Below, in pieces: positions 1-64,000 of a stretch of DNA of 64,000 nucleotides. The number at the start of each line of letters is the position of its first letter. Position 1 is the stretch's first letter. Location: NCBI GenBank assembly GCA_949358305.1, contig OX442314.1, positions 61,203,369 to 61,267,368 of the forward strand, given 5' to 3'. The stretch is from Strigamia acuminata (Eukaryota; Arthropoda; Chilopoda; Geophilomorpha; Linotaeniidae). The notes below the pieces were generated by a model. That model was not told the origin of the DNA and did not search any database. It saw nothing but the letters and a program-made list of their open reading frames with translations. The position numbers and the translations under genes are program-made.

Positions 1-3000
1 TCGTTCAAAATTCAATTGAATTCTGCGATGCATCTCTTGATGCGATCTGCGCAAAACATCCAATAGTACTCTGACATACTTCTCTGGATTGTTCTTGTCA
101 AACGGATTGGCATGTTTGATAATCCTTGGGTCGAAGGGTAATGTTACGATTCTCCCCGTGTTGAGTAGCATCGGGCTTGAACCCGTTGCCGACGAAACGT
201 TATTTCGCATTGCAAATGCGAATTCGTCTAGATATCTTGGCCATTGCGTGTGCACATCTGTGTACAAAGCCAGCATCGTCTTGATATCTCTATTGGCTCG
301 CTCTGTCGGGTTCGCATGGGCATGATACGTGCTTGTATGGGACGGGCGAATGTTGTACATTTCGCAATACTCATTGTAAATATCGGAAACAAATTGTTTT
401 CCGTTATCGCTCACAATCTTTTTGGGGTGTCCCCATCTGTTTGTAACAGATCTTAATTCTTGAACGCAGTTAGCGCTTGTGGCTTTGGTCAAAGCCTTAA
501 TTTCAACGAACTTGGTACAATTGTCAATAATGACAAAGATATACTGGTTTTGGGACCTTCCCGCGGGTTTCGGGCCCATCAAGTCCATGTTAATACATTC
601 CCAAGGATTGGTCATGTTGTGTGGTGTGTAAGGAGCTGCGTGCCTTTTCTGTTGAATAGGCTTGTACTGAGCACAGTGCGTGCAGCTTTTGACGTAGTTC
701 CTGACACTTCTACTCACACCAGGCCAGAAATATATTAAACGCGTTTTCTCAAGCGTCTTACTCATCCCAGCGTGACCGCTTAGGGGGTGGCCATGACAAG
801 CGAAGAGTACTCGTTTTACGAGTGAACTGGGTACAACGGCTTTAAAGCCGTTTCCCGAATCGTTTAATTCCTCTTCGAACGAAGGGTTAAAATAGATGAT
901 CATTTGATCACCATCGACTTCTTTTTTGTCTAAACAATAGTTTTGGACTTTGTTTTTCCATTCTTTTATTTCAGATTGTGGTATCCCAACAACCTTGTCA
1001 TTCAATAAATATTCTCGAATGCGTTTGCATTCAGTATCTAGTAACTGAGCATCTATTATTTCTCTCCTTGTAGGAGGGACTTCTTTAAGTACTTCAGTCA
1101 ACGCACTGTACAAGGTTTCTTGTACTTCCTCCCCCTCCTTTTCTTCAGAACATTCTTTAGAATTTTCTGAAAAATAGGAACGCATACTAGCCAAAAATTC
1201 TCGTTTCTCTGGGGCACGATTTAGTGAAACAGAAGGATTTCCGTCCCACTCAGGCCAGTATTGTTTAATTTCGACAGGTTCCACATGATCTCGAAGAGGA
1301 ATGTCTTCCTCTGTTAGTGGGGCTCTAGAAAGTGCATCTGCAACTTGGTTAGCAGCACCTTTTCGAAAAACAATTTTAAAATTTCCACATTGGATTCTTA
1401 AGGCCCATCGGCCAAATTTCCCAGATGGTTCAGGCGTTCGCATCAACCATTTCAGTGCTTCTGCATCTGACTCTAAAGTGAATGTACCATATTCGAGATA
1501 TGGTTTAAATCGATCAATAGCCCACACGACTGCGAGACATTCGAGTTCCGGCGTTGTATAACGCTTCTTCGCTCCACGTAAAACTCTGCTTGCATAAGCT
1601 ACAGGTCTGGGTACAGAAATGTTTTTCTGCTTCTTTTCGTCGAATATATCGACGTCTTGGCAAAGGACAGCTCCTAAGCCTTCGTGAGAAGCGTCAGTCA
1701 TGACGACAAATGGCAGAGTCATGTCTGGTTTGTGTAGACAATTGTCGCCACAAAGTAGCTCTTTAATTTTATTAAAAGCTTCTGTCTGCTCATCTCCCCA
1801 TTCAAATGGAGTTTTCTCATTCATCATACGGGTGTATGGCGCGGCAATAGTTCCGTGATTTGGAACAAACTTCCTGAAGAAGTTAGTCATGCCGTGAAAG
1901 CGTTGAATGTCTTTAGCACACGTGGGGGTGGGGAATTTCATGATCGCCGATATTTTATCGGGATCACCGAAGAGACCTTCGGGTTTAATCCAGTGGCCCA
2001 AGAATTTTAATTCTGTACGCCCAAAACGAGATTTCGCTTTATTTATTGTCATGTTGGCTTGGTTAAGCCTCTCCAAAACATCTCGAACATGTTTGAGATG
2101 ATCATCCCAATTATCTGAATACACAATTACGTCATCCAAATAGACTAACGCGTAGTCTTGTAAAGCTGAGCCTAAAATGCCTTCCATCAGACGCTGGAAA
2201 GTACAAGGCGCATTGCAAAGGCCGAACGGCATTCGCACAAATTGATAAGGACCGTTTGGCGTATAAAACGCCGTTTTTGGACGATCTTCCTTACACATTT
2301 CGACTTGGTAGTAACCTTTAACAAGGTCAATAGACGTAAAATACCTTGCCGGACCAGTATTATGCAACAAAAGGTCAATACTTGGCATTTGTATTACTTC
2401 GACTTCAGTGATGGCATTTAGCCACCGGTAGTCAATGCACATCCTATACGAGCCGTCAGGCTTCGCAACAATGACGGGATGACTTATGAAGGGCCCTTTG
2501 GCCTTTTCAATGAGTCCATCCTGTTCCAATTCTGCAGCTAGTTTGGTCATAATGGCTCTCTTGGCCGGGTTATACATTCTATACTGCATTTTGGGCAATG
2601 AATGCCCTTCTTTGAATTTAATACGATGCTGGGTCACGTTAGTGCACCCAACTTGATCACGAAATACATTCGGTATCGAGTTAACCACTTCGCAAAGTGC
2701 TAGTCTTTGTTCCGGAGTGCAGTCGCTCTCCTCAACTAATTTTTCATCCCAAGTCAACACAGGAGTGTCTGTTAACTCAATTGAGTTGAGGATGGACGAC
2801 AGTCCTAAATAATCGAATGTAATTCGATTTAACGGGGCGAGGGCAAAATTGGCTTCTTCCGATTCATAAGGAGCGGACCAATTAGGTTTATCTGCACAAG
2901 AGAACTCTTGTAAATGTGGATGCGGACTAATTTTCTGTCTGCGCATGAAATTGTGACCAAGTATCAAGCCACAAACTCGTTTTGCTAAAACGATGAAATT

Positions 3001-3504
3001 CATTGGTGTAAATTCATCAGCCCATTGCACGCACAAAGTTATTTGTCCGACAGGCTTGTGTGCTACGCCTACAGCGTTAACCAACATATTTCTGGGGGCC
3101 TCTTGCAAAAATTCTGGCAAAGCCTGAGTTTCAGACAAGAGTTGTTCTCCAATGTAACATTGAGATGCTCCTGTATCCATGAGCGCGTTGTAGGTGAGCC
3201 CACCAATTGTGATCTTCATTCGAGGATCATCTTTATTATTACCTAAAGTAATATTGTGCAAGTTATTGCCGCCTATGACTCTGTTGAGTCGGCGAAGTCT
3301 ACAGAATTTCTTCGTGTAACACTTGTGGGGAAACAATGTCAGATTTTTTAATTGTTCTGTCATTTCTTGCAGATTTTCCTCTACTCCGCCACTATGACTA
3401 GTGGCTACTTCAAGACAAGTTGTGTCTACATCCATAAATAAAGATTCCGACGTAGCATTAGCCACTTCTGGGGGATGGAATAAACCTTCGTCCCCCGGAT
3501 CTAG
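1..3504 (-). CDS. pol: gypsy A Pol polyprotein (protease, reverse transcriptase, RNase H, integrase), partial
   Basis: This frame has 1168 open codons with no stop and runs off the window. It is read by -1 frameshift from gag, so it needs no ATG. Domains in order are an aspartic protease with a DTGAS active site (about 3170-3190), a reverse transcriptase with YLDD (about 2131-2145), an RNase H region (about 1800-1300), and an integrase with an HHCC-type region (near 700-850). The DDE core has D near 580, SDNGKQF near 400, and E in the TERANR motif near 300. The frame is set by the heptamer at 3504-3510. The integrase C-terminus is outside the window. It is a replication polyprotein of a retrotransposon, not a host enzyme. 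Confidence 0.93.
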
Positions 3505-5747
3505 TTTTTTGAACTAGTAGCACTTGAATCTGTCGATTCGGGCTTGATCAAAGTTTTGACCATTTCTGCCAACGAGTTAGTCAGCGAAGTTTGTAACTTA
3601 TTTTCAAAAGTATTTAATTTCGCATCAAGTTTAGCATCTAGTGTTGCATCCAACACTTCTTGAGTTATCCATCTGTTATTAGGACGTTTAGAAGTAGGAT
3701 CCACAGTCGGGGAATCCGGGGTACTTCGTTTTTGCAACTCTTCAGAGTTGAAATTTGCACGTGGTTTTAAATCTGGACATTCTCGACGCATGTGTCCTGG
3801 TTTCTTACAGTGGTAACAAACTAATTGACCACGTCTGGTCTGATCTAATACTCCATTTATTAAATAAACAGTCTCGCACTCCTCAGGTAACTCTTCCTCA
3901 CAAATATTAAGTTGTTCTTGTGAATCCAAAGTTAAAGATTTAGCATTTGTCTTCGGCTGAGGACGAGTGTCAGTTTTCCGAGGTGGGAAAACAACTGGAT
4001 TGGAAATATTTTCCCTTGCTCCATTAGCTGTACGACTGTACAAGCCTTTATTTTTTGTTATAACGGTATAAATCTCTGTCAGAGGTAAATCCGCTATGCC
4101 TTGCGTATGCAAAAGCAAATCATTAGCAGGAGTTACACTCCCGATAAAAAGACATCCAGCCCCTTTTGCATCAAGACTGTCTTGTAATATCCATAACTGG
4201 TAATATTTGTGCATAAAGTCGTAAAGACTTTCTGTTTCCAGTTGTTTCAACTTAGTTAGTTGGTTCGTCCGCTCTTGTCGAGTGGCTACAAACCGCTCTT
4301 TGAACGCCTGTTCAAATACTTCCCAAGATATGAAATCTTCTCTCCTTTCATGAAACCAACCATACGCTTGCTCGGTTAGATAACCGGCTACGCCTTTAAC
4401 AAGCATGTCATCGAGTGACATGTTTCGCAGGAAAGCGACATTTTTTACAATGTTGAGAAAGCGTTCGCTTTCTTCTGCTTTTCCGGAGAATACAGGGATA
4501 TCTGGCGGTTTCAAACAGTTAGTTTGAGGGACAGTGGCGGAACTTTTTCCTGCCTGCATCAACTTGTGCATGGTCGTGGCAATAGACGCGAGGTCATCAG
4601 CCGTCATTCCAAAGCTACTGGGGGGGCGCGAATTGTCATTTGACGATCCGCCATTGTTTGGTTGACTCGAGTTATTTTGACTTGAGCCACCACTATTGGG
4701 GTTGAAATTATTCGACCCTCCTTGATTTGACCTACCGTGGTTACCAAAGTTCGAATGGTTATTCGAATTGCCTTGGTTCCCATAATTCGAATGATTATTA
4801 GAATTACCCTGATTGTCAAAATTCGGACGGTTGTTCGAACTTTCTTGATTACCAAAATTCGGACGATAGTTCGAATTACCTGGCATACCCCGATTCAAAT
4901 AGTTATTTGAATTTCCTGGAGTTCCAGTAGAAGGATTATTTAAATCGTTCGGATTATTTGGGTTATTCGAGTTCGGAAGAACTGGATGACCCCTTTGCAT
5001 GTTAGATGCTAGACTAGAATTGTTTGCAAATCTAGAATTTGGGTCAAAACGGCGGTTTGGACCTCTTGTCGCACCTGAATTTGGGTTCAAATTTCCAGCG
5101 AGATTCGGACAACTATTTGATCCGTTTGGAAAACTTGGATTAGGGTTGGCCATATTAGGCGGACCCAAATTCGCTCTGTTGAACGTATTCTCAAAGTTCT
5201 CTGGATTTGTAAATCCTCTTTGTTGGTTGCGAGCGAAGTTATTCGCTCGTAATCGTTGTTGAAAAGCACGATTAAAATCTCCTGGTGTCAAATTCGACTG
5301 ATCTTGACGAGGAGGTTGTGCAGTTTTATTTCTATATCTAGAAATAGGCGTCGAAGGAGTGGGACTAAAATTATTTAATCTTTGGCTGGCTGGGGAATTA
5401 GGTTGCTCCGACGTAGTACGACGCGTGTGTACAAAATCTAATACTTCGGTCAAAGATCTAAATTGGTTTGGGTTCAAACCGTGATCCTGACAAAATAATA
5501 GACCGCCTCGGCCTAAATGAGAACCTTCAGGAATGCATTCCTCTTCTCCAGGCGGAGTAGGTTCACGTGGAGCCCTATTCTCTCCAGATGGTCCGGCTGT
5601 TTCATTTGAAACGCCATTATGGACCGCGTGGTTTTCCACTTCTTCAGTTCCATTAGGAACAGGTATAAACCCGGATAGATTCATTCCACCGGTCAAACAA
5701 GTTCTTTCCTTACCACGGGTGTTCATGTGATGCTGGTTATTAGTCAT
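3501..5747 (-). CDS. gag: gypsy A Gag (748 aa, CCHC zinc knuckle)
   Basis: This is a structural protein of the retrotransposon particle. The N-terminal half is very rich in Asn, Ser, Gly and Pro, with a degenerate short repeat of the GNQGNSNNHSN type around residues 280-350. A retrotrans_gag-like helical region follows at about 400-520 (Trp/Phe/Arg-rich, with YGWFHERRED and FEQAFKERF). A CCHC zinc knuckle (CYHCKKPGHMRREC) lies near residue 640 and binds RNA in this family. The chosen start is the first ATG of the open frame. The C-terminus ends at the slippery heptamer, so Gag-Pol is made by -1 frameshift. The Asn-rich spacer is probably disordered (inference). Confidence 0.92.
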   Translation of the reverse strand: MTNNQHHMNTRGKERTCLTGGMNLSGFIPVPNGTEEVENHAVHNGVSNETAGPSGENRAPREPTPPGEEECIPEGSHLGRGGLLFCQDHGLNPNQFRSLTEVLDFVHTRRTTSEQPNSPASQRLNNFSPTPSTPISRYRNKTAQPPRQDQSNLTPGDFNRAFQQRLRANNFARNQQRGFTNPENFENTFNRANLGPPNMANPNPSFPNGSNSCPNLAGNLNPNSGATRGPNRRFDPNSRFANNSSLASNMQRGHPVLPNSNNPNNPNDLNNPSTGTPGNSNNYLNRGMPGNSNYRPNFGNQESSNNRPNFDNQGNSNNHSNYGNQGNSNNHSNFGNHGRSNQGGSNNFNPNSGGSSQNNSSQPNNGGSSNDNSRPPSSFGMTADDLASIATTMHKLMQAGKSSATVPQTNCLKPPDIPVFSGKAEESERFLNIVKNVAFLRNMSLDDMLVKGVAGYLTEQAYGWFHERREDFISWEVFEQAFKERFVATRQERTNQLTKLKQLETESLYDFMHKYYQLWILQDSLDAKGAGCLFIGSVTPANDLLLHTQGIADLPLTEIYTVITKNKGLYSRTANGARENISNPVVFPPRKTDTRPQPKTNAKSLTLDSQEQLNICEEELPEECETVYLINGVLDQTRRGQLVCYHCKKPGHMRRECPDLKPRANFNSEELQKRSTPDSPTVDPTSKRPNNRWITQEVLDATLDAKLDAKLNTFENKLQTSLTNSLAEMVKTLIKPESTDSSATSSKN
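3504..3510 (-). promoter_or_regulatory. -1 programmed ribosomal frameshift site (AAAAAAC) at the gag/pol junction of element A
   Basis: The last gag codons read TCA AAA AAC TAG. The heptamer A AAA AAC is in the canonical X XXY YYZ phase, directly before the gag stop. The frame that opens after a one-base backward slip is the pol frame, which contains the protease. Confidence 0.85.
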
Positions 5748-6859
5748 AACTAAACTTAAAACTAAGAAAATTTCCTAAGTCTGAGAGATAACGATGAAAT
5801 TGCAAACGTTCAGGAGGATCGCAAACGAAGCAGTGGTCACACTAGTTCGAAAGGAAGTATGGGTACTTCGATACACTCCTCTGATTGGTCAAGTATCAAC
5901 GCTAGTCTCGCGAGAGTCCAATCTCGTCTGAGATTGGTGGAAATCATCAAGTTCGTGGAACCGTAATCTTGTCAGATTCCAGTGTTATGACGTAGTCACC
6001 AAACAAAATGGATACTTTTCAAAGTATTTTAAAATATCACCGCATTTATTAATAAATAAATGATTACCTTTATGGAATTTTTAAAGTTTTAAAACTCGTA
6101 ATTTCAAAAGACGTGCCGATTCGTTTGAATCGACGGCTTTTCTGCACAACACGGGTTGCTAGGCAACACAACAGCGAGAATTCTTCTTCGCTAAAGTTCG
6201 AATGGTATTCCATTCGTAAAATTCGATTTCAATGGCTTGAGATCACGATTTTTAACCAACATTTTAATGTAGATCAAGTCTGTAAAATAAGGTAAACCCA
6301 TTCTAAATAAAATATAAATTTTACTTCTCGGAAAAATGTCAATTTTCTTTCTAATTTATTTAGGCAAATAAATTTAGGTTTAACTTGAAGTCTCAAGCAA
6401 ATACATATAAAAGAATATTCTAAAATTAAAACAACTGTTAAATTGATAGAATTCTTTAAGAATTTGTCAGAAGGTCAACTTTTCAAAATTAGGCCCGACC
6501 GCGTGGTTTTGTCAGATTGTCGACGACAAAATGACGTTACCCGGCGGAACCAACTTCAACAAGTTCGGGCAAGACTCCTATTCTCGGGGTTGGGCCTTTA
6601 GGCCTGACCACGCGGTAGAAATTATTAGTTTTGTTAAAACACATAATTTCTCCGACGGAAAATCGGAATAAAGTGAATTACACTTATTTTGTTGCGAGAA
6701 GTTCTAAACAGAATAAAATATATTAAACACAAATATAAATTTCGTTCGAAATTTATTTTACACACAAAAAAATTTCATTTGGAATTTTATCACCGTAAGC
6801 ACATTTCCGAATTCTCATAAACACACACACTCAAAATTCAATTGAATTTTTGCAGCCTT
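5748..6859 (-). other. untranslated leader of element A between primer site and gag
   Basis: About 1.1 kb without a convincing ORF, lying between the PBS and the gag start codon. It is much longer than the leaders of elements B (about 150 bp) and C (about 100 bp). It may hold packaging or IRES-like structure, but I see no diagnostic motif. Short inverted repeats flank 6490-6620. Confidence 0.6.
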
Positions 6860-6877
6860 ATCTCGGTAGAACCTCCA
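6860..6877 (-). promoter_or_regulatory. primer binding site of element A, tRNA-Gln type
   Basis: The minus strand reads TGGAGGTTCTACCGAGAT two bases after the LTR end. It matches, with one difference, the complement of the 3' end of eukaryotic tRNA-Gln (TGGAGGTTCCACCGAGAT). This confirms that 6880-8632 is the 5' LTR of this element rather than an unrelated repeat. Confidence 0.8.
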
Positions 6878-7346
6878 CTTGTGACGATTCTACTTTTGGC
6901 TGATTTAATAGCCATTTAAGATAGATAAATAATCGGTTTAAACAAGACGTTGCTAGGAGTAGCAACAACCTAACCGAGATAAGCTTACAGAAGTCTGTGT
7001 AAAAATATGAATTCATGACTGAGCAGAAATAACTTACAGTTTTTAGTGTGACATAACATATTTATTACTGAATAGCAATAACAAAAATGGTGGGTTCTTG
7101 ACGCGTGTAAACGGCGGCATCAACTGGTTGAGGATCCGGGCGAAGCCAGAGGGATACGGCTGACTTGCGGCATCGTCACAAATATCGCTACGGAGACGTA
7201 TTTGGTCCGCAGCATCGATTATCTAAATATGCGAAGAGTCCTTCGCATAAACAGGAATATTCGGCAGAATATTCCATTGTTTCAAATGAATAAGAGTAAA
7301 GTGATTAATGGAATATAACAAATGAATTGTTATATAAATATTAATT

Positions 7347-7765
7347 GGGCGGGGACCGTCACGACAATTGAGAGAACGTCGCGGGAGTTGTTGAGACTCC
7401 ATCCGCCAGCATGCCTTACGACGACAAGATCTCGTGATCAGGCGCCGAGTATTTAATTGTACGCTTTAGTTCGCTATCGGTGGTACCAACCACCAGGTAA
7501 ACATTTCTATGGACTTACCGGGATAAAAAGTATTGCCAATACAGGATTACCAATGCCCGAGTAATTTGTTTAACACGATATATTTTATATATCGTTTACG
7601 GGTTACTAACCCGGAGGGTACGATGGGGCGGGGACCGTCACGACGGTCGAGAGAACCATCGCGGGAGGATTTGACTCCTCCATCCGCCAGCATGCCTTAC
7701 GATGACGGGATCCATTGATCGAGCACCGGGTAAAATATTACTTGGCCACTGCCGTTGGATTACCA
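7347..7765 (-). repeat. internal tandem repeat of the element A LTR (period about 279 bp)
   Basis: The motif GGGCGGGGACCGTCACGAC followed by a conserved block ending in CCGCCAGCATGCCTTACGA occurs at 7347 and again at 7626. The solo LTR at 58618-61849 has one such block near 59061. The difference in repeat number explains part of the length difference between the LTR copies. Confidence 0.7.
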
Positions 7766-8270
7766 TTATCCAGGTAGTTATTTATCGCAACATCTTGAAG
7801 ATATTACTCACGGGCTACCAACCCGGCGTGTTACCTGTGCATTAGGCCTTTACCGACTTTTAACGAGCGGAAGGACCAATCGTAGAAAGACGGGAACCTG
7901 CGTGGGCTGTTTACAACAACCATCCTGCAGCGGACTGTGGCCAGTTAGCTGAGGGACCTACTTTCATTTAGCAAGGTCGTACTGTATACGACCGTTATAT
8001 TAAGCCACCGTACGAAGTCCTACTGTCCCGTAGAACAGCTGGCTAACGTTACGGGGCCATTTCATGCGAATGCATGTCTATTACCGGAGTTAGCCTTCCC
8101 GAAATAGCCCTACAACAGCAATAACAAATAGTAATGAATACTAACTGTGGAGAGCTGAGGTGGCCTGATGTGTCGATAGAGAATAATGAAATCAAACGAT
8201 AACAATTCAACTACAGACAATATACAAGTTCAGTTATCAAGCCAGGGGGGTTAGTGGGTGAGAAACTGGA

Positions 8271-8280
8271 GCTTATATAG
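8271..8280 (-). promoter_or_regulatory. TATA box candidate in the element A LTR
   Basis: The minus strand reads CTATATAAGC about 350 bp after the LTR start. This is a reasonable place for the U3 promoter. Confidence 0.5.
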
Positions 8281-8699
8281 TTCTGTAGAACTACTAGATT
8301 GGCGACAGCCAATCAGCGTACGAATCGGCGGATTCGTGGGTCACTAGTCCGGACCTAATATATGACTATGTCCAGATGGGCCCAGTTGGGGGCAGGAAGG
8401 GTCCGATTGGTTCCCTTCGACAGGTAAGTAACGTGGATATTGATTCGATAGAATCAACATTGTCAAGTAAATAATACTTAGTTTATGTCGAATAAAATAG
8501 TTATATTTTATTCACCGTGTCTAAATAATTATTTATCACACTTTTTAGTTTTATCGAGTTTGAATTACGCGCGTTTGGTAAACAGCGCCATCTATTGTGA
8601 ACATTGATAAATACGGATTTGTAATCATCACAAATTGAAGATGTATACGGTAGTAATAGTAATAGCTAACACTGGTAGATATCTGAATATTAAAACAAT

Positions 8700-8780
8700 T
8701 CATTTGGTTTTTTTTGCCACACTTAGTATTGACAAATTTAGTGATAAACTTAAAGTATTGACATTTATATGTGAAAACCC
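8700..8780 (-). pseudogene. decayed tandem copy of the TM2-exon end, left arm
   Basis: The minus strand repeats the exon 11 end (TCAATACTTTAAGTTTATCA and GTGTGGCAAAAAA) just downstream of the real stop codon, with frame-breaking changes. A matching decayed copy lies in the right arm near 62720-62860. Confidence 0.5.
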
Positions 8781-8792
8781 ATCCGAATGATA

Positions 8793-9159
8793 TTATTGCT
8801 GGTGGTGTTGAAAAATTAGTTTTTCCATTTTTCTAGCCACACTCAATATTGACAGGCCTAGCGATAAACTTAAAATATTTCCGATGTCGCATATGAATGA
8901 GATAATGTCATATTCAAGCCGGTCAATAAACATTTGAATTTTGTTTGTTTCAAAATAATGGCCTATGACGACCAAATTACTGTTGTGACGTGAAGATTGT
9001 GCCAATCTAGAATACTTAGATTCTTTGCAGGGAATGTGACATTGACATGCATCTTTAACATTTGTGTCAAGAAAAGTCTTTTTGTAGATGGAATCAGTCG
9101 TTTTCGCGGATTGAGAAGTGTTGCACATGGGATATTGCAGTTGGTCTATGTAGGGTAAT
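8793..9159 (-). CDS. left-arm DEG/ENaC exon 11: final ectodomain, TM2 and stop
   Basis: After TTCCTAG the exon encodes LPYIDQLQYPMC, a CQCHIPCKESKY motif like the CxCxPPC signature before TM2, and TM2 with DIGNILSLSLGLSILS. GLS fits the GxS filter. A short cytoplasmic tail follows and ends in a stop. The right-arm counterpart is 62058-62427, about 85 percent identical by eye. Confidence 0.82.
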
Positions 9160-12100
9160 CTAGGAAGAGAAATATGTTATTAGCTATGATCTAGTGGTTG
9201 GTGCGTTTTACAATTCTGCCTTCGGTATTCAAAGTGAAATGTGTGCTCTGTTAATCACTATTAAATTGATCTAACAGTTTCAGTTTAAAACAATAGGACT
9301 TGATTTAATAACCCCCTAACTTTGACTCATTTTCCATCCAAGAATGACTTAAAATCTTCCAACTAAAAAAAAACCTGAAGAAAACTATAGTGCTTTTCTA
9401 ATGTTTATTTTCTCGAATAAAAGTTTCACGTCCCAACATATTTACCCTAGTAGTTATTGCCAAATGTATCCCAAATTTTATTTTTATTTTTATTGAAAAC
9501 ACAATGTTTTCATAGCTTTCGATGATGTTTCTGATCGGTGGGTACAGTTTTTGCCTTTAGTGCGTGACAATCATGATGTTTTACGGTGAATTAATGTCTA
9601 ATTTCGCTATGAGATGGCGCTTTTAGCATTTAGCGTTAAATTCAACTGGGAGCAATGAATTATAGTTTAAACTGCATAAAATTTAGTTTTTTGTTGGTTT
9701 AAAGCTAGGAAATACTTTATATATTTATTATTATAATTGTTATTATAACTAGGTCCTGTGTATCCAGTTCCTGTTGACCACCTGGAATTCCACTAATGAG
9801 AAAGGCGTCCTGAGTATCCAACCCTTTTATTCATGGATTGGAGGTATTCTGGAGGCCAATGTTTTCATATAAGGGTTTCCTTAATTCCCAACATATATGT
9901 TGGTTTTCGGGCTTTCTAAAGCCTCCTTTAGGGATCTGAATGTATTGCACCTCATCAACGTTCACATATAAATATGCGGCCTTGATGTCGAGATGAAGGT
10001 CACGCCAACCTTTCAACACAATTAGTGTGCAAAAGAAGACCATAACCAGCACAAAGTTGACTACAGGGGAAAACACCTCTGTAAAGTCAATTCCGGGTTT
10101 TTGCTTAAAACCCTGCGCGACCAAACGAGCGGGCTAACGCTTTACAGCACCCGTGTGATCCCATTTCAATTTAAAAATCCATTTTGTCCCTAATAAAGTT
10201 TTGTCCTCAAGCTCTTTCATTCAACTTCCCCTTTGAAACTCGGGACGGGATATGCACGAACGTTTTGGAGCCAATGCACTTAAAATGCCTAAGTGACATC
10301 TTCTTGTTGAAAAACACGTTGTATGGTGTTTTTCCATCAATACCCGAATGGGGGAAAAAGATTCTTCAAATAAACGGCTGTTTTCGCCAATTCAGTCCAG
10401 AGCGATCGAGAGAAATCATTTTCGAACATCAAAGCTCTAACACCACTTATAATAGTTCGATTGGCTCTTTCCGCCAAGGAATTTATTTCTGGTGAATATG
10501 CATTTGTTCGAATGCATTTCAATTCAGTTTTTGATGAATATTCATCCCAGTACCTAAAAATAAATTCCCCTTCATTGTCAGTTTTTACACATTTGACTTT
10601 CTTGGACGTTGACCGTTCGATTTCCTTTAACCGTCGTTTAAAAGGGACCAAAACTTCCCCCCTTTGACTTCATAGTAATTATCCACATGTATCATGAATA
10701 ATCGTCGACAATTATTAAATATTAATGGGCTCCACCCAAGGATTTAACTTGTTATGGTCCCCACACATCTATGTGAATAATTTCTAGTATCTCCTTAGTG
10801 GAGATTGCAACAATTGGGGAAAAACTAGCCCTGGTGCTCTTTGATTTCACACATGCATCACAAATGGATAAGTCTTTACTGGATAAATGGATCCCAAATA
10901 CATCGTCCAATTGCTCCAATTCTGAAATCCCTTTTGCATTAAGGTGGTCCATCCTTGCATGCCAAATATCCATAGACTGTGGCTTCTCCTTGTTTTTCTC
11001 AAAACCTTTGGCATTTCACTTTGTCACAATGTTTTTCGCATTCATATTCGCATTTTTAGGTGCAATATTTAACGTATTCGCTTTCAAAGTACTCTTGGCT
11101 TAAGCGTCCGTGTTAACACGACGCTCGTCCCCTACACTGCCAAAAAGCAGTCCCCTTGGTCACCAGGGGATGCTCACGGACTTCACCCACATTACTTGGA
11201 GTGTTAATCTGCTTAACTTGCTCGCTCGCTTGCACCTTCAATATGTTTGCGGATTTTTCCTTATCTGTCTTACACAAACCATTCATTAGTGCCTACTTAT
11301 AATCTAACATGGTTAGTAACGGTTGGACATATTTCTCATCTTTTACGGGTGATTTAATTATATCGATTACAACAGTCGCATCCTGTTGCGCAGGTAATGC
11401 CACTGAATTTACATTCTGAACCTCAATATGACAATTGACTTTATACATTTGGTCAGTTGTCCTGATTGTCACGATTGAAGGTTCATCGATTTTATTTTGA
11501 AAAATAGACATTTACCCATTTTTAACAAATGTGCACAGTCCAGCTTCGTCGGTACGTCCAAGTGAGATTAGATTTTTCCGAAAGTTCGGCGGGTAGAAAA
11601 CATTCTTCGCTCACGTTCGCTTTAAGAACGAACTTTGTTCGTTTTTTTCGTTCACTGATAACAGTGAACTAGTTCGCGATCTTCGTTCGCGAAGTAACGA
11701 ACTTAGTTCGAGAACGCGAACTAACAGTTCGCGTTCGATAAAACACTGATAAAGACGATTATATTTCCCAAGAAGTCAATCCTAGGCAGGGCTGGACTGG
11801 GAACAAATTTATGGCCGGGAAATCTGGGTGTCCGGGCCACAATTAATGAAGTCGGGACAGGCTACAGCCGGCTGCGACAGGCCACAGCGGCCACGGGCCA
11901 CCGGGAAACTCCCGGTAGCCCGCCGGGCCAGTCCAGCACTGATCCTAGGGGAGAACAATATTTTTAGTTGGGTGACTTTAAGAATTTCTTGGAAGTAAAA
12001 TGAATAAAAGATGGGGAGTGAATAGTTTGTTGCCAAAACAATAACTAGAACTTGTGTGAAAGAAGTAAATAAATATTTTTTCTGATGTTTGGTTTAGGAA

Positions 12101-15100
12101 GTTTGATATTTTAATTACTGGGTGCATATACTGTATTCCAATACAAACATACCGGCATGTTAATTTTTCATTCAGTTTTTTGCGGTAACATTGCTTTTTG
12201 CACGGATAGAAATCGTTTGGTGGCATACATTTTCGTATTGGTGTATTTATGCGGTCAAACTATTAATAAATCAAAAAAAATATCTGAAAGTTTATATCTT
12301 TGTAATAATAACACAGTGATCAGGATTCAATCAATTAATTAGTTTAGACAACAAAGCTTGCACTACTCCGACTGGACTATTTGGAGTGTATGAACTTAAA
12401 ATGCAACTCGAAGAAAAGACTAAACAGGTTGTCTATTCATGGGGTTCATGGCTTTTGGAGTTTGGAACCAATTGATGTGTTCGATTAAAATATGACATGT
12501 TCATGTTTTCTCACCTTTATCATGCGATACCCAATACGACTTCCAAAGCCACTTCTGAATGGTAAAAATTCACTTGAAGTCAAATCCAAATCTTGGTCTT
12601 CTCGTGTTGTTATGAAAAACTTTGTGATACATTACAATCAATTAACCTTCCCATAGCCATGGCTAATACTACACATGTACAGCCATGGTCGGTCATTTCT
12701 GACTTCTTTTCAAAAACCCTTCTGCACATGTGCACAATCACATTTTTCCTGGTGCAATCGCATTTTTCCTGGTAAAAGCACATGTTTTAAGACTAATTTT
12801 AATACGCCACCTAGTGCAAACAGATGGCAAAGCAGTGTACGACGTCCCATTAAGGGGGTTTTATGTTATAAATATTAAATTATCTTAATAATAATTGAAA
12901 AACTATTCGTATTTAGACATTATAAAATAAGAAAAAAAAGTTTTTGAGGAATAACAGTTAACCTCATTAATTAATTTTCAGAAAAAAAAGAATTACAGTG
13001 ATTTTTCCACTTCTGTAATTTTTTTGACCCACCATGGCTATGGGAAGGTTAACATATGAAATTAAATGTCTGATTAATGTGCTTTTTTTACCTCGTAATT
13101 ATGGTCACATAACATCAATTTAAGAGTCTTGTAATATTTCAGAAGCGTTGTGGCTTCGCCATTGTACTGAGTTTCATCTAGACAAAAATAGAAATTGTGA
13201 TTAAATTGTTCATTCAATCAGTTAATCAGCATTTTGTATATTTTGGAGACGAAAAAATGCGTTAGACCATAAGATGTGGGGTTTCTTCATTTCGTCCTCC
13301 TTCATTTCGTTGCCGATCATTACTCTGTGGAAGGAGATTAGCTTAAAAAAACTGGTAAGGTCTAGTTTGCGGCAGGTCAAGGGGGGCGCTACCCCCCCCC
13401 CCCCCTGTTAGGCATTGTTAGGAATACGAGAAAAAAAAACCTTTGACATCAGGCAGACTATGCTAAACTAAATTAAGTGACTTCTAAGATGGACCCCGAA
13501 TTTATCAGTCAATTCTTAGAAAAATACTTTTTGAATGATAAGATGCGTAGGACCAGAAGATTTAAAATTTATAAAATTTATAAAATTTATAAAATTTATA
13601 AAATTTATAAAATTTATAAAAAAAAATTATTATTATTTTCATAATTGCCCGAATTATTTTCATGGGAATGCCCGAATTAATTTTATGGGATTCCCTAGAT
13701 TGGCCATAAGTTTGGATTATAAGACAGACTTCGGACCATAAGACGCACCCAACTTATGGTCCACTTTTCAAACTGTGTCTTATGGTCTCCAAAATATGGT
13801 AATGTAAAATAATATTAAAAACAATAGAAGTCGAAGAAAACTGAGTTAAATCGTATAGATAAAAAAATGTCGAAAGCATTTTGTCTACAATTCTTGATAC
13901 AATACAGTAAATGATTTGTATTGAGGTGTCAATTGTAATAACAAGTTTGTTTTCAATACTGTGCCACTCGATGGGAAGTTGGATATTAAGTAATTTTGGC
14001 AATCATTTACTGCAGCATACAGTAAATTTAAAGACACACCAATTAAGTAATGTGTGCATATTCCTCTTGGGGTATTTATTTCAACATCTGAAAACCGTAC
14101 CTGCCAAAAGGTAACATTTATAAGATGACTATCTGGTAAGTTGCTTTATCTTACTTACAAAATCATGTATGATTAGAGCTTTTGAAGATGAGGATTGTTC
14201 CCATAGTTCTTCTGTTGTGAGGTTTTCTCCTTTTAGATCTAGTAGGTTCAACATGTGAATGGGACAATCACTCTGACTCAGATTATTTTCATCAGCATAC
14301 ATCTTCTCCAATTCAATAATCGTCGTATTCGTTATTACACAAGCCGTGATGTTTGGAAAGGTTACATTTGCATCGTCCGTGACTGCAATGTTTATTCGTA
14401 TGGGATATGCCATGTAAGTCATCAATTTGAAATAGATAATGACCAGAAACAGAGAAGTGCAGCCGAGATAAACGACCTTTTCCAATATGTTTTGAATACC
14501 GCTGCAAGGAATTTGCTTGTTTTCTTTCAGGACGGATGAGAAATGGGTTTTTGTTTTGAGCAGATAATTCCATACTTTGAGGTAAATTCTACTATTGTTT
14601 CGTGACGTTGCTTTACGTTTTCGATAATTGATGATTAATGTGATCAAATCCAAAAGTGAAAGTATCGACATCCCGAGGTAAAGGCCAATGTTTCCGGCTG
14701 CATCAATGAGTAGATCGACAAATCCATAAGCGAATCTTTCTTTGATGATTTCAATAACAGTTGATGCTGCTTCCTGTTCCCATTCTGTCAACGGGGCATC
14801 TGATGTTGTAAATGTGTGGAATTGTATCTCTTCTATTTGAGTGCACATTCGGTTGCACAAGCACTTTAATTCTGAGTTTATTTTTCGTAGTTTAGTAAGA
14901 ATGCTATAGTACAGCTTATATGTACCATTGGAAGCATTGCATGTGTCGCCTGTCTTTCCGCTCATAAATGGGAATCTGAATAAACAATAATATTTAATTA
15001 TATTAGTGTTGTGTTTACTCACAGGAATAACCATTTTAAATGAATTTGTGAACAAAGTGATTGCTCACCTGCAAGGTTGTTGACTGTAAAAATCTTGAAG

Positions 15101-18100
15101 GCATTTCTCATGACATTTGATAAAATCCTTATTGTCAATGCATGACTTAGATGATGTATTCAGAAATATAAACTATAATTACATACAATGTAAGCTCTAC
15201 ATAGGACATAAAAGATAGGACATAGGACGGGTCCCACAAACTTGTCCAGTCTAGGTAATGTCCGTTCTGTAGGGCGTATACATCTCGCTGGTCTGGACAT
15301 GTGGCATTTGTCCAGAGAGATGTATACTAGGGTTGCACCGAATATTCGGTTTATATTCGGTTATTCGGCCTATTCGGCCTGAAAACCGAATATTATGTAT
15401 TCGGCCGAATATCAACCTGCTATTCGGCCGAATACATAATAATAATAAAATTAGAATCATTTGAATTTTGCAGTGAAACAACTTCACATTTACAGGTCAA
15501 AATTGCATTTTTCATACAAAAAATTTTAATTTTCACTATTAGATTGCAATTATTACCTAAAAAACACAAATTTTACAATAAAAATTCAATATTTTATTTA
15601 AAAATGATATTTTAAAGCAAAAATTGCATTTTTTCTGTAAAAATTGCTTTTCAGAGGCAAAAATCACACTATTGAGGCAAAAATAGCACCATTGAGGCAA
15701 AATTCACTATTTTTTGGGTAAAAGGAATATTTTAGAACGTAAAGACTGCATTTGTTTGATAAAAAGTAAATTTTTTCAGCCAAAAATGGCTTTTTTTCAA
15801 CAAAAAAATTTTTTTTTTTAAATATTCGGATATTCGGCCGAACACCGAATATTCGGCCATGGTATTCGGTTCCGAATATTCGATATTTGGTTATTCGGCC
15901 TTTTTGGTATTCGGTGCAACCCTAATGTATACGCCCTACAGAACGGACATTTCCTAGACTGGACATTAAAACAATTCTAAATAAATTTAATTTTCTGATG
16001 AAAGAATCAATAAAAATTAAAAATTAGTTTATTGTCAGGTTCATAAGGGTTTAAAATCAAAATTTACGCTAAGGGGTAGTGCCAATGCACAGTACTGCTA
16101 AAACGACGTAATGTCTACGTTTGTGGAAACCTGCACATTACGACGTGCACATTATGTAACATACAGTATGTGCACATGGCGTAACGGTACCTTTAACGCA
16201 AATTTCCTTTTCCAACCCTTGTGAACCTGCAAAAAATTTTAATTTTTATTTAAATTTTAGTGTTTTCAATTATTTTTGTAATTTGTTTCAATAGAAAATT
16301 GTCATTATTGCTTTTGTCCGCACTGCACGGTGATTTTTCCCGATACGGGACGCATCACTTTGTCCGGATTCCGGAAGGGAAAGCTGTCCGGACCAAAGAG
16401 AAAATTTTGCATTGCTCTATACTGTCTGGACCATACAGCTGTCCGGACGGTGCTCTGTCCGGGCTACACAGCTAAAGTAAAAAAACTATTGTCACGTCGT
16501 AGTCGACTTTTTAACAATGGTTTCGGAAATTTGAGAATTTCCAGGGATTGTGATAACCAGAAAATTTAGGTTCGCAGGCGCTGCAACTCTTAAAACTTTG
16601 CCGGGGGTGGTAGCTAGGTTAAGACATCGTCTATTCGTGAAATCTGTATTTTTATGGGTGCAGGATTCAATTCGGGCGCCGTACAAAATTGCGAACGTTG
16701 ATACTTCGAATTTAAGACCAAAATATCGCTCTTCACTAGGGAAAATGTCGTCATATGCTAGGCGTACTTACGAAGAGTATATTTCTTCTCCTGGACACGC
16801 GCAAACGTTGGGTGAACGCGCAAACAGGTACCAAACCGCAGACAACGTCGTCTAACCGTCGATAATGAAATGAATACGCAATTGAGACGAGTATGAGTTC
16901 AAAATGTCTAGGCTGAGGAGGAAGTCACAGTCGTGGCATAAAATGTATTGACGAATTAAGACCGTCGAATACGCCGCTTTTCCAGTAATTTGTACGCAAA
17001 TAATGGGCAAATAATAAAGGTTGTGGTTAGATAGCCAACCATGAGAATTCGGGCTGCATAATGACCGTATGCGTTGAGACGCAACATAAATCGCACTTGG
17101 AAATCTTCCTAGTTGAGACAGGAGATGTTGACTAGTCGAAGGCGAAAAGTATTCTCTCTGTCAAAAATGTCTTGACAGAACAAGTCACCTCTGATCACAT
17201 GTCAAAGGCCAAGCCAATTCCCAATGGGGACTGGGCAGAAAACAGGCGATCAGGGGTGAAATATGCAAATTTAGAGTACGATTATATCAACTTATTGCAG
17301 AATTCTCATGAATTGTCTGGATGGGGTGATTAAAACCAGGCCAAATTAAAGATAAATATCAAAAATAAGGAAAATAAAATAAAATAAAATAATAAATTTA
17401 GATTTGGGAAAAATAAAATAATTTAGGGAAACTAGAACAATTTCTCAATAAGATTGGGGAAAATTTAAAGGAAAGGCGCAAAATGCGCTTAAAATTTCGA
17501 AAATTATTACTGCTCAAAGTCAGGACCGTGACATTCCCCCCCACCTAGATGTTTATTATATGGTTTTTATATAATCAACATCTAAATGGAGTTAACAAAC
17601 ATGATTGATAAAAATTTGAACACATAAATAAATAAAAATAATGAATCAACAATAGCAATCTCACTTATGAACACATAACAAAGGTAGGGATTTATTTAGA
17701 CAGACGCAACAGACGCACAACTTGGCGCAATTACAGACAAGAACAAACAAACACAAACAAATGGGTTTAGGAGAGGAATATTGTAAAAAATCGTTTGATT
17801 AAAAATTAATAGAATCAATAGACGTTTAGGCGCTAATTACGACTAAATTCTAAATAAAATAATAAAATTTGTTAAATTATTTGATAACACTTGAAATTAA
17901 CAATGGTATTTTTTGTTATGACTAGAAAATAAAATAATTTAAGATTAATTAACAATGCCTATGGGTGACAAAATTTCTATAAAAATGTAAATTATTAGCA
18001 AATAAAAATACCGATTAGGCGCTGATTTGGCGTCAATTATCACAATATAAAGATAGCAAAATTTCAATGATCACAAATGGTTAATAAAAATGATTAGTAA

Positions 18101-21100
18101 AATATAAATATCAAAAAATAAAAAGTTCGCAAACGAATATTATCTTCTTTCGTAGGCGTTTAAGTTTTCACGGAACTTAACGTAAAATCTTCTTTGAGGC
18201 GCATAACAATCACATTTTAAATAATTATAACACTTATCGTTTGTATCACAATTATCACAACAAAGTTCACATACACAACAGTTCGTATATGGATTTTAAA
18301 ATGAAAGGCGCAAAGTCACTTGTAGGTTTGAAGGTTAATTTCAGGAGTTCCGACTCTAAAATGCAGACGCGCCCTGACCGTCCATCGCATAATAGACCAG
18401 TCTAAGCGCTGTTTTCACGAGGATCACTCTCACCTGTTGTTTAGAGGTCGCGTAACACTTCCGGCTAATCCTGTTCACTCGATAAAGGAAATGTCCGACA
18501 TAGTATTGTTTAATGATGGACAACAACTTTTCGCCCGCGCTGTGGTCAAGTTGCAAGTCCGAAAAGATGATTGTCTCGAAAAGGCGCGTCAGAATACTCC
18601 AATCCACGACCAATTCGATTTTGGGTTCCCACGGCAATGAGTAGAAAATATCATCAATCGGAATAATCTCCTCCATGATCGCAAGGGCGCAGGTGGGCTC
18701 CTCCAAACGCTTTTCTTTGGGTTTCGGGTTGACTGGCTCACGTAGACTTTCACGCGTGACAACCTCGCCTTGGTCGTCGTCGTTTTCCTTCGGTGGCGTC
18801 AAAATCATTTTAGGCATTCTTGACATCAAAGGCGATCGACGTCCAGCTTTTGCACCGCCCCGTCCAACTCCAGGAAGTCTGAAGGGCTCGTCGGCCTGAA
18901 TCACTTCAATTTTGTTGTGTTCCCGCGCCGCCAGAAATACCTTGTGGTTTTCCTCGTCGCCCGTTGACTCGCGAAGCGATTCGACATCCGACATCGAATA
19001 ATCCACATCCGATGATAACTCCGAGGCGAGTATTCCTGTGTCCGCCACAATTACGGGGTCGTATCGGAATGAATATTTGGTTCGGGGATCTGCCAATTTC
19101 GGATTTTCGGCAATTGCGTCCTCAAATTGTTGCACCAATTTTTCAGGCGCCAACTCGATGAGGATCTTTTCTGAAAAATTCTTGATTTCATCCTCCGTCA
19201 TGATCAACTCCGGGTCCAGTGGTGGCTTAGCGGGCGCATTTTTCTCGTCCTCAAGTCTCTGGGCCTCCCTGAGCGCGTCGGCCTCTCGAAATCGTCTGAC
19301 GGCGTCGCGACGACTCTGATGCATTTGGGTGATGATTTCTTTTTAATTAAAGTGCACAGCATGCACAATGAGGTGCTGCACCGCGTGTTCGTCTCCGGTA
19401 CAGTCTTTTATCATTTTTGCTTCAATTTCCTTCGCGATGTTCCCAAGGCGTCCGAAAATCGTTCTGACGACAGTTTTGAAGTCCGAGGCGCTAAAGTTGA
19501 AATCCAGGTTAATCGACATCTTGAAAAGTTCTTTCCATCCCTCAGATCTCAGGTTGATACGTCCTTGGCCCCTGTTCTCCATGGGGTACAGAATCTCAAG
19601 CTCATGGCGCCGGAATATTTCGGACATCTGAGTGAAAATACGGTCTGGGCGCATCGTACATCCATTTCGGTCGAATCCCTGGAGATAACGTGGCTTCAGA
19701 GACGCGCATCCCTCCGACGACGTCGATCCGCTCGAGACCGTTGAAATGGCTTTAGCAATTGGATTCGAGATCTTGCTTTCCAATCTCTTGATGTCGTGGA
19801 TCCTTGCGCACTCTCCTGCATCCTTTGCAATCTCGGCAGCGATATTCGCGATGGACGAAGACGGTGTGAAGTTTAGCAACGCCTTAATATCTCGGTCAAC
19901 CTGTGGGGAAAAATCAGCTGTTATTAATTTTTTGTTAAAATCTGCGATAGTGTCCATTTTTGTGTTTGTGGTCATAATCCCAGAATACGTAATCGGCACC
20001 GATGTCGCAACGACTGAAGTCATCATCTTTGGCGTCGTATTCGATTGGGTCACAGTAGTGGCATCGACAGATCGGGCAGCCTGGCTCGATTCAGACGTCT
20101 CAATCGAAGATGATTTGTTCTTTACGACATAAAAATAAGGAATGACAATCGGCGCAGCAGCGCTCGAAGTGGTCACCGTTGAAACGCTGATCAACTTCGC
20201 CTCCGCCGCCGTCACACTCGATTCCGTTTTGATGATCGGGGTCGACATCGTGTTGATGTTGCTAATTTTTTCTCTCTCTCTTCTATTTTCTTCATTTTTT
20301 ACTACCTTTTTAGCCACTTGATCGTTCAACGAAAGTTCTTCAGTTGGTTTAACGACAGGCATGGCGGCAGGCGCTCCTCCAACCGCTCCGTTTTCCTCGA
20401 TGATGACTGAAGAGACGTCCAACGCTGGTCCGGATCGTCCCGTCACGAAGTGAGCGTCTCGGTTTGCCTCCGCTCCAATTCTTTTCGTCACTCTCCGTGT
20501 GTATTCCTTCAAACGATGTGCACTTCGCTCCTCGTATGTATGTCGCGGACGCAGATTTGAATGCTGAAACGGCAAGTCGGCTGCAACTCTTTCCGGCTCC
20601 GAATATGCTCTTTTCGCGTCCGCAATTACACCAGGCGCTGTTAAACATAGTTCCAGGCCCGATTCCACATCGTAGGTCTTTCCTTCAGGCGTCACAAACT
20701 GGTCCGGAAGTTCGGCAGGTTGCTCGCCGGCAATTATGTAGGCTCCCTCCGGATATTTCCAAGTCAACGGCCGGATTCCCTTCTCTTTCGCCAATTGCTT
20801 TATGCGTGCCAAATATGATGCGTGCGCATGACGAAAACGAGCGATGGCGTTTGCACTGCCGAATGGAATCCTTGGCGGTGGAAAATCTACTCCAGCTAAC
20901 GATGTTTTATCCATCGACTCATAACCAAGCACATATGCGAACATAAGGCGCATCCATTTCCGAAATTTGCAACGGCGCAAGTCACCGCCGCCCCGACACG
21001 CTCGGCATTCACGTGGCGCCCGCAGTTGGTAAATTTCAAATCCTGTCCCGCTACAAACTGGACACAGTTCATAGTTTGGAAAACTTTGGTCGTTCGGGTG

Positions 21101-24100
21101 GTCTAGATGAAAACGCGGTACTAGTCCTTCGCCCGAAGCTTCAATTGGTGGCATCGGAAGGTACTTTGGATAACCTTTTTGCGTTGGTTTTGGAATCGTA
21201 ATTGTTACTTTTGGATCGTAGGACGCCATAATAAATTATCGTAAAGTGAAACTAAAAGAAATGGAAATTTTCCAGAAAGAAAAAGTTGTTTTAACGAAAA
21301 TATTCAATTAAAAATGAATTGTTGTGAGATAGAAAGTACTTACGGTTGATAGACGCACAATTTCTAACAGTGTTAATCCAATTTTAGCAATTGTTAAATG
21401 TTTTAAGGCGACTATTCAGACGCAAACTAATTTCAAACTAACTAAGTCGTGTCCTCACATGTCTTTAATACACGCGGTCTCGCTACGGGGTCGCCTCGTC
21501 ACAAAATATGACACGGACCTCTCGCGTGAACGAGATTTGATCACGCACCTCGAAGAAGCATGAGTTTGGACTTAGTAAATTTTCGTATCATCATTTTAAA
21601 TTGATGAATTTCAAATTCCTAAACTAATCTTTACTTACTATTTTCAGCGTCTATCCTCCGTAAATATTTGGTTTAAAGCAGGGAAAATTATAAACACAAG
21701 AAGGAAAGAAGGTTGGGTAAAGTAAAGAAAGAAATAAAATTATAAAATGAAAAGAAATTAAGTTATTTTATCGATAATGAAGCGATGATGGTTTCAATTT
21801 CCGATGCAAACGCAGCAACATGTTTTTCGATCATTGTTGCATCTGTGTGGTCTAGATCATCATCATTGTTGAACCAATGGCGCAATTCTACGACGTTATA
21901 CGGCAGCATTCGACGACCATCCTTGTCCATCAGAATGACAGTGTTGGGCCCAGTTAATTTATGGATTACGTAAACGCCTTCCGTCCTCTGTCGAAGTCCT
22001 GCAGCAAACTGTCGGTCCGCTGATGACAATTGTCGATTTTTGATAGACACAAAATCGCCCGGTTTGAAATCATGTGGTCTTCTTTTTCGATCAAACCAAC
22101 GTTTATGTCTAATCTGAGCTTTTTGTAAATTTGCAGTGGCATTATTTCGCAATTCTCTCATCAATTCATGCGTCTCTCGCGCTCGTGCTGGCGGTAGTGG
22201 CTGTCCATCGTCGGTGTCTGAATCGAAATCACCTGGATAACGCGCCTCTTGTCCCGTCACCATTTGATTAGGAGAATATTGAAGTGAAGCTTGATATGCT
22301 GAGTTGATTGCTAGCACAAAATATCCAATGTGAATGTCCCAGCGCACATGCTCCTCAATATAAGCTAAAATGCAGTTTTTTAATGCTTGGTTTAGTCTCT
22401 CGGCCAAGTTCCCTTGTGGATGATAAACAGCCGTGTAGCGATTGATGGCGCCAAAACTCTGACATGCAGCCTGGAATTCCATTGATCGGAAAGCTGGCGC
22501 ATTATCACTGATGACAACCTTTGGAAATGCCCATCGCTGAATAAATCCTTGCAATTGTTTGATTGTTGTTTTCCAGTCAGATGTCTCAGTCAATCTCACA
22601 TCCAACCATCGACTGGCGGCATCCACAATTACTAATGCGTAACAATGTCTTCCAATCGATCGGGGTTTTTTACCATAATAATCGATGTAAATTGTGTGAA
22701 ACAAATGTCGTGGTTTGGCCATGATCATTGGTCCATATGGAAGGCGATTCAACGGCTTGGCACGTTGACATGGTTCACATTTTTGAATCCAAAGTAAAAC
22801 GTCCTCCTTCATTTTAGGCCAATAAACTCGGGCCCGGAGTCGATGAAGTGTTTTTTCAACTCCTAAATGTCCGCAGCTCGGCGGGTAATGCAGAGCCTTG
22901 AAATATTGTTCGCGTAACACTAAGGGCAAATAGACTTGTCTTCTACGGCGAATTTTATTTATGTCGATCGGTGGATAACGACACAACATTCCCTTATAAA
23001 TAGCAAAATCTACGGCACGATACCTGATACGCGCTGCTTGTACTTGGTCATTGGGCAAATGTCCTTGATCAAGATATTCGATTAATTCGGCGCTCCACGT
23101 GTCCTCGTGTTGTCGACGAATTATTTCGTTAATTGTTGGTATTAGACGAAAAGATTGGTGATCCTGCGGCGCATCATGTGCTTGTTCGGCCTCATCTTCC
23201 TCTTCGTCTTGTTGTTCATCAACAATTGGTCGTCTCGATGCATTTCTTTGAAATTGTGATCGATCTTGACGCACTCGTTGTGGTATAAATCCCGCACGTC
23301 CCATCCATGCCGGTCGATAAAATGTCTAATCGTCCGACGAATCCGAATCCGGACCTCCATATCCGTCAAAATTCGGTCCCGCAGCTCCAGATGATCCTGC
23401 AGGCGGGCTCAACATATTAGGGGTCGGAAACGATGCAGTCGGCACATTTGGCGATGACAAGGGCGGTATCAAAGGTGGCAATGGTGCAACAGCCCCAGGA
23501 GGCGTCGAAACTTGTGCCTGCTGACGTGCCCTGGCTCGAGTCAATACCTGATAATTTAGTGGCGGTATCTTCTTATTTTTAGAACCTCCTGGCCTGCCCA
23601 ATTTTGGTCTAACCCGATGTTGTCGTCCTTGCACTCTTGTCATCACAGCTGCGTTATTTCGTTGTTGTGCCGCAGCCAATCCAACTCCAATAATGTTGAT
23701 TATTGGTAATTCTGGCCAATCATTTGGGTCGTCAAAATAGGCGATGTAGCATGTTTCATCAACGAGAGGCGAGTCGTCTGCATCCAATGGTTCCGATGGT
23801 TCCACAGGCGCACGGCTTAGGGCGTCCGCAACACGATTCTGGGCTCCTGAACAGTAAAGAAATGTAAATTTGTACTCACTGAGGGACAAAACCCATCGTG
23901 CCAGGCGTCCTTTTGGTTCTCGCTGCTGGAAAAGCCACTTTAACGACAAATGATCGCTTTCTAAATAAAAATTCATCATCTCAAGATACACACGAAATCT
24001 CTTGACCGCCCAAACCGCCGCTAAGCACTCAATCTCGGTGACGCTGTAATTCTTTTCAGCAGAATTTAATGCACGTGATGCAAAGGCGATTGGTGTTCGT

Positions 24101-27100
24101 TCACCTTGATCATTTAGTTGCATGAGGGCAGCGCCCAAACCTGAATAGCTGGCGTCTGTTTGTAGTATGTATGGCTTGGTCCAATCTGGGAATTTTCGGT
24201 GTAGAGTTGGTTCTGCCAATCCTTTCTTGAGTGAATCAAATGCCTCTTGGTGTTGAATCGTCCAATTCCACTCAGAATCTTTTTTGAGTAAGGGGCGAAA
24301 CACCTCGCATGTTTTTGAATAATTTGGGAAAAATGACTGATAATAACCAATCATTCGTTTGAATCTTTGTAATTCTTTGATGTTGGTAGGCGCCGGAAAA
24401 TACTGAATTGCCGTCACCTTATTTGGATTTGGTTTAATGTGTCCAGCCTCCACAATGTGTCCCAAAACCTCGAGCGATGTTTTACACAATTCTGTCTTGT
24501 TGGCGTTCATCGTGAATCCCGCTTCATCCAAGGCCTGAAGAATCACTTTAAGATGTTGCACATGCTCCTCAAAAGTTTTGCTGAAAATTATCACATCATC
24601 GAGATAAACGAACACGAACTTGTAAAGATATTTCGACAAAGTTTTGTTCATGGGTCGCTGCAGAGTTGCTGGGCCATTAATGGGTCCAAACGGCATTCTC
24701 ACATATTCGAAAAGTCCTCTGTGCGTAATAAATGCGAGAAATCTCTCGTCACCTGGACGGACTCCAATCTGGTGGAAAGCTTCTCGTCCATCTATGATCG
24801 AAAACCAATTTGATCCTCCTAAATAAGAAAATATATTATCGATGTCGGGTAGTGGGTAGACATCTGGTAAAGTTTGAGCATTCATCGGTCTAAAATCCAT
24901 GGCTGTACGCCAGTCTCCAGTTTTCTTTGGAACAACAACAGGCGCCACCGCACAATCACTTTTTGATCGACGAATAATGCCTTGCTTTAGTTTTTGGTCC
25001 AAATAAGCGTCAATTACCATCTTTATTGCTGGGTTAACGGGTCTTACAGGCACATGAATTGGTCTAAAGTCCGGTTTTAAATTTACTTCAAACTGAGTGT
25101 TGTTGCATAATCCAACCTCCTCGCGAAATACTTTCGAAATTGGTCGAAGAGTCTGAATTAATAAACGAATTTGGGGTACCGTCAATGATGACCACAGCTG
25201 GTCGTAAATCCAATCCAGCTGTGTTGGATCACTGCTTGGTTGATATTGTAGTACGTTAACATCCAGAGGCGGCTCCGAAATCGTCGAATGATCGTGTACT
25301 CTGGCCATGAGCGCATTTTCACCCACACGACGCAAAAGCCGTCTTCCCTGCGTGTTAAGTTGTTTTATTGTTGGTGACAATTCATAAAGGCGTCTTCGCT
25401 GTCGTCTTGCACGTCTGCGTTGGCTAAGCGTCGAAAACAATGATGAATTGAATTTTCTTGATTTTTTAATGGAATCCTTCCTCTTTGGTGACCATATCAA
25501 TGACCATTGATCTCGTGTACGATTCCGAATCCTCTTGATTTGGTGCTGAGCATCGTCATTTGGATATTCGAAAATCTCTTCTAGAAGAATACAATTAATG
25601 TTGTTAATTTCTACTTTGGGTACATCCTTGGAGCTGTCCTTTCTATCATCGGGCTTCTTAATGGGGAATAAAAGAACAGATTCTGACTTGTTAGCTTGTT
25701 CTAAAGTCATGAATTGTCTTCGCTCTGGCGATCCCTTCAAATACCACTGGCACAACTCAAAGTCTGCGCACAGACCAACCGCTCTGCAGAAATCTCTTCC
25801 CAGCAGAAGGTCCTCTGATGTTTTGGGTATAATTAAACAAATGAAAGAAATAATGGCCAAAGGCGCGCGCACCGACAGTTTAACAGATCCCTTAACTGGA
25901 ATTTTGTTATCAGCCGCTGTACGCACTGTTTCGTGAAGTTCGAGCAATTCCAAACCCATATTTGCTTTAAGTTTGTTAAATAACGACTCCGACATTACAC
26001 ATGTCTGAGCGCCTGAATCCAAAAGTGCGACAAAACTCACGTTGGCCCATGTTATCTTGGTGTATGGTGCTTCTCTGTTGAAGCGATCAGTCTTCGTAAT
26101 TTCGATTATTGGCTCTTCGGATTTTTGCAATTCCTCGGGCGACAAAAGAACGAAGTTTGTTTGCAACGTCTTACTCTGCGTTGTCAACAAAGTTGGGTCT
26201 TTGGGGGTCTCCTTGGCTTTCACAGACGAAAGTTGCGCTGATTTTGTTGGTTGTGGTGTTACGACACCGGATGTTTTTGTTTTTGATTTACTTGAATCTG
26301 ATTTGATTGATGTAGTTAATTTAATGTCCGTAGACGGGGTTAATGATTTGTTGTTGTCTTCTCGAACAGCAGATGGCGCCTCTGGTGTCGGAGTAGACGG
26401 TTTTGTACTTCCATCGATGTCTGGTGATTCTTCAGTCTTCTTCTCAGTAGAGTCCTTGATGTTTGTATCCGACCCACTCTCTGGACTCATGCTTTGAGCA
26501 GGCCGCTTGCGTTTCCCGACTGACGACTCCATTCCTTGCCACAAACGGGGCATACAGGCCTCCATGATTGCCTGTCAGACATGAACCATTTGTCCGTTGG
26601 TGTTTTTCTCCACATAGCATTCTTCGGAAGCTTTGGCTCCGAAGGCGCTTCTTTAGCAGCTGGAAAAATGACAACGTCCTTGGCACATGTGTGCTGTGTT
26701 TCCGTTCTAGGTGTTGGCGTAGTAGTCGCATTCATGACGTGGACATCAGACTTTTGTGCTGCCGCCGATGCAGACTCCTTTGGCGGGTCTTTATTTGTTT
26801 CCTCGCCGTTGGCATCTTCTGGATCAATTGCACAAATCGACATGTCCTCGAGCAATGCTGTAAATACTTTGTTGAATCGTGAAAAACGACCAGACCTGGA
26901 CGAAGTAGATTGTTGATTTAACTTCTCCTCCTCCGTTCTGGTATGTGTGGCAGGACCCACTCCTGCGGGTAAAGGCATCTCTTGGTCCGAAACTCCGCAC
27001 TGTTTGTACTCAAAAGTCCGCAACGAATACAACTGAAGGCGATTATCGACGTCGTTGCCCATTTTGACTGCGTCGTCGATCGTCCTGATGCCCCAAGAGC

Positions 27101-30100
27101 GCATTAATTGTACGACCTGAGTTTGCATCATGCCCTGAACTCGTTCCCACTGCAAGCCCTTGTCCTTGTATCCAGCAATATTTAAATAATGAATCATCTC
27201 GCTGAGGAATGACATAGTTGGTTCCCCTGGCTTTTGTTTGCGCTGAGACAACTTAACATTAGCTAAAGCTGAATTAATGGAAAATACCTGCCTGAAAATT
27301 AATTCAAAGTCCTCCCAATTGTTAAGTTTTGGAGTTAGAGCCATCCACCAACGTTGCGCTCTATTTCGAAGCGCGAGAACCACGTATACTTTCAAATATA
27401 TTCCTTCCGGTGCTCCCATGGTAAACATGTGCGCATATAGCTTACCTAGGAACAAGTCCACTGTGTCGAAAGTAGCTTCATCCGGGTCGAAGTATGGAAT
27501 TTTTTCAACTTTAAGTTTATACCTTCCAACCTGAGCGGCTTGACGCTGATTCTCCGACTCCAACGAGAATTGAGATCTCGTGTGAGGGTGTTGTCTTGAG
27601 GCGCTGAGTGGTATGCCTTGACTACCTCTTTGAGCGGAATCCGGATCAAGATTTGTTGGTGGGTCCCGTGGAACATTGAAAGTCGTGTCTCCCTGTTGTG
27701 AATGTTGTTGGCGTCGTCTCGGAGAATAAGAGCCAGTGCGTCGTGGTCCCGACGCACGTCCAGTATCTCCAAAAGAAAAATCGGCTCCCCGAGTGCCTTC
27801 TCGACCACGACGTGTGGCCCCTGAACCTGCTTCTGGTGCTGATGGTTCAGGTCGAGTTCGCTCGTTGTGCGAGTGGATAAACTCCTCCACTCTGTCGTTC
27901 AGCTCGCGCCTAATCTGCCTCATTGATTCGAGCAACTCCTGGCGAAGTTCGTGTTGTAACTCCCTTCTATCCTCTCGTAATACTCTCATCAATGCTTCCA
28001 TCGACAATGCAGGTGGATTCCTTCGATGTTGTTGTGGTTCCGGTTGCATAAACGTAGGTTGGTAAGGAGGCGGCGGTCTTCGTTGAATTTCTTCTCGAAC
28101 CGCCCGCATCCCGTCCACAACTCGTCTTCTTTCTATGAGTGAGTCCTGCAAATGGCGTCTATTTTCCTCCCATTGATCCCGTGCCGCAGCCGCTTCCCGT
28201 TCATGTTGGAGTTGATCCGCTTCTATTTGGGCGTATGTCCTCCAAGGATTGGAAAGTGGTACGTCTGTAGAAATTGGTTGTACTAGTAGATCTTGTTGTT
28301 GGTCTGGCTCATGGATAGGTGAGTCTGGAAGTGGCAAAGTATGCGCTATTTCGGCGTCTACGTCCGAAACACTGGACTCTGACAGAGCGTCGCGTGAAGC
28401 CATGTTGAAATAATAATGTGTGTGCCGACAAAAATAAGTAATTAATTAAATAAATATAACGACCTATACTTGCGTAGTCTTCACTGAAGAAAATGGTGGT
28501 TTGTGTTCTCTTAGAACACGTTTCGAGTTGAATCCTGTCAAGCTCGCCAAGATTGTCACATCGTAGTCGACTTTTTAACAATGGTTTCGGAAATTTGAGA
28601 ATTTCCAGGGATTGTGATAACCAGAAAATTTAGGTTCGCAGGCGCTGCAACTCTTAAAACTTTGCCGGGGGTGGTAGCTAGGTTAAGACAGCGTCTATTC
28701 GTGAAATCTGTATTTTTATGGGTGCAGGATTCAATTCGGGCGCCGTACAAAATGGCGAACGTTGATACTTCGAATTTAAGACCAAAATATCGCTCTTCAC
28801 TAGGGAAAATGTCGTCATATGCTAGGCGTACTTACGAAGAGTATATTTCTTCTCCTGGACACGCGCAAACGTTGGGTGAACGCGCAAACAGGTACCAAAC
28901 CGCAGACAACGTCGTCTAACCGTCGATAATGAAATGAATACGCAATTGAGACGAGTATGAGTTCAAAATGTCTAGGCTGAGGAGGAAGTCACAGTCGTGG
29001 CATAAAATGTATTGACGAATTAAGACCGTCGAATACGCCGCTTTTCCAGTAATTTGTACGCAAATAATGGGCAAATAATAAAGGTTGTGGTTAGATAGCC
29101 AACCATGAGAATTCGGGCTGCATAATGACCGTATGCGTTGAGACGCAACATAAATCACACTTGGAAATCTTCCTAGTTGAGACAGGAGATGTTGACTAGT
29201 CGAAGGCGAAAATTATTCTCTCTGTCAAAAATGTCTTGACAGAACAAGTCACCTCTGATCACATGTCAAAGGCCAAGCCAATTCCCAATGGGGACTGGGC
29301 AGAAAACAGGCGATCAGGGGTGAAATATGCAAATTTAGAGTGCGATTATATCAACTTATTGCAGAATTCTCATGAATTGTCTGGATGGGGTGATTAAAAC
29401 CAGGCCAAATTAAAGATAAATATCAAAAATAAGGAAAATAAAATAAAATAAAATAATAAATTTAGATTTGGGAAAAATAAAATAATTTAGGGAAACTAGA
29501 ACAATTTCTCAATAAGATTGGGGAAAATTTAAAGGAAAGGCGCAAAATGCGCTTAAAATTTCGAAAATTATTACTGCTCAAAGTCAGGACCGTGACACTA
29601 TCAAGATTTGCAATGTACCCTATACACTGTACCATGAACCAAGGATTACATAGACATGTACAGAGTATCCGTGGGTTATTTCCTTTTGATTTGTGATTTT
29701 TTGTGCTGATTGGATCACTGCAATCACGTATGATACAATGCTTGCTAACTAAGGATCTGTAGGTTTTTTCAACATTTGACAATTATTCCTAAATTTTTAC
29801 TTTTTTTGGTTGTTTGTTTAACCTTCAAAGGCATAAGGCTATACGGATTTATGGACAAGCTTTTTCTTGAATAGGAAATTTTTTTTTCCTATGAATTTTT
29901 TTGCTGAAAATTTGTGACTTTGTTTATCTGAAAATTAAGTAAATTTCAGGTGAAATTTGTAATGATTCATCACTTATTTAATTAGTTATTGTACTTGCAA
30001 AATTGGTGCCCCTTAAAACTCCAGCAAAACTTATAAGCAGGCTTTGCTGCTTTAGAAAAGAGCGCTTCAGTTAACAGCCTTTTTGCATTTACTAGTAGTG

Positions 30101-31256
30101 TTTAAAACCACCACCAGATGGTTCAAAGTTCATAATTATAGCATTAACATATTGCGCCCTCTATAAAATTAATAAAGAACTACAAAAAACCTAAACAGCG
30201 CTTCAACTAATTGACCTGAAAAGTGTCCATAAATCCCTTATGCCTCCGAAGGTTAAACAAATATCATACTCTATTCATAAAATGTATGTAAAGCAACACC
30301 TTGGAGTAGACGGTAAGGGAATTAATCAAATAATGATGGTAAATACCTCTTGCAAACTAAATTTACTTCTTATTAGTTGATTTGAATTTATAGAGGCTGG
30401 TATATCAGATCTACCTGTTATAGGGGCTGACACCTAAATGTAAATAAATTTTAATGTTTGAAATTTGCTTTTATTATTGTAGTCAATATATTTACGGAAA
30501 GTATGCCTGGGGGACAGAATTTTGGTCGATTGAACCACATTTTCAATTTGCCGTATAAATTTCGACCCGTAATATTTTCTAGAAAACACCCAATGACTCC
30601 ATGGTAGGAGTTTATTGCAGTTAATGGTCGATCATAACTTACCAGCCGTTATCACAGCGCAGGTTCCATAAACGGACAATTCTTTGCTTATTTGAATATT
30701 TGGTTTGTCTGTAGATTTCTGTAAGAAGACTGGTAGTGTTTTCCATTTCAGTTGGCAAAATAAATTGAGATTTCCTTACCGAAATAAATTCCGTTTTGTT
30801 TAATACAGGAATATCAATATCCCATAATGCAGACATGTTGACATTCTTATTAGCAATTAACTTATGCAGTTGGTTAAAACAATCAAATTCAATTGGTGTT
30901 GAGTTTAAAATATTTTTCCATGCATGACTTGTGTATGAGTTTTCGCTCGTGCACACTTTGAGAACTGGGAATGCCATCTCGGTTGCGTCTCTTGTATAAG
31001 CGTCAGTAGCGATTGGGTTCGAAAAGAAATATTCGATTTTCTGCCCAGTTTGATAGCAGCAGAGTGCGAGGCAGCTCGTTAGAAGTAAACTCCAAACCAA
31101 TTTGATTTTAGCGCTTTTCATAGGATCGATTAACGTTTGTAATTCGGGAAATGATTCTTCGAACATCCATAGTCGTGGTATTTGTTGTTTTACAATCTTA
31201 CGGATTTTAGACTTTACCGCTGCTGCAGCTGCATTTCTACACCTTGAAATCCTCAT
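8793..31256 (-). CDS. two-module DEG/ENaC sodium channel gene, left arm (multi-exon, split by gypsy B)
   Basis: Exon-like blocks in transcription order are 31256-30780, 30718-30643, ~30592-30434, ~29797-29602, 15172-15069, 14975-14159, 14100-~13912, 13177-13092, ~12620-12515, 12259-12132 and 9159-8793. Module 1 has TM1 and a FPVLKVC motif in exon 1, Cys-rich extracellular exons, and TM2 with the GxS filter (GLYLGMSILS) in exon 6. The same exon then runs into a second TM1 and FPNITAC motif. Module 2 ends with TM2 (SLGLSILS) and a stop in the last exon. DEG/ENaC channels are trimeric cation channels of the plasma membrane. The His-Gly gating motif before TM1 is not visible. Splice joints of the third, fourth, seventh and ninth blocks are unresolved. 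Gypsy B sits at the end of the fourth block, so expression may be lost. Confidence 0.72.
9160..9800. other. intron sequence and A/T-rich repeat, left arm
   Basis: This is intronic to the DEG/ENaC gene. The stretch 9310-9350 is the paralogous empty site of the solo LTR found at 58618. The stretch 9400-9560 matches the reverse complement of 58380-58560, part of a foldback repeat. No gene is seen. Confidence 0.6.
9831..11511 (-). pseudogene. degenerate Ty1/copia retrotransposon fragment
   Basis: Minus-strand pieces occur in copia order. A piece at 11511-11293 is of unclear identity. A GAG-pre-integrase piece at 10973-10752 has WHARMDHLN and CDACVKSK. An integrase core at 10651-10337 has VKTDNEGEF and LAERANRT. 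An RT start at 10124-9831 has VAQGFKQKPGIDFTEVFSPV and LDIKAAYL. IN before RT defines Ty1/copia. The pieces are in different frames and truncated, with no LTR recognised, so the copy is dead. It sits in the intron between DEG/ENaC exons 10 and 11 of the left arm only. Confidence 0.85.
11600..11755. repeat. TTCG/CGAA-rich inverted-repeat tract
   Basis: The tract has dense reiterations of GTTCG and CGAAC in both orientations (for example AAGAACGAAC, TTCGTTCAC, GAACGCGAAC), able to form hairpins. It is not coding and is probably the remnant of a foldback element. Confidence 0.55.
11787..11941. mobile_element. 155 bp hAT-type MITE with 8 bp TSD
   Basis: The ends are CAGGGCTGGACTGG and its imperfect complement CCAGTCCAGCACTG. 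ATCCTAGG flanks it at 11779-11786 and 11942-11949. An 8 bp TSD and CAGGG-type termini are the hAT signature. The element is GC-rich, unlike its surroundings, and has no ORF. Confidence 0.88.
12132..12259 (-). CDS. left-arm DEG/ENaC exon 10 (Cys-rich)
   Basis: It is bounded by TTAATAG and AATACA/GTATAT. It encodes FDRINTPIRKCMPPNDFYPC, then CYRKKLNEKLTCRYVCIGI. The Cys spacing is of ectodomain type. The donor leaves phase 2, which joins correctly to exon 11. In the right arm the same donor reads GG instead of GT. Confidence 0.7.
12515..12620 (-). CDS. left-arm DEG/ENaC exon 9 (approximate 5' border)
   Basis: It encodes REDQDLDLTSSEFLPF and ends IGYRMIK at a clear AAAG/GTGAGA donor. It joins in phase 0 to exon 10. 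The paralogue ends at 56571. I could not fix the acceptor. Confidence 0.6.
12646..13048. mobile_element. 403 bp piggyBac-like MITE (TTAA target)
   Basis: The terminal inverted repeats are CCTTCCCATAGCCATGG at both ends, flanked by TTAA at 12642-12645 and 13049-13052. The paralogous right-arm intron (near 56447) has a single TTAA at this spot, an empty site. TTAA target duplication defines piggyBac-type transposition. There is no ORF, so it is non-autonomous. Confidence 0.85.
13092..13177 (-). CDS. left-arm DEG/ENaC exon 8 (86 bp)
   Basis: It has a TTTGTCTAG acceptor and a TACGAG/GTAAAA donor. It encodes a segment with ETQYNGEATTLLKYYKTLK and LCDHNYE. The right-arm equivalent (56315-56400) has the same length and borders. 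Confidence 0.68.
13559..13625. repeat. 9 bp microsatellite (TAAAATTTA)n
   Basis: About six to seven head-to-tail copies of a 9 bp AT-only unit, followed by an A run. It is intronic. Confidence 0.85.
13626..13911. other. intron with decayed repeat
   Basis: Near 13700-13800 there are inverted copies of a CATAAGAC..CTTATGG-like motif. A related motif (GGGTGCGTCTTATAATGC) lies in the right arm near 56007. It looks like an old DNA transposon end, unclassified. Confidence 0.45.
13912..14100 (-). CDS. left-arm DEG/ENaC exon 7 (module 2 ectodomain)
   Basis: After TTTTGGCAG the frame from exon 6 continues with VRFSDVEINTPRGICTHYL and then a long open stretch. GICTHYLIG corresponds to the Gly-x-Cys motif seen in exon 2 of module 1. 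The 3' border is not certain; an ACT/GTATTG near 13912 is a candidate. The right arm has a 5 bp deletion inside this exon. Confidence 0.6.
14159..14975 (-). CDS. left-arm DEG/ENaC exon 6: TM2 of module 1 fused to TM1 of module 2
   Basis: This single 817 bp exon has no stop. It starts after CAG/A, in phase with exon 5, and encodes a Cys-rich ectodomain end (CNASNGTYKLY, CLCNRMC). A pre-TM2 stretch and TM2 follow with GLYLGMSILSLLDL; GMS fits the GxS selectivity filter. A basic cytoplasmic linker of roughly 45 residues comes next, then a second hydrophobic segment (VVYLGCTSLFLVIIYFKLMT) and FPNITACVITN, the start of a new ectodomain. It ends at GATTTT/GTAAGT. The arrangement implies one polypeptide with four membrane passes. 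The right arm conserves the whole exon (54805-55606). Confidence 0.82.
15069..15172 (-). CDS. left-arm DEG/ENaC exon 5 (104 bp, Cys-rich)
   Basis: It has an ATTATAG acceptor and a TTGCAG/GTGAGC donor. It encodes FIFLNTSSKSCIDNKDF followed by IKCHEKCLQDFYSQQPC. The Cys pattern ending in QQPC resembles the post-M2-proximal CxxC..CLPPC region of DEG/ENaC ectodomains. Length, phase and borders equal those of right-arm exon 54609-54712. Confidence 0.78.
15243..15965. repeat. palindromic MITE interrupted by a hAT element
   Basis: The outer arms are near-perfect inverted repeats: TGTCCAGTCTAGG at the left and CCTAGACTGGACA at the right, each continuing through GTCCGTTCTGTAGGGCGTA. Without the inner insertion the element is a roughly 120 bp hairpin. 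It lies in the intron between DEG/ENaC exons 4 and 5 (left arm). Confidence 0.75.
15328..15924. mobile_element. 597 bp hAT-type MITE with 8 bp TSD, nested in the palindrome
   Basis: The ends are TAGGGTTGCACCGAATA and its complement, with CGAATATTCGG subterminal repeats. ATGTATAC flanks it on both sides (15320-15327, 15925-15932). The interior is A/T-rich with no ORF, so the element is non-autonomous. Confidence 0.88.
15966..16485. other. left-arm intron, repeats of unknown type
   Basis: No gene. Around 16060-16200 there are inverted GTGCACATTA..CGTAATG motifs, and 16340-16470 repeats CTGTCCGGAC-like words. These are probably fragments of old elements. Confidence 0.4.
16490..17533 (-). repeat. 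3' LTR of element B
   Basis: It has the same length as the other LTR (1044 bp), with TGTCACG..CGTGACA ends. A short ORF inside both LTRs is a by-product of their near identity and is not a gene. Confidence 0.95.
17534..17546 (-). promoter_or_regulatory. polypurine tract of element B
   Basis: The minus strand reads AGGTGGGGGGGAA immediately before the 3' LTR. This is the expected position of the plus-strand primer. Confidence 0.85.
17547..18355 (-). other. 3' untranslated region of element B
   Basis: About 0.8 kb, strongly A/T-rich, with no ORF. It lies between the stop of the extra ORF and the polypurine tract. Confidence 0.7.
18356..21229 (-). CDS. element B ORF3: unknown protein in the env position (628 aa, in-frame TAA, 322 aa)
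   Basis: Two ORFs, 21229-19343 and 19324-18356, share one frame and are separated by a single TAA and six sense codons, so they are probably one ~957-codon gene. No signal peptide or membrane segment is visible, so it does not look like an envelope protein. Residues 56-83 hold CPVCSGTGFE and CRACRGGG, a CxxCxGxG pair like the DnaJ zinc centre. The middle is Ser/Thr-rich. The C-terminus ends in a hydrophobic, probably helical region. It shows loose similarity in layout to ORF3 of element C. The ATG at 21229 is preceded by a possible intron (donor near 21343, acceptor near 21252). Function unknown. Confidence 0.65.
21230..21762 (-). other. spacer between pol and ORF3 of element B, with splice-site-like motifs
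   Basis: Non-coding on the minus strand. Donor-like motifs are ATA/GTAAGTAA near 21638 and ACC/GTAAGTAC near 21343. A pyrimidine-rich acceptor CATTTCTTTTAG ends near 21252, 22 bases before the ORF3 ATG. This suggests that ORF3 is read from a spliced subgenomic RNA (inference). Confidence 0.45.
21763..26517 (-). CDS. pol: gypsy B Pol (protease, RT, RNase H, TAG, integrase)
   Basis: The frame opens by -1 shift at 26511-26517. The first part runs to a TAG at 23326-23328. It holds a protease with LLDSGAQTCV, an RT with FVYLDDVII (about 24600) and an RNase H with QTDASYSGLGAALMQ. The tail after RNase H is Pro/Gly-rich and acidic. Directly after the TAG, in the same frame, follows a 513-residue integrase part. 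It has an HHCC finger (CGHLGVEKTLHRL and CEPCQRAK), a core with YIDYYGK, SDNAPAF and AERLNQ, and a basic C-terminal domain. The single amber codon could be read through or be a mutation. Confidence 0.92.
23326..23328 (-). other. in-frame TAG inside pol of element B
   Basis: The minus strand reads GAC GAT TAG ACA TTT. The frame is open for more than 1000 codons before it and more than 500 after it. The position is the natural linker between the RNase H tail and the integrase. Confidence 0.9.
26487..28403 (-). CDS. gag: gypsy B Gag (638 aa)
   Basis: The N-terminal third is Gln/Arg/Glu-rich with predicted coiled coil (residues about 60-190). A retrotrans_gag-like region (about 310-420) has FLGKLYAHMFTMG and QRWWMALTPKLNNWEDFELI. 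The C-terminus has a single CPVC pair near the frameshift site instead of a classical CCHC knuckle, so RNA binding may rely on the Arg-rich parts (inference). The ATG at 28403 is the first in the frame, about 150 bp after the 5' LTR. Confidence 0.9.
   Translation of the reverse strand: MASRDALSESSVSDVDAEIAHTLPLPDSPIHEPDQQQDLLVQPISTDVPLSNPWRTYAQIEADQLQHEREAAAARDQWEENRRHLQDSLIERRRVVDGMRAVREEIQRRPPPPYQPTFMQPEPQQHRRNPPALSMEALMRVLREDRRELQHELRQELLESMRQIRRELNDRVEEFIHSHNERTRPEPSAPEAGSGATRRGREGTRGADFSFGDTGRASGPRRTGSYSPRRRQQHSQQGDTTFNVPRDPPTNLDPDSAQRGSQGIPLSASRQHPHTRSQFSLESENQRQAAQVGRYKLKVEKIPYFDPDEATFDTVDLFLGKLYAHMFTMGAPEGIYLKVYVVLALRNRAQRWWMALTPKLNNWEDFELIFRQVFSINSALANVKLSQRKQKPGEPTMSFLSEMIHYLNIAGYKDKGLQWERVQGMMQTQVVQLMRSWGIRTIDDAVKMGNDVDNRLQLYSLRTFEYKQCGVSDQEMPLPAGVGPATHTRTEEEKLNQQSTSSRSGRFSRFNKVFTALLEDMSICAIDPEDANGEETNKDPPKESASAAAQKSDVHVMNATTTPTPRTETQHTCAKDVVIFPAAKEAPSEPKLPKNAMWRKTPTDKWFMSDRQSWRPVCPVCGKEWSRQSGNASGLLKA
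26511..26517 (-). promoter_or_regulatory. -1 frameshift site (GGGAAAC) of element B
   Basis: The gag frame reads TCG GGA AAC GCA. The heptamer G GGA AAC is in canonical phase, about 20 bases before the gag stop. The -1 frame continues as KRKRPAQSMSPES, the Pol start. Confidence 0.8.
28532..28549 (-). promoter_or_regulatory. primer binding site of element B
   Basis: The minus strand reads TGGCGAGCTTGACAGGAT, five bases after the LTR end. Its first eight bases fit the complement of a tRNA-Arg 3' end, and the rest fits only partly. The tRNA identity is tentative. Confidence 0.6.
28554..29597 (-). repeat. 5' LTR of element B
   Basis: 1044 bp, the same length as the 3' LTR, flanked outside by the TSD copy CTAT (29598-29601). 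Confidence 0.95.
29602..29797 (-). CDS. left-arm DEG/ENaC exon 4, ending at the gypsy B insertion
   Basis: A CCTACAG acceptor precedes a Cys-rich stretch (IIRDCSDPIS, LCTCLCNPWF, VQCIGYIANLD) that matches right-arm sequence 54435-54594. The coding match stops at the TSD of element B, which begins at 29601. The 13.1 kb element therefore lies at or within the 3' end of this exon. Confidence 0.6.
29798..30433. other. left-arm intron between exon blocks 3 and 4
   Basis: A/T-rich, with no ORF. The words AACCTTC(A/G)AAGGCAT near 29820 and CCTTATGCCTCCGAAGGTTA near 30236 are inverted copies, so 29818-30255 may be a MITE of about 440 bp. Confidence 0.4.
30434..30592 (-). CDS. left-arm DEG/ENaC exon 3-like block
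   Basis: The frame beginning SRKYYGSKF is the one with synonymous differences from the right arm (CAC/CAT, TTT/TTC), so it is likely the coding frame. It encodes a charged ectodomain segment with SPRHTFRKYID. I could not find a donor/acceptor pair that joins it in frame to exon 2, and an in-frame TAG lies near 30434. The boundaries are therefore uncertain. Confidence 0.45.
   Translation of the reverse strand, partial: WVFSRKYYGSKFIRQIENVVQSTKILSPRHTFRKYIDYNNKSKFQTLKFIYI
30643..30718 (-). CDS. left-arm DEG/ENaC exon 2 (76 bp)
   Basis: It is bounded by TTCTTACAG and G/GTAAGT and continues the exon 1 frame. It encodes a short extracellular segment with YGTCAVITA, comparable to the Gly-x-Cys-x-x-Phe/Thr motif of DEG/ENaC ectodomains. 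The right-arm exon has the same length and splice borders. Reading straight through from exon 1 without splicing would give an artificial 213-residue ORF. Confidence 0.75.
30780..31256 (-). CDS. left-arm DEG/ENaC exon 1: N-terminus, TM1, start of extracellular domain
   Basis: The ATG at 31256 follows a 3' splice-like TTTGCAG/G, so an upstream non-coding exon is likely. The encoded part has a basic cytoplasmic N-terminus, a Trp/Phe-rich stretch, one hydrophobic segment (VWSLLLTSCLALCCYQTG), then FFSNPIAT and the family-typical Phe-Pro..Val-Cys motif (FPVLKVC). The exon ends at TTTCG/GTAAGG. The paralogous exon is 52465-52935 and a truncated third copy lies at 33831-34045. Confidence 0.8.
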
Positions 31257-33830
31257 CCTGCAAATACAACCTAACAACAAGTTTTAGAATTGAACATGTT
31301 ATTTATTTATTTATTTTAATAATTTGAAAATAGACATTGGGGCTGTGTAAACCAACAAGGTGTAAAATAGCAGAATTACACCTTTTGGTAAAAAGTGTAA
31401 AATTTAATGCTACTCCACAGGGAAGTAAATTTACACCATCAAGGTGTCCAGTTCCTTTGTAGGGAAGTAAATTGACACCTTTTTGAAAATTCCATCAAGG
31501 AATAAATTTACATCCAAGGGTGTATCATAATTGCAAGGTGTGGTATTTATTAAATCGAGCGATTTCCAACACAAGTCGGAAGGGTTAAGAGATTATAAGT
31601 GTTTATTCAAAATAAAAAGTTCCTTTAAATACAACAGGGTTATTAATACACTGAGCCATGATTGGCTTACACAGGAAACGTTCACCAACATATCCAATAC
31701 GTCCAAGAGACTCCTGGTGACGTATTGGCAACCGGAGTACTGCATGTCCAACAAAGTGTACATGCACAAAGGTGTAATATTTACAGTTTATTGAGATGTA
31801 ATGAACATGAGGTGTAGTTTAATTTTGCCTCAAAATTGAGTCAAAATAGAGACAAGTATTTCACACCTATAAATGTGTAACCTCACATTACACCCTTTAA
31901 CACCTACTTTTATGCTAGTGTATGTGATAATTCGCTGTCTCGAGTTTATTCTGTCGAGAAGGTCAATTGATTACCAAGTGATATTGGCTTAGCAGTTTAC
32001 ACAATTATCGTATGATAATAGCTAGAACTACCAGAGACAGAATGGGGATAATAGCAGCCGAGCTACATAACACGACCAAAACCAATAGGGTTTTGGTAGG
32101 TTCTTCCAATTGATTCCAGCACAGATTCCCGTACAAAACAAAATTTGATACATGCAATATAAATTACAGATCCACCAAAATCTATGGCAAACCAAACGGA
32201 TTTCCGAGCTCTCGTTTTTAGTTTCTGCAAGTGACCATTCTCTTGACGTATGATAATTTAAGTTAACGATATCGCAAAAATATAACAGGTCAAACACGTG
32301 GAGTCTATTTTCTATAAAACGAATTATTGAAGGAAATTTTTTGTTTACATGAGATTCAATACGGAGTTTAGGTTTTTTTTGTTTACTTCACTGTCAATCG
32401 ACATAACTACGGCAAAAAGCATTGATAATTTATCACAATGTTTGGTTTCATTAAACAACACATGTCATAGTGTTAATGGTTATTTTTTCTGAATAATGTC
32501 GTTGCAATATTTATTAGCGGCAGAATTTGGTTACCACAGTTTATCAGTAATTTTTTCATTTTTTTACGTAGTTCTACGTCTAGGAGGACAATCGAACACC
32601 ATCCACGATACCACAATATATTCAGGGTCATTCAAAAGTGTGCAAACACCTTTTTTTCTTGAAAATGACTCGATGGTGACCTTATATTTAACCCGGAAGG
32701 TCATCTTCAAGGTCATTCACTTTCTAACTTTTAAACCATTTAAGATACAGCAAAATTTCCAATTACAAAGTTGTAGAACACCATCAAATTAGTACTATGC
32801 AACTTATCTTAGTCATCTTAAGTTAAATGTTTTCATTTTAAAATGAAAACAAATCAGCTGGAGTAAAGCCAGCTATTGTGTCAAAACTTTCTTCAATAAA
32901 GGTATTCAAATTTTCATTATTATGCAAGTAAACAAGAAAAACCACTGTCTTTTTTTAATGCCTAAATTATTTAATTTTCTTAAGAATAAAAACTTTCAAG
33001 ATCACAGCTGGAAAGCTCACTCTTAACATCCGATTAATGTGATCGTAGCACATTTTGCGCAGGTATTGACTTCTATTCTAGCCAAACCACTAGACTCCAA
33101 TCCAACAATTAAAATTTAACCAGATTAATGATATCTCGTACATAGTCATTAAAAAGCTCAAGAAAATATTGTGGAGTTTTTCGGGTTCGAGACCGAGGAC
33201 GGGCGACAACATGTCGCCAGGGGGCGGGCAGGACATACAAGGATATGTTCGCTAAACGTTTTGGGGTAAAACAGCCAATTGGGGGCTGTTCCTTGAAGTC
33301 AGCCAATCAGGGCTGACCAGAGAGTTATTTAAAGAGGAAATGTTGTTAATAAAATCACTTTTGAATTGAACTACCTAGCTGTGTCGTGTTATGTTATTCT
33401 TTAGTCAGCTGTCAATCGGTTTTTGATAGTTTACAATATAGATTTTTTTGTCGTTTCCTTTAGTGTTAAAACAAAACAAGTATTTTCAATTCAAAAAGGC
33501 CAAAATTTTAGATAATGCGGAATAAAATTCAGAACACTTACCTGATCACACAGACCCAGAAGACTGTGAAAGCAATATTGATGTTACGTTTTGTTGATTG
33601 TTCCTTTGTTCTTCTAAAATTACTGGATCGAAATAACTATGGCAACAATAATTTAAAATTGAAATCAATTTCATATAAAAATAATATAATACTAGTATAG
33701 CGTTGGAATATGAAGTTTATCACTTTTAATAATTATTTTTAATATAATTATTTATTATTTTACTCATTGAATTTATTTATACAGATTTCTAGTACAAAAT
33801 GCAGATTTTGATTACTTACGATAATCAAAA
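31257..33830. other. gene-poor stretch between left-arm exon 1 and the orphan exon
   Basis: From 31340 to 31920 there are many GGTGTAAAAT / TTTACACC words in both orientations, probably a decayed repeat; the same words occur at 49075. From 32620 to 32960 the sequence resembles part of the mariner-like element at 53592. The region 32280-33080 shares words with 50995-51230 (for example AGGTCAAACACGTGGA and TATTCTAGCCA). No supported gene. Confidence 0.45.
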
Positions 33831-34045
33831 TTAATGATAGCAACAGACTGCGAGGCAGCTCATTAGAAGTAAATTCCAAACATATTTGATTTTAGTACTT
33901 TTCATGGGATTAATTAATGTTTGTAATGCAAGAAATGATATCTCAAACATCCAAAGTTGTGGCATTTGTTGTTGTACAATTTTACGGATTTTATACTTTA
34001 CTGCAGCTGCAACTGCATTTCTTCTCATTGCAATCCTCGTTGTGT
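33831..34045 (-). pseudogene. orphan, truncated DEG/ENaC exon 1
   Basis: The minus strand encodes AAVKYKIRKIVQQQMPQLWM and the start of TM1 (YVWNLLLMSCLAVCCYH), closely like exon 1 of both arm genes. It breaks off inside TM1 and lacks the corresponding ATG (ACGAGG). It is a third partial copy of the gene's 5' end. Confidence 0.75.
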
Positions 34046-34952
34046 GAACACCAGAAAGTTAAAATTTATGTTTACGAAACATTGAAAACCTGCTGTTTGT
34101 TTTAGATAAATGGGGGTTTGTGCGCTTTTATGTGTTTTTATACAAGTTTCAAAACTGCATATACATGAGAAACATTAACGGAATAAATAATAAGTAAATT
34201 AGACGGTGTAGATGTTGACATGGGCAGTCTAGTAATTTGCAGGTTATTTGAGGAAGTTATTTGCAAATTAAATGTCAAAATAGTTGACAGATGGTTGTAA
34301 TTATATCGTCAAAGTAGGAAATATTGGTTTTTTCCTTTTAAATTTGTAATGTGTTGACTTCTAAGAAAGAACGATTTTTGGGAGCAAAATGAATCCGTGT
34401 ACCGAGCTAGTAAATGATTTATAATTTTTATTTTCGGCCAAAAAAAATTTGTCCAAATGAGAGAAAAGTAAAAATTTGGCTATTTTTCTTTTTTCTTTTT
34501 TCCAATTGAATTAGAATGCAAAAAGAAAATTTTTATCTTAATTATTTGAAAATATTTATAAGTAAGCGCAATTAAAATAAAAAGTTACTCCCATCCTACT
34601 TAGTTTTCATTTGTTTTTATTGTTGGTGAAGCAGTAAATGACAAGGGATGCCGTTTCAGTTGGTATTTGGTAGAATAATGTTTGTTGGGATGAGAAAAGG
34701 CAGACCTTAGGTTACTGATAATCACTGACTAATTGTTGTGGACTGTAATGGACTGTAATGATGTGACGGGAAAACCTAGCCAACAATAAATATACCATGA
34801 CTACTACAGAATTATTATTATTATATCTATGTTAAACTATTTCCACGGCTGGTATGGAAAACCAACTGAAGGCAACACTTCAATATTTTCTATGGAGGCA
34901 GACGGCCATCCATAGGTTGCAATTAGCTCTCACAGCCTCCACAGGAATGTCT
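34046..34952. other. intergenic, no gene seen
   Basis: A/T-rich sequence with only short chance ORFs. Confidence 0.5.
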
Positions 34953-35137
34953 GCGTCACAAGGGTCACTACAAAACATGGGGTACACCCCAAATGGGGTA
35001 CCCCATGGGGTGCCCCATGAGGTACCCCAAAATCCTGGAATGTGTAATAAATAAAAAAAAATTACTAAAATAATTGAAATGAAATTACAAAAAAAAAATT
35101 AAATTACACACAAAAATATGGCATTATATGTTAGAAA

Positions 35138-35420
35138 TCACAAAAATAAATTTTTTGACTCAAAAATCGATGATTTTATTCAACAATAAATCTTTAAAAA
35201 ACATTACAATTTGATATAAAAAATCGATAAAAATAGAGAAAAAACGATAAAAATTGGTAAAAATCGATAAAAATGGAGAAAATACGATAAAAATCGGTTT
35301 TATCAATTTTGATTGTTTTTTCTCCATTTTTATTGATTTTTATATCGATTTGTAATGTTTTTTAAAGATTTATTGTTGAATAAATCATCGATTTTTGAGT
35401 CAAAAAATTTATTTTTGTGA
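35138..35420. repeat. 280 bp hairpin palindrome inside the Mutator-like element
   Basis: The left arm starts TCACAAAAATAAATTTTTTG, continues through AATCGATGATTTTATTCAAC, and is mirrored by the right arm ending AATTTATTTTTGTGA. The loop lies around CGATAAAAATCGG near 35290. Confidence 0.8.
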
Positions 35421-35529
35421 TTTTTGTGATGTTTGACACGTGCAGGCCTTTCTCAGACTGCAGGCAGATCTCCAATAAAGTGCTGTGGGTGCACAATGAG
35501 AGGAAATATCAATACAGAATGTGCAAATA

Positions 35530-35662
35530 AAAATTATTTGAGAAAAAAAACTGTTTTGAAAAAACAAATTATTTCGAGGAAAAAGAAATTATTTCGGGAA
35601 AAAAGAAATTATTTCTGGGAAAAAACAAATTATTTCTGGAAAAAAAAAAATTATTTCAGAAA
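35530..35662. repeat. short tandem repeat with AAATTATTTC core
   Basis: Five to six degenerate copies of a unit of about 20 bp (AAATTATTTCNGGAAAAAA type) lie just before the gypsy C insertion point. Confidence 0.7.
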
Positions 35663-35667
35663 GAAAC

Positions 35668-36811
35668 TGTAACAATCTCGAATGTAGTAGACTCAAGACT
35701 GCTAGGATTGCTTTTAAAAAGACTTACAAACACTAAAAAATAATTACTAAGTTTATAATTTAACTCTCTGACTTTTAATAAAAATACTTTGCTCTGAAAG
35801 GGGATAATTCCGATCCGGAATTATCTTACATTAAAATATGAATAAATGATAATTTACAATGCTGGGTTTTCCAGACTTTGAGAACAGTATGAAATAGAAA
35901 GATTAATTAATGTATGATTTCACGACAAAATAACTTATAATTAGGAATAGAGAAATAAGGAAAAATACACTAGCGATGAAGATTATTGATTCCGTCCGAA
36001 ATCTTCTTATCGCGTCCAATCTTTCGGCGTGAGCGACGGAGTTCGCTTGGACGTCAAACTTGAAGTCCAACCTCGCTTCTGTCCTCGTTACGGTATGCGG
36101 CTCGGTCGGAGCGGCGATCAACTCGAGATACGCGGGTTGTGGTTGCGTCTCGTCCGTGGCGTCTTCGTACGTCTCGGGAATTGTTTGCAGCGGTATTCTA
36201 CCACTCATACAAGCGGTTACAAACTGTCAGCGGAACTCCGCTGTCTTTAACGGGAACTCCCGTAAATTAGGACGTCTTACAGCTGGCAGCTTGTTGAATC
36301 TTCTTCCCTCGGTCCAGCGTTTACTGCGGCGGTGGACGAGCGTTCTAGCCGTGGCGAACTGAAGATTCTTGACTCTTTTGTGGCTAAGAGTGTTGGCCTG
36401 ACTCTTACTTGGAGAAGAGTGTGATCCCTCTCTTCATGTTGGGAAGAGAATTACCAATTGTGTATCTTGAAATAATCTTATATTATTTCAAGAAGTGAGC
36501 CTAAATCTGAAGTGAAGTTTTCTCCCATAACAAACAATGATTTCAGTGGTTTTCAGTTGTGTGTTTTTCAGGAGGTGTTTTCAGGTTCAGGTTTGGTTTC
36601 AGACTGAGCTCTCTACAGAATCTCTCACTGCTAACAGGATGTAGCACATCCTGTAGTCCCTAGATCTTATCTTGTTTCCCACACAAGATAGGGGCTACAT
36701 CCTGTAGTGCCTGGACGATTCTTGCAATCCTTTTGGTACTCAAATTAGACTCACATAAAATTATTAGATTTAAGGAATTTCCTTTATTAGTCGTAATTTG
36801 GGATTACCACA
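35668..36811 (-). repeat. 3' LTR of element C
   Basis: 1144 bp with ends TGTAACA..TACCACA. The matching LTR is at 47917-49060. Confidence 0.95.
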
Positions 36812-36825
36812 CTTCCCTCCTTTTT
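36812..36825 (-). promoter_or_regulatory. polypurine tract of element C
   Basis: The minus strand reads AAAAAGGAGGGAAG directly before the 3' LTR. Confidence 0.85.
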
Positions 36826-36857
36826 AGGGGAGAAGTGGAACCACTTCTTCTTTTCCT

Positions 36858-39434
36858 TTACGCGTTGCTCAGATCCAAGGTCGGGACCGGGCTCTCCAAA
36901 ATTGTGAATTTCGGGTTTCCTCTTTCTGGTCCGGATGCCATTCCTGGATTGATCTTGAGCCAAACTTCTTCAATGTCATGGATTCGGTCGTAGACGTGTC
37001 TGACTGGAATCTGGTATGTTTCTGGACATTCGTCGATGTGTCTTCGGGCTTTTACCAGTCTGGCTTGGAGAATTGGGTCGGATCCACATTTGGCATGGAT
37101 CTCTAACCAGTCGAATGTTTCTTGGCACAGCACCAAATTATTCATCAGTATTATTCTCGTGCTTGCGGAGAATTTTAGCAATGGGTAGTAATATCGAATT
37201 TTTCCGTAGTTGTTATTATCGATTACTGGCCCTTTAGGTTTCTCGTTTGCTTGATGCGTTTTGCTTTCGGCAATTGCTTTCGATATCTCCAGCAGTTCTA
37301 ATCGGTGGCGAACGCGTTCTTCCTGCAACCTAGCGTCGGCTTGCACCAATCGTGGTGTTGGACACGCATCTGATTGCCATCCTGATGTGTAGCCAGAAGT
37401 TTGCTGATCCTTTTCCGGCGTAGGTTTCGATGCACTCGTCGAACTCTGGTGGCCTGATGCAATGGCGGCAGCCATTGGTGTGTATGTGGCTTCAGGTCTG
37501 GCTGAAGGCGGCTGTGGTCCAGGCGTCCGTCCGGTTGCGAAAACTGGCATGTATGGGTTGTTGGCAGGCGGCACGAATGGCTTCAATCCTAACTCAACTT
37601 CGGATTTTCTGGCTTGCCATTCTTCACGCAGGCGCATGGCTCCCTGGCTCGCTGTTTCGCCGTTTGCGAGGGCTTTTCTGACTAAGTCCGCTCGCAGCTC
37701 GGCGGGGTCAGGTAATATCGACATCCAATTCTGTATCATTTCCCTGGGAATTCCCATTGGCGACGACCATAGAAATGTGACGGCCATGAATGAATATTCG
37801 TCAGTGGTCAGGACTCCTGGATACAAAATTCTTTGTGGTGCCTTGGTCATTTTTCGTTTGAAGCGCTTCAAGAATCTTTCATTTTGCTCGCGCAGAGGGG
37901 TTTTCCTGAATTCTTCGGCGTTCCGCTGCCAATCGAAGATTCCCTCATTTATTTGATCATTTTGGTAAATGTCCAAATGAGGTTTGAGCAGTTCTTGCGC
38001 TTCTTTTGCATATACCGAATATCTTTCGCATAATCTTCGGTAATCTTGATTAAATCCATCAACTGGTTGCATGGACATATTTCCGGAGAGATTGACTTGT
38101 GGTACATCAGGAAATGGAATTGTTAAGTCCTCTTTCGGAAGTCGGTAACTCACGAGCTTTTCGTGTGGCATGATGTACTGTTGCACCTGCCCGGCGTTCT
38201 TGGCAGTTTCAGAGGAATTCCTCAAACTTTCCGGAATGCTCGCTTGTTTGTGTCTGGGCCGCAAAATCTTTCGAGGCTTGACAACTTCCTTCTTTTTCTC
38301 CAATGGTGGTGGAGGAGGTGGCGGCAGCGACTCCTCTCTTTCTGGACGATTTTCGTTCGACCAGATTATCGGTGAATGTCGACTGTGGTTTGAACTCCGA
38401 GTAGAACCTGGCGGTGTTCTTGGTCCTTTTTGTGCTACTTCAGGATTTTCTTGCTGAAGTTCTGCATCGCTTTGTCGTCCTTCAGTGGTCACTTGCACCG
38501 TTGTGGGTGTGATGTGAATCGTTCTATTCGGCCGCTGCTGTTGATAGCTGTGGCTTTTCTTTGTCACGACCTCGGATAAAATTTTCCATTCCTCCGGCGG
38601 AAGTTGGTGACTCGATTCAGGCGGCGTCGGATTATTTTGTGTTCCAACGTACGTCTCCCGATGTCTTGGTGGAGGTGATCGCTGATGATGTGAGTTCCAT
38701 CGATTTTGATGCTGATCACGTCGACTTTGATGTTTTGATCTTGCGAGTTGACTTCGGAGATTTAGTCGTGTTCGCAAATCGCTGTAGTCTTGGTTGAGGA
38801 TTTTCTTCTCAGGCTCATCTTCGTATGTCCGACGACGTTCTTCGTCGGCTCTTTTCTTGTTCCCGATTTCTTTGGACATAACGGGATCTGCGCTGGAAAA
38901 TACACCTGCCATATGGAGTTGGTGCATCTCTGTTTGCGTCTTTGCGAAGTATGGAGGGCGTGATCCAGGCCTAACTGACTGTGGAAACCGCTTCAACTTT
39001 TTCTCATACTCTGCTTTCGCTTTCAGGTATTTGGCGGCGACTTCGTGCATTGTTGATCGCAGCCTTTCTCGAATTTCCTCCAAAATGGCTTTTTTATCCG
39101 ATCCACGTTTAAAAAATCTTCTCCTGTCCCGGTCTTCTTGACTTGTGATCGGATATTCTCTGGCTAATAACTCCGTCCACAACGGCGCGGGAACGTCGGC
39201 GCCCCATAACGCGATACGAGCTTCCTCGCGTTTATTGACTGGCATGCAAACACACAGTCGTTTGTCGGATCCCCATCGTCTTTCGATTGCTTTGGACCAC
39301 CATTTCCTTACTCTCCATGGCCCATATTTCTCGAACGCGATTCTTAATGCCTCCGGAATTCTGCCCCGTTGGATTGCCCAGTTGCAGAATCCGGCGTCGT
39401 AGATGTCCTCCCACGTGGCCATATACGAGAGAAC
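36858..39434 (-). CDS. element C ORF3, main exon (854 aa from its own ATG), unknown protein
   Basis: The frame is fully open and ends 33 bp before the polypurine tract. The first internal ATG is at 39422; an AG acceptor (TTTATTCAG/GTT) lets the exon start at 39434 in the same frame. The N-terminus is Trp/Arg-rich (MATWEDIYDAGFCNWAIQRG). A basic helical stretch (HEVAAKYLKAKAEYEKKLKR) follows, then a long Pro/Ser/Gln-rich linker with polyproline and a folded-looking C-terminal third (about residues 450-620 and 740-854). No signal peptide, membrane segment or furin-like site was seen, so it is not a typical env. Layout and some motifs recall ORF3 of element B. No known family recognised. Confidence 0.75.
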   Translation of the reverse strand, partial: VLSYMATWEDIYDAGFCNWAIQRGRIPEALRIAFEKYGPWRVRKWWSKAIERRWGSDKRLCVCMPVNKREEARIALWGADVPAPLWTELLAREYPITSQEDRDRRRFFKRGSDKKAILEEIRERLRSTMHEVAAKYLKAKAEYEKKLKRFPQSVRPGSRPPYFAKTQTEMHQLHMAGVFSSADPVMSKEIGNKKRADEERRRTYEDEPEKKILNQDYSDLRTRLNLRSQLARSKHQSRRDQHQNRWNSHHQRSPPPRHRETYVGTQNNPTPPESSHQLPPEEWKILSEVVTKKSHSYQQQRPNRTIHITPTTVQVTTEGRQSDAELQQENPEVAQKGPRTPPGSTRSSNHSRHSPIIWSNENRPEREESLPPPPPPPLEKKKEVVKPRKILRPRHKQASIPESLRNSSETAKNAGQVQQYIMPHEKLVSYRLPKEDLTIPFPDVPQVNLSGNMSMQPVDGFNQDYRRLCERYSVYAKEAQELLKPHLDIYQNDQINEGIFDWQRNAEEFRKTPLREQNERFLKRFKRKMTKAPQRILYPGVLTTDEYSFMAVTFLWSSPMGIPREMIQNWMSILPDPAELRADLVRKALANGETASQGAMRLREEWQARKSEVELGLKPFVPPANNPYMPVFATGRTPGPQPPSARPEATYTPMAAAIASGHQSSTSASKPTPEKDQQTSGYTSGWQSDACPTPRLVQADARLQEERVRHRLELLEISKAIAESKTHQANEKPKGPVIDNNNYGKIRYYYPLLKFSASTRIILMNNLVLCQETFDWLEIHAKCGSDPILQARLVKARRHIDECPETYQIPVRHVYDRIHDIEEVWLKINPGMASGPERGNPKFTILESPVPTLDLSNA

Positions 39435-39601
39435 CTGAATAAATTAATTATTCTATTAGACGGGAAACTCCCATATTCGACGGCAGCCATGTTGGTTTCG
39501 ATTAACAACTTTTTCGAAATTGCTTTTGTTGACTTTGCAATTTTCTTTTTTAACTATTTTTTAAGGATTTGTTTCTCCTTTTTTGTGTTAATCATAAATA
39601 C

Positions 39602-39673
39602 CTTCATGGTCTCCTCGAATTCTTCTTCATCCTCGCTATCTTCATCGGGGATGTAGGCGCGTTTGCGTGACAT
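39602..39673 (-). CDS. element C ORF3, predicted first exon (24 codons)
   Basis: The ATG at 39673 opens MSRKRAYIPDEDSEDEEEFE and ends at ATGAAG/GTATTT. Removing the 167 bp A/T-rich stretch 39601-39435 (GT..CAG) joins it in phase 0 to the main exon at 39434. Unspliced, the frame stops after 39 codons. The Lys/Arg start followed by an acidic run could be a nuclear or chromatin-binding tail (inference). Confidence 0.5.
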
Positions 39674-39951
39674 AATTGGCGCTCGCTACTTTCGTCTGAA
39701 ATTTCGATAAATTCCTAATTTCGACGAAGTTTGTTCGTTATTATATATTTATTGTGGCAATCCACTTTAGTTTAACTTACTACTCAGTGATAAATCTTTA
39801 TTTTTCGTTGATAAATCCGGGTTGTTTGTTTGACACGAACACTTGTGTGTTTTCACTTTGGCGATGAACGGAAAAGTGACGTTTTGTTTCCGTTCAGTCC
39901 CTATCCCATGACGTCATCCATATCCTGGATTCCGAGTGACGCCATTTCTAT
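39674..39951 (-). other. spacer between pol and ORF3 of element C
   Basis: Non-coding on the minus strand. A donor-like GTA/GTAAGTTA lies near 39781, comparable to the donor-like motif just after pol in element B. Confidence 0.4.
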
Positions 39952-42900
39952 TTATAAATACTGGGGACTTCGGATTTTTGCTCGATCTCTTAAATTATAT
40001 TTAAGAGTCGGTTTTTCACTGGTTTCGTGTGGATTTTCCACTTTATCTTTTTTGCGCAATTTATTTCTATTTTTCCTTCTCACCACCTCCTCCCTCCTTT
40101 TTAAAAATTCGTCCACTTGTTGACGGATTTCTACATTATTGACAGGTGGGAATGGAGTGGCTTGGACTTCCCACTCTGGTGTGGAATGCGCTCCATTGTT
40201 TTCTACAGGCGCTGTCTCATCATTTGGAGGGGTCGCGACTTCGTCATAAAGTGTGTTGACAACTTCTGCATTTATGTCGCTTGCAGATTGATTTTCTTTC
40301 CATATTTCCTGGTTAAATTCGGGAAAATATGGAGTCAATTCTGTTAAATGAATTGAACCAAAGATTTTGTTGTCTTTTAATCTTTTCAATTTTGCCGCGC
40401 CTCCTTGGTGAATTTGCATAATGACGTACGGCCCTGTACGTTTATCGGCTAATCCTGCCGAAATTCCTTGTTGTGCACTTGATAGCACGTGACTTTCTCG
40501 CCACACAAGATCGTTGACTCGGAAATCTTGGAATTTTCCGTCAATTTTCTTGTTTTTTACTCTTTCTCGCAAATCGATGATGTGCGCCATCATGTGTTGA
40601 TATGTGTCACCAATGATGCGCTCCAATTTTTGCACGTAAATGTGAGGATTTTGCGGATCGATTTGCAACATATCATCCAATATTCTTGGGTCCCATGGCA
40701 CTCGAAATTCGCGCCCGCAATTTAAATATGCTGGCGAATAGTCTCTACCACGGGTGTCAGTGGTTCTTATACTGAATGCTATTTCGCGTAAATATTCATC
40801 CCACTTATTGTGAAGGTCAGAATAAATCGAAATAATATATTTAATGTCCCTGTTAACCCTTTCTACTGGGTTGGCTTGTGGATGATATGGGGACGTGAAT
40901 TTTGGCACAATTTTAAATTTTCGGCAAAATTCTTTGTAGACTTTGGCTTTAAATTGTGGGCCATTGTCTGACAATAATTTGCGGGAAAATCCCCATCTCA
41001 TTGATACATCGTAGATGCAATTAGCAATTTTTACCGCTGTTGGATTTGACATTGGGTAAAAAATTGGCCATCTTGTTGCGACATCTACAATTACCAAGAT
41101 GTATGTATTTCCGCGATCTGTTCGTGGTTTTGGGCCTGTGAGGTCGATACTGAGACATTCAAATGGTGCGTAAGGCCCAATTTCTGCGGATTCAATTTTT
41201 GGCTTAATGCGTGGCTTACATGCCTGGCAACGTGGGCAGTGTTTGATAAAGCGCGCCACGTCTCTCTTCATTCCTGACCATGTATAAATTTGTCGCATTC
41301 GGTATAATGTGCGAGAAATTCCACAATGGCTTGCCAGCGGATGGCCGTGCATTAACCATAAGACTCTGTGACGTAAAGTCTTTGGTACTACTACTTTCAT
41401 TGCTCTTCCATCATCACCTAATTCGTCGGAAAGAGTGGGTTGGAATCGAAGTAGTAATCCATCTTCCACAATATGTTGATTTGCCACTTTTCGGAAAATC
41501 TGTTTTTCTATTGGCGTTCTAACTTGCGGTGGAAGTTCTTGTGTTTCCAGAAAATGTCTCATTTGTTGACATTGTCTGTCTTGAATTTGATGATCGATAA
41601 AATCTTGTCGCGTAGGTGGCGCACAATCTAATTGTTCTGTCACTCTGGCGACAAATGCTTTCATCATTTTATTTTCTGTGTCGGGCATATATTTCCAATC
41701 ATCTTCCTCTTGATCTTGCTTAAACTCCTCATCTTTGGTGTTGAGTGCTTGGCACCAATATGTGATGAATTTTTCTTCTTTTTCTTCAGGAGTTGGCTCG
41801 CGATCTTGACGTGGAAGTTGGTTCCAATTCGTGAATGACCATTGTGTATTTGCTGTTGGGCAATATGACGTAATTTCATCGTAGATTTCGGGTTCATCCA
41901 AATTATCTACTGGCGCCCGTGATAATGTGTCTGCTACGACGTTTGATGGCCCTTTGATGTATTTTATTTTGAAGTTGAAACTCATAAGTTCCATCTGCCA
42001 TCTTGCCAAACGTCCAGCTGGTTCTTCTAACATCATTAACCACTTGAGTGCTTGGTGGTCCGTCTGCACTGTGAAGTGCGTAAATTCTAAATATGGACGG
42101 AATTTCCGTAGTGCCCAGATTACGCCGAGACATTCTAAGTCCGTAGCACTGTAATTTTTCTCAGCTTGCTGAAGGCTTCTGCTCGCGTAAACACACGGAA
42201 CTTTGATCAATTGTCCATCTACTAACTGCTCTTGCATCAATGCTGCTCCAAGCCCCTTGTGACTAGCATCTGTATGCACAATAAATGGCTTGTTTAGATT
42301 TGGCAGCTTTAGCGTATCTGAGTCGGTTAGTGCTGCTTTAATTTCGTCAAATGCTTTTTGATGGACTTCAGTCCACACAAATTCAGTTTCCTTTTTTAGC
42401 AATGGGCGTAATGGCTCTGCTGTGGTTGCTAAATTCTTCAGCAGTTGGTGAAAGAAATTCACCATTCCAAGGAATCTTTGTAAACTTTTGAGATCCGTTG
42501 GTGCTGGAAAGTCTTTGATTGCTGAGACTTTCTTTGGGTCTACACTGAGCCCATTAACTTCAAGCTTGTAGCCCAAAAAGGAAAGTTCTTTTCTAAAAAA
42601 CTTCGATTTTTCTGGATTTACGTGTAATCCAGCATTTTTTAATTTGGTCAAAACATTGTCAACATGCTGTATGTGTTCCTTGAATGTCTTTGAAACAATG
42701 ACAATGTCATCCAAATATGCCCACGCATACATCCTGTATGCGTCTCCTAAAACTTTTTCGATCATTCTTTGGAATGTCGTGGGCGCATTGACTAGACCGA
42801 ACGGCATCACGTTGAACATGAGACGTCCGATCGGACTCCAAAAAGCTGTTTTAGGGCGGTCCTCTGGCCTTAGTTCAATCTGCCAGTATCCTTTTGTTAA

Positions 42901-44271
42901 GTCTATTGTCGAGACCCAATTGAACTCGCCTAATTCACGCAAAATTTCGTCGATTGTCGGCATTTGCGGCGGATCGTATTTTGTGTGTTCATTTATTGGA
43001 CGATAATCGATACAGAGACGAGGGTCTGATCCTTGCCTCATCACAAGGACTATCCTTGTTGCGTAATCGCCAATTGCATCTGACACATAGCCTTTTTCTT
43101 TCAAATCTGTGCACATTTGTTTCAGAATTTCACGTTTCTGGGGATTCCAGCTGTGAAATGGCACTCTAATTGGCTTGTCTGTATCTAAGTCAATGCTATG
43201 TTGTGTCACGTGTGTTCTCCCTGGTACTTTTGTCAGAATCTTTTCATGTCTGCGTAGCACTTTTTCTAACTGTTTTGCCTCAGTTAATTCTAATTTAGCT
43301 TCTTCAGTCAAAGTTGCTATTGCATTTCCAACTTTTAATCGAGCTTGGAATGTTTTATAATCTGTCCTTTTCACAAATGTCATAAATGATGATGCTGGTT
43401 GGTCTAATTTCTCCTCATAGCGATCCAACACATCTTGCGCAATATATGGTCTTGGCGCTGGCACATTTGCGATAAAATTCCATCTTCCCGTTACAGGATT
43501 TGGCTGAATATTTAATTTCTTCATAAAATCATTCCCAGCGAGAACGAAGGAATATTGGTGTGGCAGGATTATAAAATGATGATTATTCACACCATGAGAC
43601 CACGTAAATGACAAATTGATGTGTCCAACAGGCGTTACATCTCCATCTGCAGTTGATACAACTGCTTTTGAGTCTCCTGGAATTATTTTCTTTTCCAATT
43701 CCATTTTCTTGATTAGAGGCATCGTGATGTAGCTCCGGTTGGCCCCTGAATCCAGCATAGTTACTATGGATCCTTTTTCTGTAATAATTCTTAGCATCGT
43801 TAGACCGTTCATAATTTCATCGTTGGAAACTAGAATGTCACTTCGCCGTAGACGGTATTTCTCTTCACCTGAGAACTGAGGTAATTCTTCAAACATCGCG
43901 TCCAATGTTATGAATTCACTCTTCATCGACATTATTTCTTCGCTTAATGTCGGTGTTTCTTGAAAATCTTTTTTCACATTGCACCAAAAGACTGTCGCTG
44001 GTGACTCTGTCGGTTTTTCCATTTTTTCCAGCTCTTCTTTTACTTCTTTGGTGAAATATGATGCATCTATATTTTGAATCTCTGTTTTAATTTCTTCCTT
44101 CACTTCCAACTTGCATTCTGGAGATTCCAGTTTATCGTCATTTGCTTTAACTTCTTCTGAAATTTCCATTTCTTTAGCTTGTGCCATTGTCTCTTCTTTC
44201 GCACCGGTTTCCGAGTTACACATGGGCGCGGGCTGCTCTTGGCTTCGAGAGTCCGCGCCTACATGTTTTTT
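39952..44271 (-). CDS. pol: gypsy C Pol (protease, RT, RNase H, integrase)
   Basis: This is an uninterrupted frame of about 1440 codons entered by -1 shift at 44265-44271. An acidic/Glu-rich linker precedes the protease (MLDSGANRSYI). The RT has YLDDIVIVS (about 42710). The RNase H has HTDASHKGLGAALMQ, and the integrase finger has HCGISRTLYRMR with CPRCQACK. The core is SIDLTGPKPR, SDNGPQFK and NPVERVNRD, giving all three DDE acids. A GPY/F-like basic region follows (KRTGPYVIMQ). The C-terminal tail is Lys/Arg-rich without a clear chromodomain. All catalytic residues are present. Confidence 0.96.
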   Translation of the reverse strand, partial: KKHVGADSRSQEQPAPMCNSETGAKEETMAQAKEMEISEEVKANDDKLESPECKLEVKEEIKTEIQNIDASYFTKEVKEELEKMEKPTESPATVFWCNVKKDFQETPTLSEEIMSMKSEFITLDAMFEELPQFSGEEKYRLRRSDILVSNDEIMNGLTMLRIITEKGSIVTMLDSGANRSYITMPLIKKMELEKKIIPGDSKAVVSTADGDVTPVGHINLSFTWSHGVNNHHFIILPHQYSFVLAGNDFMKKLNIQPNPVTGRWNFIANVPAPRPYIAQDVLDRYEEKLDQPASSFMTFVKRTDYKTFQARLKVGNAIATLTEEAKLELTEAKQLEKVLRRHEKILTKVPGRTHVTQHSIDLDTDKPIRVPFHSWNPQKREILKQMCTDLKEKGYVSDAIGDYATRIVLVMRQGSDPRLCIDYRPINEHTKYDPPQMPTIDEILRELGEFNWVSTIDLTKGYWQIELRPEDRPKTAFWSPIGRLMFNVMPFGLVNAPTTFQRMIEKVLGDAYRMYAWAYLDDIVIVSKTFKEHIQHVDNVLTKLKNAGLHVNPEKSKFFRKELSFLGYKLEVNGLSVDPKKVSAIKDFPAPTDLKSLQRFLGMVNFFHQLLKNLATTAEPLRPLLKKETEFVWTEVHQKAFDEIKAALTDSDTLKLPNLNKPFIVHTDASHKGLGAALMQEQLVDGQLIKVPCVYASRSLQQAEKNYSATDLECLGVIWALRKFRPYLEFTHFTVQTDHQALKWLMMLEEPAGRLARWQMELMSFNFKIKYIKGPSNVVADTLSRAPVDNLDEPEIYDEITSYCPTANTQWSFTNWNQLPRQDREPTPEEKEEKFITYWCQALNTKDEEFKQDQEEDDWKYMPDTENKMMKAFVARVTEQLDCAPPTRQDFIDHQIQDRQCQQMRHFLETQELPPQVRTPIEKQIFRKVANQHIVEDGLLLRFQPTLSDELGDDGRAMKVVVPKTLRHRVLWLMHGHPLASHCGISRTLYRMRQIYTWSGMKRDVARFIKHCPRCQACKPRIKPKIESAEIGPYAPFECLSIDLTGPKPRTDRGNTYILVIVDVATRWPIFYPMSNPTAVKIANCIYDVSMRWGFSRKLLSDNGPQFKAKVYKEFCRKFKIVPKFTSPYHPQANPVERVNRDIKYIISIYSDLHNKWDEYLREIAFSIRTTDTRGRDYSPAYLNCGREFRVPWDPRILDDMLQIDPQNPHIYVQKLERIIGDTYQHMMAHIIDLRERVKNKKIDGKFQDFRVNDLVWRESHVLSSAQQGISAGLADKRTGPYVIMQIHQGGAAKLKRLKDNKIFGSIHLTELTPYFPEFNQEIWKENQSASDINAEVVNTLYDEVATPPNDETAPVENNGAHSTPEWEVQATPFPPVNNVEIRQQVDEFLKRREEVVRRKNRNKLRKKDKVENPHETSEKPTLKYNLRDRAKIRSPQYL

Positions 44272-47200
44272 TGAACCAATTCCGTCAATGACTGCACGAT
44301 CTTTTCTATGTCCTCCTTTGTAAATTTCTTTGGTTGGGGACAGTTCCTTGCCCAATGTCCTAATTGCTGACAATTGTTGCAAGGTGAGTTCTCCGGCGTG
44401 GCCTTGACTGTTGGCTGTGCAGACTTCGGAACCGCTCCTGTAGGTAATGGCGCAGTTGATGTTGAAGGTTGACTCAGAAATCTTTCCATCACCTTTGTGA
44501 GGTTATTTGAAGCTGTGGTTGGCTTTGCAGCTTGAGTTAGCGTTGAGGCTGGCGCAGATGCAGGTGCTGCTGCTGCTGGGCAAGTCAACGGATTCGTCGT
44601 CCTTCCTTGCAGTGATGGCTTATATTTTGGAGGTGTCGGGTTATTTCTTGTGTAGAAAGCATGCGCTCCTTCTAATAAGTCGTCAACTTCCGTCTCTACT
44701 TCCTCCTGTGCCCAATTCGTCTCGTTAGGCACTTCTTCTTCATCTTCCATTTCCAACCTCTCCACTATCGCTTTTGCTGTCATTTTGACTGCACTTTTGG
44801 GTGGTAGGTGAGGGTTGGATGGGTCCACTGGCACTGTTCGTTCAGCTGGCGTGTTTGATGAAGGCGGGAGAATGTATTGTCGTGGTTTCATTCGCCTCGT
44901 ACCTCCGGAAGCTGCTTCCGATTGCTTCTTACTTAGTTCTTTCATGGTTTCACGATCGGCATTTGTCATGTATGTAATAAAACGTTCGTCGATCTTTGTT
45001 TGGTGAGCTCGCATGAATGTGGCTACTTTTTTAAATGACCCTGGGTTGGGTGCATTCACTGACATCAATATATTTTTCGAATATTGAGTCAAGCCTTTTC
45101 TGAATTGTCTATCGTGTGACGCATCGCCCATTTTGTATGGCAATTTGGTGAGGAGATCCTCTGTTCGTCGTAAATATGCTCGTAAGTCTTCTCCTCTATA
45201 CTGTTGCCAATTATCCCAATGGTATAGCAATGTCTCGATTGGTTCGCCATATTCTGTCAAAAATGCTTTTACGAACGAGTCCCAATCTTGGAATTCTTGC
45301 TCGTAGAACCAATCAGCTGCATTGTCGGATACTGCTTTTGGAACAATCTTTTTTAACGTCAAATATGGACTTGCACCGCTTGCTCTGGCTAGTCGTACCA
45401 TTTCCTCCAGAAATTGCGTTCCAGCATGCCAATTTCCATCAAATATATCTGGCAAAATTCTGTCCCATTTAATTTGACTTTCTGGCTCAAACGTGTGTGT
45501 CCAATTAATTGCTCGATATTTTTCGAACCTTCTTTGGCGAGCTTCGTCAGCTTCATCGACTTCTGTCGCCGCTAATTTGGAGTCAATTTGATCTTTGATG
45601 TACTGCTCCCAATATTGCGCATCTTGTGCTGGCGCTGTCGCTCCTTGTTCTGGGAGTTGCTCAGCAAATGGGTTGTTGGTCCTTTGCTGTTGTTGCTGTC
45701 CACAACGTGGTTCGAAATTCGTTCTGTGATAATTTTGTTCTTGTCGAAAATTATCTGATCTTGGATTATTTTGTGAGAAATTGTCACTTCTCTGTTGTCG
45801 CTGAAAATTGTTATTTTCTTGTTGCGACTGTTGAGGATTTCCTCTGTCATAGGATGGTGGCGCATTAAAATCTCTAAATCCTCGGTTATGATGCGCAAAT
45901 CCTCCTTCTTGACTTTGGGAAAATTCTCTTTGCTGATTTGCTGCGCTGTTCAGCCATGGATTTACGTATGTTTGGAAATTTCTTGCTTCCTCCTTTGGCT
46001 GTTGAAATCCTTGTGGCAGCTGATACTCATTTCTTGGTACTTCCTGATCTCTTTCTCTTGGTGGAGTGAGAAAAGGGTTATTTCTTGCTCTTTCGGAGTC
46101 TTCATATTCTGGTGGACTCAATATTGGTCGTCCAAACGGATTTTCTCTGCTCGATTCACCTTCCTGTCTATTGTATTGCCGTTCCCACGGATACTGTGGT
46201 TCTGGTCGAATTATTGGTACAGGTGAATTTGCTCTTTCTCCCAATATTGGTGCCTTTGGTCGAGTTGGCGGTAGATTTTGCCAATTTGGTCGATTTTCCG
46301 TTGTCTGCTGCCTTTCTCGACGCACTTCCCTTCTATTTGGAGTGTTTTGAATATTTTGCACATTTCCCTGCCTTGTTACGAGATCATCTCCCGTGTATGG
46401 GCATTTTGCTCCAACTGGAATGTCTATGTCCATTGGCAGTCTTTCACTTCTGAAATTTGTATCTATTTCCATCGGCTGCATATCACTATTTTTTGGCTGA
46501 CCGTGTGGCTGCAAATTTCGTTGATTTAACATATCAATTAAATTTTGATTTTGCGCAGGTGAGGGTGGCTGTATTCGCTTTTCTCCAGGTACTGGCTCCT
46601 CCTCCCTCTTCTTTTTAGACGGACTTTCCGTCTCTTCTGTGGATTGTCGTCGTCCTGCGCGTTCGTGTAGTTCACTAATCGTGACATCATATGCAGAGTA
46701 TGGAATCGACTGTGGGAACTGATTGGCGCGAAGATGACGTCTCACTGCCTCTGCATCTTGTTCAGCGCGAAAAGTAATCAAACGAAGCTGCTCATTCTCT
46801 GCTTCTATCGCTTCAATGGCTTCTCGTTTACGTTTTTCGACTTCACGTTTTTCTTCCACCAATCTTTGTTGCTCTGCTTCCAACATGTCTCTCTCTTCTC
46901 GCAGACGTTCCATTCCGGACAGGATACGATTATTTTCGTTACGCACCCACTCGACGGAATTTTCTGCAAATTTCTCTGTGCTGTCACGACGTCTTTTATC
47001 AACTTCTCGTTGTTGATTTTTTGCGCGAACGGCTGCTTGTTCTTCACTCATTAAGGCAACCCAAACGTCGTCCCGTTTGAAATTTTCAAGTCTTTTACGG
47101 CGTCGAGCGTCTCTTTCGCTCGGCGAGAGGCCTTTTTCACTTTCTATGCGGGCCGACTCCGTGTCGAAAGCTTCACCTGCTCTGTCTGCCATATCTGCTC

Positions 47201-47819
47201 GAATTGCACTAAGGCTTCTCCGGTAGGCGTCTACAAGCCTTTCGCCTGGTTGGCATCGAATAAGTGGTCGTTCACGTACTCTGTCCTCAACAATGTCCAT
47301 TAAGTCCATTAACGAAACTTCGGCCGCGTCTCGTTCACTGGACGATTGTTGCTGGTACACTGATCCAATTTTGTTCACGTTGGCCAGTGTTTTTTCGTAC
47401 AATTCACGATCCGCTTCCGACATGTGACTTTTACGTGACGGCGGTCGTGAAATTGATCGTGGAATTTTTGACGACGAAGTTTCAGTCTCTTTCGTCGCCG
47501 AATTTGGCGATTTTGGCGATTTTTGCTGTGCCAAAATGTCTGGCGGCTTTTTTGCCGTTACTTCTGGAGTTTTTGGCCGCACTTGTTGCAACACAGGTTC
47601 TCCAGTTAATTCAACCGATTTTGGCGGTGAATGGCTTAATTTGGGCGGCGAAGGCGTAGATACGTTGCCTCCGACCGCTCCCTGCGCCTGATCAATTATT
47701 TCAGGCATTTGTGGAATATCCACTTCCATATCTTGATCTGGCGCTTGGCTGTCCGTCGGTGGTCCTGATTGACGCGTCGGATACTTTTTCGTAGGGATAA
47801 AGCTCTTTCTTCTCGGCAT
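44259..47819 (-). CDS. gag: gypsy C Gag (1186 aa, unusually long, CCHC knuckle)
   Basis: It is longer than the usual 300-750 residue gypsy Gag. The N-terminus is Pro/Ser/Lys-rich. Residues about 200-360 form a strong Glu/Arg/Gln coiled coil (for example EERDMLEAEQQRLVEEKREV). A long Gln/Asn/Arg-rich low-complexity segment follows (about 400-740). The retrotrans_gag-like region is at about 780-900 (DWFYEQEFQDWDSFVKAFLT). A CCHC knuckle CNNCQQLGHWARNC lies near residue 1150. The ATG at 47819 is about 100 bp from the LTR. The prion-like Gln/Asn segment may drive particle or condensate assembly (inference). Confidence 0.92.
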   Translation of the reverse strand: MPRRKSFIPTKKYPTRQSGPPTDSQAPDQDMEVDIPQMPEIIDQAQGAVGGNVSTPSPPKLSHSPPKSVELTGEPVLQQVRPKTPEVTAKKPPDILAQQKSPKSPNSATKETETSSSKIPRSISRPPSRKSHMSEADRELYEKTLANVNKIGSVYQQQSSSERDAAEVSLMDLMDIVEDRVRERPLIRCQPGERLVDAYRRSLSAIRADMADRAGEAFDTESARIESEKGLSPSERDARRRKRLENFKRDDVWVALMSEEQAAVRAKNQQREVDKRRRDSTEKFAENSVEWVRNENNRILSGMERLREERDMLEAEQQRLVEEKREVEKRKREAIEAIEAENEQLRLITFRAEQDAEAVRRHLRANQFPQSIPYSAYDVTISELHERAGRRQSTEETESPSKKKREEEPVPGEKRIQPPSPAQNQNLIDMLNQRNLQPHGQPKNSDMQPMEIDTNFRSERLPMDIDIPVGAKCPYTGDDLVTRQGNVQNIQNTPNRREVRRERQQTTENRPNWQNLPPTRPKAPILGERANSPVPIIRPEPQYPWERQYNRQEGESSRENPFGRPILSPPEYEDSERARNNPFLTPPRERDQEVPRNEYQLPQGFQQPKEEARNFQTYVNPWLNSAANQQREFSQSQEGGFAHHNRGFRDFNAPPSYDRGNPQQSQQENNNFQRQQRSDNFSQNNPRSDNFRQEQNYHRTNFEPRCGQQQQQRTNNPFAEQLPEQGATAPAQDAQYWEQYIKDQIDSKLAATEVDEADEARQRRFEKYRAINWTHTFEPESQIKWDRILPDIFDGNWHAGTQFLEEMVRLARASGASPYLTLKKIVPKAVSDNAADWFYEQEFQDWDSFVKAFLTEYGEPIETLLYHWDNWQQYRGEDLRAYLRRTEDLLTKLPYKMGDASHDRQFRKGLTQYSKNILMSVNAPNPGSFKKVATFMRAHQTKIDERFITYMTNADRETMKELSKKQSEAASGGTRRMKPRQYILPPSSNTPAERTVPVDPSNPHLPPKSAVKMTAKAIVERLEMEDEEEVPNETNWAQEEVETEVDDLLEGAHAFYTRNNPTPPKYKPSLQGRTTNPLTCPAAAAPASAPASTLTQAAKPTTASNNLTKVMERFLSQPSTSTAPLPTGAVPKSAQPTVKATPENSPCNNCQQLGHWARNCPQPKKFTKEDIEKIVQSLTELVQKNM
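44265..44271 (-). promoter_or_regulatory. -1 frameshift site (AAAAAAC) of element C
   Basis: The gag end reads GTT CAA AAA AAC ATG TAG. The heptamer A AAA AAC is in canonical phase six bases before the stop. The -1 frame continues HVGADSRSQEQ, within the open Pol frame. Confidence 0.85.
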
Positions 47820-47896
47820 TTTTTACAATAAAAGGTGCAAGAAAGAAACAGTAAGAAAGTCGAGAGTCCCGTTATATAATACTACAAATTTTAGTT

Positions 47897-47914
47897 CAAA
47901 TCGACAGGCCCCCA
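47897..47914 (-). promoter_or_regulatory. primer binding site of element C
   Basis: The minus strand reads TGGGGGCCTGTCGATTTG, two bases after the LTR end. The first seven bases fit tRNA-Pro, but the remainder fits only with gaps. The tRNA identity is tentative. Confidence 0.6.
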
Positions 47915-47916
47915 AG

Positions 47917-49060
47917 TGTAACAATCTCGAATGTAGTAGACTCAAGACTGCTAGGATTGCTTTTAAAAAGACTTACAAACACTAAAAAATAATTACTAAG
48001 TTTATAATTTAACTCTCTGACTTTTAATAAAAATACTTTGCTCTGAAAGGGGATAATTCCGATCCGGAATTATCTTACATTAAAATATGAATAAATGATA
48101 ATTTACAATGCTGGGTTTTCCAGACTTTGAGAACAGTATGAAATAGAAAGATTAATTAATGTATGATTTCACGACAAAATAACTTATAATTAGGAATAGA
48201 GAAATAAGGAAAAATACACTAGCGATGAAGATTATTGATTCCGTCCGAAATCTTCTTATCGCGTCCAATCTTTCGACGTGAGCGACGGAGTTCGCTTAGA
48301 CGTCAAACTTGAAGTCCAACCTCGCTTCTGTCCTCGTTACGGTATGCGGCTCGGTCGGAGCGGCGATCAACTCGAGATACGTGGGTTGTGGTTGCGTCTC
48401 GTCCGTGGCGTCTTCGTACGTCTCGGGAATTGTTTGCAGCGGTATTCTACCACTCATACAAGCGGTTACAAACTGTAAGCGGAACTCCGCTGTCTTTAAC
48501 GGGAACTCCCGTAAATTAGGACGTCTTACAGCTGGCAGCGTGTTGAATCTTCTTCCCTCGGTCCAGCGTTTACTGCGGCGGTGGACGAGCGTTCTAGCCG
48601 TGGCGAACTGAAGATTCTTGACTCTTTTGTGGCTAAGAGTGTTGGCCTGACTCTTACTTGGAGAAGAGTGTGATCCCTCTCTTCATGTTGGGAAGAGAAT
48701 TACCAATTGTGTATCTTGAAATAATCTTATATTATTTCAAGAAGTGAGCCTAAATCTGAAGTGAAGTTTTCTCCCATAACAAACAATGATTTCAGTGGTT
48801 TTCAGTTGTGTGTTTTTCAGGAGGTGTTTTCAGGTTCAGGTTTGGTTTCAGACTGAGCTCTCTACAGAATCTCTCACTGCTAACAGGATGTAGCACATCC
48901 TGTAGTCCCTAGATCTTATCTTGTTTCCCACACAAGATAGGGGCTACATCCTGTAGTGCCTGGATGATTCTTGCAATCCTTTTGGTACTCAAATTAGACT
49001 CACATAAAATTATTAGATTTAAGGAATTTCCTTTATTAGTCGTAATTTGGGATTACCACA
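47917..49060 (-). repeat. 5' LTR of element C
   Basis: 1144 bp, same length as the 3' LTR, followed by the TSD copy AAAC (49061-49064). Confidence 0.95.
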
Positions 49061-49520
49061 AAACAAATTAGTTTGGTGTAAATACAAAGTTTTTAGGTGT
49101 CAATAAATTTTATTGGTGAGAAATTTATGCTTTTTCGTGTAAAAACAAATTTTCTTGTCCTACAATTCCACGCATCGAATTAAACAGTCCAAAAATCGAA
49201 TTTGGCGCCATACTATTGCCCAAGATGCATGGAGCGATGGGATTGGCCATAGGAACAATTATTATTGATCACTTGTGTCTGGGTTTCAAGCTGCATGAAG
49301 GGTAGTTGGAAAATGTGAGACAGACAGTAACACAAATGAAATTTTCGTTTTTTTGAATGAAAACATTTGAAATTTTTATTTTTTTTTAGAGAACAAGAAC
49401 ATTTTTACGTCATAATTATTACCTTTATGACTATTTGTTTATTTTTAGGATTTTGGGGTATACCCCATGGGGTACCCCAATTGGGGTGTACCCCGTGTTT
49501 TGTAGTGACCCGCGTCACAA

Positions 49521-52464
49521 TAGGGAAGGACCAGAGAATTCTTCACTCTTGCCGGCCTGGATAAAGCAACAGCATTTCAATAGCAAATGCAATTAAATCT
49601 GACTTTGTAACAATAGCAACAACGGATAATTAATAGATTGAAACAATGACTAAATATAATAACCGAGTATTCAAGACGACACCATTGTTCTAGCGACCAC
49701 GCGGAATTCAGGACGCCATCTTGAAGAAACCTTTGTTCGACTCAGCCAAGTCGACTCTAGCTTAATATTCAGTGTATATTAACACGTAAAAGCCATTTGA
49801 CCAATAAACCTTGTTCAATCTACATACATTGAGTGTTTATTTGGTTATAATTAATAAGATCACAGGTAAAGTAAACCACGTTAGCTAACTTAAGTATAGT
49901 ATTTAAACCTATACGAAGTAGGACGCAACAAATTTAATTGTAGCTTGATGCCATTAGCATATGACTGTACTATCACACCTTTCTACATTTTATTCCAGCA
50001 CAGATTGCATAGGGTTCTATTACAAATCTAGTAAACTGGAGATTCAATTCATATGGGGTTGCTTACTGGTAGCATTTGTCACAAGCAAAATATGGCAGCC
50101 CCAGTGCAGCACTGCAATGCACATCAAAAGTGCAACTTAATAGTGTGACTCCATCTTGGGCACTCAAACACCTGTTATGAGTCATTGATTTTGGGAAACT
50201 AGGCAATTAGAAGATTACAGTGAAGGAGGAGTCAAGTACATCACTTGCTCTCAGTTGTACATATGAAATAGCACTGTTGGTGACACTGCCCAGATTAGCA
50301 GCGGGTGGGAACTCACATTCCCACACCTGTGAAAAGGACAGTGAAAGCACAGTTGCCTTCAGAACTTCAACTAGACCAGAGCTCCAGTTTTGTTTCCAGT
50401 TTTGGTGAAGCCTAACAGCCAAGAGTGTGCTACACCAGGACCACTAAGCATGGGTTGGACTCAGCAGATATATGCCTAAAAACCAGGACCTTCTTCTAAA
50501 AACCAGCCAAGAAGCCACAACTGAAAAGCCAGCAATGTTCCAGTCCAGTAGGAACACTGAACTTTTGAAAAGACTTGTGTGTGTTTGTGTTTTGTGCAAC
50601 TAGACCAAGAAAATTGTGAGTAGTCCATTCCATTTGCCACCATTTTACTTTCTTGTCTTTTTATTGTTGTTAGAATGATTGAATTGTTAGCTATGCGTAT
50701 TATATTTAGCTTAGCGTGATAATTGCCCTGTATTTGCAATTATTACTTGTGCAGATTGTTAGTAACTAATTGGCGTGAGCCAGCCTTATAAATAGGCGAA
50801 TTAAATATCCATTTTTCTTTACTTTTATCTTAACATTGATTTAATAAACGAATTACATCTTAAGATGAAGTCTTGTTTGATTACACATTGGTTCACATTA
50901 AATTCCGCCGATTCACGAAAAAGACCTTGCCACACATTCGACATTTTGTTGATGTGACCTCGAATGTTACAAAGTGGAAAATGTACTGAAGATTGATCAG
51001 GTCAAACACGTGGAACATAAGTATTGATATAAATTCTTTTGTTCGTTTGAGAATAAATATTTTATGCCTTCTTTTTGTTCAGTTAACTTTGACAATGGAG
51101 TTGAAAATTATGGCCATGTCTTGATGAATTTAAAACACTCATTACCGTAATGTGTTAGTAGTTCATTTTGCTCAGGTATCGTCGCTTGTATTCTAGCCAC
51201 CACGACTCAAATCCAAGTAAGAAATATACCCAAATCTGTTTCTACACGGTCTTTTTTTACACATGTGACAATTACACTCCAAATAAATGCCTAATTTTGC
51301 CACCAGATTGCGTATTGTGCATAATGACCGTAGATTTGACTAAAACCGTAGAAGAATGGGCTAAATACATAAAATTAATGTTTTATGTTATTTTATCAGC
51401 AGAAATATTGGTTTAATGAATATTAACAAATGTTTATATATGATATTAAAACTTCTTGGCCAAATAATTAATTCCTTTGAATTTAGTACAACTCCACCAA
51501 AGGAATAAGCCACCCCTCACACCTGCACAGAGTTCAGATTAAAATAATGACTTAATCCTGAGCGTGTCTTGGCTATCCAGTATCTGTTCTCCCCTAATAA
51601 TGTGTGTATCCAGTTCCTGTTGAACACCTGGGATTCCACTAATGAGAAAGTGTCCTGTATATCCATCTTTATTCATTTCCTCATAAACCTTCTACAAAGT
51701 AAGTGAGAAAAAAATTCAAACTTATTCTGTGTAAGTTTCATTGACATCATTACCAACAAATCAATCGATTGATGCATTTTTCTTATCTTGTAGTTTTTGC
51801 AGTTTCGATTCGTGGAGATAAAGAAAGTGAAGAAGATGACCCATGCTAAGCCCCCGTTTGGAAGTGACTGATGAGTGATGGCCAAAAAAAATTTTTCATA
51901 AATTAAGACGAAATGTTTGCATAACCACTGTCAAAGCTCAACAGCTAAAGTGACAATTTTTATTTCCTGTTGCATTCATATTGTAATTTCATTACTACAA
52001 AAAGTGTTGAAAACGAAATATTTGAACTTGGGACAAATAGGACGGACAACCACCAAAAAAAAATTCATTATAACGAGGAATATTCGTTACACAAGAGTGT
52101 AATTATTTTCAAATACCACCAAGTTCCAACCAGTTTTGCTCGTAAAAATCGTTACCTCTAAACCACAACAAATTAAAAATTAATTTGAAAAAAAACCAAT
52201 ATTCCCTTTTTTGACAACACAATTAATTATTTAGAAAATAATTAGCTCAAAACTTAATTAAACTGAAAAATTGCTACACTGCCCATGCCAACACGTTTAC
52301 CTGATTATTTATTCCATTAACGTGGCTCATATCCATGCACTTTTCAAACTTCTATACAGAAGAAATAGAATCACTATCACACGCAAACCAGCAAGTAAAT
52401 TTGAACAAACAGGAGGTTTTCAACGTTTACAAACCAGAAATTTCAAGTTTCTTAATTTTGCACT
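49521..52464. other. gene-poor region upstream of the right-arm channel gene
   Basis: No supported gene. 49605-49930 has LTR-like features (TGTAACA start, GCAACA end, AATAAA inside), but I could not find a TSD. 50995-51230 shares words with 32280-33080. A short repeat at 51600-51680 (TGTATCCAGTTCCTGTTGA) also occurs at 9758. Confidence 0.45.
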
Positions 52465-52935
52465 ATGAGGATTGCAATGAGTAGGAAAGCGGTTGCGGTA
52501 AAGTATAAAATCCGTAAAATTGTACAACAACAAATGCCACAACTTTGGATGTTTGAGAAATCATTTCCTGAATTACAAACTTTAATTGATCCCATGAAAA
52601 GCTCTAAAATCAAAATTATTTGGAGCTTACTTCTAATGAACTGCCTTGCAGTCTGTTTCTATCAAACTGGGCGGAAAATTAAATATTTCTTTTCAAACCC
52701 CATTGCTACTGACGCTTACATGAGAGATGAAACCGAGATGTCATTCCCAGCTTTCAAAGTATGCATGAATGAAAACGAATACGTACGATATGCGTGGAAA
52801 AATATTTTAAACTCAACACCAAATTCAGTCCATTGTATGAACAATCTACACAAGTTAATTGGTAATGAAAATGTCAACTTGGCTGCATTATGGGATATTG
52901 ATCAACCTGTATTAAACAAAACTGAATTTATTTCG
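52465..52935 (+). CDS. right-arm DEG/ENaC exon 1
   Basis: It starts MRIAMSRKAVAVKYKIRK and has TM1 (IIWSLLLMNCLAVCFYQTG), then FFSNPIATDAY and FPAFKVC. The donor is TTTCG/GTAAGG. The open frame read past the donor adds ten intron-encoded residues and should be ignored. Confidence 0.8.
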
Positions 52936-52996
52936 GTAAGGAAAAACCCCAATTTATTTGATATAAAATAGATATAAAATAGCAGACTTCTTACAG

Positions 52997-53072
52997 AAAT
53001 CAATGGACAAACCAAATATCAAAATAAGGAATGAATTGTCCACTCTTGGAACCTGCACTGTGATAACAGTTG
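52997..53072 (+). CDS. right-arm DEG/ENaC exon 2 (76 bp)
   Basis: It has a TTCTTACAG acceptor and a G/GTAAGT donor. It encodes KSMDKPNIKIRNELSTLGTC, in frame with exon 1. Same length as the left-arm exon. Confidence 0.75.
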
Positions 53073-53122
53073 GTAAGTTATGATCGACCATTAACTGCAA
53101 TAAACTTCTACTACAGAGTCAT

Positions 53123-53308
53123 TTGGTGTCTTCTAGAAAATATTACGGGTCGAAATTTATACGGCAAATTGAAAATGTGGTTCAATCGACCACAATTCTG
53201 TCCCCCAGGCACACTTTTCGTAAATATATTGATGACTACAATGACAAAAGCAAATTTCAAACATTAAAATTCCTTAAAATTATAGATGTCAAGCCCTATT
53301 CCCGGTAG
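53123..53308 (+). CDS. right-arm DEG/ENaC exon 3-like block
   Basis: The frame SSRKYYGSKFIRQIENVVQS is shared with 30592-30434. Several differences between the arms are silent in this frame only. The joint to exon 2 is unresolved. Confidence 0.45.
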   Translation: MVSSRKYYGSKFIRQIENVVQSTTILSPRHTFRKYIDDYNDKSKFQTLKFLKIIDVKPYSR

Positions 53309-53591
53309 ATCTGATGTATCAGTCGCTGAGAGTTCAAATAAAGTAATAAGAAGTAGATTTGGTTTACAAGAGGTATTTGCCATCACCATTTAATTAATTC
53401 CCCTACCGTCTTCCCCAAGGTGTTATATTACATACATTTTATGAGTACAGTATAATAATAATAATAATAAAAAAAACAAAAAAGATAAAAATTTAGGAAA
53501 AATAGTGAAAATGTTGAAAGATTTAGAGTCCTGAAAAACAATGTTTCCTACTACAGAGTACAGTCATGAAGTAATAGTGCGACATAATATA

Positions 53592-54399
53592 CAGGGTGTC
53601 CCAAATGAACGAAGCCAGTCAAATAACGAAAAGACCATTTGAGGAAGATGAATGAAACGAATGTAGTACTAGTAAACTAAGTGAGGACATTTCAAAAAAG
53701 TGAAAAAATTTGACCTCTGACCTATTCTTCAAAGTCATTCCAACTCTAACTTCTAAACTAAGACTGTTAAAGCAAAATTCTCAATTGAAAAAAGAAAGCA
53801 CCTTTTATTTAATAGAAAACTGCTCATCAAATTTACTCCGACACAATAACAGATAAAATTACGAACAAAATAAATCATGAAAAAGTCTTGATCTTGGTTT
53901 TCGTTTTTGTATTTTTTGACTTTTTCATAAATTTATTTGTCAAATATCATTTAAAATATCAGTTAAATTAATAACAATTCATGACTGCATAATAATTTGC
54001 AGTAGTACTTAGAATGTCAGCAAAATAAACTCACTTTTCTTGGAATGTTTTGACTTTTTCACGCTTTATTTTTTTCGTAATTTTATCTGTTATTGTGTCG
54101 GAGTAAATTTGATGAGCAGTTTTCTACTAAACTGGAATGTTCGTCACTCCAATTCTTTCGTTTGTTCACTTGTTATTTTGTGACGCACGTCAACGTCGCG
54201 TTCCCGCGATGTCACGAGATCGCGTACAGCGCCACCTGTACTTTTATGCCAATAAACGCATTCATGCAAATACCATGCCACGGACTGGTCACTTCGAGGT
54301 TCCTTCATTTTATACATCCAACTACATCCAGTGCAATCAAGCACTCACTCAAATGGTCTTTTCGTTATTTGACTGGCTTCGTTCATTTGGGACACCCTG
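53592..54399. mobile_element. 808 bp mariner-like non-autonomous element
   Basis: Perfect terminal inverted repeats of about 52 bp start CAGGGTGTCCCAAATGAACG. The flanking dinucleotide is TA on both sides (53590-53591, 54400-54401). A second inverted pair (ACTGCTCATCAAATTTACTC) sits inside. No transposase ORF. It lies in an intron of the right-arm gene, just before exon 4. Confidence 0.85.
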
Positions 54400-54434
54400 T
54401 ATACAGCCACACTGTCTGGTATGCAAGTAACAAA

Positions 54435-54594
54435 CATCCTTAGTTATCAAGCAATGCATGACACGTGATTGCGGTCATCCAATCAGCACAATAAAGCACA
54501 AATCAAAAGGAAATAACAGAGATACATGTCCATGTAATCCTTGGTTCATGGTACAGTGTATAGGGTGCATTGCTGATCTTGAATATTTTTTTAC
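54435..54594 (+). CDS. right-arm DEG/ENaC exon 4
   Basis: It encodes MTRDCGHPISTIKHKSKGNN and CPCNPWFMVQCIGCIADLE, matching the left-arm exon at 29797-29602. No AG acceptor precedes it at the homologous place, and the following intron is nearly deleted. Confidence 0.55.
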
Positions 54595-54608
54595 GTATGT
54601 AATTATAG

Positions 54609-54712
54609 TTTATATTTCTGAATACATCATCTCATCCATGCATTGATGAAAAGGATTTTATCAAATGTCACGAGAAATGCCTTCAAGATTTTTACAGTCA
54701 ACAACCTTGCAG
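54609..54712 (+). CDS. right-arm DEG/ENaC exon 5 (104 bp)
   Basis: ATTATAG acceptor, TTGCAG/GTGAGT donor. It encodes FIFLNTSSHPCIDEKDF, then IKCHEKCLQDFYSQQPC, and continues in phase into exon 6. Confidence 0.78.
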
Positions 54713-54804
54713 GTGAGTGATCACTTTACTGACAGGAATAATCATTTAAAATGAATTTGAGAACAAACACAATACTAATATAATTAAATATTCTTGCTAT
54801 TCAG

Positions 54805-55606
54805 ATTGCCATTTATGAGTGGAAAGACAAGCGACACATGCAATACTTCCATTGGTACACTTAATCTGTACAAAAGCATTATTAATACTCTACGAAAAAT
54901 AAACTCAGAATTAAAGTGCTTGTGCAACCGAATGTGCACTCAAATAGAAGAGCAGATAAAATATGTCACATCTACTACATCTGATGCCCCGTTGACAGAA
55001 TACGAAAAAGAAGCAGCCACAACTGTTATTGAAGTCATCAAAGAAAGATTTGCTTATGGATTTGTCGATCTACTCATTGATGCAGCCGGAAACATTGGCC
55101 TTTACCTCGGGATGTCGATACTTTCACTTTTGGATTTGATCACATTAATCATCAATTATCGAAAACATAATGCAACGTCACAAAACAAAGTATGGCATTA
55201 TCTGCAAAAGAATAAAGGTCATTTGTCATCCCTACTGAAAGAAAACGAGCCAATTCCTCACAGTAATATTCAAAACATATTGGAAAAGGCTGTTTATCTC
55301 AGCTGCGCCTCTCTGCTTCTGATCATGATCTATTTCAAATTGATGACTTACATGGCATATCCCATACGAGTAAACATTGCAGTCGCAGACGAAGCAAATG
55401 TAACCTTTCCAAACATTACAATTTGTATAATAACAAATCCAACAATTATTGAATTAGAGAAGATGTATGCTGGTGAAAATAATCTCAGTCAGAGTGATTG
55501 TCCCATTCACATGTTGAGCCTACTAGATCTAAAAGGAGAAAACCTCACAATAGAAGACCTATGGGAGCAATCATCCTCTGAAGAAGCTCTATTCACACGT
55601 GATTTC
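54805..55606 (+). CDS. right-arm DEG/ENaC exon 6: TM2 of module 1 fused to TM1 of module 2
   Basis: This 802 bp exon has no stop. It encodes LPFMSGKTSDTCN, CLCNRMC, TM2 with GLYLGMSILSLLDL, a linker (KVWHYLQKNKGHLSSLLKEN), a second TM1 (YLSCASLLLIMIYFKLMT) and FPNITICIITN. The donor is GATTTC/GTAAGT. Relative to the left copy it differs by whole codons only (net five fewer), which indicates selection on the frame through the linker. Confidence 0.82.
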
Positions 55607-55667
55607 GTAAGTAGGATAATGCAACTTACTAGATAGTCATCTTATAAATGTTACCTTTTGACAGGTA

Positions 55668-55755
55668 CAGTTTTCGAATGTTGAAATAAATACCTCAAGA
55701 GGAATATGTCCACATTACTTAATTGGTGTGTCTTTAAATTCATGCTGCAGTAAAT
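55668..55755 (+). CDS. right-arm DEG/ENaC exon 7, frameshifted
   Basis: After TTTTGACAG the frame gives VQFSNVEINTSRGICPHYL and then breaks. The left copy reads AATTTACTGTATGCTGCAG where this copy has AATTCATGCTGCAG, a 5 bp loss. The frame stops a few codons later. Confidence 0.6.
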
Positions 55756-56314
55756 GATTGCCAAAATTACTTATTATCCACCTTCCCATCGAGTGGCACA
55801 GTATTGGACGCAACCCTGTTATTACAATCGACACCTCAGTACAAATAATTTATTGTGTAGAGAATTGTAGACAAAATGCTTTTGACATGTTTCAAGCTTT
55901 ACGATTTTACTCAGTTTCCTTCGACTTCTTTTGTTTTGAATATTATTTTACATTACCGTATTTTGCAGAACTTAAGACACACTTTGAAAAGTTGACCAAA
56001 TGTTGGGTGCGTCTTATAATGCAAACTTATGGCAAATCTAAGGAATCTCATAAAATTAATTCGAGCAATTATGAAAATAAAAATAAAAAATTAAATTTAA
56101 AATTTTATATATTAAAATTTTAAATCATTTTGGTCCTGTGCATCATATGATTCAAAAAGTTTTTTTTCTAAGAATTGACTGAAAAATTTGGAGTAAATCT
56201 TATGAGCTAACGCATTTTATCGTTCACAAAATATGCAAAACGCCTATTAACTAAGATGGATTTTACTGAAAATGAGTGAATAACAATTTAATCACAATTC
56301 CTCTTTTTTTCTAG

Positions 56315-56400
56315 ATGAAACTGCGTACAACGGCCAAGCCACAATGCTTCTTCAAATTTACGAGACTCCTAAATTAAGGTTATGTGACCAATACTACGAG
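56315..56400 (+). CDS. right-arm DEG/ENaC exon 8 (86 bp)
   Basis: TTTTTCTAG acceptor, TACGAG/GTAAAA donor. It encodes ETAYNGQATMLLQIYETPK. Same length as the left-arm exon. Confidence 0.66.
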
Positions 56401-56479
56401 GTAAAACAATGCACATCAATCAGACATTTAATTTCATATGTTAATTGATTGTCATGTATCACTAAGTTTTTCATAACAA

Positions 56480-56571
56480 CAAAAGAAGACCAAGATTTGG
56501 ATTTGACTTCAAATGGATTATTACCACTTGGAGGTGGCGTCTTAGCAGGTGTTGGGTATCACATGATAAAG
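56480..56571 (+). CDS. right-arm DEG/ENaC exon 9 (approximate 5' border)
   Basis: It encodes EEDQDLDLTSNGLLPLGGG and ends GYHMIK at AAAG/GTGAGA. Confidence 0.6.
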
Positions 56572-56872
56572 GTGAGAAAACTTGAACATGTCATACTTTA
56601 GTCGAAAATCAAAAAGCCAATTACCCGACTGCTTTGATAGTGTTCCAAGCGAGTAGGTTTTATGGGTTGCAAAACTAATCTCAATGTGCAAATGGTCTTC
56701 AAATAGACTGTTCACACTTGTAGAAATTAGAAATTTCTAAAAGTCACAATTTCTACAAAAGTGGTCCAAGTGTGAACTAGGCATTAGACAACTTCAACCC
56801 CAGTGAATACACAATTTTCATAGTGGACACTTATTTAGTCTTTTCATCAACTTGCATTTTAACTTCATACGA

Positions 56873-57630
56873 AGCCAGAGACTTTTAGGAACATGATTAA
56901 CCATGAGACTCATGATAAAATAAACTTTTTGAAAGTGGACAGACATCGTTCGGGCACGGGAATGCCCAAACAGCGCCGGACGCTTGACACGTGTAGATAA
57001 GAGACTCACAAGAGGCTGTATAAATGGTTTATGGCCTTTATTCAGTGTCTAGGGGTCAGTATCTTATGCCTCTTCGATGCTCCTGCTGCATTGCTGCAGC
57101 AGACCTGCGACTACACGCAGCACACGTGGTCATATCGATGTTCAGTGTGCCCATGGTGATTGCTCACGGTACTGGGACTGGCTTACTGGCCAAGTCCCTA
57201 AGTATCACCATGGTGAACAAGAGTGTAGCAGAACTTCTTAGGTGTGAACCAGAGCTGTTCCCATAAGGCTCTGGGCTCCAATAGGATGTTGGGGCTTATA
57301 TAGCCCACTCTTGCACCATGGGTACGAGAGTACCTCTTCCCATTGGTTGTGGAACCGGTAATCGGATATGACGTCATCCTGGTCACTGTCCCTCAACCGT
57401 CAACGCCACCTGGTGGGTGGGGTTGGGCTGGGCCATGCGGGAATGGTTGTAGTGGCCGGTTATCAGTCACAACTTCAACCACATTTTTCCAGGGACAACT
57501 CTGGACTAAATTGTAAAACAAAAGTTTTTGAGTCAAGTAAAACTTTTTTTTCAAAATTTTGGGTTGGCACAAAAAACATTCAATCATACGGGATAGCCTA
57601 GGCCCCAAAAAAACGTGCCCAGTGAACACT
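56873..57630 (-). mobile_element. arm-specific insertion with LTR-like sequence
   Basis: The left-arm intron reads continuously from TTCATAC to ACTCCA, whereas the right arm has about 750 bp between these words. Read on the minus strand it has a TATA-like CTATATAAGCCC near 57290 and an AATAAA signal near 57040. It may therefore be a solo LTR or a fragment. I could not find a TSD. Confidence 0.45.
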
Positions 57631-57741
57631 CCACAAAGTTCAGTCGGAGTAGTATGAGCTTTGTTGTCTGAACTAAGATTGATTGATTGAATCACTCTGT
57701 AATTATTACACTGACAAATACTTTTTTAAATTCATTAATAG

Positions 57742-57869
57742 TTTGACCGCGTAAATACACCAATAAGAAAATGTATGCCACCAAACAATTTCTATCCATG
57801 CAAAAAACAATGTTACCAGAGAAAACTGAATGAAAAACTAACATGCCGGTATATTTCTATTGGTATACA
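57742..57869 (+). CDS. right-arm DEG/ENaC exon 10, donor lost
   Basis: TTAATAG acceptor; encodes FDRVNTPIRKCMPPNNFYPC and CYQRKLNEKLTCRYISIGI. The left copy has ACA/GTATAT at the end; this copy has ACAGGATAT, so the GT is gone. Confidence 0.65.
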
Positions 57870-58004
57870 GGATATGCACCCAGTCAAAAAACATCAGTTC
57901 CTAAACCAAACATCAGAAAAAATATTTAATCACTTCTTTCCTACAAATTTTAGTTATTCTCTCTCCATATTTGACTCATTTAACCCCCAAAAAAGACTTA
58001 AAGT

Positions 58005-58610
58005 CCTCCAACTAAGAATATTGTTTTCCCCCTAATGTTTAATCCCCCGAATAAAACGTTTTACACCCCAATTATTGCCAAAAAACCCCAATTTTTATTT
58101 TTAGTTTTATTGTGAACCCAATGCTCACTTAGCCTTCAATGGTCATCCTCGATGGTGTTTCTGACCTCTGGTGGATAATAATATCCTGCAAATTTACATC
58201 TTTGCAAGTTTCAGTCAACATTTTCAATCTTGTCATGCCACAAATGATTTCTTGAATAGTTATGACTTGGACATCCACTGCCTGACCAAAAATTATTTGT
58301 GGCATATCAAGTTTGAAAACGATGACTGAATCATAAAACACGCATATGCCCAGTGTTTGCAAAGATGATATTTGCAAGATATTGTTGTCGTACCCCAAAA
58401 GCAAAAACTGTACCCACCGATCAGAAACATCATCGAATGCTATGAAAACATTGTGTTCAAAATAAAAATAAAAATAAAAATTGGGATACATTTAGCAATA
58501 ATTAGGGTTAATATGTTAGGATGTGAAACTTTTATTCGGGGAAGTAAACATTAGAACTACCGGTATAGCTTTTTTGAAGGTTTTTTGAGTTGGGACATTT
58601 TAAGTCATTC
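58005..58610. repeat. foldback repeat (arms of about 170-200 bp)
   Basis: 58015-58175 (CCTAATGTTTAATCCCCCGA onward) is mirrored by the reverse complement of 58380-58560, including ATTTTTATTTTTA and GGTGTTTCTGA words. One arm has a counterpart at 9400-9560. Intronic. Confidence 0.6.
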
Positions 58611-59936
58611 TTGGGTGTGTGACGATTCTACTTTTAGGCTAAATTATTAGCCAAATAAGCGAGTTAGATAAATAGGTCGGAACAAGACGTTACTAATTCT
58701 AGTAACAACCTGACCGAGATAAGCTATGGGAAATGCGCAAAGTGAACGAATAACAGAATGGCTACCAACTTACAGTTTTACATATTTTATTACGAGATAC
58801 AACTGGATCTGGGTTCTACGCTCGTGTAAACAGGCGGCAACATCAGGTTGAGGATCCGGGCGGGCCAGAGGGATAGGGCTGACTTCGCGGCATCGTCACA
58901 GATAACGCTACGGAGACGTATTTGGTTCCGCGGCACAAACAACCATAACTGCGAAGAGTCCTTTGCATTATTCGAGAATATTCTTTAGAATACTCTAAAT
59001 ACTAACCGTTCTAAATCTATAAAGAAAATATAACAAATAATTGTTATATGTTTATTATATGGGCGGGGACAGTCACGATGGTAGAGAGAACCATCAAGGA
59101 AAGTTTTGACGCTTCCATCCGCCAGCATGCCTTACGATGACGAGATCTCTTGATCAAGCACCGAGTATGTGTTTGTGCACGACAAGGTCGCTATCGGTGG
59201 TACATTCTTTGAGATTACCAATACCCAAGTATTTGTTTAGCGCAGCATTTGGAATACTGCTCACGGGCTACCAACCCGGCGTGCTGCCTCTATACGGTCC
59301 CATTACTGACCGAGCAGAAGGACCAACAAGCCAACTAATTGACCGGACCTGAGTAGATGATTTACCGACTGGAGACACAACGGATGCCCCAAACACAGAA
59401 GGACCACGGGCTACTTGTGTAACCGACCCTGAGATGTCAGTTTACTGACTGCGAACACTAATGCCCTAACACAGAAGGACCACAAGTTACATACGTAACT
59501 GACCCTGAGTCTGCCTTTTACATCAACCACCCATACTTCTGTCGAAGTAGTTAGTTAATGGGCCTACTTACAACTAGCAAGGCCCACCGTGCAGGTACAT
59601 TACATTATGCGACCGTATGAAAACTCCTTATCCTTTAAGATAGCGAGCTAATCACTACGGGACCATTTGATTACCGGAGTTAGTCTTCCCGGAAATACGA
59701 TACAACGAAGAATAACTCAATAGTAATAATACATATTGGATAAGACAACGAGGGGGCCTGATGTGTCGATAAAGAGAGAGAGATCAAACGATAACCATAA
59801 TACAATACAAACACACAATATTTCAACATTCAAAGCAAGCCGAAACGCAGGTTAGAAACCAGAACTATGGGATTAGCTATAGCCAATCAGATGCGAGAAC
59901 CTAGGATTTGTAGAGCACTTTAGTCCGGACCTAGTA

Positions 59937-61611
59937 CAGCTCCCGGACAAAAGTCCTGCAACAGAGCAATTTTTTCACTAACTTTGCACTTTGATGGCAT
60001 CTAGCATAAAAACCATGACAGCTAGAGCAATAACGCTTTAAAAATTGAAAAGCCCTTTCTTTTTAGACTAGAATTGTTTTATAACATCAACTGAAAACAT
60101 CTTTATTCAGTACGAAATAAACAAAAATAAAAATTATACTAGAGACAAAAGTCTTGCAACACAACAAAATTGGTACAAAAGTCCTGCAACTTTCTTCTCA
60201 GTACTTCGTGGCTCCACCTCTAGCTTTCAAAACTGCTGTAATCCTTCTAGGGATGGATACTATTAAGTCATCACATTCTTTTGGGGTAATGTGATTCCAG
60301 ATCTGATTCACAGTTTCTTCTAACTCGGTTAAGGTCATCGGTCCTACTTCTTGTAGTCGCTTTTTTACTTTAGCCCAAATATTTTCTATAGGATTAAGGT
60401 CCGGTGAGTTTCCTGGCCAGTCCAACACATCAATTCCCATACTTTCGAAGTAGAATGTAGTCTTCTTCGCCCTATGAGCAGGCGCACCATCTTGTTGGTA
60501 GATGTAACTGCCCTCCGGAAAATAGTGTTTGGCGGTTGGAATGAGGCAATTATCCAAAACATTGATGTAAACCTCTGCATTAATGCTTTGTTTCACAGTT
60601 TCTAAGCTACCAAGTCCGTTTGCTGTCATGGTTCCATAAACCATTATCCCAGGTGCAAATTTGACAGTCTTTGAAATGCAATGGGGATGGAATTCTTCTC
60701 CTTTTTTTCTTAAAACTGTAGTTTTCCCATCTTTAAACAAACAAAATCGCGACTCATCGCTGAAGATAACTTGTCTCCACTGTTCAACAGTCCAATCTTT
60801 ATGTTTATGGCACCATAAAACACGTTTTTTTTGCATTGCACGTGTGAGAAGTGGTTTCTTCTTTGCAACTCGAAATCCATATCCCATTTCCTGGAGTCTG
60901 CGCCTTGTTAATTTTTCAGATACAGGCTTTTTGATTATATCAATCCATTTAGCCGTTATTTTTCTGGCAGAATCTTTCCTGGATTTCTTCACAAGACTTC
61001 TGAGGATGTTGTCTTCTGTCTTTTTTGTATGGCGTGGACGACCTGACCTTGATCTCACATTGCATTTTCCGGTTTCTTCTTGTGTTCTGATAATTCTGCC
61101 AACAGTGGAACGATGAATTCCTATTTGAGTTGCAATTTCTGCATTGGAAATGCCTTGGGAATGCTTTTTGATTATTAATTTTCTCACTCCTAATTCAATA
61201 GGTGTGCATTTTGCAGCCATTGCATAAAAAGCTTATTCCTTACAAAATTAGTGAATGATAGGGAATCATGTGCAAATATGCAAATTAGTATACGATATAT
61301 CACATGTATGGTCTATGCCAATTCCATAAATTGAGGGGAAAGAGAGTTTTAGCAGAAGTTGCAGGACTTTTGTACCAATTTTGTTGTGTTGCAGGACTTT
61401 TGTCTCTAGTGTAATTTTTATTTTTGTTTATTTTGTACTGAATAAAGATGTTTTCAGCTGATGTTATAAAACAATTCTAGTCTAAAAAGATAGGGCTTTT
61501 CAATTTTTAAAGTGTTATTGCTCTAGCTGTCATGGTTTTTATGCTAGATGCCATCAAAGTTTGAAGTAAGTGAAAAAATTGCTCTGTTGCAGGACTTTTG
61601 TCCGGGGGTTG
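59937..61611 (-). mobile_element. Tc1-like transposon, apparently complete (1675 bp)
   Basis: TA flanks it at 59935-59936 and 61612-61613. Terminal inverted repeats of 254 bp (59937-60190 and 61358-61611) start CAGCTCCCGGACAAAAG and CAACCCCCGGACAAAAG. Each repeat holds three direct copies of ACAAAAGTCCTGCAAC-like words (left arm at 59947, 60145, 60175), an IR/DR arrangement as in Sleeping Beauty-type elements. It encodes an intact transposase. Confidence 0.95.
60198..61220 (-). CDS. Tc1-family transposase (340 aa, DD34E)
   Basis: Cut-and-paste transposase. The N-terminus has two helix-turn-helix parts (residues about 10-45 with NAEIATQIGIHRSTVGRII, and about 65-115) joined by a GRPR motif at 60-63, which binds DNA in this family. 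The catalytic triad is D155 (VIFSDESRF), D244 (YQQDGAPAH) and E279 (DLNPIEN), with 34 residues between the last two. The length matches the usual 340 residues. There is no stop or shift, so it may be active. The stop codon lies seven bases inside the left terminal repeat. Confidence 0.97.
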   Translation of the reverse strand: MAAKCTPIELGVRKLIIKKHSQGISNAEIATQIGIHRSTVGRIIRTQEETGKCNVRSRSGRPRHTKKTEDNILRSLVKKSRKDSARKITAKWIDIIKKPVSEKLTRRRLQEMGYGFRVAKKKPLLTRAMQKKRVLWCHKHKDWTVEQWRQVIFSDESRFCLFKDGKTTVLRKKGEEFHPHCISKTVKFAPGIMVYGTMTANGLGSLETVKQSINAEVYINVLDNCLIPTAKHYFPEGSYIYQQDGAPAHRAKKTTFYFESMGIDVLDWPGNSPDLNPIENIWAKVKKRLQEVGPMTLTELEETVNQIWNHITPKECDDLIVSIPRRITAVLKARGGATKY

Positions 61612-62057
61612 TAGTAGACTGGGTCCAGAAGAGTCCGATCGTTAAGTAAGCCTATAACATGTGATATTGATTCATTAGAATCAATAATTTGTCAAATAAT
61701 ACTTTATTCAGAGCAAAAAATAATATATATTTATATATTGAGTTATAATAATCATTAAAACTCTTATTTCCTATATTTGAACTACGTGCGCTAAATGAAT
61801 AGTGCCATCTAGTGTGAACATTAGTTATTACGGTTTTATAACCGTCACAGGTGGAAAATGAGTCAAAGATAGGGGGTTACTAAATCGAGTCCTATTGTTT
61901 TAGGCTGAAACTTTCAGATCAATTTAATAGCGATTAACAGAGCACATACAGTACATTTTACTTTGAAATTAACTGTACATGAAATGGAATACTGAAGACA
62001 GATTTGTAAAACGCACAAACCACTAGATCAAAGCTATCAAAAAATTTTTCTCCCCAG

Positions 62058-62427
62058 ATTACCGTACATAGACCAACTGCAGTATCCCATGTGCAACACT
62101 TCTCAATCGGCGAAAATGACTGATTCTATCTACAAAAAGACTTTTCTTGACACAAATGTAAAAGATGAATGTCAATGTCATATTCCCTGCAAAGAATCCA
62201 AGTACTATAGCTTGGCACAAATTACAAGTAACAGTAGTCCTCTGATCAATGGAATAGGCCATTTTTTCGAAACAAACAAAATTCAAATTTTTATTGACCG
62301 GCTTGAATATGACATTATCTCATTCATATGCGACATTGGAAATATTTTAAGTTTATCGCTAGGTCTGTCAATTTTGAGTGTGGCAAGAAAAATAGAAAAA
62401 CTAATTTTTCAACATCATCAGCAATAA
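62058..62427 (+). CDS. right-arm DEG/ENaC exon 11: final ectodomain, TM2 and stop
   Basis: After TCCCCAG it encodes LPYIDQLQYPMC, CQCHIPCKESKY, and TM2 with DIGNILSLSLGLSILS (GLS filter), ending EKLIFQHHQQ stop. It matches the left-arm exon at 9159-8793. Confidence 0.82.
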
Positions 62428-62699
62428 TATCATTCGGATGGGATTTCAACATCAAAAAAATATAAAAGTATTACCTAACGCATTTACCTAAATTTTTTAA
62501 TATTGTCCATTTGCACACAAATATTTGATAGGAATTATTGAAATTAGACTCAAATTCAAACAGTGATGCAACCTAATTCATGTAATTCTAAAAAAAATTA
62601 CAAATAATTTATTCCTGGATAAACCACAATAATAATTAACTTTTTAAATATTTATCCTATTTTAATTGCAATTAAAACTTGATATTTTGTTACTGAGCA

Positions 62700-62865
62700 A
62701 TTTTGCTCCCTTTCTTCGATTTATAAATAAATGTCAATACTTTAAGTCTATCACTAGATGTGTGAATATTGAGTTTGGCAAAAAAAAATGGAGAAAGATT
62801 GTTTTTCGACATCAGAAAACACCAAATGAATTGTGTTTTAATATTCAGAAAAGAACAAGAGCATA
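62700..62865 (+). pseudogene. decayed tandem copy of the TM2 exon end, copy 2
   Basis: The words TGTCAATACTTTAAGTCTAT, GAGTTTGGCAAAAAA and TTTTTCGACATCAG repeat the end of exon 11 with frame-breaking changes. It has a counterpart at 8700-8780 in the left arm. Confidence 0.6.
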
Positions 62866-63069
62866 ATCTGTACAAATTTTATTCCGATTTTAAATATTAT
62901 TTATTTGTAAACCAATAGTTTTTAGCAAAATTGAGTGTTGCAACCTAATTCATACACTTCTAACCAAAAAATATATGTTTCTTCAATGCTCAAGCATATA
63001 AAATTTGGTGATGTGCTGCTGTTTTGGGTGTTTTTAATAGTTTTTAAGGCGATTTATGCATTCTATTTA

Positions 63070-63150
63070 TATATGAAATCGGAAATGGAACATTTTAAGT
63101 TTATCGCTACGTCTGCCAATATTGAGTGTGGCAAGAAACAAAACTTTAAT
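63070..63150 (+). pseudogene. decayed tandem copy of the TM2 exon end, copy 3
   Basis: AACATTTTAAGTTTATCGCT and GAGTGTGGCAAGAAA again match the exon 11 end, shorter than copy 2. Confidence 0.55.
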
Positions 63151-63309
63151 AACAACCAAAACCATATTAATTGAATTGTAATAATATTGTATTTCAAATA
63201 TGTTATCTCAATTTTCAAATACGAACAATTTGAACAATAGTGTTCTCTAGTAATTTCTGTAATTACACTCGAAATTGAGTGGTCAAACAAAATTCCCGCA
63301 CTAATCTTA

Positions 63310-64000
63310 CTACAATGTATTCATGCATAATTTTTTCCTGCACAATGACAAATTATTCATGCACAATGACAAATTATTCACGCACAATGACAAATTATTC
63401 ATGCACAATGACAAATTATTCATGCATAATGTATTCCTGCACAATTTATTCCTGCACAATTTATTCATGCACAATGATAATTTATTCATGCAGAATGACA
63501 ATTTATTCATGCACAATGACAATTTATTCATGCACAATGACCATTTATTCATGCACAATGACAATTTATACGTGCACAATGACAATTTATTCATGCACAA
63601 TTTATTCATGTACAATGACAAATTATTCATGCACAATGACAATTTATTCCTGCACAATGACAATTTATTCATGTACAATGACAATTTATTCATGCACAAT
63701 GACAAACTATTCATGCACAATGACAAATTATTCATGCACAATGACAAATTATTCATGAATAATGACAATTTATTCATGCACAATGACGAATTATTCATGC
63801 ACAATGACAAATTATTCATGAATAATGTATTCCTGCACAATTTATTCCTGCACAATGACAATTTATTCATGCACAATTTATTCATGCACAATGACAAATT
63901 ATTCATGCACAATGACAATTTATTCATGCATAATTTATTCATGTACAATGACAAATTATTTATGCACAATGACAATTTATTCATGCATAATTTATTCATG
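63310..64000. repeat. minisatellite with 21 bp and 15 bp units, continuing out of the window
   Basis: The main unit is ATTCATGCACAATGACAAATT (21 bp, shown as 20-21 mers) with a shorter 15 bp form ATTCATGCACAATTT. Because both lengths are multiples of three, long ORFs appear on both strands (159 codons plus, 229 codons minus). These are by-products, with no start context or neighbours to support a gene. Confidence 0.92.

Follow-up and report, generated by a model that had tools for sequence, protein, structure and literature searches.

Results

Two DEG/ENaC modules joined in one gene

In a 64,000-nt window of the Strigamia acuminata genome (the whole stretch of DNA analysed), we identified two genes in inverted arms, each predicted to encode two DEG/ENaC channel modules in tandem, with a single exon running from the second membrane helix (TM2) of module 1, across a linker, into the first membrane helix (TM1) of module 2. 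A natural tandem gene is well supported, since there are two diverged copies with a common intron layout, together with domain matches, hydropathy and selection on both modules. The original prediction had been of a four-pass tandem dimer; the fused two-module gene in it is borne out by this evidence, while translation as one chain stands as the simplest reading of the sequence. It is probable that the fused architecture is that of a functional one-chain gene.

The window has a GC content of 39%, contains no N and is eukaryotic DNA. Both gene models were built by hand from blocks conserved between the arms, and splice sites were picked by hand as GT-AG sites that kept the frame. The count of 20 GT-AG introns out of 20 is therefore a product of construction; the evidence lies in identical sites working in both arms. 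The plus gene comprises 11 exons (52465-62427, + strand) and encodes 783 aa from ATG to TAA without an internal stop, with an in-frame stop immediately 5' of the ATG (ORF begins at 52456). The minus gene, its inverted paralogue, likewise comprises 11 exons (31256-8793, - strand) and encodes 789 aa from ATG to TAA without an internal stop. The two proteins share 79% identity, and of 4182 sites aligned between the arms, 570 are different (13.6% divergence). The features of the two genes are as follows.

Plus gene
52465..52935, + strand: exon 1, with start, N-tail, TM1 of module 1 and FPAFKVC
52997..53072, + strand: exon 2, module 1 ectodomain
53137..53219, + strand: exon 3, module 1 ectodomain
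53286..53372, + strand: exon 4, module 1 ectodomain
54609..54712, + strand: exon 5, module 1, cysteine-rich part
54805..55606, + strand: exon 6, the fused exon, with the end of module 1 including TM2 (GMS), the linker, and TM1 and start of module 2
55154..55288, + strand: linker within exon 6, 45 codons, no Met
55665..55725, + strand: exon 7, module 2 ectodomain
56315..56400, + strand: exon 8, module 2 ectodomain
56467..56571, + strand: exon 9, module 2 ectodomain
57742..57848, + strand: exon 10, module 2, cysteine-rich part
62058..62427, + strand: exon 11, TM2 of module 2 (GLS) and stop TAA

Minus gene
30780..31256, - strand: exon 1
30347..30718, - strand: exons 2-4 (30718-30643, 30578-30496, 30433-30347)
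15069..15172, - strand: exon 5
14159..14975, - strand: exon 6, the fused exon, with the linker at 14629-14477, 51 codons, no Met
12153..14100, - strand: exons 7-10 (14100-14040, 13177-13092, 12619-12515, 12259-12153)
8793..9159, - strand: exon 11, TM2 of module 2 (GLS) and stop

An additional module 2 exon at about 55750-55838 is partly open, but including it would take an intron only some 24-29 nt long, and no exon of module 1 corresponds to it; it was dropped, and exon 7 is joined to 56315 instead. Two runs are identical in both arms. The longer, of 115 bases (55052-55166), spans TM2 of module 1, and about 3e-5 such runs would be expected at 13.6% divergence; the second is of 62 bases (53131-53192). 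The inverted arms may have undergone gene conversion, or synonymous sites may be constrained in these runs.

The fused exon

The exon at 54805-55606 had been proposed to run without a stop from one module into the next, and analysis of its reading frames showed this to be so: it is stop-free in one frame, within a stop-to-stop ORF of 54788-55636, and is bordered by CTATTCAG on the 5' side and GTAAGTAG on the 3' side. As predicted, TM2 with its GxS filter (GMS), YGFVDLLIDAAGNIGLYLGMSILSLLDLITLII, is encoded in this exon before the linker, and the second TM1, AVYLSCASLLLIMIYFKLM, follows the linker and leads into the FPxxTxC motif as FPNITIC. The final exon (62058-62427) likewise encodes its own TM2 with GLS, then TAA, and the inverted copy (14975-14159) is open as well, the gaps between the two copies in exon 6 (3 and 18 nt) being whole codons. 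Scanned alone, the fused exon scored 43.8 bits (plus) and 37 bits (minus) against Pfam ASC (cut-off 23.6).

The plus linker comprises 45 aa with 7 K/R and 3 D/E, and the minus linker 51 aa with 12 K/R and 2 D/E. No in-frame ATG is present between the two inner membrane segments in either arm, and one fused chain is thus the simplest reading. The dN/dS of the linker between the arms, a check suggested with the original prediction, was 0.85 (0.37-2.95) and did not detect constraint, and the three codon positions of the linker carry similar numbers of differences (6, 8 and 8). Homology of the linker to the module 1 N-tail was considered, as BLASTP alignments extended into the linker, but was rejected on shuffling (p 0.36-0.67 in all four comparisons).

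Both modules belong to the DEG/ENaC family

Scanned singly, all four modules matched Pfam ASC (PF00858), with scores of 54.0, 55.3, 48.1 and 60.8 bits against a cut-off of 23.6. Hydropathy analysis (19-residue mean of at least 1.4) revealed four hydrophobic segments in both chains, located at 47-65, 372-390, 436-454 and 751-769 in the plus chain, and 12 cysteines were counted in every large ectodomain loop; each module hence comprises two membrane helices flanking a large cysteine-rich ectodomain. The GxS of TM2 is present as GMS in module 1 and GLS in module 2, and the FP...C motif after TM1 as FPAFKVC (minus FPVLKVC) in module 1 and FPNITIC (minus FPNITAC) in module 2. A His-Gly motif before TM1 is usual in the family, although not universal, and was absent on sequence inspection from the N-tails and linkers of both arms. 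The family features tested were all found, save this motif and the family trait of one module per chain, as each predicted chain holds two modules and four hydrophobic segments. From the hydropathy segments and the basic linker, which fit such a placement, we infer that both tails and the linker are cytoplasmic.

Among solved structures, the best match both of the chain (5.4e-18) and of the module profile (2.1e-27) was PDPNaC1 from the centipede Scolopendra mutilans (PDB 9jf7). BRTNaC1 of that centipede and then ASIC1 came next, a ranking suggestive of a myriapod or other arthropod source. Matches to the transcription factor MvfR in the PDB (E 0.014-0.11) were set aside as chance.

Both modules are under selection

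Comparison of the two arms gave a dN/dS of 0.50 (0.39-0.66) for the whole gene, 0.56 (0.37-0.86) for module 1 and 0.40 (0.27-0.60) for module 2, all values in this section being derived from one sequence pair with a possible conversion tract. For the second TM2, in module 2, the ratio was 0.06, and for TM1 of module 2 it was 1.07 (0.40 to no upper bound), so that constraint was not detected there; exon 3 contains no synonymous change between the arms and hence yields no ratio. All four coding indels between the arms (6, 3, 18 and 3 nt) keep the frame, against 3 of 15 indels in the seven introns (of 10) that were short enough for alignment. Neutral evolution was simulated with 10% substitutions in each of two lineages and no indels. 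Module 1 remained open in 0 of 2000 simulated pairs and module 2 also in 0 of 2000. The linker stayed open in 422 of 2000, and its openness alone is therefore weak evidence. Together, these results indicate purifying selection on both modules, and module 2, being under selection, is presumably translated.

These data also bear on whether the locus consists of decaying genes or an assembly artefact, with the fusion a recent accident without function. Transposable elements abound in the window, exon 1 has left a third copy close by that is broken, the TM2 exon has left degenerate pieces there, and the dN/dS values of exons 4 and 9 are 1.28 and 1.42, with wide intervals. Against this, both arms are open throughout, which the substitution-only simulations never reproduced for either module, and the whole-gene dN/dS is well under one. 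The 570 differing sites show that the arms, both of which carry the fusion, are not one stretch assembled twice. We regard decay or artefact as highly improbable.

Genomic surroundings

The window holds LTR-type retrotransposons and a Tc1-type element. Two LTR-type elements (16488-28851 and 35665-48213), which by reading are of Gypsy type, have near-identical direct repeats and long gag-pol-like ORFs; one lies within intron 4 of the minus gene and the other between the arms. The Tc1-type transposon (60198-61232, - strand) lies in intron 10 of the plus gene and contains an open transposase of 344 aa (DDE_3, HTH_Tnp_Tc3_2), flanked by inverted ends of 262 nt (59931-60192 and 61356-61617) that are 95% alike. 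In intron 4 of the plus gene, a further element at about 53590-54403, seen by eye, has long inverted ends terminating in ACAGGGTGTCCCAAATGAACGAAG.

At 34389-33835 (- strand), the beginning of exon 1 and the sequence upstream of it occur a third time, in a broken copy that has lost the start Met and in which TM1 is followed by a stop. Past the stop of each gene lie degenerate pieces of the TM2 exon (62727-62787 and 63065-63138, + strand; 8768-8708, - strand), hinting that the last exon has been repeatedly duplicated. A minisatellite of 21-bp units in about 33 copies (63329-63991) is located 3' of the plus gene.

Splicing and processing across the linker

In both arms, the linker contains a 74-nt GT-AG stretch (from 55190 in the plus arm and 14575 in the minus arm) that would break the frame if spliced, the plus chain then ending one codon on (SQNK*) and the minus chain passing out of frame. 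Its donor score is 2.2 in both arms, lower than that of all 20 modelled donors (3.9-10.0), while its acceptor scores of 5.2 and 2.9 fall within the range of the modelled acceptors (-2.5 to 8.7). A scan for hidden introns with a matrix derived from the 20 modelled introns, under whose donor threshold the 74-nt stretch falls, covered exons 1, 6 and 11. It returned 2 candidates in exon 1, 4 in exon 6 and none in exon 11 of the plus arm, and in the minus arm 2 candidates, both in exon 1; the four in plus exon 6 have one common donor, in the module 2 ectodomain beyond TM1. The hexamer AATAAA is present in each exon 7 (55685 and 14080) and also in the plus linker (55211); over the window, such hexamers have a frequency of 2.5 per kb. 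Given the 74-nt stretch and these hexamers, a minor form consisting of module 1 alone is possible.

The same elements could allow one locus to make two proteins: alternative splicing or polyadenylation would close off module 1 behind its TM2, and module 2 would begin from a different first exon or an internal start, the two proteins having an exon in common without being fused. The GT-AG stretch with acceptors in the modelled range, and AATAAA in exon 7, are indeed common to both arms. This arrangement is nevertheless unlikely, as the donor is weaker than every modelled donor, and as module 2, which is under selection, has its TM1 in exon 6 only and is preceded by a linker free of Met; to be made separately, module 2 would therefore require a further first exon, not seen here, joined to a site within exon 6.

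Alternatively, the whole chain might be made and then cut in the linker, in which case the fusion would merely couple the equal production of two ordinary subunits. The linker is basic (7 K/R of 45 and 12 K/R of 51) and evolves fast, but a cytoplasmic linker would not meet the lumen-cutting proteases of the secretory pathway, which do not reach cytoplasmic segments. Engineered ASIC fusions did give smaller bands, ascribed by the authors to cleavage or incomplete synthesis (PMC4529235). On balance, cleavage of the linker seems very unlikely, and translation as one four-pass chain after splicing is likely.

Origin of the fusion

Comparison of module 1 with module 2 by BLASTP gave an E value of 9e-19. 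The modules share 17-19% identity with each other, lower than their identity to PDPNaC1 (23-25%). Each module contains five introns, positioned 0-2 alignment columns apart and with phases 0, 1, 0, 0 and 2 in both. This shared six-exon layout indicates that two genes of one six-exon type, arranged head to tail, have come to share one exon, the last of the first serving as the first of the second. The exon layout and the full-length homology of both halves fit a natural tandem fusion of genes of the same family, with a single reading frame across the junction in exon 6 of both copies. Since both arms carry the fused exon, the fusion is older than the duplication of the arms. In a tree of six sequences, module 2 grouped with BRTNaC1 with weak support (62/57), and either a fresh internal duplication or a fusion of two old neighbours may have given rise to the gene.

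Predicted assembly

Solved DEG/ENaC structures are trimers of two-pass subunits (for PDPNaC1: PMC12714832). In the proposed mechanism, the gene would be spliced and translated into one four-pass chain with cytoplasmic tails and linker. The chain would act as a built-in concatemer, in which modules 1 and 2 sit adjacent and take two of the three subunit places in a trimeric cation channel. Two joined modules leave one of three places empty, and the third subunit would therefore come from elsewhere, as a module from a second chain or as a separate subunit. We put forward this assembly tentatively, at somewhat under an even chance. Unlikely, though conceivable, is that three chains with six modules form two tethered trimers within one complex, for example one per module, or that two chains form a four-module channel; if true, a gene fusion would break the DEG/ENaC rule of three.

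In the concatemer arrangement, two subunits with unlike pore-lining residues would always be delivered together. By alignment, D372/G375/S376/G378 of PDPNaC1 (numbering of PMC12714832) correspond to D/G/N/G in module 1 and D/N/I/S in module 2. A leaning towards Na+ would be predicted for module 2, since it has a serine at the place of Gly378, and Gly378Ser is reported to increase the Na+ preference of PDPNaC1 (PMC12714832). The share of each module in selectivity thereby becomes predictable and measurable.

Artificial fusions have served to study the composition of mixed channels (PMC10329638, PMC4529235). Two-subunit laboratory fusions of ASIC1a gave typical ASIC currents, which need not stem from whole chains because the smaller bands mentioned above were also seen; the authors of that study argue for tetramers (PMC4529235). 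With two diverged modules naturally fused, and the fusion kept in both gene copies, a channel of three places would receive two of its subunits in a fixed 1:1 ratio, which opens its assembly to direct testing.

Comparison with known channels

The original prediction held that a four-pass tandem dimer is not a described architecture in this family. In part this stands: no report of a two-module DEG/ENaC protein was found in open-access papers, as judged by titles and abstract openings among the matches listed. Domain databases do contain some predicted proteins with two ASC domains. A search with the full chain, in which shared five-residue words were required, screened 6341 candidates (431-1370 aa) and returned no fused relative with an E value of 10 or less; this requirement makes it a weak search, and close relatives may be absent from the database. 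Under the same requirement, a search with the module alignment found no relatives at 0.01 among 4247 candidates. With PDPNaC1 and BRTNaC1 added to the alignment, it found 10 of 2104, of 380-595 aa and including those two proteins, and it could not reveal a double-module protein because it admits only about 196-625 aa.

PDPNaC1 can be aligned with both modules over almost the full length of each, has a short ectodomain in common with them, and is 25% (module 1) and 24% (module 2) identical to those of the plus arm. Like both modules, it is without the His-Gly motif; its gene is reported to have nine exons, and the protein to form a homotrimer by cryo-EM (PMC12714832). It is a protein of 421 aa with one module and two passes, whereas the fused chains have two modules and four hydrophobic segments. 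BRTNaC1, also from Scolopendra mutilans (PDB 8ymr and others), matched the module profile over almost the whole module (1.3e-23) and was the top match for the second half of module 2 in a single-sequence search. It comprises 431 aa with one module, contains a His-Gly pair in its N-tail, and is 20-21% identical to the modules.

The ASICs (e.g. 2qts, 6ave) have family and topology in common with the fused chains, the best ASIC1 chains matching the module profile with E values of 2e-10 to 3e-10. Unlike the fused chains, they are two-pass single subunits; in the studies consulted, ASIC chains with two, three or four subunits fused together were made in the laboratory (PMC4529235, PMC10329638). The fused chain may also be set beside the two-pore K+ and four-domain Na+/Ca2+ channels, which are unrelated and have fourfold pores. 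Duplication and fusion gave these channels at least two pore modules per chain. Their ring is closed by two or four modules, whereas the fused DEG/ENaC chain sets two modules against a ring of three.
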